Of a DNA stretch of 35,936 bases, positions 1 to 35,936 are shown one piece after another. The position numbers and the translations under genes were made by a program. Positions within the stretch are counted from its first letter, which is position 1, and each line of letters starts with the position of its first letter. This DNA comes from Anaerolineales bacterium (GTDB lineage Bacteria; Chloroflexota; Anaerolineae; Anaerolineales; Villigracilaceae). Location of the stretch: positions 1 to 35,936 of the forward strand of contig JABWAU010000027.1 of assembly GCA_013360875.1 (NCBI GenBank), read 5' to 3'. The notes below the pieces were generated by a model. It did not search any database, was not told the origin of the DNA, and saw only the letters and a program-made list of their open reading frames with translations.

Positions 1-1
1 T

Positions 2-115
2 GAGAGGCATTCGTCAAGAACCGGTCAAAGCGACGGAAGGGTAATCCGGGAGGATGTGGACGGCTATTCCCGTCAGATCAAACCGAAAAACAGGAAGTAT
101 CCACTCGCAGGATAG
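2..115 (+). CDS. 3' end of an unrecognised upstream gene (partial)
   Basis: Frame 2 is open from the window edge to a TAG at 113-115 and gives about 37 residues of a basic, hydrophilic tail ending in KNRKYPLAG. It would be the C-terminus of a gene starting outside the window. No domain is recognisable. The next gene starts 35 nt downstream on the same strand, so co-transcription is possible. Another frame is also open to 150, so the reading frame is uncertain. Confidence 0.25.
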   Translation, partial: ERHSSRTGQSDGRVIREDVDGYSRQIKPKNRKYPLAG

Positions 116-150
116 GGTATCATCGAGCATGCAAGAGAAAGGGTGAGTAA

Positions 151-915
151 ATGAGAAATATCGCTTTCAACCCCGTGAAGATGTCTTCGCCGATGCAAAT
201 TTGGAGGTCTGACATACCCTCCTTTGGTGAAGATGCAAATTGCTTGATTTCCCTAATAAGACAACAAATAGTACAAGTTTCGCCTCTACCTGTCGGGACT
301 GTATACTTTGGAGTTTCAATTAGAGACGGTCGCCCAGTACTGTTGGATATAAAAACTCCGAATCCGGGTTCGATTTTGCTCTGCGGAGATCGATCTTCAG
401 GGAAAACAGCTCTGTTGAAAGCGGTTGCATCGGGTATCACGTATGTTTTTGATTCTCAAGATGTTCAATTTGCTATCGTAACCTCTGCTCATTATTCGGA
501 ATGGCAGGGATGGAAAAATTTGCCGCATTGCGCCGGATTGTTCTCATCTAATCATGGAATTCTCACGGATATTGTCGATGCATTGGTCGTTTGGACGAGT
601 TGTTCAAATGCAGGCCAGACGTTATTGCTGTTTATTGACGGATTACGCATGGTTGATCTCTGGGGCAAAAAGAGATACAGCCTCCTGCAAGATTTGCTAA
701 CCTTTGGTCCGTATCAAAACATTTGGCCCATAGTCGCAACCGATGCCGAAAACTTTAGCAAGCTTGCTTCTTGGGGAAGTTGCTTTGGCAGACATTTGTT
801 TTCCATGCCAGGATGTGGGGATTCGGTTTTTGATTTCGAGTTTGCAATGAGGGAAGATTCAGTTTGGTGTCCGTTTTCGATTTTGGGCAGTTCAGATTTG
901 GTAAATTTTGCCTGA
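151..915 (+). CDS. Small FtsK/HerA-like P-loop ATPase, function unknown
   Basis: This 254-residue protein has a Walker A motif GDRSSGKT at about residues 79-86, after a beta-strand run (VLLDIKTPNPGSILLCG) typical of FtsK/HerA-like ATPases, where a bound-substrate domain leads into the P-loop. A Walker B-like strand, LLLFID, lies at about 158-163. There is no signal peptide or membrane segment. At 254 residues it is far shorter than FtsK/SpoIIIE and has no gamma domain. The start ATG at 151 follows a purine-rich AGAGAAAGGGTGAG ribosome site. The gene lies just outside the tRNA-derived repeat at 997, and its base composition is AT-richer than the housekeeping genes to the right, so it may belong to another accessory segment. 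The ATPase fold is fairly sure; the role is unknown. Confidence 0.6.
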   Translation: MRNIAFNPVKMSSPMQIWRSDIPSFGEDANCLISLIRQQIVQVSPLPVGTVYFGVSIRDGRPVLLDIKTPNPGSILLCGDRSSGKTALLKAVASGITYVFDSQDVQFAIVTSAHYSEWQGWKNLPHCAGLFSSNHGILTDIVDALVVWTSCSNAGQTLLLFIDGLRMVDLWGKKRYSLLQDLLTFGPYQNIWPIVATDAENFSKLASWGSCFGRHLFSMPGCGDSVFDFEFAMREDSVWCPFSILGSSDLVNFA

Positions 916-934
916 AGTGTAATACTCCCCTTTA

Positions 935-981
935 AAACACTCTTGGTGATCTCCTTTGTGTAGAGACCACCAAGAGTGTTT
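935..981 (+). terminator. Perfect 14-bp stem-loop after the FtsK-like gene
   Basis: The arms AAACACTCTTGGTG (935-948) and its exact complement (968-981) enclose a 19-nt loop. The hairpin starts 20 nt after the stop codon at 915. It lacks a long T-run on the plus side (TTTCACG), so it may be a weak intrinsic terminator or an mRNA 3'-end stabiliser. Its position suggests it ends the 151-915 transcript. Confidence 0.55.
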
Positions 982-996
982 CACGATGAAACGGTG

Positions 997-1039
997 TGCC
1001 GAGGGGGAGAATTGAACTCCCGACCAAGGGCTTATGAGT
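997..1039 (-). repeat. 3' fragment of tRNA-Met (CAT), probable att repeat at the left end of an island
   Basis: These 43 nt match 40 of 43 positions of the 3' part of the intact tRNA-Met at 17164-17236, in the same orientation. The copy runs from the 3' discriminator base through the T arm and variable loop to the anticodon CAT and base 31, where similarity stops. Two of the three differences form a compensatory pair in the T stem, so the fragment comes from a functional but slightly different tRNA. A truncated 3' copy far downstream of an intact tRNA is the usual mark of tyrosine-recombinase integration at a tRNA gene. Confidence 0.75.
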
Positions 1040-1057
1040 TAGCCTCACGATGGACAA

Positions 1058-1104
1058 AAATTTTTGACCGTATATATGTGAGAAACACGATGTTTTATGG
1101 CGCT
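1058..1104 (+). repeat. Left copy of an imperfect inverted repeat flanking the minus-strand cluster
   Basis: The blocks AAATTTTTGA (1058-1067), GACCG, ATATATG and TATGGCGCT (1096-1104) recur in the same order, inverted, at 15958-15892. The spacing between blocks differs. The rest of 1040-1242 holds no gene, only two small hairpins around 1131-1175, including an 8-bp stem GATTATCA with a 3-nt loop. The repeat could be a degenerate terminal inverted repeat or a shared AT-rich regulatory patch. Confidence 0.3.
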
Positions 1105-1242
1105 CTTGCCTATATATGGCGGTGTTTTTGGATGATTATCACTTTGATAATCCCCTGCACATGAAAGTGCACGTAGGTGAATCTTATAACAAGGTGGGGT
1201 TTTCGTCAAGAATTCGATTCAAGAGAAATTGAAAAGGTAACA

Positions 1243-2835
1243 TCAAAGCGCTAAAACAACTTCAGGGTCGTCCTGATATTTCAGAAGACGCAATCCTTCG
1301 AGACGCAACGCTTCGGGGAAGAGGGTTTTGTAGATGTTGCAATTCGGCGACTTGACATCGTAGCGCCCCGTCGCACGATACGTTGCCAGCGGACAGCCGC
1401 CCGCACACCAGTATTTCCACTCGCAGGTTTTGCAGCCTTCCTTCTCTTCCACTGAGATGTTCTGAATTCCAATCTGGTCGGCGCGGATGACTGCCAGCGG
1501 GTCAGCGACATGGACATCGGTAATCGGCTTGCGAATGTGCATCTGGCATTTGGCGACCTGTCCGTGCTGATCAAAGACCAGATAGTTCTGCCCCACCCCG
1601 CACGTATGGGTGTGCGACACAGACATATTCGCCCGGTCAATGATGCCGCCGAGAAAGGGGCGGCGCGGTAGGTTTTCTTCGATGACCTTGAAGGCTGCCA
1701 ACATCCCACTGATAATTTTTTGTTCATCTAAGCGCATGTCTTCATGTGAAGCCGAGAGTTCGTTCTCGCGGTAGAAATTCAGACTGAATGGCAGGTCACG
1801 TTCCAAAATCCACGCCATGACATCGGGCAACCCGTCCGCTGTTCGGCTGCTGACCGTGATGGAGATGTTGGGCGTCAGTCCGTTGGCAAGCGCCAGGTCA
1901 ACGGCTTCGGCGACATCCGCAAAGGAGCCGCGTCCGCCCGCGTAACGGCGGTGCATATCGTGGTGCGCGCCGAGCCCGTCCAGCGAAATCATCAGCCGCA
2001 AGCCAAGCAATTTCAGCGTTTCGACCATTTCAGCAGTAAGCAATGTCCCATTGCTCAAGACAACACCCTCGAGTTCAAGTCCATGCTCTTCGGCTAAAGA
2101 TTGAGCGTAGTTGTGCAATTCCACAATCAAAGGAAAACGCAACAACGGTTCGCCACCTGCGTATTTGAGTTTCACCTGCTTAAAGCCATTGGCAAGTGCC
2201 GAGCGGAAGGTCGCGTCAATCGCGGCGCGGCCCGTTTCGGAAGTCATGTCCTCGCGGACGTGAGGCAGGTAGCAGTAGTCGCAGCGCAGGTTGCAGCGGT
2301 CCGTGAGGTGGAGCCAGGCGGTGAGGGGGGAGGAGGAGGCGGGAGAGCAGTCTTCTTCGCCCGCAGCACATGCACAGCCACAATCCTCCTCAGAAGCACA
2401 GGCGCAATCTTGATCGGCAGGCTGGAGAAAACCCAGTGAGGCAAGTTGGATGGCGATCTGAGTGCCATACTTCTTGTTAATGGAAAGCCCAGCAATTGCA
2501 TTCTCGATAGAAGCAGGCTTCTCAAACGAATGAAAAATCTGTTCTGCCGTTTGATTGAGAATCAACAAACCTTGCGAATCCCCAGCCGCATAAGCAGTAA
2601 ATTCATCTGCCAGTGGAATTCCGATGATACTGGGAGATCGTTGATAAATTCTGCCAGACAAGCGGAACGCCGAAGCGTTATAAGTTTGCGCGCCACCCGC
2701 GCAAGCGCAGTCTTCTTCTCGCACAATATTGCCATGAGCGGTAGAGCGCAGAAAAGAGACATTTTCACATGCACAGTCATCTTCAAAGTATGGCGGGCTG
2801 TTCTTTGCCCGTATCAATTCAGGAGAATTTTTCAT
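1243..2835 (-). CDS. Radical SAM/SPASM peptide maturase with PqqD-like N-terminal region and repeated DCAC motifs
   Basis: The 530-residue protein has the radical SAM cluster motif CNLRCDYC (C181, C185, C188), the SAM-binding GGEP at 227-230 and a C-terminal SPASM domain for auxiliary Fe-S clusters (C412, C430, C468, C471, C477, C481, C499). Such enzymes install C-C or thioether links in ribosomal peptides. Residues 60-140 resemble a PqqD/RRE peptide-recognition domain (LILNQTAEQIFHSF). The N-terminal part is cysteine-rich: FEDDCACE (17-24), REEDCACA (39-46), and a low-complexity linker at 142-163 with DCACA, DCGCACA and EDCS. The same FEEDDCAC motif occurs in the small peptide at 5905-6117. 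The ATG at 2835 is chosen over upstream starts because AGAGGAG lies 7 nt before it; it overlaps the STAND gene by 17 nt, so the genes are translationally coupled. The enzyme class is sure; the substrate is inferred. Confidence 0.85.
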   Translation of the reverse strand: MKNSPELIRAKNSPPYFEDDCACENVSFLRSTAHGNIVREEDCACAGGAQTYNASAFRLSGRIYQRSPSIIGIPLADEFTAYAAGDSQGLLILNQTAEQIFHSFEKPASIENAIAGLSINKKYGTQIAIQLASLGFLQPADQDCACASEEDCGCACAAGEEDCSPASSSPLTAWLHLTDRCNLRCDYCYLPHVREDMTSETGRAAIDATFRSALANGFKQVKLKYAGGEPLLRFPLIVELHNYAQSLAEEHGLELEGVVLSNGTLLTAEMVETLKLLGLRLMISLDGLGAHHDMHRRYAGGRGSFADVAEAVDLALANGLTPNISITVSSRTADGLPDVMAWILERDLPFSLNFYRENELSASHEDMRLDEQKIISGMLAAFKVIEENLPRRPFLGGIIDRANMSVSHTHTCGVGQNYLVFDQHGQVAKCQMHIRKPITDVHVADPLAVIRADQIGIQNISVEEKEGCKTCEWKYWCAGGCPLATYRATGRYDVKSPNCNIYKTLFPEALRLEGLRLLKYQDDPEVVLAL

Positions 2836-5800
2836 AGGTATACTCCTCTGAGAGAGCAAGACGTAAAGCAGAGAGGTCAAAGTCATACTCTCCAATGATT
2901 TGTTTGAACGCATCACCGACCAAACCGCTTGGGATATCCAACCCTTTCAGTATTGCAACAATTTCCCGCGCCTTTTGTTCAAGGTAATTCGGCAGTTCCG
3001 AAAAGAGACGGAAATACACAAACGAACTTAGCATGCATCGAATTCCATCCAAAACCTGCAACATGTCATGAGGCGCACTTTGCCGCGCCATCTGGATCTT
3101 CATCATTCCTTCCCGCATCTGGATTTTGGCTAAAGAAAACCAGTAGACTTCGCCTGGGCGAGGTTCTTTTTTGGCGTTGGTCAAATTAAATTCGGGCGGT
3201 ATCAATGCCCTGCAGTTTTCCAAGTTTTTTCTGGCTTGTTCAAATTCCCCCCAATCCAAATACAACTCGGCAAGGTCGTCGAGAGTATCCACCTGCTGAA
3301 AAAGCATCTTCTTCTCTTGCGCCAACTTCAACGCCTGTTCCTGGTGATCCAATGCTTGTGCAAATCTTTTTCGAGCACCTTCTTCATCGTGCAGCGATTT
3401 GAGAAGCTGCGCCCAATCCCTATTCAAGCACCCCAGCTCGTTCAGCGCCTCCCACAATCGAAGCGGTTCAACGTCCTTGAATACTTCTTTTGCCTGCTCA
3501 AAGTATTTTTCTGCTTCCGCATACGATTTTAAGGCTTGCTCTGGAGCACACTGGTTCGATGCCCAGCATCCGCCCCTCTTTCGCAAAATAAAACCAAGCG
3601 CATTACATGCCAGTCCGATTCCTCGAGGAGCATTGATCTCACGGAAAATACTCCATGCCAATTCGCAATCCCGCTGACCGCTCGTGCTGCCTGGGTTATC
3701 CAAAGCCCTGATCAGCCCGCGTGTGTTGTAACTCAATGCGATAGGATAACGTTGTCCTAATTCCAGCCGCTTGGCGAGCGCATCTTCAATTGCATCTTTT
3801 GCGCCTGGGATATCGCCTAAAAGCGCCAAAACAAAAGCCAGGTTGTTTTGGGTAAAGGCATATTCATCGGGGATCTCGGCTTTCTCATAGAATGGGAGGG
3901 CTTGGTGATAATATTCTGCTGCTTTATGATAATGACCATTGGAGCGTGCTAAATAACCAAGGCGGTCGTAAGCATAGCCTGTTAAACGATTCCAAAGCCA
4001 CCAAAGAGGCTGATTATGTCCAATTGGCGAATCGCTCAATTCTCGAAGAGCATGCTGAAAAATCTCCTCGATTTGAATTTCGGGTGCGGTCGCTGAATAG
4101 ATCAACGATTCGCCATAATATACTCGTAATGATGCCCAAAAGATTGGATGAGCCTTCGCAATATTTTCCTTTAGTTTGGTCATATTTTCTTCAGGTAGAT
4201 TCAGTACACGCGGCCGAGCACTTGCAGAAAAGTTGTCAATGAATTCAAGTTCGAAAATAGTTTCCACAACATTAATTGCTTGATCATATTGTGCCTGTCT
4301 AATCCAACGTTTTATCCACCTTGTAATGCTATCTTGGAGAAAAACTGTTTCTGCAACGCTGGAATCTTTTACACCCTTGTGGATGGAGTCGTTGCGCATA
4401 TAAACCAATACCTCATTTCGCAATTGAGTATCCAACTCTATCTCATAGCCCTTAATGGCAACATCGCTCCAGCGAACATAATTTTGATAAAAAGCCCGCA
4501 GGAAATTGCAACGCAGATCATAATAAAGGGTATTAATGATAACTTTTTCCCAAAGTGCGCGATCTTTTCTATCTGAAGACTTTTGCTTCTGATAGTAGTC
4601 TAGCAATCGTTGGAACCAATACACTCTCTCATCTTCTGGGTATGACATAAAACCATCGAACATCTCGTACAGCGCATCGTGCAGGAAGAGTTCGGTTTCG
4701 CCATACCTTTTTTTTGTCAATGTGGAACGTTCAGCATCCTCCAGCCGTTTTGCGCATTCTTCTTCAGACCACCCTTGTCCTAAAAAATGGAGCAAATCTG
4801 CTGTTAACCCTTTTCGTGCCAGCGCCAGGAAGAAGAAATGACGCCTAGCTGGATTTTCACCATCAAAGAAGGCGCGAACAATTTTCTTCCCCACTTCAGA
4901 GTCATTCGCATCCAGTTCATTTCCAAAAATATCGGGAGACCGAAGGACTAATTCAACCAGCAAAGCCACGTGAACGGGCAGGCCGCTTGTTGCCTGCCAT
5001 ATCATGGCGGCGTTCTGAGAAAGCAAATCGGCAATCGGGCGCGGCGCCTTTCGAGTGTAAACTTTTAGAAGATCTGCGGTATCAGCTTGAGTCAGCCCAG
5101 GGATGGGAATGGATTCAACTCGTCCCACGTGAATCGAGTTGATCCTTTCAATCTCATGTTTCAAGTCTTCATGGAAGCGCCCAGCCAGCAAAATGACTGC
5201 GTTTTCAGCCTCCTGGCATAAGTCCAGCAGCCACCATTTTACCGAAGGACTCTCTCTTCCTTCTCCCAGTCCAAAAGTTCGTTGTATCAAATCCTGCTCT
5301 TCGCCAATATTTTCAAGCGTGTCGAATGCAAGTACAGTTCGGTGTTTGGATGTGTATTGATTGAATTCCTCGATAAACAGTTGGTTGACTCGGGCGATTT
5401 CCGTTCGAATCAAGGCTTCGGATGAAGCGGAAAAGATGCCTTCGCGCCGATTGCTTTCAAACGAATCTTTTGCATTCCGATATTTCGAAAACCATTGACG
5501 GCGTGGGTCTAACTCCTCGATGATTGCCGATTGAAGACGCAGAATATTATGCAAATCGGTATGATAAAGGTCGAAAATGCCCGCCCAGCGCAGCGTCGAA
5601 ATGGAATAGGCGATATTTTTGGCTTCTTCCAGCAAGCGAGTCTTACCTGCCCCGCCAGAGCCATTGAAATAGATCACCCGTGTATTGCTTGCATTGAAGG
5701 CATCGCGAATAGTGCGCAAGGCAGATTCTCGATTCACGAGACTCCCCTTCAAAGCAAATGCAGGAACATTCTTACCGCTCTTGGCTGCATTCCTCACCTG

Positions 5801-5905
5801 CTCTAAAATTCTTTTTGTGGCGGGAATCCCATACTTAAAAGCATTTTCCACTGCCAGTTGAATGGCGGTTTTAACAACTTCTGTGGTTAAATCCTGGGGA
5901 AACAT
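2819..5905 (-). CDS. STAND (NB-ARC-like) ATPase with C-terminal TPR repeats, partner of the DCAC peptide
   Basis: A 1028-residue protein with a short helical N-terminal segment (1-55), Walker A GSGGAGKT (82-89), Walker B VLAFDT (191-196), a winged-helix-like region with FLHDALYEMF, and a long C-terminal half of tetratricopeptide repeats (for example YHKAAEYYHQALPFYEKA). STAND ATPases are signal-sensing switches that oligomerise on ligand binding. It is a paralogue of the protein at 6225-9269: both have a D-x-Y-H-x-x-LH motif after the P-loop and an LRxxL/YYDL-type patch. Its ATG at 5905 shares the A of the preceding peptide's TGA stop and has GGGAGGAG upstream. The TTG one codon earlier is less likely. 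In actinobacterial FxSxx-COOH loci a NB-ARC/TPR protein (FxsT) likewise accompanies a radical SAM/SPASM enzyme. The gene is visibly AT-rich around 3900-4600. Confidence 0.8.
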   Translation of the reverse strand: MFPQDLTTEVVKTAIQLAVENAFKYGIPATKRILEQVRNAAKSGKNVPAFALKGSLVNRESALRTIRDAFNASNTRVIYFNGSGGAGKTRLLEEAKNIAYSISTLRWAGIFDLYHTDLHNILRLQSAIIEELDPRRQWFSKYRNAKDSFESNRREGIFSASSEALIRTEIARVNQLFIEEFNQYTSKHRTVLAFDTLENIGEEQDLIQRTFGLGEGRESPSVKWWLLDLCQEAENAVILLAGRFHEDLKHEIERINSIHVGRVESIPIPGLTQADTADLLKVYTRKAPRPIADLLSQNAAMIWQATSGLPVHVALLVELVLRSPDIFGNELDANDSEVGKKIVRAFFDGENPARRHFFFLALARKGLTADLLHFLGQGWSEEECAKRLEDAERSTLTKKRYGETELFLHDALYEMFDGFMSYPEDERVYWFQRLLDYYQKQKSSDRKDRALWEKVIINTLYYDLRCNFLRAFYQNYVRWSDVAIKGYEIELDTQLRNEVLVYMRNDSIHKGVKDSSVAETVFLQDSITRWIKRWIRQAQYDQAINVVETIFELEFIDNFSASARPRVLNLPEENMTKLKENIAKAHPIFWASLRVYYGESLIYSATAPEIQIEEIFQHALRELSDSPIGHNQPLWWLWNRLTGYAYDRLGYLARSNGHYHKAAEYYHQALPFYEKAEIPDEYAFTQNNLAFVLALLGDIPGAKDAIEDALAKRLELGQRYPIALSYNTRGLIRALDNPGSTSGQRDCELAWSIFREINAPRGIGLACNALGFILRKRGGCWASNQCAPEQALKSYAEAEKYFEQAKEVFKDVEPLRLWEALNELGCLNRDWAQLLKSLHDEEGARKRFAQALDHQEQALKLAQEKKMLFQQVDTLDDLAELYLDWGEFEQARKNLENCRALIPPEFNLTNAKKEPRPGEVYWFSLAKIQMREGMMKIQMARQSAPHDMLQVLDGIRCMLSSFVYFRLFSELPNYLEQKAREIVAILKGLDIPSGLVGDAFKQIIGEYDFDLSALRLALSEEYTYEKFS

Positions 5906-6117
5906 CAAATTTCTCCTCCCATCATTTTGTCCGTCTGGACAAGGATCGCTTGAAATCGTAAATTGATTGGTACGGTTTTCAGTGCCTCGCCCCCTGCGTG
6001 CAAGCGCAGCCCCTCAACATGGAATTGCTTTGGGGTTCCCGCCTGACTGTGTATACATGCACAATCGTCTTCCTCGAAGCGGCGTGGTACCCCGACAAGT
6101 AGGACCATAGAGTCCAT
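5905..6117 (-). CDS. 70-residue peptide with DDCAC motif, candidate RiPP precursor
   Basis: The peptide begins MDSMVLLVGVPRR, carries FEEDDCAC at residues 14-21, and ends with a motif-free 45-residue tail (ending KMMGGEI). The two cysteines sit at 19 and 21. The acidic DCxC motif is repeated in the N-terminal half of the radical SAM protein encoded two genes downstream, which is the main reason to call it a substrate. A core near the N-terminus would mean that recognition uses the C-terminal part, unlike most leader-guided RiPPs. The ATG at 6117 has GGGAGG 4 nt upstream. The stop overlaps the next gene's start (TGATG), so the peptide and the STAND ATPase are translationally coupled. It has no signal peptide and no FxSxx C-terminus. 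Alternatives are a small regulatory or metal-binding protein. Confidence 0.65.
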   Translation of the reverse strand: MDSMVLLVGVPRRFEEDDCACIHSQAGTPKQFHVEGLRLHAGGEALKTVPINLRFQAILVQTDKMMGGEI

Positions 6118-6141
6118 ACTGCCTCCCTTCCAGTAGTTTAA

Positions 6142-6147
6142 ATTATA
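6142..6147 (-). promoter_or_regulatory. -10 box TATAAT for the peptide-STAND-radical SAM unit
   Basis: A perfect TATAAT, preceded directly by TG, lies 25 nt before the peptide start codon and just downstream of the terminator at 6167-6198. No convincing -35 hexamer is seen 16-18 nt upstream (TGTTAT). The predicted 5' UTR is about 18 nt. Placement between a terminator and a start codon supports a separate transcription unit. Confidence 0.45.
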
Positions 6148-6155
6148 CAGGATAT

Positions 6156-6198
6156 AGAAAGAAAATAACACAGCGACTTTTGTACCAGTCGCTGTGTT
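6156..6198 (-). terminator. Intrinsic terminator of the first ATPase operon
   Basis: On the minus strand a perfect 12-bp stem (AACACAGCGACT and its complement, plus positions 6187-6198 and 6167-6178) with an 8-nt loop is followed by the T-rich run ATTTTCTTTC. It starts 27 nt after the stop of the STAND-TPR gene at 6225. This is a textbook Rho-independent terminator and separates the two units of the island. Confidence 0.85.
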
Positions 6199-6224
6199 GT
6201 CTAAACAGAAACGAAAAGCCGCTT

Positions 6225-9200
6225 TTACGTCGTTTGCCAGAGGGCGCGGTTGATGAGGAAGGTTTGGATGACAGAGCCTTGTGGATAGAGTTTTTGAATT
6301 TTATGACAGATGACTCGCATCTCGGCTGCATTGAGTTGTTTCAGGCGATCTGAAATACCATCCTTGGCTTGCCGAAAGCCTTGGTAGTCGGCAGCAAACC
6401 TGCTGTTGTAGTCCAGGGCAAGAGCATAGTTTTCGGCAGCCCTTTCAAGGAGAGATTGGACCTCTGAAGAAATTTGTTTCGAAATGCGTTGCGTTGTTTT
6501 TTTCTCATGGTCGCGTTTCAGCAGGAACTGACGAAAGGCAAGGTGCCCCCGAAGTGCAAGCAACTTTCCCTTTTGCGCCCAAACCTGAGGTTGTTTTTCC
6601 ATTTCTGCATCTGGAGGAAAAGCATCTTCAGCAGATTGGATGGCTTTCCAAATGGCATGAGCGTCGGTCACCTCCTCATCCACTTCGAGCATGTAAAACT
6701 CCAACCACGCTAAATTGACCCGCGCGTCCACGTAGCGATAAATGAGTCTCGCCTCCTTTGCCAATTCAGCCGCTTTGTTCAAGGCATCCTCGCTCTCCCG
6801 TCGCAAGCGCTTCGGATCGTCTCCTCCCTGCGGATTTTGTTTGAGCCTCCAAACCCAATCGCGGCAGGCGCAGCCAATTTCAATCAACGCTTCTACTTGA
6901 CGGGGTTTTTCACCTGACTCTGTAAAAAGTGCAGATGCCTCGCGGGCATAATCGCGCGCCCGCCGCAATAAATCAATGCGCTCTTCTTCGGGGATCAGTG
7001 GTGGAATCATACCTGCATAACGCCGTGAGGCTTCCGCCAGGGTGACCAGCGCCATACCGATGCCGCGTTTATAAGAAAAGGCGCGGAAGATGGCAAGGGC
7101 TTGCTGAGAGTTCTCGCGCGCGTCTCCATACTGTCCTTCGTGCACCTGAATCGCCGCCAGCGTATTCAAACTTAGCGCCACAGGCACTCGTGGACCTAGT
7201 TCCCTTCCTAACCGTAATGCGTCCCTTACATTGGAACGCGCATCGTGCCATTCACCCATTTCCCCTTGTGCAAAGCCCATGTCATTCATTACTGTTGCCA
7301 TTTCTTTGCGAAGATCAATTTCGCGCAATAAAACCGCCGCCTTTTGATATTCGTCAACCGCATCTTTCATAAAGCCCTGCACACGTTTGAGATAACCATG
7401 CACGCGGTGCGCCAGCGCAGCGGCTGCCTTTTTGAGCCAGAGCATTGTATCGGGAAAGAGCAGATCGGCAAACGGCTGATTGACTTCCTCGTCAAGCAAA
7501 AGGGAATACGCCTCCTGCAAATGCGATTCTGCCTCGGAATAATCGTTCCCTGCGCCGCGCATGATGTGCAGGCTGGCGGTCCAAACCTGAGCCAACGCAA
7601 ACAAAACAGGGAATTTGGAACGCCACTTTTTCTCGATGGTCTCGATGAATTTATCTCCTTCTGTCAGTCCATGTTCATAAGCAGAACGCGCCCAATCTCT
7701 TGCAATCGGGCGAACTTTCAGGCTGGCGAGAATCAGCTCGATGGAAATATCCTTCTCCAGAATTGGAGCAGGCGGTCTGCTCAGGTAGGATAATAATTCT
7801 GCCTGAAGTTGCAAGTCCATCTGCAGGTCACGCGCCATAATCGCCTCGTGAGAGAAGCGATAGTACGCGCGGAAGCCGCGCCCCAGATCATAGCGCAGGT
7901 AATAATACATCGTCTCGGCAAGGAGAGTTTGGTACTGTGTATGTACCTTCCCCAATTCCTCCATGTTGAGGCTTTCTCTGCCCTTTTCCTCCACAGGGGC
8001 ATAAAGTTCATTCAACCGCTGAGTAATACGTCGGCGTTGAATTTGATAATACTTCTTGATGGCTTCAAAGGCTGTTTTTTGCGTCTCAGCATCATATCCA
8101 TAATCGTACACATGCCGCTGGAGCAGTGCATACATCTCATCGTGAAGAAACACGCGCTGATCTTCAGGGCGAATCTTGACTACGGAAAGTTTGCGAACAT
8201 CCTTCAATCGTTGGCGCGCTTCTGCGTGTGGAATGTTGAGCAAGGCTGCCAGCATTTCTTCATCCGCTCCTTTGGGAACACGCCCCAAAGCGAGGAGGGT
8301 TTCTCCTAATTCCCCTTCCCGAAGGCGGTTGAGGAGAGCCTCTTCATAGCGTCTGCGATCCTCCTCGCTCAACCTTTCAGGCGGCACCTCCCGCAGCATC
8401 GCTTCCACATCGCCTTCGCCCGGGAAACTCAAATAGTCCACCAGCAGGGAAAGCAGGATGGGGCGGCCCTGTGAATAGTCATGGGCGCGTTTTTTTTCGT
8501 CAAGAGGAAAATTTTTCAAACGCTCAGCCAGTTGATAATCCTTTTCCTTCTCGAGCAATTTCGCCACTTCATCAAAATACTGCAGGCTTTCATCAGGGTT
8601 GAAAGAGCCGACTTCAATCTCTTCGACCGCAACCGATTTTTGTGCTTTCATTCCTTCCACGGCAGGCTTCGCTTCTTCACGCCCTGCGGTAAAAATGACC
8701 ACGTTCTCCCAGGTCGGCAAATGCTCGATAAGCCAATTCCATGACTCGGCAAGTGGAATCTCATCCGACCAGCCAGGCAAGCCATAAACCACGCGTTCGG
8801 CGGTATCCAAGGCAAGTACGATGCGCTGTTTTGCGCTCAACTGTCTAAAATCCTGCTCGAACTTCTTTATGGCATCTTCGCGCTGTTTTTCCAACTCCAC
8901 CACGTCGCCACTTAGACGGGCGCGGTTGAGCGCCTGATAAGCAGACTGATAGACTTGAAAGCTATCGAACGGCGGGGTGAGAATTTCAAAGATGGCATTC
9001 GCCAATCCAATCGGCGTGTGCAGACCAATGTGATAAAAATCCATCAGCTCTTCAGCCACGCGGCAATTTTCAATATTCCGCGCCATTTCGAGAACCTTTT
9101 GCAGCAGGCGCGTTTTACCGATCCCGCCGACGCCGTGGAGAAAGACCAGGCGGGGAGCAGGCGAGGGGTCTCGCAGGATGCGCCCAAATTTCTCCAAAAT

Positions 9201-9269
9201 ATCCTGCCGCCCAACCAGTTCGGGCGTGGCCCATAACCCCGTATATCGTTCAGTGTAGGGAGAAGTCAT
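6225..9269 (-). CDS. STAND (NB-ARC-like) ATPase with C-terminal TPR repeats
   Basis: This 1014-residue protein has Walker A GVGGIGKT at 46-53 and Walker B IVLALD at 150-155, a winged-helix-like region around FLHDEMYALLQRHVY, and a C-terminal superhelix of TPR-like repeats (MGEWHDARSNVRDALRLG, GQYGDARENSQQALAIF). It begins almost directly with the ATPase domain and has no separate N-terminal effector domain. It is a paralogue of the STAND-TPR protein at 2819-5905, sharing the DFYHIGLH-type motif. The start overlaps the stop of the gene before it by 4 nt (ATGA). It is the last gene of the first unit, ahead of the terminator at 6156-6198. No nuclease, TIR or protease effector domain is seen, so any output must come from a partner protein. 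Confidence 0.8.
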   Translation of the reverse strand: MTSPYTERYTGLWATPELVGRQDILEKFGRILRDPSPAPRLVFLHGVGGIGKTRLLQKVLEMARNIENCRVAEELMDFYHIGLHTPIGLANAIFEILTPPFDSFQVYQSAYQALNRARLSGDVVELEKQREDAIKKFEQDFRQLSAKQRIVLALDTAERVVYGLPGWSDEIPLAESWNWLIEHLPTWENVVIFTAGREEAKPAVEGMKAQKSVAVEEIEVGSFNPDESLQYFDEVAKLLEKEKDYQLAERLKNFPLDEKKRAHDYSQGRPILLSLLVDYLSFPGEGDVEAMLREVPPERLSEEDRRRYEEALLNRLREGELGETLLALGRVPKGADEEMLAALLNIPHAEARQRLKDVRKLSVVKIRPEDQRVFLHDEMYALLQRHVYDYGYDAETQKTAFEAIKKYYQIQRRRITQRLNELYAPVEEKGRESLNMEELGKVHTQYQTLLAETMYYYLRYDLGRGFRAYYRFSHEAIMARDLQMDLQLQAELLSYLSRPPAPILEKDISIELILASLKVRPIARDWARSAYEHGLTEGDKFIETIEKKWRSKFPVLFALAQVWTASLHIMRGAGNDYSEAESHLQEAYSLLLDEEVNQPFADLLFPDTMLWLKKAAAALAHRVHGYLKRVQGFMKDAVDEYQKAAVLLREIDLRKEMATVMNDMGFAQGEMGEWHDARSNVRDALRLGRELGPRVPVALSLNTLAAIQVHEGQYGDARENSQQALAIFRAFSYKRGIGMALVTLAEASRRYAGMIPPLIPEEERIDLLRRARDYAREASALFTESGEKPRQVEALIEIGCACRDWVWRLKQNPQGGDDPKRLRRESEDALNKAAELAKEARLIYRYVDARVNLAWLEFYMLEVDEEVTDAHAIWKAIQSAEDAFPPDAEMEKQPQVWAQKGKLLALRGHLAFRQFLLKRDHEKKTTQRISKQISSEVQSLLERAAENYALALDYNSRFAADYQGFRQAKDGISDRLKQLNAAEMRVICHKIQKLYPQGSVIQTFLINRALWQTT

Positions 9270-10492
9270 GACATAGCCTCCTCAGGTTTTCGCTCTGGAC
9301 AAGGCTGGGGGTCCCTGATTCCCGCTTTGGATAATGCTTTAGCATGTTTTTCTGCAAGTTCCTCAAAGAAGGGACGGAAGCGCTCCATCGAGCGTTCCTC
9401 CGCCTGTGCCTTGAAGTGACAATAAGCGGCTTTTTGCAGGCGAATCCAGGCTTCTTTATCTTTGATGGGAAAATATTGTCTCAAGATATTTTGTACAGGT
9501 TGATTCATCTCATAGCGGCCGTTTTTCCAGGACACCAGGCGGGTCTCGTTCATTTTGCGGCAAATGGCGCGGCCATCCTCTTTTTTATCGCTTTGCTTGT
9601 AGGCTTGAACCATGACAGCGGCTTCCGTCTCGCCAAATCCGTCGAGCGGGCAAAGCGCCTCGAAATATTCCCGCACCTCAGTGCGCTCATAAGCGGGGAT
9701 GACTGCAAACAAAATATCCGCCGCAATGTCCAGCGCCTCGGCACGGTCTTTGACACGGGCTAATTGCTCGGTAAAAAGCGGCCAGCCCAAGCCGATATCA
9801 TAGATTTCATTGACGGAAAGAGCAGAAGATAAACCGAATTTTTTCAATTGTTCTTTGATTTGATCTACCGTAAATTTCCCCAGCCCAAAACGGATCGCTT
9901 CGATCAAAAACGGGACTTTCCAAGGATAGGGCCGTCCCCGCCCAGTGACAATGACAAAAAAGTTGCTCAGGGTAAGAAGATTGCCCAGAAAATGCGTTTC
10001 CAATTGTTCGAGTAAAAACCAGTCGCTTTCGTAAGCCGAGTCAAGGATGAGAACGAAGCGGGAATCCACGTGGCTTTGAACATAGCGGCGGATTGAGTCA
10101 ACTTTTTCCGCTAAGTTTGGATTGGGCGGCAACTCAATTTTCAAGCTTTTTATAATCAGTTCAAGAAATTCATCCAGTGTCAATTTTTCGCCTTCGCGGA
10201 CAAAACGTTCGTTGGCTTGCGCTTTATCCCCCTCAGGGTGATAATTTTCTCCTGCACTCCACAAACTAAACAACCAGGATGTGACTCCTGTTATTTGTTT
10301 TTTGAATATTGTTCGCTGTAAATGCAGCGAGAACCAGCTCTTCCCTGCCCCGCGATCGCCGTCTATCACCACTGCCCTCACGCGCGGCTGCGATTGTTTT
10401 AGCAAATTTATTATTTGATTTATTTCCTCGTCTCGGTCAACGAATTTATCAGGAGCATAAGGAGATGATGACGTATTGGATGTCTCTGCCAT
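9266..10492 (-). CDS. STAND-type P-loop ATPase without TPR
   Basis: A 408-residue protein with Walker A GDRGAGKS (45-52), Walker B RFVLILD (145-151) and a sensor-like strand FFVIVTGRGRP after it. The C-terminal part (about 250-380) resembles the winged-helix arm that follows STAND ATPase domains. It lacks the TPR half of the larger neighbours. The start ATG at 10492 follows GGAAG in the 28-nt gap after the preceding gene, and its stop overlaps the next start (ATGA), so it is tightly coupled to the STAND-TPR ATPase at 6225-9269. The two may act as one complex. ATPase class is confident; role is unknown. Confidence 0.75.
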   Translation of the reverse strand: MAETSNTSSSPYAPDKFVDRDEEINQIINLLKQSQPRVRAVVIDGDRGAGKSWFSLHLQRTIFKKQITGVTSWLFSLWSAGENYHPEGDKAQANERFVREGEKLTLDEFLELIIKSLKIELPPNPNLAEKVDSIRRYVQSHVDSRFVLILDSAYESDWFLLEQLETHFLGNLLTLSNFFVIVTGRGRPYPWKVPFLIEAIRFGLGKFTVDQIKEQLKKFGLSSALSVNEIYDIGLGWPLFTEQLARVKDRAEALDIAADILFAVIPAYERTEVREYFEALCPLDGFGETEAAVMVQAYKQSDKKEDGRAICRKMNETRLVSWKNGRYEMNQPVQNILRQYFPIKDKEAWIRLQKAAYCHFKAQAEERSMERFRPFFEELAEKHAKALSKAGIRDPQPCPERKPEEAMS

Positions 10493-10520
10493 GACGGCTT
10501 CCTCCTTGGAGTCTATCGCC

Positions 10521-11711
10521 CTAGCCCTGGGCGATGGAGGCTAATTCTTTGGTGATGTGCGCCTGTTCATTGCGATACCAGGCAATCGCATTTTCTATAT
10601 CTTCGATTCGGATTTGCCTGGCGGCGGTCGGATTCCCGCCCCAGCGCATTTCATACTCGAACAGGACCTGCCTGACCAGAGTCAACGCTTCGCGTGGGAG
10701 CGGGTTAACAACGCGCGCCAGTTCGAGTTCCAGGTCCTGACCCGAGGGGAGCGCGCTGACCGCGTTGAGCGAGGCAAATTTCCCCTCGGTCGCGACGTAG
10801 ACGCGTCGGCGGAGCATCTCAGCAAGCGCGGCGGCGTCCCATTTCAAATCTATCTGGCTGAAAACTGACCATTGCTTTTCGAGCCGTTCCCGTAAGTGAG
10901 CGCGGATTTCCTGCGGTAAAAATCCTTTGACGAAGATACGCGAGGTGGTCCATTCGGGCGCTTTGGCAAAGAGTTGCACCAGCGACTGCGCCGCAAACCC
11001 AGGCGAGGAGGCGAGTTCGGGGAAGCCATCCACGCCATCGAGCAAAATGTAGACGGAGCGGAACCCCAAATCACGGGTGATCCAGTTCATTACCTTTTCG
11101 AAAACCAGGTGAATGGAAGAACTGATTGGAAGCCTTTCCCCCTCAAGATGTTTTTCGAAGATCTCACAAACCAGGTCCAATAATGACGCATCTGGTAATT
11201 GATGCAGAACATAAGACTTGTCCAACTGCGCGGCTACAATATCTGTTTGATGGCTTTCGCGAAGCGTCGCGAGATAATAATCAAGGTTGGGCACCCAGGC
11301 GGCGATAAATTGAACAAGGTGCGCTTGCAGCGGTGTTGACGCTCTTAAAAGAATCAACGGGTAATAAGTAAAAGCTAAAAACAAAGCATGAGCGGAAGAA
11401 TGAACGATTTTTTGAAGATGATCCTCGAGAGTGGAAAAATTGCTGTTGGCAAAATAATGGGGCAGATGATAATGGATGGGGAAGGGTTGGTATCCCCCGC
11501 CTCCCGTCCAGCAGGCACGCGAGGTGTAAATCCTCAAAGCTGTCTTGCCGCCGCCAGGAGGAGAGAAAATCGTGGCGGGTGTCTCGCCCCATGCAGCAGA
11601 AAAGGCATCATGACCGATTAAATAGCGATTGAGATGGGGGTCACGTGAAGCCTCATCGTATTCGAACGGATCAAACCGAAAGTCAAAATGGTTGAGCCAG
11701 ATTTTAGCCAT
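10521..11711 (-). CDS. P-loop ATPase of the cluster (AAA/STAND-like), unknown role
   Basis: The 396-residue protein starts FDFRFDPF and has Walker A SPPGGGKT (50-57) and Walker B VYILLDGVD (220-228), followed by a strand and a basic helical lid (LAEMLRRRVYVAT). The C-terminal region ends in a helical domain with the NPLPREALTLVRQVLFEYE pattern. The spacing suggests an AAA+/STAND fold of the Orc/Cdc6-like kind. It is related in plan to the degenerate protein at 13243-14718, which also has an NPF motif and the aligned but mutated P-loop. It is separated from the gene before it by a 164-nt gap carrying a promoter and an operator, so it can start a sub-transcript. Confidence 0.7.
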   Translation of the reverse strand: MAKIWLNHFDFRFDPFEYDEASRDPHLNRYLIGHDAFSAAWGETPATIFSPPGGGKTALRIYTSRACWTGGGGYQPFPIHYHLPHYFANSNFSTLEDHLQKIVHSSAHALFLAFTYYPLILLRASTPLQAHLVQFIAAWVPNLDYYLATLRESHQTDIVAAQLDKSYVLHQLPDASLLDLVCEIFEKHLEGERLPISSSIHLVFEKVMNWITRDLGFRSVYILLDGVDGFPELASSPGFAAQSLVQLFAKAPEWTTSRIFVKGFLPQEIRAHLRERLEKQWSVFSQIDLKWDAAALAEMLRRRVYVATEGKFASLNAVSALPSGQDLELELARVVNPLPREALTLVRQVLFEYEMRWGGNPTAARQIRIEDIENAIAWYRNEQAHITKELASIAQG

Positions 11712-11814
11712 AACACCTGCGAAATCGTTTCGCGCAAAACATAAATGGGGCGTCTCTGCGCCCGTTTCTCTTATTTATCCCTTTTTCAAAATGCAAAAAT
11801 GACTTCGGATACAG

Positions 11815-11842
11815 ATTGTATAGAAAACCTGCCACAAGGCAA
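11815..11842 (-). promoter_or_regulatory. Predicted internal promoter before the ATPase genes at 11711
   Basis: On the minus strand, -35 TTGCCT (11842-11837) and -10 TACAAT (11820-11815) are spaced by 16 nt. Upstream lies the 9-bp box AGGCAGGTG (11854-11846), which also precedes the promoter at 15567-15594. The leader to the ATG at 11711 is about 100 nt and contains a small GC hairpin around 11749-11764. Confidence 0.5.
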
Positions 11843-11861
11843 TTACACCTGCCTGTTATTT

Positions 11862-11880
11862 ATCTCACAAGCATCTCACA
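11862..11880 (-). promoter_or_regulatory. Operator copy 2: TGTGAGAT-GCT-TGTGAGAT direct repeat
   Basis: Two exact TGTGAGAT half-sites with an 11-bp period overlap the stop codon (11876-11878) of the winged-helix ATPase gene and lie 20 nt upstream of the -35 box for the next genes. The same 16 specified bases recur at 15605-15623. An 11-bp direct repeat is the typical footprint of OmpR/PhoB-family winged helices. Confidence 0.65.
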
Positions 11881-13246
11881 TTGCGTTTTCAAGGCGGATT
11901 TGCCCCTTACCCCGCTCGCTGATGATGTAAAGCGGCGCCACCCCGTCGCGTGTATCCCATTCTACATCTTTCCGAAGGCGGTACAACGCCGTGTCCAACG
12001 AACCTTCCCAGCCCTTAACATCCTCCCAGTTGGCGTCATCTTTACTACGCGGTTCATAGTCGAGACCTTTGTGGGCGCGGTAGTAGAGTTCCGATTTTGT
12101 GCAGGGGCGATAGCGATTCTCGTAGAGATAGCGCAGAAGTTTGTAGCCGATCCCCGCCAAAGCCGCCTCGCCCCAGCCGATGAACACGCGCCCCGTCTCG
12201 AGGTCCAGACGAAGCGGCGGCGGGGATTGACGATAGGCATCCAGCCATTCATGCTTTGTGATGGGCTTTCTTTTCGTCAGGTACGCATCCAAAATGGGAC
12301 GAGTCAACTCCAGCCAGCCCCGCGGCGAGTGACCTGCGTATTTTCTCAACCATTTCATCCATTCGGGATCTTTGCAAAGATGGGAAAGCGACAGATCATC
12401 CCGTTTTGCCGCAAGAGCAATGCGCTTTTCGGTCAGGCAGATCAACTCTTCCTCGCTCCACTTGAGTTGATATACGCTAAAGCGCCTGGTTAAAACGCCC
12501 CGAGCCTTGAGGGTGTATTCAAATTTACTGGAGGTAACAATTTTGAAGAAAAATGTGTCTTCCTCGAACAGATCGAGCGTGGAAAGGAAATTAACAAGGA
12601 AATTCTCCAGAGGTTCGGGAGAGATACGGAGTAGAGGATCCAGGTTCTCTAAAAAGACCCAAATGCCATCCAGTCCATGCGCTTTGACTGCGCTGGTGAG
12701 ATGCGAGAGAATGGTAGACGGCAGAAAATCGCGAGGGAACAACTCGCGCGACGGTTCTGTCAGGAGGCGGGTGATCACTGCAAGTCCCTCCGCGTCCGCT
12801 CCGTCGGCAAGGCGGCTGAGATGATATTGACGGTCGCCGTGCAAATATGCTTGCACGAACCAGTGCATAAAATCTTTTGCCCAAACGGGTGCGTTCGAGT
12901 GAGTGGCTGGTTCACAAGCAATCAATTTCAGGAAAGCGAACGACAGAGAGCCCATCGCTTGCGAGATGAACAGCTCCGCCGCCTGACCGCTGGGAAGGAC
13001 ACCATCAGGGATGGCAAGGCGCCAGGAAACGACAAGCAGTTTTGGCGTTTGTTGTGCGACGTACTCTTTCAAGTAAAGTTCGAGTGCGGATTTGCCCGAT
13101 CCTTCCTCACCCATGACCAAAACCGAGCGCGGCTCGACCATCTGCCCGAACAGGCGCGGCGGCAGATACGCTTGTGCCAGCCAGGCGGCTTCTGTCTCGG
13201 CGCGAAGCGAGCCAAAGTAACGGGAGAGGTTGGGAGAGGAAGTCAT
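11876..13246 (-). CDS. P-loop ATPase with C-terminal OmpR/PhoB-like winged helix, probable regulator of the cluster
   Basis: A 456-residue protein with Walker A GEEGSGKS (46-53) and a Walker B-like strand IWVFLEN (195-201). The last 110 residues resemble the trans_reg_C winged helix: a leading beta part (LDLETGRVFIGWG), the helix pair GYKLLRYLYENRYRPCTKSE, the recognition-helix region LDTALYRLRKDVEWD and the final wing LYIISERGKGQIRL. This implies an ATP-controlled DNA-binding protein. Exact TGTGAGAT direct repeats with an 11-bp period lie before the first gene of the operon and right at the end of this gene, which fits a tandem-binding OmpR/PhoB-type domain. The start overlaps the preceding stop (ATGA). 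The winged-helix call is by pattern and is fairly secure; autoregulation is inferred. Confidence 0.75.
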   Translation of the reverse strand: MTSSPNLSRYFGSLRAETEAAWLAQAYLPPRLFGQMVEPRSVLVMGEEGSGKSALELYLKEYVAQQTPKLLVVSWRLAIPDGVLPSGQAAELFISQAMGSLSFAFLKLIACEPATHSNAPVWAKDFMHWFVQAYLHGDRQYHLSRLADGADAEGLAVITRLLTEPSRELFPRDFLPSTILSHLTSAVKAHGLDGIWVFLENLDPLLRISPEPLENFLVNFLSTLDLFEEDTFFFKIVTSSKFEYTLKARGVLTRRFSVYQLKWSEEELICLTEKRIALAAKRDDLSLSHLCKDPEWMKWLRKYAGHSPRGWLELTRPILDAYLTKRKPITKHEWLDAYRQSPPPLRLDLETGRVFIGWGEAALAGIGYKLLRYLYENRYRPCTKSELYYRAHKGLDYEPRSKDDANWEDVKGWEGSLDTALYRLRKDVEWDTRDGVAPLYIISERGKGQIRLENAM

Positions 13247-14718
13247 GCGGTCTTAAGTATAGTCTCTAAATCCTCGACGTATAAATACTTCTCAGGCACT
13301 CCGTTCTTTATCCTGCGCTCGCAATGGTGTTGGAATAGGCGATTGCCCAGGGTTAACATGCGGGCGAGGGAGTTATGGGAGGCAGAGATAAGTCTTTCTG
13401 TTGTTTCTTCTCTCGTTGCGAAATAGCCTATGGCAGGGTCGGAGCCAAACAGAGCTTGGAAGTCAATGACTTGCCCTAATTCTTTTTGAAAGATCTTGTC
13501 CATTGCTGATTCAAATTGAGCATTCAGGGATGCTCTTAGATTTTCGTTGGACCAACTTAATTGAACTTCTGGAAGTGAAAGCGCTATAGGAATTGTGGAT
13601 GAAAAAAAGGCTTTGACGACAATTCCGTTCAAAAATAATGTCGAGATTAATGGATTGAATTGCTCCATCCACCATACTTTGGCAGGCAGGGGAACTTCGT
13701 CCAAATTGACAATGAGAAAAGTGGAAATGAGTTCAGGCGGTCGGGTTTTCAGCCACGACAGTAGGACGGTGTTTTGGGGTACCTGCGCCGAAGAAAATCC
13801 GCTTTGGAAGCGTTCGATTTTTTGAAGAAGCAGGCTGCCTGCTTTGTCTGGTGTCAATCCTTCACGTTGCAGCAAATTTGTCACTGTTTTGGCTGACCCG
13901 AAAGCCCAACAGAGCGGATCAAGCACAGCTTCCTGTTCTGCAGGCAGAAGATCAAGCATGGCGTCGGGCGAGAGACAAAGGATGTCGAGCCATGTTTGTG
14001 CCGCTGAGCGTGCAAGAGTCAAAAGCGGGGATTCGATAGTTAACGACTGATTGAACGACACCAAAATGGGTAAAACCTGCAAACCAGGTTTTACCGTTTC
14101 GTTGCCTTCAACATCCTTCTTTTTCAGGGGTAAAGATTCCACACATAATTGAAGTGCCAGCGCCCTGGCGTCTTGCGGCGATGGACATTGGGCAAGTTTG
14201 GGGAAATTGTCTGCAAAATCATTCCATTTGTTGGGGGGCAGGAAACCTTCTGGATAAAATGGAAAATCTTTCAAATTCATCTTGCCAAAGGGGTTTGAAA
14301 CAAACGAGAACTCTTTTAGCCAATTCGTAATTTTTGGATCGTCCCCGCCTTTGTGTAACAGCCATTTTGCATTATAGCCGCCAAGTGGAACACTAGACAA
14401 TTGCGGAAACAGCATCTTGATTTCAGTGTCCCGTAACAGACGGCGTCTATTGCTATTGGCAAAAATCTTTCTCTGCAACTCATATTCAGGGATCAATGAC
14501 AGATCAACCCTCCGCGAGAGTTTCTTCAGTGCGCCAATAATCAAATCCTTGGCATCGGCATCGAAATCATCCCATAATTTCACAAGCGCTTCAATGAGAT
14601 GAAGAACATGGCTCTGTTCGATTGGTAGCGAATCAAGAATTTTCGACAGCGCGTCAATACTCTCCGGGTGTTCCGTAAAAAACCGACCATATAACTTTTT
14701 TACATCCACGTTATTCAT
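13243..14718 (-). CDS. Degenerate ATPase-like protein (P-loop lost)
   Basis: This 491-residue protein has an NPF motif (142-144) followed by an acidic-aromatic stretch like the start of the ATPase at 10521-11711 (DPF). Where that protein has PPGGGKTAL, this one reads SPQDARAL (about 180-187), so the glycine-rich loop, lysine and threonine are gone. A Walker B-like strand FLIVNLDEV (334-342) is kept. It therefore looks like an inactive ATPase-fold subunit, perhaps a scaffold or sensor. Residues 1-100 are helical and may form a separate adaptor domain. ATG at 14718 directly follows the stop of the membrane protein, with AGGAGGGG as ribosome site; its stop overlaps the next start. The P-loop alignment was done by eye and needs a structure comparison. 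Confidence 0.6.
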   Translation of the reverse strand: MNNVDVKKLYGRFFTEHPESIDALSKILDSLPIEQSHVLHLIEALVKLWDDFDADAKDLIIGALKKLSRRVDLSLIPEYELQRKIFANSNRRRLLRDTEIKMLFPQLSSVPLGGYNAKWLLHKGGDDPKITNWLKEFSFVSNPFGKMNLKDFPFYPEGFLPPNKWNDFADNFPKLAQCPSPQDARALALQLCVESLPLKKKDVEGNETVKPGLQVLPILVSFNQSLTIESPLLTLARSAAQTWLDILCLSPDAMLDLLPAEQEAVLDPLCWAFGSAKTVTNLLQREGLTPDKAGSLLLQKIERFQSGFSSAQVPQNTVLLSWLKTRPPELISTFLIVNLDEVPLPAKVWWMEQFNPLISTLFLNGIVVKAFFSSTIPIALSLPEVQLSWSNENLRASLNAQFESAMDKIFQKELGQVIDFQALFGSDPAIGYFATREETTERLISASHNSLARMLTLGNRLFQHHCERRIKNGVPEKYLYVEDLETILKTA

Positions 14719-15531
14719 CTACCCCTCCTGCCTCAGTTGTTCGCCTACTGCCCTCATAAATTCACGTTCAGAATCGGCAAATGAGATTCGCATTTGTTGG
14801 AGTTCTCTCATTAAGTCACTTTCAAGATCGTAACTTCGGATTTGTTCCTCCAAAGTAACAAATGTACGAAGGCGTTCCAAATAGGGTAGGGAAGCCAGAG
14901 AGTTCAGTTCATTCCGTATCTGGATAATTAACTCTTTTCTCAAATTCAGTGCAGTGTCTATTGCATTTGCAATCCAGGTAACCAGCGCCCCCAAAATGGA
15001 AATCTCCAAAAATGACGCTGCGGCCAGGCTTAAAAATGAAAATAGATGAGACACCACAGCGATTTCAACAGGTTGGGACTGAATTGATACTGGTTTTCCA
15101 TCTACAAGCATCGAAACGTCAATGAGATGTTTTTGATGGTATTCTTTAGAAAGATAAGGGCGCACATACATGCTCTGCTCAAAAAACATTTGATCGCTGG
15201 TAAATTGAAAACGTGGTGTGAGCTCCGATCCCTTGGCATCTACAAACAATAGCGTGGAAGATTGCAGGAAAATTTCATAGGTGTGAGGCTCAGTTATGTC
15301 GCCTGTGTAGGAAAAGGATAATATAAGAGGGTACGATGCGTCATTTTTAGAACTGAGGATTTTGACAGGGTAATGCAAAGAAATTTGGATGTCCCCATCA
15401 CGAAAAACAACTTCGGTAGTATAGTTTGTCTTTTGCCAGGCGTTATACACGCGTACGCCAAATAAGATCCCCACTATAACAACGACAAAAACATACAAGT
15501 CTATCTTAATGCGGTAGGAAGCGATACCCAT
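14719..15531 (-). CDS. Two-helix membrane protein with extracytoplasmic domain and cytoplasmic coiled coil; candidate sensor
   Basis: The 270-residue protein has a membrane segment at about 10-27 (LYVFVVVIVGILFG), a beta-rich extracytoplasmic domain of about 130 residues, a second long membrane segment at about 163-190 (FLSLAAASFLEISILGALV) and a charged helical tail (195-270) with coiled-coil character. No catalytic motif is seen. As the first gene of the ATPase operon it could pass an envelope signal to the ATPases. ATG at 15531 has GGGAGAAG just upstream, and the stop abuts the next start. Topology is a confident reading of hydrophobicity; the sensor role is inferred. Confidence 0.65.
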   Translation of the reverse strand: MGIASYRIKIDLYVFVVVIVGILFGVRVYNAWQKTNYTTEVVFRDGDIQISLHYPVKILSSKNDASYPLILSFSYTGDITEPHTYEIFLQSSTLLFVDAKGSELTPRFQFTSDQMFFEQSMYVRPYLSKEYHQKHLIDVSMLVDGKPVSIQSQPVEIAVVSHLFSFLSLAAASFLEISILGALVTWIANAIDTALNLRKELIIQIRNELNSLASLPYLERLRTFVTLEEQIRSYDLESDLMRELQQMRISFADSEREFMRAVGEQLRQEG

Positions 15532-15566
15532 CTTTCTTCTCCCAAAGCAGGCGGCTGTTTTGTTTC

Positions 15567-15594
15567 AGTATAAGCCATTTGCCCCAAAAGTCAA
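15567..15594 (-). promoter_or_regulatory. Main promoter of the ATPase operon
   Basis: On the minus strand, -35 TTGACT (15594-15589) and -10 TATACT (15572-15567), each 5/6 to consensus, are separated by 16 nt. Transcription would begin near 15560 and give a leader of about 30 nt before the ATG at 15531. The box AGGCAGGTG (15604-15596) adjoins the -35 and recurs at the internal promoter at 11815-11842. Confidence 0.65.
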
Positions 15595-15604
15595 TCACCT
15601 GCCT

Positions 15605-15623
15605 TGTGAGATATTTGTGAGAT
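15605..15623 (+). promoter_or_regulatory. Operator copy 1: TGTGAGAT-ATT-TGTGAGAT direct repeat
   Basis: Two exact TGTGAGAT half-sites, 11 bp apart start to start, lie 10 nt upstream of the -35 of the main promoter and touch its AGGCAGGTG box. The repeat is in the opposite orientation, relative to the promoter, from copy 2 at 11862-11880. The 11-bp period points to an OmpR/PhoB-like winged helix, and such a domain is encoded in this operon. Confidence 0.65.
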
Positions 15624-15826
15624 GGGTGCTGGGCATTCGACAGAAGTGTGAAATGGTATTTTTCCCTGAAATCAATACAATAAGGTCAAAAATCAAGCCC
15701 ACTTCACCAGAAAGGAGCGATTATCGAAAATTCAAAGATCGTTGTTGCGTGTCAGTACAAGTGAAAGGAGAGCCTATCGAACGATAAATCAGGATCAATC
15801 CCATTTCCCTTCCAGTAAAATAATAA

Positions 15827-15856
15827 GACCGCGCCGACCTGGGGTCGGCGCAGGTC
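15827..15856 (-). terminator. GC-rich stem-loop, possible terminator
   Basis: A 9-bp perfect stem GCGCCGACC (15831-15839 with 15843-15851) with a 3-nt loop extends by GACC/GGTC across one bulge. On the minus strand it is followed by TTATTATTTT. No gene on that strand clearly ends here, so it may terminate a short untranslated RNA or insulate the divergent promoters. Confidence 0.45.
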
Positions 15857-15891
15857 GTTTAATTGAACTGGACTTTCGCCAATTTTGTTTA

Positions 15892-15958
15892 AGCGCCATA
15901 TTTTGTGGTTTTTGAAAAATCAAAACACCATATATGGCGGTCGTTTCCTCAAAAATTT
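15892..15958 (-). repeat. Right copy of the imperfect inverted repeat
   Basis: Read on the minus strand, AAATTTTTGA, GACCG, ATATATG and TATGGCGCT occur in the same order as at 1058-1104 on the plus strand. A 12-bp direct match, ATATATGGCGGT, is also shared (15930-15941 and 1112-1123). The region has an internal imperfect palindrome around CGCCATAT. Confidence 0.3.
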
Positions 15959-16172
15959 CGCATAAACCATAAAAAGGCGAAACTACAGTAATTGAAAAAA
16001 TCAACCTTTCCGATATGAAAGGTTAGTGTGAGATATTTGAAGGGGGGATAACAATCATCTGCGAATGGATTTATAGACAGGTGAAATAGCAACAAGACAC
16101 AGAATACATAAAATCTGCATATCAAAACTTTCCTTGTTTTTACCACCGCAAAAGCGGAGAAAGAGAGTTGAT

Positions 16173-16880
16173 ATGTTCGGACAACAGTACACAAGCCCCC
16201 TGGCGTCTGCCGCCAAATGGATCTTCTTTGGCTTCTTCATAGTCGTCCTGATGGGTTTTCTTTTAGGGACGAATTTTAAAGATGCCACCTGGCTCAACCG
16301 TGACATTGCTGCCGCTGAGGCGGAGCGCATTCATATTGAAAATGCCTATCAGCAGGAAACCTATAACCTGCAAATAAGACTCGCCGCCGCCAAGACCGAA
16401 GCAGAGATCAGGGAGATCCAGCGGCAGCAGGCTCTGCTGGATGCCAAGTACGCGCACGACATCCAAGCCCTCAGTCAGGACCTGGTGCACCGAGATCTCG
16501 CCTTCCGAACTTGGATGACAGCGCTCACCATCCTCGCAGGCGCATTCGCCCTTTCTCTTCTGCTCAGCACGACCATCTGGGTTGGCTCAAGAGCACGAGT
16601 ATATGTCCAGTCCAATCTACCAAAGGAGGTTCCTATGGCAAAGTATGTTCCCCCAGTCAAGCAGTGGATTCCCAACCTGCCTGAGCGCCAGCCATATGAT
16701 GCACTTGATCCAAAGCAGGTCTTGTTCGAGAACCGCTTGAATGAACGGTTACAGGAAATTGCCGCCGAGCACGAGAAGCAAAAAGAAGCGGAACTGCTGG
16801 CGGCGCGCATGAAATACATCACGGATCCTGCGAAGATGAGCGGCGACAAACGCAACAAACTGCCACTTGCTGGCGATTGA
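16173..16880 (+). CDS. Membrane protein with periplasmic coiled coil, unknown function
   Basis: The 235-residue protein has a membrane segment at about 16-32 (WIFFGFFIVVLMGFLLG), an alanine/glutamate-rich coiled coil (about 44-105, AAAKTEAEIREIQRQQALLD), a second membrane segment at about 113-137 (MTALTILAGAFALSLLL) and a charged tail with a further helix (165-215). The two-helix plan recalls the membrane protein at 14719-15531 on the other side of the shared intergenic region. ATG at 16173 is preferred over the upstream TTG because GGAGAAAGAGAG precedes it. The operator half-site and the AGACAGGTG box upstream hint at co-regulation with the ATPase operon. It lies inside the tRNA-bounded island. 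Function is unknown. Confidence 0.6.
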   Translation: MFGQQYTSPLASAAKWIFFGFFIVVLMGFLLGTNFKDATWLNRDIAAAEAERIHIENAYQQETYNLQIRLAAAKTEAEIREIQRQQALLDAKYAHDIQALSQDLVHRDLAFRTWMTALTILAGAFALSLLLSTTIWVGSRARVYVQSNLPKEVPMAKYVPPVKQWIPNLPERQPYDALDPKQVLFENRLNERLQEIAAEHEKQKEAELLAARMKYITDPAKMSGDKRNKLPLAGD

Positions 16881-16933
16881 GCCCACCGAGTCAGGGACGC
16901 GGTACACAGCGTAACCCTCCTGCCTCGAAAAGC

Positions 16934-17032
16934 ATGAAATTCAACCAAGGAGATTTGGCTAAAACGGTCCAGCCCGCCCCAGAGGACAAGTCAGAAACCC
17001 TCAATCCTGAAGATTATCAACTGGCAAAGTAA
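16934..17032 (+). CDS. Possible 32-residue ORF, unknown
   Basis: The frame gives a hydrophilic acidic peptide starting MKFNQGDLAKTVQ and ending EDYQLAK. There is no good ribosome site before the ATG. It could be a short gene after the membrane protein, or a decayed continuation of it in another frame. A well-placed AAAGGAG follows its stop. Confidence 0.2.
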   Translation: MKFNQGDLAKTVQPAPEDKSETLNPEDYQLAK

Positions 17033-17132
17033 AGGAGCGAAAAAAATGAAAACCCCCACCCATCCAACCAGCCGTGTGACGATGTTTCTCCCGCAGGATC
17101 ATCGCAGCCGGGCGCCGCCGAAGGAAGAGAAA

Positions 17133-17160
17133 AAGAACCCGCCACAGGCGGGTTCTTTTT
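17133..17160 (+). terminator. Intrinsic terminator at the right end of the island
   Basis: The perfect 11-bp stem AAGAACCCGCC (17133-17143) with ACA loop and complement (17147-17157) is followed by a T-run. It is bracketed by A and T runs and so can work in both directions. It ends plus-strand transcription just before the convergent tRNA gene, and probably also ends the tRNA transcript. Confidence 0.8.
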
Positions 17161-17163
17161 CAG

Positions 17164-17236
17164 TGCCGAGGGTGAGATTTGAACTCACGACCAAGGGCTT
17201 ATGAGTCCCCTGCTCTGCCGCTGAGCTACCTCGGCA
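17164..17236 (-). tRNA. tRNA-Met (anticodon CAT)
   Basis: The 73-nt minus-strand gene folds as a full cloverleaf: acceptor TGCCGAG with CTCGGCA, D arm GCTC/GAGC, anticodon loop CTCATAA, and T arm GTGAG-TTCAAAT-CTCAC. CCA is not encoded. The anticodon stem has an A-G mismatch at its loop-proximal pair. CAT could also be a tRNA-Ile2 modified to lysidine, but the anticodon-loop context fits elongator tRNA-Met. Its 3' 43 nt are duplicated at 997-1039. Confidence 0.9.
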
Positions 17237-17332
17237 TGGTCAAAGCGGGGCAAATATTACTATGGGAGTTTGGGTTTGTCAACACGATGATAAACAAGGG
17301 CGTCTGCGATATAATCGGGGTGGAAGCCGAAC

Positions 17333-18247
17333 ATGAAGATACTGGTTTTCAGCAACGACGAAATGGAACGTTCCGTCATCCGGCAGGTGGTGCAGCATAA
17401 TGGACACGAAGTCATCACCGCAGGAAACAGCGACGAAGCGTTGCAACTCCTTCAAAAGGGCGGAATCCGATTCGTAATTGTGGATCGCAGCACGACGGAC
17501 ATGGACGAAAAGCAGTTCATCAAACGCCTGCGGGACTCGCATCCTTCCCGGTATATTTACGTTCTCCTGATCGCATCCAGGGCGCAGGACATGGACATCA
17601 CGATCCCGCGCGGCGGGGCGGACGATTATCTCCACAAACCCGTCGTCCCACTGGAGTTGAAATCGCGCGTGCATCTCGGTCAACGCATGCTGGGGATGGG
17701 GGATAACCTCGTCAGTGCAAAGAAGGCGCTCGAAAAGACCGCCATGTTCGACACGTTGACAGGGACATTGAATGAAACCGCATTCCTTGCTTTCTCACAC
17801 GGAGAGATGGAACGCGCCCGCCGCGAACAATCCCCCTTCAGCATGATCGCATTCGCAATTGACAACCTGAAAAACATCAGGGAAAAACATGGTGAGGCTA
17901 TCGGAAATGACGTGCTCGTCCTGATCGCGCAGACGATCCGTGAGAAAAGCCGTCCTTACGACGGCGTCGGCAGGCATGAGGACAACATCTTTCTCGTCTC
18001 CCTGCCCGGCGTGATCGGTCAGGATGCTGAAAAGATCGCGCAGCGCATCCTCCGAGGCATTCTGAACACGAACATCACCCTGCTCGACGGCACCGCGCTC
18101 GACATCAAAATAAGCGCGGGGATCGTTTCCTCCGTACGCGTTACGATTGCGACAGAGATCGGAGCGCTCGCCAGAAAAGCGATGGAGGCTGCCCTGCGCG
18201 CCCGACAGGAGACCGGGGATACCCACACCCACACGATCTTCCTTTGA
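17333..18247 (+). CDS. Response regulator with degenerate GGDEF domain
   Basis: The 304-residue protein joins a receiver domain (1-120; phosphoacceptor D51 in VIVDRS, conserved lysine in HKPV at 101-104) to a GGDEF-like domain (about 135-295, opening with FDTLTGTLNETAF). At the active site, where cyclases have GGDEF, it reads GRHEDNIF (213-220), so the two glycines and key acidic positions are not kept. It is unlikely to make c-di-GMP and may instead bind nucleotide or act as a dimerising output. No sensor kinase is next to it. It starts 97 nt from the tRNA, outside the island, and converges on azlD with a 2-nt gap. Confidence 0.8.
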   Translation: MKILVFSNDEMERSVIRQVVQHNGHEVITAGNSDEALQLLQKGGIRFVIVDRSTTDMDEKQFIKRLRDSHPSRYIYVLLIASRAQDMDITIPRGGADDYLHKPVVPLELKSRVHLGQRMLGMGDNLVSAKKALEKTAMFDTLTGTLNETAFLAFSHGEMERARREQSPFSMIAFAIDNLKNIREKHGEAIGNDVLVLIAQTIREKSRPYDGVGRHEDNIFLVSLPGVIGQDAEKIAQRILRGILNTNITLLDGTALDIKISAGIVSSVRVTIATEIGALARKAMEAALRARQETGDTHTHTIFL

Positions 18248-18249
18248 AA

Positions 18250-18570
18250 TCACAGGAAAAATTGCAACAGGAACAACACGGCCATTCCGGCGATGATCGT
18301 AACCAGCGTGTTTCTGCTGAACCACGCAATCAGTACAGCCGCCAACCCGGCCAGAAGACGAAAATTCTCCATTGATAGATCCAACGTACCCTCCCGCAAA
18401 AACAATTCGGGAAAGATGATGGCGGACAGGACCGCCGGCGGGACGTAATGTAACGCCCGGCGCATCGTTTCCGGGACTTTGAGCCTTCCAAACAGAAAAA
18501 TGAGCGAAAACCTCATCCCGAACGTAATCAAACCGCCGAAGAGCATCACCAGCCAGATATTCATTCGCAT
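18250..18570 (-). CDS. azlD: AzlD-type branched-chain amino acid transport subunit
   Basis: A 106-residue hydrophobic protein with about four membrane segments (GLITFGMRFSLIFLFGR, YVPPAVLSAIIFPELFL, LAGLAAVLIAWFSRNTL, IAGMAVLFLLQFFL). Length, the conserved P-P-A-V-L motif after the first helix, and the position downstream of azlC identify the small AzlD subunit. AzlCD-type pairs export branched-chain amino acids and analogues. It is separated from azlC by 146 bp holding a 61-bp tandem repeat, so translational coupling is absent here. Confidence 0.85.
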   Translation of the reverse strand: MRMNIWLVMLFGGLITFGMRFSLIFLFGRLKVPETMRRALHYVPPAVLSAIIFPELFLREGTLDLSMENFRLLAGLAAVLIAWFSRNTLVTIIAGMAVLFLLQFFL

Positions 18571-18590
18571 CTCAACCTAATTCAATTATG

Positions 18591-18702
18591 AACTCAGGGA
18601 GCTTGTTCCCGTATCACGCCAGCGAGCTGGCTGACTCCACATTCATTCATGGACTCAGGGTGCTTGCTCCCGCATTTCGCCATCAAGCTGGCTGACTCCA
18701 TA
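18591..18702. repeat. Two tandem copies of a 61-bp repeat between azlC and azlD
   Basis: Copies at about 18592-18640 and 18653-18701 share the blocks ACTCAGGG, GCTTG-TCCCG, AGCTGGCTGACTCCA with a 61-bp period and only scattered mismatches. Each contains short inverted blocks (GGAGTCAGCC and similar) that could fold. They lie in the spacer of an otherwise paired gene set. Confidence 0.7.
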
Positions 18703-18716
18703 TTTTTCGACTTGTG

Positions 18717-19406
18717 CTATTCGCCTTTCTTTTCCAGATAAGTTCCCACGGTAATTCCAACCAAAGCCGCAAGGATCAATCCCAGTTTGTAAGGCAGGGA
18801 ATGGGCGGCCAGGGCGGTCGCGCCGGCGGAGAAAGTCGCCGCAACATAGGGTCGTCCCTTTAACACCGGCACGACCATTGCGATGAACGTCAACGGCAGA
18901 GCGAAATCCAATGACCAGGATTCAGGAATGGCTGTTCCAAGAAAGATCCCCAGCGCAGTGCTGCCCTGCCATGTCCCCCAAAGCGCCAAGCCCGCCCCCA
19001 AAAGAAACCAATGCGCTTGTGGGGTGGCGCCTTCCCGTTCGTACTTGAGGATCGTCGGGGCATAGGCTTCATCGGTGAGGAGATAAGCCAGCAGCGTTTT
19101 CCAACGCGTCGAAAGAGGAGCAAGATACGGGGCGAGCGAGGCGGAGTACAGCACGTGCCGCAGGTTGACGATCGCGACGGTCAACACGATCACAAATCCC
19201 GGCGCGGATTCGCGGAGCAATTGCGCGGTTACAAATTGGGCGGATCCCGCGAACACGATGGAGGACATCGCCTGCGCGGCGGAGGCGGTAAGCCCGGCGT
19301 TCAACGCCAGCGCGCCGTAGATCATGCCGAACGGAAATACGCCGATCAGAAGCGGGACCTCAGAGCGAATCCCCGCCCAGAAGAATTTTGCCTGTTCTTT
19401 CATCAT
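18717..19406 (-). CDS. azlC: AzlC-type branched-chain amino acid transport protein
   Basis: The 229-residue membrane protein carries the AzlC family start (GVFPFGMIYGALALNAGLT), the SSIVFAGSAQFVTAQLL segment with small residues in a membrane helix, and the NLRHVLYSASLAPYL signature. About six or seven membrane helices are visible. With AzlD it forms an exporter for branched-chain amino acids. It starts 3 nt after the acyltransferase stop and close to ilvE, so the run ilvE-acyltransferase-azlC may be co-transcribed and links branched-chain amino acid making with export. No good ribosome site precedes the start, which fits translational coupling. The ATG doublet leaves 19406 or 19403 as start. 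Confidence 0.9.
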   Translation of the reverse strand: MMKEQAKFFWAGIRSEVPLLIGVFPFGMIYGALALNAGLTASAAQAMSSIVFAGSAQFVTAQLLRESAPGFVIVLTVAIVNLRHVLYSASLAPYLAPLSTRWKTLLAYLLTDEAYAPTILKYEREGATPQAHWFLLGAGLALWGTWQGSTALGIFLGTAIPESWSLDFALPLTFIAMVVPVLKGRPYVAATFSAGATALAAHSLPYKLGLILAALVGITVGTYLEKKGE

Positions 19407-19409
19407 CGC

Positions 19410-20129
19410 TTAATGGGGGAGGGGGATGCCTGCATAATGTTCGCCTGCAATATCGAGATACAGGTTTCGTATGGTGGATTCCAACACGCGTTTGATTCGG
19501 ATGCGTTCCTTCACGGGATCGTTGTTGGGGTTGTACGAGACGGGTTTGCCGATCTTGATTTCGCGCGCCTCGGGATGAACCGCCAATGGATAAAAACGCA
19601 GCGGCCGGTTCGTCCTCTGGTAATACATTTCGCCCAATCGCGTGAAGCCTTTGTAAAAGGGGGTCATTTTATACGTTTCGTTCATCGGTCGGGATGGGTC
19701 TTCGGGGAAGATGAGCAGGCTTCTGCCTTCCACGAGATATTCGATGCTGATGCGATACGTCTCGTGGATCTTTTCCCCGCGCCAAACCGGGATGCACTCG
19801 ACCGCGTGAAGCAAACGCACCGACAATTGTGAGAGCAGCCCGGATACGATCCCACTCGACGGGGGCGGAATGTGAAGTTGCGGTTCGACGAAATCCTTTC
19901 GCAGGTATTCCGCCGCCTTGTCCCATTCCATCATGTCGCTGATGACCCAGGGATAGACGCGCACGGGCAGGGAGGACATTACTGCGATCGGTCCGAGAGC
20001 CCCGGCGTGATTGGAGATAAAGACAACCGGGTATTCTTTGGGCAGAGATTCCTCGTTCGCCACCTCCCCGCCCCAAACCCATTCGTTCAGTTCGCCAGCC
20101 AAAAACCAATAGAGCGCGTCGCCTTTCAT
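19410..20129 (-). CDS. PlsC-like acyltransferase family protein
   Basis: A 239-residue protein with the blocks of the PlsC/LPLAT fold: a strand VVFISNHAGALGP (block I), YRISIEYLVEGRSLLIFPEDPSRP (block III, FPED in place of FPEG), and a proline block YPLAVHP (IV). In block I the histidine is kept but the aspartate of HX4D is replaced by glycine (HAGALG), so catalysis may be altered. Usual substrates are lysophosphatidate or other acyl acceptors. Size agrees with the family. It lies between ilvE and azlC on the same strand. Confidence 0.65.
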   Translation of the reverse strand: MKGDALYWFLAGELNEWVWGGEVANEESLPKEYPVVFISNHAGALGPIAVMSSLPVRVYPWVISDMMEWDKAAEYLRKDFVEPQLHIPPPSSGIVSGLLSQLSVRLLHAVECIPVWRGEKIHETYRISIEYLVEGRSLLIFPEDPSRPMNETYKMTPFYKGFTRLGEMYYQRTNRPLRFYPLAVHPEAREIKIGKPVSYNPNNDPVKERIRIKRVLESTIRNLYLDIAGEHYAGIPLPH

Positions 20130-20211
20130 ATTTTAGACTCTACCACGTTCACCCCCCAATTGCCAAATCGTTGTCGCGGCGTCAATGGGGCGAACGGCTC
20201 GAAGGCTAAAA

Positions 20212-21132
20212 CTAATTCACGTGTGTCAGCCAGTGTTCGTACCGTTTAGCCCTGCCGTGAAGGGCATCTTGAAAAACCTTTTGAATCTCCCTTGTGATGG
20301 GACCTGTCTCCCCATTCCCGATCCTGCGGAAATCAATTTCGCGCAAACCCACCACTTCCGCCGCAGTGCCGCAGACGAACACCTCGTCGGCGGTGTACAG
20401 TTGATCGCGTGAGACGGGCTGCTCCAGCACCTCGTAACCCAAATCCCTGGCAATGACAAACAGGGAGTGGCGCGTGATCCCCTCGAGGATGGGGGCGGTG
20501 GAGGGCGTGATAATCTTCCCTCTGCGAACGAGGAAGAGGTTTTCGCCCGTACATTCCGCCACGTATCCCTGCGGGTCGAGCATGATCGCCTCGTCGAAAC
20601 CGAGCCGCGCGGATTCGGTCTTCGCCAGGATGCTGTTGACGTAATTTCCCGAAACCTTGGATTTGGTCATCGAGGCGTTCGGGTGATGACGCGTGAAGGA
20701 GGAGACGTTCGCTCGCACGCCCTTTGAAGCTGCTTCCTCGCCGAGGTAGTTTTTCCACTCCCATACGGCGATGCCCAGGCTGGCTTTCCCGTTATCCAAA
20801 TTCAAGGCGGTGACGCCGGCGTTAAAATAGATCAACGGGCGGATGTAACACTCCGCAAAGCCGTTGACGCGGGTCGTTTCGAGGATGGCGTCCGTCACTG
20901 TTTTCACCGTGAATGGCAGATCGCGAAAGCCGAAAATCTCGGCGGACTCGATCAGGCGTTCCACATGATCCCGCAGGCGAAACACGGCGGGACCATTGTC
21001 CGTCCGGTAGGCGCGTATCCCGTCGAAGAGAGCCGCGCCGTAATGCAGGGCGCCGGTCAGGAAATGGATATTCGCCTTTTCGTATTCGACCAGTTCCCCA
21101 TCCATCCAGATGAATTTCGATTCGGTTCCCAT
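20212..21132 (-). CDS. ilvE: Branched-chain amino acid aminotransferase
   Basis: The 306-residue class IV PLP aminotransferase has the YGAALFDGIRAY start, the PLP lysine K159 in SKVSGNY, AECTGENLF near 192-200, and the C-terminal GTAAEVVGLREID phosphate-binding region. It moves amino groups between leucine, isoleucine or valine and 2-oxoglutarate. The ATG at 21132 has AAGGAGG 5 nt upstream; a TTG one codon before is not needed. It lies just downstream of the redox protein gene (25-nt gap) and upstream of the acyltransferase and azlC. Confidence 0.93.
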   Translation of the reverse strand: MGTESKFIWMDGELVEYEKANIHFLTGALHYGAALFDGIRAYRTDNGPAVFRLRDHVERLIESAEIFGFRDLPFTVKTVTDAILETTRVNGFAECYIRPLIYFNAGVTALNLDNGKASLGIAVWEWKNYLGEEAASKGVRANVSSFTRHHPNASMTKSKVSGNYVNSILAKTESARLGFDEAIMLDPQGYVAECTGENLFLVRRGKIITPSTAPILEGITRHSLFVIARDLGYEVLEQPVSRDQLYTADEVFVCGTAAEVVGLREIDFRRIGNGETGPITREIQKVFQDALHGRAKRYEHWLTHVN

Positions 21133-21157
21133 CAATACCTCCTTCCCTTGCCTTGTC

Positions 21158-22390
21158 TCATTCGCTCCTTCTCATGAACTCGCGTATCGAAATGGACGCC
21201 GCCGCGCCCTCCCCCACCGCCGAAGCGACCTGTTTAGTGCTTCCATGTCTTGCATCCCCCGCAGCGAAAATGCCCGGCACGCTTGTTTCGAACGGCAGCG
21301 GTTCGAGTTCCTCCCTGACGTTGTGTTTCAGATCGTGACCGGTCAGCACGAAGCCATATTTGTCCATCTCAACGCGGCCCTTTGCGAAAGATGTGTTCGG
21401 GGTTTGACCGATGAAGATGAACGCCGCCGCGGGATGGAACTCTCCGACGGTATTCGTTTTATTGTTCCGATATTTGATTGTCTTCAGTTTCGAGTCCCGA
21501 CCTTCGAAGGCTTCGACCTCGGTGTTATAAAGGATTTCCACCTTCGACCCGGGCGCATTGACCTTGTCTATGGCGATCTGGCTGGCAGTCAGCTGATTGC
21601 CGCGTACGAGCAAGGTCACTTTTTCGGTGAAGTTGGTGAGGTGCAATCCCTCCTCCACGGCGGAGTTCCCGCCGCCGACGACCGCGATCTGCTTCGATCC
21701 TTTGTAAAACGGACCGTCGCACGTCGCGCAGAAATGAATGCCCGCGCCGATGTAATCGTCCTCTCCGGGAACTTCCAGCCTGCGATAGGAGGCGCCGGTC
21801 GCGATCAGGACCGCGCGCGAATGATAATGTTTGTCGTCGGAGGCGTACACCTCGTGATAACCCTCCTCCATGTCGAGTCGTTCCACATCCACCGCCTGGA
21901 GGAGTTCCACGCCGAATCGCTTCGCCTGCTGCGCGACGCGCTCGGAGAATTCCTGTCCGCCGATGCCTTCGGGAAAACCGGGGAAGTTATCGAGCCCCAC
22001 CGTAATTCCCGCCTGTCCGCCCAGCCCGGAGCGTTCGATGAGAAGCGTGTCAATGCCTTCGCGGGCGGCGTAGATGGAGGCGGTCAATCCGGCTGGTCCG
22101 CCGCCGACGATGATCAGGTCGTAGTAGGTCTTTTGCGCTTCGGTTTTGATCCCAAGTTTTTTGGCGAGTTCCGCGTTGGTTGGCTCGACCAAAAACGAAC
22201 CGTCTTCAAACACGATGGTTGGGATGATGCGTTTGCCGTCGTTCTTCTCGAGGACGAAGGCTTCGCCGTCCCTGTCCTGTTCGATGTCCACCCATCTGTA
22301 AGGGATGAACTGCTCGCCCAGGAATTTCTTCGAACGGCGGCAATCGGGGCACCAATACGCGCCATAGACTGTAACCCTTGGTTCCATCAT
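21158..22390 (-). CDS. Glutaredoxin-thioredoxin reductase fusion
   Basis: This 410-residue flavoprotein joins an N-terminal glutaredoxin-like domain (1-82, redox pair C14-C17 in YWCPDC, cis-proline in IIPTIV) to a low-molecular-weight thioredoxin reductase (88-405). The reductase has the FAD site GGGPAGL (96-102), the redox pair C221-C224 in CATCDGPFYKG, the NADPH site VVGGGNSAVEEG and the C-terminal FAAGDARHGSTKQV. The fusion probably passes electrons from NADPH through the reductase to its own glutaredoxin domain. GGAGG lies just before the ATG-ATG start. Confidence 0.9.
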   Translation of the reverse strand: MMEPRVTVYGAYWCPDCRRSKKFLGEQFIPYRWVDIEQDRDGEAFVLEKNDGKRIIPTIVFEDGSFLVEPTNAELAKKLGIKTEAQKTYYDLIIVGGGPAGLTASIYAAREGIDTLLIERSGLGGQAGITVGLDNFPGFPEGIGGQEFSERVAQQAKRFGVELLQAVDVERLDMEEGYHEVYASDDKHYHSRAVLIATGASYRRLEVPGEDDYIGAGIHFCATCDGPFYKGSKQIAVVGGGNSAVEEGLHLTNFTEKVTLLVRGNQLTASQIAIDKVNAPGSKVEILYNTEVEAFEGRDSKLKTIKYRNNKTNTVGEFHPAAAFIFIGQTPNTSFAKGRVEMDKYGFVLTGHDLKHNVREELEPLPFETSVPGIFAAGDARHGSTKQVASAVGEGAAASISIREFMRRSE

Positions 22391-22392
22391 TC

Positions 22393-22731
22393 ATTCCTCC
22401 AATAAGTCATTTCAGTAAACCACGGTTTTACAGCAACACGACCGGCAACCTTCATTGCGAGCGATTTTTGCGAAGCAATCCCCTTCCTGGCACAGAGATT
22501 GCTTCGTTGGGAAAAGAGCCCTCCTCGCAATGACAACACGAATCTGTGATTTACTGAATTTCCCTCTACGGACGCTCCCTCGCCGCGTTTTATTTCCCCG
22601 GCTATCAGCAGATCGCGAAAATCTCACATGCTGCGCAGGGTGCGCTCTTCGCGTAGCACGCAATTTCGACGTTAGACGCCTGCGGCAGCGTCAAGTACGC
22701 GCTTTCATGAAGCACTGACCATCAAAATCCG
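22393..22731. other. Intergenic region with a palindromic repeat, no gene seen
   Basis: About 340 bp between the VWA gene stop and the fusion gene start. Apart from the palindromic element at 22452-22535 nothing codes; a GC-rich tail (22570-22700) has short inverted words but no clear structure. Confidence 0.6.
22452..22535. repeat. REP/MITE-like palindromic element
   Basis: The ends TTCATTGCGAG (22452-22462) and CTCGCAATGAC (22525-22535), and internal words GCGAAGCAATC and GATTGCTTCG, form a long interrupted palindrome. Similar TCATTGCGAG...GAAGCAATC elements are dispersed repeats in many bacterial genomes. It probably is a non-autonomous mobile repeat. Confidence 0.75.
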
Positions 22732-23796
22732 CTATCCCAGCGGATGCCAGCGGAAGGACAATGCCATTGCAAGGAGGATCATCAACGTCGCGAAGGCTGT
22801 GAAGAAGACGCTGACCTCGATGGTCTCGCGCGTAACGATCACGTAGGAGGGCAGGTTCTGGAAGACCTCCTCGAGTTCGTCCGCGCTGGTTGCGGCGTAG
22901 TATGCGCCTCCGGTCATATCAGCGATCTGTTTCAGGGTGGTTTCGTCCAATTGCAGGCGGAAATCGCGGAAGTTCTGTTGATTCCACTGGGAGCCGCCCC
23001 AGCCAAAACCGAATTGATCACCGAAACTGTCGCCGCAATCCATAGGCGAAGTGTTGTTCACGGTTCCATACCCAATGGTGTAAACGCGGATACCGCGTGA
23101 AACGGCTTGCGCGGCGGCGGTAAGCGGAAAGGGACCCGCATTGCTCGAGCCGTCCGTCAGGAGGACGATGATGTGGGGAGATAACTCCACCTCGGACGGA
23201 GGCAGTTCAAAGATCCCGGAAGAAGCGGAGACGTTGTCGCTCGGCGCGATGCGGTCGTCTACCTCCGCGAGCGCGTCAATCGAACGAAGAATGGCGCTCC
23301 CGATCGCCGTGCGGCGGGCGGTGGTCAGGTTTTCGATTGCGCTGTGCAGGGCGCGCGTATCGGTTGTGGGTGGCTGCACCAGTTCGGCAAAACCGGCGAA
23401 CGCCACGATCCCGATCTGCCTGCCGGAACGGTGATTTTGAACGAAGGCTTGAGCCGCGTCCTTGGCGACCTCGAGTCGATTGGGAGAAATATCCGTGGCG
23501 CACATACTGCGCGAAACGTCTATGGCAAGAATGATGGTGGCTTGGTTCGAGGGGACGGTGACGGTTGCCACGGGACGTCCCAGCGCCAATATCAGGCTGG
23601 TCAACGCGAGGAGGAAGAGCGCGAACGGCAGGTGTCTCCTCAGCCAGGTCTGATGTGAAGCGGCTTCGCGAACCAGTGAAAGACTCGAATAACGAACGGC
23701 GAATTTCCTGCGCCTTCGCAGGAGGAGAATGTAGGCAACGACGATGAACGGGATGATGGACAACAAAACCAGTAAGGGAGACCAGAGGAAACTCAT
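22732..23796 (-). CDS. VWA-domain membrane protein (BatA/BatB-like)
   Basis: The 354-residue protein has two N-terminal membrane segments (about 6-25 and 57-72), an extracytoplasmic or cytoplasm-facing von Willebrand A domain with MIDAS motif DVSRSM (93-98) and a conserved TDG (LLTDGSSNAG), and a C-terminal membrane segment (about 325-345). A 45-residue insertion with a glycine/tryptophan-rich loop (FGFGWGGSQWNQQNF) interrupts the VWA domain. Together with the VWA gene upstream, DUF58 and MoxR it forms the common MoxR-DUF58-VWA operon, thought to help assemble or insert metals into protein complexes at the membrane. GAGGAGGAAG precedes the start. Confidence 0.88.
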   Translation of the reverse strand: MSFLWSPLLVLLSIIPFIVVAYILLLRRRRKFAVRYSSLSLVREAASHQTWLRRHLPFALFLLALTSLILALGRPVATVTVPSNQATIILAIDVSRSMCATDISPNRLEVAKDAAQAFVQNHRSGRQIGIVAFAGFAELVQPPTTDTRALHSAIENLTTARRTAIGSAILRSIDALAEVDDRIAPSDNVSASSGIFELPPSEVELSPHIIVLLTDGSSNAGPFPLTAAAQAVSRGIRVYTIGYGTVNNTSPMDCGDSFGDQFGFGWGGSQWNQQNFRDFRLQLDETTLKQIADMTGGAYYAATSADELEEVFQNLPSYVIVTRETIEVSVFFTAFATLMILLAMALSFRWHPLG

Positions 23797-23899
23797 TCTT
23801 CCTCCTCATATTCCGCGCACGGGCGGCGCGCATCAACCTGTAAAAGCGCAAAAACTCTCCGCGTCGTCCGTGCGATCCGTGTACGAACGATGTTCAAAT

Positions 23900-24919
23900 T
23901 CATACCACACGTCCAAACCACAGAAGCGACAGCGCGCCTCCGAGCAAAAATACCAGAATGCCGACTCCCGCGAACAGGGACGTCAACTCCAACTCTTCGG
24001 GCTTGATGGAAAGCGTCGGCTCGAGGTCGTTATAGATCCTTTGCAATTCCGATTCATCCCCGGCGTAATAATACCGCCCGCCGGACTCCAGCGCGATCTG
24101 TTGCAACAACGGCTCGTCCATTTGCGTGTGGATATTCATCCCTTCCACCTTGATCGTCGTGCCCTCCGCACTGCCGATCCCGATCGTATAAATGCGCACG
24201 CCCAAATCCACTGCCAGCTCCGTGACGAGGAGCGGGTCGGGGCGGTCATTGTTCTCGCCGTCGCTGAACAGAACGATGACCGCGGAGGGATACCATCCCT
24301 GCGGCGCGGTCAAAACCTCGTCCATCGAGGAAATATCGCTGACATCGGTGTTGAGGATGGGCGGGTCGCCCGCGTCCACGGCAATGGTGTTCAGCGCGAC
24401 CAGTATCCCGTTGCCGAGCGAAGTGCCCCGGCGCGGCACGAGCCGTTCGATGGTCGTCAGCGTCGCCTCCCGGTTGACATCCGGCGGCTGGACACTGAGT
24501 CCCCCATCGCTGAACGCCACCACCCCAACCCGCACGCTCGACGGCTGATCCCTCACAAACTCGGAAGCCACCCTCTTCGCCGCCTCCATGCGCGTCGGTT
24601 CGATATCCTCCGCCGCCATGCTCCCCGAAACGTCGAACACCAGGATAATCGTCCCTTCGTACTTCGGTAAACTGATCGTCGCCTGCGGACGCGATAAAGA
24701 GAAGAGCAAGATCGCGATCCCAAACAGGAAGATCAGCGCGGGGACGTGGCGGCGCCTCTCTTCCCCGCCCGATGCCGGCTCGACCTTTACCGCGCGCGCC
24801 AAACCAAGCCCGGATTGCGCGGCATATTTCCTCCGCCGCCGCTGCGCCCAAACGTACAACAGCGCCAGCAGCGGCGCGACAATCAACAACCCAAGCAGGG
24901 ACGACCAGATGAACGACAT
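23900..24919 (-). CDS. VWA-domain membrane protein (BatA/BatB-like)
   Basis: A 339-residue paralogue of the next gene with the same plan: membrane segments at about 5-24 and 60-76, VWA MIDAS DVSGS (96-100), the SDGENND loop, and a C-terminal membrane segment (about 313-335). Unlike the other copy it has the canonical serine pattern of the MIDAS and no glycine-rich insertion. It follows the DUF58 gene by 14 nt and precedes the second VWA gene by 103 bp. The proteins probably work in one membrane complex with the MoxR ATPase. Confidence 0.88.
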   Translation of the reverse strand: MSFIWSSLLGLLIVAPLLALLYVWAQRRRRKYAAQSGLGLARAVKVEPASGGEERRRHVPALIFLFGIAILLFSLSRPQATISLPKYEGTIILVFDVSGSMAAEDIEPTRMEAAKRVASEFVRDQPSSVRVGVVAFSDGGLSVQPPDVNREATLTTIERLVPRRGTSLGNGILVALNTIAVDAGDPPILNTDVSDISSMDEVLTAPQGWYPSAVIVLFSDGENNDRPDPLLVTELAVDLGVRIYTIGIGSAEGTTIKVEGMNIHTQMDEPLLQQIALESGGRYYYAGDESELQRIYNDLEPTLSIKPEELELTSLFAGVGILVFLLGGALSLLWFGRVV

Positions 24920-24933
24920 GATGAACCCGGACC

Positions 24934-25845
24934 CTAAACCTTTCTCCGAACCTGTCTGCGCTGATTTGCAAAACGCAGGATCGCCTTGATCAAATCGTCA
25001 TCCGTCGAAAGCGTCATGGCATCCACGCCCGCGCGCTTGAAAGCCTCGTTCAACTCCTCCTCGCGCCTCCGCGCGGCTTCGTAAAACCGTTTACGGAACC
25101 TCCCATCGTGCGTATCCACGAACAACTGCTCGCCTGTCTCGGCGTCCTCCATCACGATCATGCCCACGTCCGGCAGTTCCGTCTCGCGCGGGTCCACCAG
25201 GCGGATGGCGAGCGTTTCGTGCCTGTGACTCAACATCCCCAGCGGACGTTCCCAGCCCGGCTCGCTCAAAAAATCGGAGATCACAAAGACCAGTGAACGC
25301 CGCCTGATCGTATGCAGCGCGCCCTCGAAGAACGGCTTGAGATTCGTGCGCGGGACGTTGGATAAGCGCGGCTGTTTGAGCATAGCGTTGATCAAACGCA
25401 GCACCTGCGCCTTCCCGCTTCCCGCAGGGACCGTGTGCTGGATCCTGCTCCCGAGCATCATCGCCCCGACGCGGTTTCCGTGACGCGTCAACAAGCGCGC
25501 CAACACGGACACGAAATCCACCAGCATCGTCCGCTTTTCGTTCCGCGTCCCCGCCGCGCCAAAATCCACAGACGGGCTCATATCCAACAGGAACCAGGCT
25601 GTGATCTCGCGATCCTCAAGGTATTGACGCACGTACGGGGTATTCATGCGCGCGGTGACATTCCAGTCAATGTAACGGATGTCGTCCTCGGGCTGGTACT
25701 CGCGCAGGTCGGCAAAATCCACGCCAAAGCCATAAAAGAGCGAACGGTAATCGCCCTGCAGCAAACCGTCCAACCGGCGGATGACCTTCCAATCCAGTCG
25801 GAGCAGGATCTTTTCAGGCGTTGTCGCGGATATTGACGTGTTCAT
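24934..25845 (-). CDS. DUF58 domain protein
   Basis: The 303-residue protein contains the DUF58 signature FADLREYQPEDDIRYIDWNVTAR (about 43-65) followed by a VWA-like fold with a DMSPSV metal-ion motif (88-93). DUF58 proteins accompany MoxR ATPases and VWA proteins in many bacteria. The start overlaps the moxR 3' end by 32 bp, which ties translation of the two. It has no membrane segment. Confidence 0.9.
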   Translation of the reverse strand: MNTSISATTPEKILLRLDWKVIRRLDGLLQGDYRSLFYGFGVDFADLREYQPEDDIRYIDWNVTARMNTPYVRQYLEDREITAWFLLDMSPSVDFGAAGTRNEKRTMLVDFVSVLARLLTRHGNRVGAMMLGSRIQHTVPAGSGKAQVLRLINAMLKQPRLSNVPRTNLKPFFEGALHTIRRRSLVFVISDFLSEPGWERPLGMLSHRHETLAIRLVDPRETELPDVGMIVMEDAETGEQLFVDTHDGRFRKRFYEAARRREEELNEAFKRAGVDAMTLSTDDDLIKAILRFANQRRQVRRKV

Positions 25846-26821
25846 GCAAAGGTACCACAGGGATCGGAACGCGATCCAGGATCTTCTTCAAAATATCGTC
25901 GCTCGTCACGTTATCGGAAAGCGCCTCGTACGTAAGCACAATGCGATGACGCATCACGTCCAGCGCCATATCCAGCACGTCCTGAGGCAGGGCATAGTTC
26001 CGCCCGCGGACGAATGCCAGCGCGCGTCCGGTCAGGATCAAGTTGATCGAGGCGCGCGGACTCGCGCCGAACATGATGTAACGCTCCAGTTCCGGCAAAT
26101 CAACCTCCTTCGGGTTGCGCGTCGCGGTTACCATGCGGACGGCGTATTCCATCAACGCCGGATCAACGTAAACCTTGTCCGCCTCCTTTTGCTGTTCCAA
26201 AAGTTCGTCAATGGACAAGATCTTCCGGACAGCCTGCAACGCGCCGGTCATTCGTTCCACGATCACGAACTCCTCCGTGGCAGACGGATACCCGATCACC
26301 ACCTTCAACATGAAACGATCCACCTGCGCTTCGGGCAGGGCGTATGTTCCCTCGGTCTCGATTGGGTTCTGCGTGGCCAGCACCAAAAACGGATTCGGCA
26401 CCTTGAAGGTCTCGCGTCCAATGGTCACCTGTCGCTCCTGCATCACCTCGAGCAGCGCGCTCTGCACCTTGGCAGGCGCGCGGTTGATCTCGTCCGCCAG
26501 CAGAAGGTTCGTAAAAACGGGTCCCAGTGAAGTCTCGAATTTGCCGGTCTTCTGGTTATAGATGCGCGTCCCGACCAGGTCGGCGGGGACAAGATCGGGC
26601 GTGAATTGGATGCGCTTGAATTCCCCCCCGATGGATTCCGCAAGGGTCTTGATCGCCATCGTCTTCGCCAGCCCCGGCACACCCTCCACAAGGATGTGTC
26701 CGCGCGCCAGCAGGGCGACTACCATCCGCTCGAGCATGTGATCCTGCCCGACGATGACCTTCTTCACCTCATACAACACCTGCTCCAGCGGGGTCCGGTT
26801 TTCGGGATTCTTATTTTGCAT
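25814..26821 (-). CDS. MoxR-type AAA+ ATPase
   Basis: A 335-residue AAA+ protein with Walker A GVPGLAKT (47-54), Walker B LLLADEINRAP (about 107-117), the MoxR sensor region LATQNPIETEGTYALPEAQVDRF and an arginine-finger area GASPRA. MoxR ATPases act as chaperones for metal or cofactor insertion, usually with VWA partners, as found downstream. GAAGGAGATGA lies before the ATG. It heads the moxR-DUF58-VWA-VWA operon. The 104-bp gap upstream includes short imperfect repeats around CCAATCTCCAATTCTCAATTC. Confidence 0.95.
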   Translation of the reverse strand: MQNKNPENRTPLEQVLYEVKKVIVGQDHMLERMVVALLARGHILVEGVPGLAKTMAIKTLAESIGGEFKRIQFTPDLVPADLVGTRIYNQKTGKFETSLGPVFTNLLLADEINRAPAKVQSALLEVMQERQVTIGRETFKVPNPFLVLATQNPIETEGTYALPEAQVDRFMLKVVIGYPSATEEFVIVERMTGALQAVRKILSIDELLEQQKEADKVYVDPALMEYAVRMVTATRNPKEVDLPELERYIMFGASPRASINLILTGRALAFVRGRNYALPQDVLDMALDVMRHRIVLTYEALSDNVTSDDILKKILDRVPIPVVPLHEHVNIRDNA

Positions 26822-26925
26822 GACTCATCTCCTTCGCTCGCCAATCTCCAATTCTCAATTCGCTAATTCTTCGATCCTCGGTCTTTCGGAATACTACGCC
26901 CATAAAGAAGCCTTGGGGATGATCG

Positions 26926-27762
26926 CTAATACGGCGGACTCCCTCCCCCACCCGCCGCGACGTTGATCGGCACGGCAAAACCGATCCCCACGAAGAAATT
27001 GCTGTCGGTCGGGTTGACCAGCCCGGTCACGATTCCGATCACGCGCCCGTTCCGGTCCAGTAGCGGACCTCCCGAGTTGCCAGGGTTCGCCGCCGCGTCG
27101 AACTGGATCAAGCCCTCGAGAGTCAGTTCCGTGCCTATCGGTTTGAAGACGCGGTCAAAACCGGAGATCACCCCCGCGCTCATCGAACTGTACAAACCGA
27201 ACGGGTTGCCCACCACAAACACGTCGTCGCCCACGCGCATCGCCCCCGGATTTCCCAACGTCGCAGGAATGAAAAACTGCGGGAAATCGAACACGCGCAG
27301 AACTGCGATGTCCTGTTCCGGCATCGCCCCCAGAATGAAAGCCTCGGAATTCGAACCATCCGCAAAGGTGACTCGAATGGTCTTCGAACCTTGTACAACG
27401 TGCAGGCTCGTCAAGATATCGGCGGCGTCATTGATGATCACTCCCGTCCCCAACCCGCCGTTCTTCCCATCCTCCTCCCTCGTCTCGATGTACACAATCG
27501 AAGGCTGGATGATCTGATACACCTGCACGGCATCCGGCGGGCGCGGTGTGGCGGATGCCATCGCATTGGCAATGACCTCGTTCAACTCGCGCCCGGTCAT
27601 TGGCTGGCTGGATGGGAAAAGGAGATTAAACAACAAAAGAGCAAGCAGGGCGGCAAACACGCCCGACGCGAACGGAAACACCCTCTTCACTCGATCTCGC
27701 AGGCGCATCAGGCGGTTTTGAGCGGGAACAATTTCAGGAACGAACGGTTCGTTTGCTGGCAT
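26926..27762 (-). CDS. Membrane-anchored trypsin-like (HtrA-type) serine protease without PDZ domain
   Basis: The 278-residue protein has a cytoplasmic N-terminus, one membrane segment (31-50), and a chymotrypsin-fold protease with the full triad H121 (TSLHVV), D151 (EQDIAVL) and S230 (NPGNSGGPLL). It ends in a glycine-rich tail (AAGGGGSPPY) where HtrA proteins continue into PDZ domains, so substrate selection by PDZ is missing. It probably acts outside the membrane on misfolded proteins. It precedes moxR by 104 bp on the same strand but no coupling is seen. Confidence 0.9.
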   Translation of the reverse strand: MPANEPFVPEIVPAQNRLMRLRDRVKRVFPFASGVFAALLALLLFNLLFPSSQPMTGRELNEVIANAMASATPRPPDAVQVYQIIQPSIVYIETREEDGKNGGLGTGVIINDAADILTSLHVVQGSKTIRVTFADGSNSEAFILGAMPEQDIAVLRVFDFPQFFIPATLGNPGAMRVGDDVFVVGNPFGLYSSMSAGVISGFDRVFKPIGTELTLEGLIQFDAAANPGNSGGPLLDRNGRVIGIVTGLVNPTDSNFFVGIGFAVPINVAAGGGGSPPY

Positions 27763-27963
27763 GGCGGATTTGAATTTAATCTTACGGAAAACGGAAACCT
27801 TTTCGATTAAATCCTTGTGAGAAAATCGGGGAGAGGAACGAATAACACTGTCAGGATGTAATTGACGCGGGAATACTTACCCAACGACTTCCCTACGCTT
27901 CACTTCCGACCCGCAGCCTGATCCTGCGAAATCAGTTTCCGCTGCCCGACGGCAAACGCGCGT

Positions 27964-28395
27964 TCATTCAATCATCTCCGCCAGTCCGCGCAGACCCAAT
28001 TCATAAGATCGCCAACCAAAGCCCGTCACCCATCCTTTGCACACCGCCGCGATCATAGAAACGTGACGGAACTCCTCGCGCGCATATACATTCGAGAGAT
28101 GCACCTCGATCACAGGGATCTGAATCGCCGAGATCGCGTCGCGCAGGGCAATCGAAGTGTGCGTGTACGCGCCGGGGTTGAACACCACTCCGCCTGCCCA
28201 GGTGCGCGCATCGTGCAGGGCGTCAATCAACCCGCCCTCGTGGTTCGATTGCAGGCACTTCACTTCGACGCCGAGCTCCCTGCCCAATTCAAGCAGATTG
28301 TTGTTGATGTTATCAAGAGTCATCGAACCGTACACTTCAGGCTCGCGCGTGCCAAGTAAATTCAAATTGGGTCCGTGCAGGACAAGTATTTTCAT
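27964..28395 (-). CDS. aroQ: Type II 3-dehydroquinate dehydratase
   Basis: The 143-residue protein has the family landmarks [17 protein letters not shown] (catalytic tyrosine at 22), [15 protein letters not shown] and [15 protein letters not shown] (catalytic histidine at 99). It removes water from 3-dehydroquinate in the shikimate pathway, as a dodecamer. The ATG at 28395 is chosen because GGAGGTGAA precedes it; an upstream frame extension has no support. It is the last gene of the aro cluster, 213 bp from aroKB. Confidence 0.95.
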
Positions 28396-28497
28396 TTCAC
28401 CTCCGTACCGCAACATTTTGCACTTTTCCAAATTATTCTAGCAATCCACATCTGGCGTTTTGTGGCGCAGCATGAAGGTTGCCGGTCATGGGTAGGG

Positions 28498-28517
28498 GCA
28501 CAAGATAAATCTTGTGC
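28498..28517. repeat. Short perfect palindrome, dispersed-repeat type
   Basis: GCACAAGAT, AA spacer and its exact complement (28498-28506, 28509-28517), flanked by GTAGGGGC on the left and TACGGG on the right. Such GTAGGGGCACNNN-type palindromes are often dispersed in genomes of this kind. It lies in the 213-bp spacer between aroKB and aroQ and could fold as an RNA hairpin. Confidence 0.5.
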
Positions 28518-28608
28518 TACGGGATTGTTCGATTAATTTGTTAATCCGCAATATGTTGCCATCTTCGCAGCATCTAGGTCGCATTCGCGGTGCGATATAA
28601 ATATCGCG

Positions 28609-30114
28609 TTACAAAACATCCTCCAAAACATCCACCTCCACCAACTCCACCCTGCCGATCTCCACCGGCAGCGCAAAGCGGATTGACCCGGCGCTTCTCT
28701 TCTTGTCTACGCGCATCAAGGGGATCATCTCTTCGCGGGAGATGTCATTTGGAATTTCAACCGGCAATCCCAATTGAGATAACACCTCGCCAATCATATT
28801 CGCTACACCTTTGCGCGCAATCCCGATCCGTTCAGCGTATTTTGCTTCCGTCACCATCCCGATGGCAACCGCCTCGCCATGACTCAACTTGAATCCGCTG
28901 ACAAGTTCAACGGCGTGCCCGACGGTATGTCCCAGGTTCAGCGCGGCGCGGATGTCCTTTTCGTATGGGTCCTGCTCGATGACCTGTATCTTCACTGCCA
29001 TCGCGCGTTTGACGATGGTCTGGATGTTTTCCTTTGCCCAGTCCATGCCGCGGGAACACATCTCGAACAGTTCGGGGTCAGAGATGACGCCGTGCTTGAC
29101 CACTTCCGCCATGCCGGAGCGCAGTTCGCGGTCGCTGAGGGTGAGGAGAAGGCTTGGGTCGGCGAGGACAAGTTTGGGCGGGTGGAAAGAGCCGATGAGG
29201 TTCTTCCCCTCGGGCAGGTCAATGCCTGTTTTGCCTCCGAGCGAGGCGTCCACCATGGCAAGCAGGGTCGTAGGGACGGCGATCCAGGCGATGCCGCGCA
29301 TGTAGGTGGAGGCGGCAAAGCCTGTCAGGTCGCTGATGACGCCGCCGCCGAGGGCAATGACCGTGCTTTTGCGGTCGAGCCCGTGTTGCAGAAAAGATTT
29401 CCACAAACGGGAAACCGTTTCCAGGTTTTTATGTTCCTCGCCGGGAGGGAGGATGATGGCAGGCGTGTGCGGCAGTTTTTGCAGATGATATTTTGCCACG
29501 TTTTCATCGGTAACGATCAGGTCGCCGGGGAGCAGGTTGGGAATTTGCCCTACCCTCACATCGTATTCTCCCATCGCTGAAAGATGATGTCTCCCAAAAA
29601 TCATCTGGGCGTGATACGCGCTTTGTTCGGCAGATTTTCCATCCACATGCAGTTTCAGCGGGAAAGAGGCGTAATGCTCTTCGCGCGTTTCGAGCAGGGA
29701 GGTCAGTTTGCCGCGCACATCTCCTGCAAGCAGCGGGCGCTTTTCCGAATCACGTTCGAGTCTTTCAAGCAGAGTCTCCAAACCCGCCATGAGCAAAATG
29801 ACTTTGCCGCTCGATTCTGCAAGCGCGCGGTTTTCATCGCGCAATAATGCGCCGCCGCCGAGGGCAACGACAGCCCCCCTCCCCCCTCCCTGCTTATTCT
29901 CTGCAAGAGGGGAACACAGGGCTTTCAGGGCAGATGCTTCCAAATCCCGAAAGGCGGTTTCGCCCTGTTCATTCATAATCTGCGGAATGGGCTTTTCCGC
30001 GTTCGCTTCGATGATGCGGTCGAGGTCCACGAAGGGAAGGTTGAGGTTGCGGGCAAGGATTTTGCCGATGGTCGTTTTGCCTGCGCCGGGGGGACCGTAG
30101 AGGAAGAGGTGCAT
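28609..30114 (-). CDS. aroKB: Fused shikimate kinase / 3-dehydroquinate synthase
   Basis: A 501-residue bifunctional enzyme. Residues 1-170 are shikimate kinase (Walker A GPPGAGKT at 8-15, VDLDRIIE, FRDLE, VALGGGALL, RPLL lid). Residues about 180-500 are 3-dehydroquinate synthase (PPGEEHKNLE, NAD-binding ALGGGVISDLTGF, metal and catalytic residues in EVVKHGVI and LNLGHTVGHAVE). The two activities are not consecutive in the pathway. The kinase part carries an extra SPLAENKQGGGRGA loop before VALGGG, encoded by a C-rich repeat-like stretch. No Shine-Dalgarno precedes the start, because 7-bp repeats fill the gap upstream. Such fusions are known in some other phyla. Confidence 0.93.
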   Translation of the reverse strand: MHLFLYGPPGAGKTTIGKILARNLNLPFVDLDRIIEANAEKPIPQIMNEQGETAFRDLEASALKALCSPLAENKQGGGRGAVVALGGGALLRDENRALAESSGKVILLMAGLETLLERLERDSEKRPLLAGDVRGKLTSLLETREEHYASFPLKLHVDGKSAEQSAYHAQMIFGRHHLSAMGEYDVRVGQIPNLLPGDLIVTDENVAKYHLQKLPHTPAIILPPGEEHKNLETVSRLWKSFLQHGLDRKSTVIALGGGVISDLTGFAASTYMRGIAWIAVPTTLLAMVDASLGGKTGIDLPEGKNLIGSFHPPKLVLADPSLLLTLSDRELRSGMAEVVKHGVISDPELFEMCSRGMDWAKENIQTIVKRAMAVKIQVIEQDPYEKDIRAALNLGHTVGHAVELVSGFKLSHGEAVAIGMVTEAKYAERIGIARKGVANMIGEVLSQLGLPVEIPNDISREEMIPLMRVDKKRSAGSIRFALPVEIGRVELVEVDVLEDVL

Positions 30115-30115
30115 A

Positions 30116-30178
30116 CAGTGATCAGTTATCAGTTATCAGTGAGCAGTTATCAGTGAGCAGTTATCAGTGAGCAGTTAT
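30116..30178. repeat. Heptamer tandem repeats between aroC and aroKB
   Basis: About eight near-identical 7-bp units (AGTTATC, AGTGAGC) fill the whole spacer and include the aroC stop codon (30175-30177). They also reach the aroKB start codon, leaving no ribosome site. Confidence 0.85.
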
Positions 30179-31350
30179 TCCCAAAACACATGCGGGGAAT
30201 TGTCCATGGGCAAATCGTCGAGGGTGGCTTTGCGGAGGGTTTCAAAGCGCGGCATGATTTCGCTCATCGAGTCGCCGCCGAGTTTTTCGAGCAGGGCATC
30301 TGCCAATACGAACGCAACCATCGCTTCGAGGATGGGGACGGCGCGGGGCACTGGGCAGAAGTCGGAACGTTCGTAGCGGGTGAGGGATTCGGTTTGGGTT
30401 GCCAGGTCAACTGTCGGCTGGGGAAGAAGCGTGGTGGCAATCGGTTTCATCGCGGCGCGGATGACGATGGGCTGTCCGTTGGAGATGCCGCCTTCGGTTC
30501 CGCCTGCGCGGTTCGTCAAACGTTGAAGGTCGAAGGTTGAAGGTCGAAGGTTGATGGGGTCGTGGGCTTGTGTTCCGAGGCGGCGGGCATTGTCGAAGGC
30601 ATCGCCCACTTCTACGCCTTTGATTGCCTGCACCGACATGACTGCCATGGCAAGCCTTGCTTCGAGACGTTTGTCCCATTGAACAAAACTGCCGAGTCCG
30701 ACGGGGACATCGAGGGCGACGATTTCGAGGACACCGCCCAGGGTGTTTTTGCCATGGATGGCTTTTTCGATTTCGTCCCGCATCGCTTGCGCGGACCTCG
30801 GGTCTGGGCAGCGGACCTCCGACTCTTCCGCGCGCTGAAAGCGTTCTATGTAGGGCATGTCGCCGAGTTCTGCCTGCACGGTTCCAATGGAGAGGACGTA
30901 GCCTCCGATGCGGATGCCGAACTGTGCGAGGAGGTGTTTGCATACTGCGCCGGCGGCGACGCGCATGGCGGTCTCGCGGGCGGAGGCGCGCTCGAGGGCG
31001 GGGCGCAAGTCTCGATAGCCGTATTTGACCGCGCCGGTGAGGTCGGCGTGACCGGGGCGGGGAGCGGTCATCGGCTCGATGGGTTTGCCCTTCCATTTGG
31101 CATGGTCGGCATTTTGGACGAGCATGGCAATGGGCGCGCCGGTCGTTTCGCCCGCCATGACTCCGCTGAGGATTTGCACGGTATCGCGCTCGATCTTCAT
31201 GCGTCCGCCGGAACCATAGCCTTTTTGGCGGCGGGCAAGTTCAAGGTCAATGACGGAAGCGGGGAGGGGAAGTCCGGCGGGGATGCCTTCGAGGATGGCG
31301 GTGAGGGATGGTCCGTGGGATTCGCCTGCGGTGAGGAAGCGGAGGGGCAT
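30175..31350 (-). CDS. aroC: Chorismate synthase
   Basis: The 391-residue enzyme makes chorismate from EPSP with reduced FMN. It shows the family motifs FLTAGESHGPSLTAILEG at the start, GRMKIERDTVQILSGVMAG, ERASARETAMRVAAGAV and TNRAGGTEGGISNGQPI. A short piece before TNRAGG (NLRPSTFDLQR) is encoded by GAAGGTC/GAAGGTT heptamers at about 30518-30556, replacing the normal loop without breaking the frame. The start has GGAG 6 nt upstream and the stop lies in another repeat block. Confidence 0.94.
   Translation of the reverse strand: MPLRFLTAGESHGPSLTAILEGIPAGLPLPASVIDLELARRQKGYGSGGRMKIERDTVQILSGVMAGETTGAPIAMLVQNADHAKWKGKPIEPMTAPRPGHADLTGAVKYGYRDLRPALERASARETAMRVAAGAVCKHLLAQFGIRIGGYVLSIGTVQAELGDMPYIERFQRAEESEVRCPDPRSAQAMRDEIEKAIHGKNTLGGVLEIVALDVPVGLGSFVQWDKRLEARLAMAVMSVQAIKGVEVGDAFDNARRLGTQAHDPINLRPSTFDLQRLTNRAGGTEGGISNGQPIVIRAAMKPIATTLLPQPTVDLATQTESLTRYERSDFCPVPRAVPILEAMVAFVLADALLEKLGGDSMSEIMPRFETLRKATLDDLPMDNSPHVFWE
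30518..30556. repeat. Heptamer repeats inside aroC
   Basis: Five units of GAAGGTC/GAAGGTT in a row within the aroC coding region. They encode the loop NLRPSTFDL in frame and leave the flanking motifs intact. Confidence 0.8.
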
Positions 31351-31356
31351 GGGGGC

Positions 31357-31445
31357 TCCAGTGGTTGGTAATTGGTAATTGGTGAGTGGTGAGTGAGGAG
31401 GCAGTGATCAGTGATCAGTAATCAGTGAGCGGTGAGCAGTGATCA
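31357..31445. repeat. Heptamer repeats spanning the aroE 3' end and the aroC leader
   Basis: Runs of GGTAATT, GGTGAGT, AGTGATC and AGTGAGC units. The right part (31408-31445) encodes the last 11 or so residues of AroE (TAHRSLITDH), so the repeat has extended or replaced the native C-terminus. Confidence 0.8.
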
Positions 31446-32319
31446 GGTCAATGGCGTTCCAGAGAGCCTGGCGGGGAGGGGTGCAGCCTGTCCAGAGTTC
31501 GAAGGCGAGGGCGGCTTGTTCGATGAGCATGCCCAGTCCGTTGACGGCGCGGCATCCCTGCGCTTTTGCCTGCTGCATGAGTTTGGTCTCGCGCGGGTTG
31601 TATACCAAGTCATAGACGATTGTACCCGCTGTGAGGACGATGTGGTCAGGAAGAGGCGAGGTTTCGATGTTGGGGGTCATGCCGAGGGGGGTGGTGTTTA
31701 CAATGAGGTCAAAGGTCGAAAGTTGAAGGTCGTTGAAGCTGGTCATTGGTAAATAGTAATTGGAGAAGGAACGTGCTAGTTGTTCCGCTTGTTCGAGGCG
31801 GCGGGCGGAGAGGGTGACATTCCAGCCGTCATGGAGCAGAGCATACACCACTGCCCGAGCGGTACCGCCGGCGCCGACGATTAGTGCGGATTTGCCCCTC
31901 ACCCCTAACCCCTTTCCCAAAACGGGAGAGGGGGATTGTGCCAGAAATTTTTTCAAATCAAAAAGAAACCCGGGCGCATCTGTGTTGTCGCCTACAAGTT
32001 TATTATCTCGCCGGTAAATCGTATTTACCGCGCCGATGGCTTTTGCTGTTGGGGTGAGTTCATCGAGGAATGGGATGACGGTTTGTTTGTGCGGGATGGT
32101 AACGTTCAAACCCTGTATTTCGTTTGCGCGGACGCGCGCCAGCAAATCTTCGAGTCCTTGTTTATTGTCAGGAGAAACAGGGAAGAGCGAATAGTCACCT
32201 TGCAAGCCGCAAGCCTGGAGGGCAGCGTTGTGGATTTTGGGCGAGAGGGAATGGCTGAGGGGGAAGCCGGTAAGCCCGAGGGAAAAGGATGAAGGATGAA
32301 GGATGAAAGATGAATTCAT
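31408..32319 (-). CDS. aroE: Shikimate dehydrogenase with repeat-derived insertions
   Basis: This 303-residue NADP enzyme reduces 3-dehydroshikimate to shikimate. Kept motifs are GFPLSHSLSPKIHN, NVTIPHK with catalytic K78, NTDAPGF with D114, and the nucleotide loop VGAGGTARAV. Several parts are repeat-derived: residues 1-13 (NSSFILHPSSFS) and the last 11 (TAHRSLITDH) come from 7-bp repeats, 129-141 (SPSPVLGKGLGVR) comes from a CCCCTCACCCCTAACC-type element, and 185-206 (SNYYLPM, FNDLQLSTFD) comes from further short repeats. It is longer than most AroE (270-290). All insertions keep the frame. No Shine-Dalgarno precedes the ATG. The enzyme is probably active, as the catalytic residues are intact. 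Confidence 0.92.
   Translation of the reverse strand: MNSSFILHPSSFSLGLTGFPLSHSLSPKIHNAALQACGLQGDYSLFPVSPDNKQGLEDLLARVRANEIQGLNVTIPHKQTVIPFLDELTPTAKAIGAVNTIYRRDNKLVGDNTDAPGFLFDLKKFLAQSPSPVLGKGLGVRGKSALIVGAGGTARAVVYALLHDGWNVTLSARRLEQAEQLARSFSNYYLPMTSFNDLQLSTFDLIVNTTPLGMTPNIETSPLPDHIVLTAGTIVYDLVYNPRETKLMQQAKAQGCRAVNGLGMLIEQAALAFELWTGCTPPRQALWNAIDLITAHRSLITDH
31704..31767. repeat. Short repeats inside aroE (first block)
   Basis: Units like AAGGTCG, AAGTTGA, GGTAAAT and GTAATTGG fill two close stretches. The encoded residues SNYYLPM and FNDLQLSTFD have no counterpart in typical AroE sequences. Confidence 0.65.
31892..31935. repeat. CCCCT-rich element inside aroE
   Basis: Runs of CCCCTCA, CCCCTAA, CCCTTTCCC and an inverted GGGAGAGGG block. 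It codes SPSPVLGKGLGVR between the substrate domain and the NADP domain, in frame. Confidence 0.65.
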
Positions 32320-32382
32320 AGGATACGAGTTACAAGATACGAGTTACGAGAACTGTCTACCTGTCTACCTGTGTACCTGTTT
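32283..32382. repeat. Heptamer and octamer repeats between aroA and aroE
   Basis: AGGATGA units (32285-32315) code for the start of AroE. Next come GATACGA/GTTACAA units and then CTACCTGT octamers up to the aroA stop codon. No ribosome site for aroE is left. Confidence 0.85.
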
Positions 32383-33697
32383 ACGATAATTGTTTCAGCA
32401 CTTCAAAAAAATTCGGAAATGTCTTGGAAACGCAGGATGGGTTTTCGATGACGATTCCATCCACCTGCAAGCCGATGAGGGAGAATGCCATTGCCATGCG
32501 GTGGTCGTTGTAGGTGTGAACGGTTGAAGGTTTGAACGTCTGGCAGGGGTAAATGGTCATCCCGTCTGCGTGTTCTTCAACGTGAACCCCCAGCCGTTGC
32601 AGTTCGGTGCAGGTGGCGTGAATGCGGTCTGTCTCTTTGAAGCGGGCGGAGGCAATGCCGCGGATACGGGTGGGAGAGGACGCAAAGGGAGCAATGACCG
32701 CGAGGGTTTGGGCGGTATCGGGGATGTCGCGCAGGTTCACGTCAATGCCGCGGAGGAGGGAGCGACCAGTTACCAATAAGCAGTTATCAGTTTCCTGAAT
32801 TGTGCATCCTATTTGTTCGAGGATGTTGAGGAAGGCAATGTCACCTTGTTTCGTGCTGCGTGAGATGTTTTCGACTCGAACCGTCCCGCCGCAGATGGCT
32901 GGCGCGGCGAAAAAGTAGGAGGCGGCGGAGGCATCGGATTCGATGGGGTAAGTGGGAAGTGGAAAATGGGAAGTAGAAAGTGGCAAGTGGTAAGTGGAAA
33001 GTGGGATAGCGAAAGAGGTATAGCCGTTCCGCTTCACGTCCACGCCGAAATCGCGCATGATTGCAATGGTCATATCCACGTAGGGTTTAGAGTTGAGTTC
33101 GGTAGTGAGTTCGATTTCGATGGGGGCTTGTGCATAAGGCGCAATCATCAATAGCGCCGATACATATTGGCTCGAAATATTTCCAGCAATCGTTACTGTT
33201 CCGCCCGGCAAACCATGGGCAATAATTTTGAGAGGCGGACAAACGGACTCTGCGCTTTCCACTTTCTCCAGCGGCTGAACATCGCACCCCAATTGTTTCA
33301 GCGCCTGTACCAAATCGCCGATGGGACGTTCTCGCATGCGGGGATCGCCGTCGAGGAGGTATTCGCCGTGACCGAGGGTGAGGAAGGCGGTGAGGAAACG
33401 CGCGGCGGTGCCTGCATTGCCGATGTAGAGTTCGGCTTTTGTTGCAGGGATTCTCCCGCCCAGGCCGGTGACGGTCATTTGGCGGCTGGGTTCATCGAGT
33501 TGGACTTCGAAGCCCAGGGTTTGAAGCGCTTTGGCGAAGTAGAGCGAATCGTCGGAGAAGAGGGCGTTAGTGAGGCGGGTTTTTCCGCGGGCGAGAGCAG
33601 CGATGAGCAAGGCGCGGTTGGTGAGGGATTTGGAACCCGGCACGCGGACGGTTGCATCAAGAGGGTGAGGTACAGGATGGATGCGGATGGAGGGCAT
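32381..33697 (-). CDS. aroA: 5-enolpyruvylshikimate-3-phosphate synthase
   Basis: The 438-residue enzyme joins shikimate-3-phosphate and PEP. Visible are the PGSKSLTNRAL start, NAGTAARFLTAFL, DGDPRMRERPIGDLVQAL, SSQYVSALLM, KETDRIHA and NDHRMAMAFS. Residues about 231-250 (PLSTYHLPLSTSHFPLPTY) are an in-frame insert coded by a run of AGTGGAA-like heptamers, placed just before the conserved ESDASAASYF motif. A second small repeat patch (CAGTTATC-type, 32764-32792) lies at NCLLVTG. The ATG at 33697 has no Shine-Dalgarno, as GGAGATT-like repeats occupy the leader. Confidence 0.94.
   Translation of the reverse strand: MPSIRIHPVPHPLDATVRVPGSKSLTNRALLIAALARGKTRLTNALFSDDSLYFAKALQTLGFEVQLDEPSRQMTVTGLGGRIPATKAELYIGNAGTAARFLTAFLTLGHGEYLLDGDPRMRERPIGDLVQALKQLGCDVQPLEKVESAESVCPPLKIIAHGLPGGTVTIAGNISSQYVSALLMIAPYAQAPIEIELTTELNSKPYVDMTIAIMRDFGVDVKRNGYTSFAIPLSTYHLPLSTSHFPLPTYPIESDASAASYFFAAPAICGGTVRVENISRSTKQGDIAFLNILEQIGCTIQETDNCLLVTGRSLLRGIDVNLRDIPDTAQTLAVIAPFASSPTRIRGIASARFKETDRIHATCTELQRLGVHVEEHADGMTIYPCQTFKPSTVHTYNDHRMAMAFSLIGLQVDGIVIENPSCVSKTFPNFFEVLKQLS
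32949..33006. repeat. Heptamer repeats inside aroA
   Basis: Eight units of the AGTGGAA/AGTGGGA type in a row, 56 bp. They encode about 19 residues that are rich in S, T, P, L, Y and H, inserted between two conserved parts of AroA. Confidence 0.85.
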
Positions 33698-33732
33698 TGG
33701 AGATTGGGGATTGGAGAATTGGAGGGTTGGCT
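33695..33732. repeat. Short repeats at the aroA start
   Basis: ATTGGAG/ATTGGGG-type units run across the aroA start codon and its upstream region. The rest of the gap to aroF (33733-33802) is non-repetitive and has no gene. Confidence 0.7.
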
Positions 33733-33802
33733 GAGGCGTGAGGAGAATGCCCGGGGTGGTGGATCAAGCCAGACCGTCGCGAGAAGCGGGCGTTTTTCAT
33801 CG

Positions 33803-34849
33803 TCACCATCCAACCGTGAGCGGCTTTTTGATGGGAGCCACGCGCCGTCCCAAGACCTCCGCAATCCCCTTGACCTGCCTGACCATCTCGGCAAATTTTT
33901 CGGGCTTGAGCGATTGCCTCCCGTCGGAGACCGCGTGCGCCGGGTCGGGATGGACTTCGACAATGAGTCCATCGGCGCCTGCGGCGATGGCGGCGCGCGC
34001 AATGGCGGGGACGTAATCGGCGTGGCCGGTGGCGTGGGAGGGGTCGAGGATGACGGGCAGGTGTGTCAGGTTTTTCAGAACGGGGATGGCGTTGATGTCG
34101 GTGGTGTTGCGGGTGGCGGTTTCGAAGGTGCGGATGCCGCGTTCGCACAAAATAACCTGTTTGTTGCCGCCGGCGAGGAGGTATTCGGCAGACATGAGCA
34201 GTTCTTCGATGGTGGCGCTCAAGCCGCGTTTGAGCAGCACGCTCTTGCGGGTTTCGCCAAGGGCGCGCAGCAGGTTGAAGTTTTGCATGTTGCGCGCGCC
34301 GACCTGCAGCACATCAACATGTTTCAGCATGAGGCTGAGTTGCCGCTCGGACATGATCTCGACGACGACAGGCATGCCTGTTTGTTCGCGCGCTTCGGCG
34401 AGATATTCGAGACCCTCTTCTCCCAGCCCCTGAAATGAGTAAGGCGATGTGCGCGGCTTGAAGACGCCGCCGCGCAACGCGTTCGCTCCCGCTTCTCTCA
34501 CCGCCTGGGCTGTCTCCAAAATCTGACTCCGCGACTCCACCGCGCACGGTCCCGCGATGATTATGATGTCGTCTCCGCCGACTTGAAATCCATCAATCGG
34601 GAAGACGGAGTTTTCGGGATGTACCTGCCGCGAGCCGAGTTTGAACGGCTGCGAGATTTGCCTGACGCTTTCGACCCCGTCGAGAAGTTCAAGCGAATCC
34701 AGCGACGGGTCGTGAGCCTCGCCGACGGCGGTGATGAGCGTGGTCTCAATGCCGTGTGTGATGTGCGGTGTCAGTCCGCGCGCCTGGACGGCATGGATCA
34801 CCGCTTCGATCTGCTGCGGCGTGGCGCTGGGTTTCATAATGATTAACAT
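33803..34849 (-). CDS. aroF: 3-deoxy-7-phosphoheptulonate synthase (DAHP synthase, I-beta type)
   Basis: The 348-residue protein catalyses the first step of the shikimate pathway (PEP + erythrose 4-phosphate). An N-terminal ferredoxin-like regulatory domain (1-70, [18 protein letters not shown]) leads to the catalytic barrel with [50 protein letters not shown] and DPSHATGH. The N-terminal domain and length fit the I-beta group, which can be feedback controlled. AAGGAG lies 6 nt before the ATG at 34849. It heads the aro operon; the 246 bp upstream contain a small hairpin (34930-34946) but no firm promoter. Confidence 0.95.
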
Positions 34850-35095
34850 GTCGAACTCCTTGAAGGTAAAGGGGAAAATGATTGCGGGGATGAAGGAGAA
34901 AAATTGCGTAAGGCGCGTTCTCCTTCGGCAGGCTTAATGCAAGCCTTCGTGGCGAGACTCCTTTTTGCAAATTACGCGAGACCCCCGCTTTCCACTTGCG
35001 CCGAAGCGGCGATCGCTCCATATTCCATTTTCAGTACTTCACGAAAGCGCGTAATTGGCGTTCTCCAGCGCCGTATTTGCATTAGAGAACGCATA

Positions 35096-35936
35096 CTACG
35101 CGAGGTTTTCGTGATTTACTGATTTTATCAACCTGCGCATCGCCTCCAGCGTGGACTGCGCCATTCGCTCGGAGGAAAATTTCTCGAAGACGCCCTGCCG
35201 CCCCTGCTGCCCCAACCGCTTGCGCAGATCCGCATCCCGCAGCAGCGTGGCAAGTTTTTCGGCGAGATCGGCGCTGTCGTGCGGGCGATGCAAAAGCCCG
35301 CCTTGAGTCGCGTTGACCCATTCGGGATACGCGCCGTGATCCGGCTGCACGACCGGGACTCCGCTTGCTAACGCTTCGAGAATGGAGATTCCTTTTGGTT
35401 CGCGGTAGGGCGCAGGGACCGAAAAGATGTCAATTTGCCTGAAGAAGTTCAATTTATCGGCGCGCTCCAGCGTGCCAAGCAGTTTAATGCGTTCTTCGAG
35501 CCGGTTTTCTCTGATCGTCCGTCGGATACCGTCAACGTAGGTTTTGTACGCGCGGCTCACGTATCCGCCCGCGATCAGGCGCAGATTGGGAAACTCGCCG
35601 GAACGGCAGAGGCGGATGAACGCGTTCACAAGCAGGTGCAAACCCTTTTCCGGGACGAAGCGGGCGAGAAATCCAATCGTGAGAGGGCGGGAATCTGACG
35701 AGTCGGGCGTGAGAGTCCGATAATCGTCCAGCGCGACGCCCGGATACACCACGTCAATTTTGGATGGATCCAGCCACACCCACTTCGAGAACATATCGCC
35801 GTAATACGCACTGATCGCCAGAAAGCGATCCACATCCGCGGCGCGCTCGCGGATGATTGCCAGCGCCTCGTTTTGATACGGCTGAGGCAGCCCTTCGAGA
35901 AAAATATCCTCTCCGTGCAAGCCGCAGGTGATCGGC
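35096..35936 (-). CDS. GT4-type glycosyltransferase, 3' part only
   Basis: The frame is open to the window edge (about 279 residues; start outside). It has the linker element LHGEDIFLEGLPQPY, the middle strand IGFLARFVPEKGLHLLVNAF and the nucleotide-sugar site EPKGISILEALASGVPVVQPDHGAYPEWV, which are marks of GT-B glycosyltransferases of family 4. The substrate cannot be told from this. It probably belongs to a polysaccharide or glycolipid gene group to the right. The stop TAG at 35096 is separated from aroF by 246 bp. Confidence 0.9.
   Translation of the reverse strand, partial: PITCGLHGEDIFLEGLPQPYQNEALAIIRERAADVDRFLAISAYYGDMFSKWVWLDPSKIDVVYPGVALDDYRTLTPDSSDSRPLTIGFLARFVPEKGLHLLVNAFIRLCRSGEFPNLRLIAGGYVSRAYKTYVDGIRRTIRENRLEERIKLLGTLERADKLNFFRQIDIFSVPAPYREPKGISILEALASGVPVVQPDHGAYPEWVNATQGGLLHRPHDSADLAEKLATLLRDADLRKRLGQQGRQGVFEKFSSERMAQSTLEAMRRLIKSVNHENLA

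What the first reader, a model, noticed from the sequence alone, without database searches (positions are those of the whole stretch)
1243..6117. Peptide - STAND/TPR - radical SAM unit with a shared DCAC motif: candidate new RiPP system
A 70-residue peptide with FEEDDCAC is coupled by overlapping codons to a STAND-TPR ATPase and a radical SAM/SPASM protein. The enzyme's own N-terminal half repeats EDDCAC/EEDCACA several times and includes a PqqD-like region. Established parallel: actinobacterial FxSxx-COOH loci pair a small peptide, a radical SAM/SPASM enzyme (FxsB) and a NB-ARC/TPR protein (FxsT). Here the peptide lacks the FxSxx end and the motif is unlike it. Inference: a Chloroflexota counterpart where a cysteine-acidic motif is modified and the STAND protein senses or uses the product.
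Basis: partly seen in the sequence, partly recalled or inferred. Interest (0 to 1): 0.85.

Follow-up and report, generated by a model that had tools for sequence, protein, structure and literature searches.

The report
Radical SAM enzyme with cysteine-rich N-terminus
A bacterial peptide-modifying enzyme that sits beside an NLR-like sensor protein appears to carry its own cysteine-acid substrate tag at its front end, and the small 'peptide gene' reported next to it looks like the leftover front end of an older copy of the same enzyme.

Summary
The three ORFs and the shared DCAC motif are real, and the STAND-TPR/radical SAM pairing is conserved. The 70-aa "peptide" is not a conserved RiPP precursor: it is 61% identical over 56 residues to the N-terminus of a full-length radical SAM protein in L037, with matching upstream DNA. 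It is best read as the 5' stub of an older enzyme gene, cut by STAND1 plus a new enzyme N-terminus. No similar stand-alone DCxC ORF was found in the relatives' fetched flanks.

The motif belongs to the enzyme: 48 of 51 dereplicated relatives (Chloroflexota, Nostoc) carry 1-5 "DC" units in N-terminal tracts; in the window protein these flank an RRE-like domain on a CteB/PapB-like SPASM core and are predicted flexible. STAND-TPR is directly upstream in 36 of 37 and 13 of 13 assessable loci (many near-duplicates). TIR, trypsin, CHAT or EAD domains occur upstream in 10 of 12 loci scanned, none recognised in the window. Window cores are 80-93% identical to nine relatives whose N-termini and STANDs match at 10-31%.

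Best reading (about 0.5): a conflict-system maturase with its substrate fused in cis, modifying its own Cys-Asp tail; the STAND senses or deploys the product. New variant of the FxSxx-type kind.

The parts
1243..2835 (-). Radical SAM/SPASM enzyme, 530 aa: DC-rich N-terminal tail (res. 1-51), RRE-like domain (63-133), second DC-rich linker (142-166), radical SAM core and SPASM
2819..5905 (-). STAND1: AAA_16-like NTPase with TPRs, 1028 aa, partner of the enzyme
   Evidence: no close homologue in 152 family genomes, best 31% in 298 class genomes
5905..6117 (-). 70-aa ORF: 5' stub of an older radical SAM gene, keeps DCAC
6167..6198 (-). Terminator-like hairpin between STAND2 and the stub, also present in L037 ahead of its intact enzyme gene
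   Evidence: the scan alone is not above its shuffle mean of 0.8; the support is conservation
6225..9269 (-). STAND2: AAA_16 NTPase with TPRs, 1014 aa, orthologue-like to the STAND of L037 (62%)
9266..10492 (-). AAA_16-like ATPase (cluster 7), operon member
10521..11711 (-). ATPase weakly like anti-phage DS41_1/Sll1717 (cluster 8)
   Evidence: 69.7 bits against cut-off 370
11876..13246 (-). ATPase weakly like anti-phage DS41_1/Sll1717 (cluster 13)
   Evidence: 62.4 bits against cut-off 370
13243..14718 (-). Cluster 14 protein; its relative L036_0 has an N-terminal TIR_2 domain, no Pfam match here
14719..15531 (-). First gene of the run, apparent membrane segments, no Pfam match

Best explanation
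The unit is a two-gene module, a STAND-TPR sensor plus a radical SAM/SPASM maturase, of an NLR-like bacterial conflict system whose RiPP-like substrate is fused to the enzyme. The N-terminal tail (a short hydrophobic, leader-like stretch, then 1-5 Asp-Cys units, in some members repeated again before the catalytic core) is held beside an internal RRE-like domain and is modified by the enzyme itself, in cis or between subunits, most likely at sulfur (thioether links, by analogy with CteB and PapB). The STAND-TPR protein senses, gates or deploys the modified tail. SHOWN by sequence: the fusion and its conservation, the pairing, effector-type neighbours in relatives, co-variation of N-terminus with STAND. 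PREDICTED by models: flexible tails, RRE order, CteB-like fold. INFERRED: self-modification, thioether chemistry, immune role. In the window, STAND1 with a new DC-rich enzyme N-terminus cuts or replaces an older copy of the enzyme gene; the severed 5' end remains as the 70-aa ORF.
For: DC in 48 of 51 dereplicated N-termini, copy number 1-5 and spacing variable, including four EGQCDCS units in L052; all 13 further members have it. No other called ORF in the loci has such a tract: 2 of 611 match the pattern, each a lone CDC, against 39 of 40 enzymes. All 10 tail Cys of the window enzyme lie in the two segments with pLDDT under 50. RRE order 63-133; best fold and profile match 5wgg, a thioether maturase structure (Z 32.2; E 1.4e-37); best NCBIfam model PapB, below cut-off. 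STAND-TPR directly upstream in 36 of 37 and 13 of 13. TIR, trypsin/Trypco1/EAD9, CHAT, EAD7 upstream in 10 of 12 loci scanned. N-terminus follows STAND beyond the core: partial r 0.62, 0 of 2000 permutations.
Against: No chemistry is shown. PapB failed on the reversed Asp-before-Cys order (PMC9413430, passages), and here acids directly precede 127 of 199 tract Cys but follow only 58; L026 and L065 have no acid within 7 residues after any tract Cys. L052 and L065 have short N-termini without room for the RRE. L066 has the motif without a STAND neighbour. Low pLDDT can reflect a thin alignment. N-terminus and STAND are adjacent, so linkage alone could make them co-vary. The window itself has no recognised effector.
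Confidence: 0.5

Rival explanations
1. The DC-rich tail binds a metal or an extra Fe-S cluster, or is a redox/thiol sensor gating the enzyme; it is not a substrate.
For: CxC and CxxC spacings occur in many members and are typical of metal sites (recalled); most tracts have at least two Cys.
Against: Cys number (2-12) and spacing vary widely, units are duplicated or moved to the linker, three-DCR forms lack any CxC (L020, L024), and the region is not confidently folded. The invariant radical SAM and SPASM cysteines are separate.
Confidence: 0.2
2. The enzyme modifies another molecule (the STAND protein, an effector, or an unlinked peptide) and the tail is a regulatory or docking element.
For: The genes are paired and N-terminus co-varies with STAND, as expected for docking too. 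RRE domains normally bind leaders in trans (PMC12710340, passages).
Against: No other called ORF in the loci carries a comparable tract, and no small DCxC ORF similar to the stub was found in the fetched flanks. A docking element would not obviously need Asp-Cys units in variable number.
Confidence: 0.2
3. The 70-aa ORF is a functional trans substrate: a detached tag served by the same enzyme.
For: It keeps a start codon, ribosome site, an aligned TATAAT, DCAC and overlap with STAND1. It differs from L037 about as much as STAND2 does (61% and 62%), and third codon positions differ most often (14/10/22 in 56 codons).
Against: In 152 family genomes it occurs in the window genome only; the two other matches are N-termini of full-length enzymes. 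It ends partway through the RRE region, after a 1-nt gap in the alignment to L036, as a remnant would. The promoter scan lists no promoter at the TATAAT.
Confidence: 0.1

Closest known systems
FxSxx-COOH peptide-processing modules coupled to AP-ATPase-TPR proteins (Kaur et al. 2020, PMC7159879, passages seen)
   Same: Radical SAM-SPASM enzyme genetically coupled to a STAND-type NTPase with TPRs, in conflict-system neighbourhoods with TIR or trypsin components.
   Different: There the precursor is a separate small protein cleaved by a metallopeptidase; here the motif is fused to the enzyme. FxsB, FxSxx_TPR and HaaT models score far below their cut-offs.
PapB/PapA ranthipeptides (PMC9413430, passages)
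   Same: Closest NCBIfam model to the enzyme (150.6 bits); chemistry on Cys plus Asp/Glu.
   Different: Below cut-off (340); separate PapA precursor with six CX3D/E motifs; the order here is mostly Asp-Cys.
SCIFF maturase CteB (PDB 5wgg/5why; the name is recalled)
   Same: Best structural and profile match, covering the RRE-like part and core.
   Different: About 19% identity in the structural alignment; SCIFF precursors are separate peptides (recalled).
Borosins (recalled; PMC12710340 passages only cite them)
   Same: Logic of a substrate fused to its modifying enzyme, modified autocatalytically.
   Different: Different enzyme (N-methyltransferase) and chemistry; core at the C-terminus (recalled).
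STAND/EAD conflict systems with trypsin-Trypco1 and TIR (PMC7159879, passages)
   Same: Nostoc relatives encode Trypco1, trypsin-EAD9 and EAD9-STAND upstream.
   Different: No enzyme-fused Cys-Asp tract is mentioned in the passages I saw; PMC8195603 has no 'radical SAM'.

Membership tests
FxSxx-COOH system | Separate small precursor ending FxSxx | tested here: not met
   Window ORF ends KMMGGEI and is an enzyme-N-terminus homologue
FxSxx-COOH system | FxsB-family maturase | tested here: not met
   TIGR04269 64.9 bits, cut-off 370
FxSxx-COOH system | FxsT-type TPR NTPase | tested here: not met
   NF040586 27.8 bits, cut-off 300; HaaT NF041717 43.8, cut-off 1125; general STAND-TPR architecture shared
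PapB ranthipeptide maturase | NCBIfam PapB model at cut-off | tested here: not met
   150.6 bits, cut-off 340
PapB ranthipeptide maturase | Cys-to-Asp/Glu thioether product | not testable with these tools
   Needs mass spectrometry
Radical SAM/SPASM peptide maturase | CxxxCxxC and the auxiliary-cluster cysteines | tested here: met
   C181/185/188 and C412, C430, C468, C471, C477, C481, C499 invariant in 50 sequences; the SPASM assignment of the seven is recalled; Radical_SAM 60.7 bits
[quoted passage not shown]
   Model: strands 63-93, helices 95-102, 110-115, 121-133; alignment to 5wgg from residue 68. Prediction only
RiPP recognition element | Sequence match to Pfam PqqD | tested here: not met
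   Not among matches up to E 0.1
STAND conflict systems (Kaur et al.) | STAND NTPase with C-terminal repeats | tested here: met
   AAA_16 in STAND1 is 28.0 bits, below the gathering score 32.6
STAND conflict systems (Kaur et al.) | Effector or effector-associated domains in the operon | tested here: inconclusive
   Found in 10 of 12 related loci scanned, not in the window
Enzyme-fused RiPP precursor (borosin-like logic) | Substrate-like tract in the same chain as the enzyme | tested here: met
   Fusion and conservation. That it is a substrate is inferred
Enzyme-fused RiPP precursor (borosin-like logic) | Self-modification of the tract | not testable with these tools
   Needs expression and mass spectrometry

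The most novel reading that the evidence does not exclude
A single-chain radical SAM RiPP system: an NLR-associated enzyme that cross-links its own disordered Cys-Asp tail, the modified tail being the ligand or weapon of the STAND-TPR sensor, with [STAND + tail] acting as an exchangeable recognition cassette on a constant catalytic core. The window records one such exchange and its severed tag.
Probability: 0.35. Interest if true: 0.85.

Novelty: new variant of a known kind. Interest (0 to 1): 0.58.

Why it matters
If true, a radical SAM enzyme modifies itself rather than a separate precursor, and genome mining that looks for small precursor ORFs would miss the whole family. It would tie peptide-modifying chemistry to NLR-like conflict systems outside actinobacteria, in organisms that include Nostoc strains, and one purified protein and a mass spectrometer could test it. 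It also explains a misleading 'peptide gene' as the scar of a module exchange.

Tried and rejected
Rejected: the 70-aa ORF as founder of a peptide family. FxsB or PapB membership. Recent copying of the core as the reason for its high identity: in the eight window pairs tested, core identity is 0.80-0.93 but fourfold sites are 0.21-0.54 identical, which points to purifying selection.

Led nowhere: PADLOC gave only low-scoring matches (viperin-type radical SAM, TPR, PDC-S20, mad8). No relative of the Nostoc enzyme in PLSDB plasmids at E 1e-40. STAND1 has no homologue at E 1e-60 in the other 151 family genomes; the best of seven relatives in 298 class genomes is 31% identical, and within their short flanks one (L112) is followed by an enzyme with two DCACPDG units and one (L108) shows a short match to the enzyme. 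Literature: no paper held for radical SAM + SPASM + NB-ARC or for the fused-precursor phrases tried; listings and the passages read showed no enzyme-fused Cys-Asp tract. Most subscription journals are not held and only passages of four papers were read, so this does not prove absence from print. No structural control was run for the hydrophobic stretch before the motif (a loose test). Fold searches: TigE, SuiB and SkfB rank below 5wgg.

Rows dropped before counts: one search used 50 and one search used 52 of the 69 enzymes; near-duplicates, L015 and L029 (frame broken) and L034/L035 (start unclear) were left out. One search reduced 69 to 51, with L001 (the window again) removed first. One search counted 39 loci: L042 and L046 not assessable (contig edge), L066 a miss; L073 and L075 hold only enzyme fragments. 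One search used 47 loci: L047 and L052 (STAND split into two ORFs) and L102 were left out, and only loci with a STAND upstream could enter. share contigs (L007/L040, L008/L043, L009/L046, L012/L064, L014/L066). L077-L089 are distant radical SAM proteins, not counted as members. Fourteen of the 39 loci are closely related cyanobacteria.
Full report
WHAT IS THERE. On the minus strand lie, in order, STAND2 (9269-6225), the 70-aa ORF (6117-5905), STAND1 (5905-2819) and a 530-aa radical SAM protein (2835-1243). Pfam gives AAA_16 and TPR for both STAND proteins (AAA_16 below its gathering score in STAND1) and Radical_SAM for the enzyme. The best NCBIfam model for the enzyme is PapB (150.6 bits, cut-off 340); FxsB scores 64.9 (cut-off 370).

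THE PEPTIDE IS A GENE STUB. The 70-aa ORF matches the N-terminus of full-length radical SAM proteins in L037 (61% over 56 residues, E 6e-19) and L036 (58% over 45). STAND2 is 62% identical to the STAND preceding the enzyme in L037, and the window and L037 share the upstream order, clusters 14-13-8-7-STAND. At DNA level the likeness to L037 runs through the end of STAND2, a hairpin (6198-6167), a TATAAT hexamer and the ribosome site into the ORF. The hairpin is listed as terminator-like, but the scan finds as many in shuffles, and it lists no promoter at the TATAAT, so the support is conservation. Aligned to L036, the ORF shows a 1-nt gap near codon 58, then meets the ribosome site of STAND1. 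So STAND1 with a new enzyme N-terminus either was inserted into the older enzyme gene or replaced its remainder; I cannot tell which. In 152 family genomes the ORF matches only itself and two enzyme N-termini, whose coordinates fit L036 and L037. Scans for small DCxC ORFs gave 14 rows, one being the window's own, and 2 rows in further loci; by eye none of the others resembles it. 33 of the 72 loci had under 1.6 kb upstream of the enzyme, 38 had 5 kb or more. Whether the stub still works is open.

THE MOTIF BELONGS TO THE ENZYME. Relatives occur in 44 of 400 Chloroflexota genomes at E 1e-40, own genome included, and in 54 loci of named genomes, of which 39 hold a near-full enzyme of this family, 14 of them cyanobacterial; the rest are fragments or distant radical SAM proteins. 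After dereplication 48 of 51 N-termini contain DC; L065 has GQCACAG, and L015 and L029 have disrupted frames there. Thirteen further, more distant members all have it, some as GGCDGDCAC. Those with DC have 1-5 units and 2-12 Cys: DCDCAC, GQCDCDGGDCAC, three spaced DCR units, four GQCDCS units. Total DC is 113 against a maximum of 37 in 500 shuffles. Of 611 called ORFs of at least 90 aa, two non-enzyme ORFs match the pattern, each a lone CDC, against 39 of 40 enzymes.

STRUCTURE. AlphaFold2 on 50 aligned sequences gave pLDDT 82.5 and pTM 0.84. Residues 1-51 and 142-166 are under 50 and hold all ten N-terminal cysteines. Residues 63-133 form strands then three helices, the RRE order given in PMC12710340 (passages). 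The best structural match is 5wgg (Z 32.2, 401 residues, 6.2 A), the SCIFF maturase CteB (name recalled), also best by profile (E 1.4e-37). A Nostoc model (pLDDT 84.8) repeats this and has a short strand at residues 11-13 before the motif, at modest confidence (block means 62-63). A hydrophobic stretch precedes the motif in 50 of 51 N-termini by a loose test without control. Reading it as a leader is inference. L052 and L065 have too short an N-terminus for the RRE yet keep the tract.

NEIGHBOURHOOD. A STAND-TPR gene is directly upstream in 36 of 37 assessable loci (L066 is the miss; L042 and L046 begin at the contig edge) and is the nearest same-strand upstream ORF in 13 of 13 further loci. 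Pfam scans of upstream genes in 12 loci found TIR_2 (L036, L038, L041, L045, L064), Trypco1 with Trypsin_2-EAD9 and EAD9-STAND (L053; EAD9 also in L061), Trypsin_2 (L069), CHAT (L067), EAD7 (L050) and SLFN_AlbA_2 (L045); none in L043 or L068. Such domains mark the conflict systems of Kaur et al. (PMC7159879, passages). The window has the 14-13-8-7 module, two members weakly like an anti-phage family, and no recognised effector.

EVOLUTION. The window enzyme and those of nine relatives (L036-L041, L043-L045) are 80-93% identical in the core but 10-31% in the N-terminus, and their STANDs 22-26%. Fourfold sites in eight of these pairs are 21-54% identical, so constraint on the protein, not recent copying, keeps the core. 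N-terminal similarity follows STAND similarity beyond what the core predicts: partial r 0.62 in 47 loci and 0.51 in 31 dereplicated loci, 0 of 2000 permutations each. Linkage of adjacent genes is an alternative cause.

MECHANISM. The most economical reading is a maturase with its substrate built in: repeat-like Cys-Asp units in variable number, predicted flexible, beside an RRE, a thioether-maturase fold and no separate precursor found. PapB links Cys to Asp or Glu that follows it with 0-6 residues between, and failed on the reversed order (PMC9413430, passages). Here Asp or Glu directly precedes 127 of 199 tract Cys and directly follows 58; L026 and L065 have no acid within 7 residues after. 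The exact bond therefore cannot be named, and PapB chemistry may not apply. The STAND role is inferred from pairing, co-variation and the known logic of NLR-like proteins.

VERDICT. Observation confirmed; interpretation partly supported; a new variant of the radical SAM plus STAND-TPR peptide systems, with the substrate-like tract fused to the enzyme.

Noticed in passing
window 996-1039 and 17163-17235: A 44-nt direct repeat (93%) of the 3' half of tRNA-Met, anticodon loop included, lies 16.2 kb from the tRNA gene and brackets the whole operon, as in a genomic island integrated at a tRNA. No integrase was recognised among six ORFs of 15560-16948 scanned.
   Followed up: partly
window 10521-13246: Two neighbouring ATPases weakly match NCBIfam anti-phage protein DS41_1 and the Sll1717 ATPases, below cut-off; relatives stand in the same order in L036, L037, L040, L044 and L094-L097.
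   Followed up: partly
G000 contig C48 15673-21839 (L002-L004): Three further radical SAM matches (21-28% identity to the query) lie within about 6 kb on one strand of the same genome; possibly another peptide-modification cluster.
   Followed up: no
L112 4628-5173: A STAND1-like gene is followed by an enzyme N-terminus with the unit DCACPDG twice.
   Followed up: no
L066 8665-10134 (same contig as L014): Enzyme with two GDCACDSP units and no STAND-TPR gene upstream.
   Followed up: no
window 18580-18701: Two adjacent 61-nt direct repeats, 82% alike, outside the operon.
   Followed up: no
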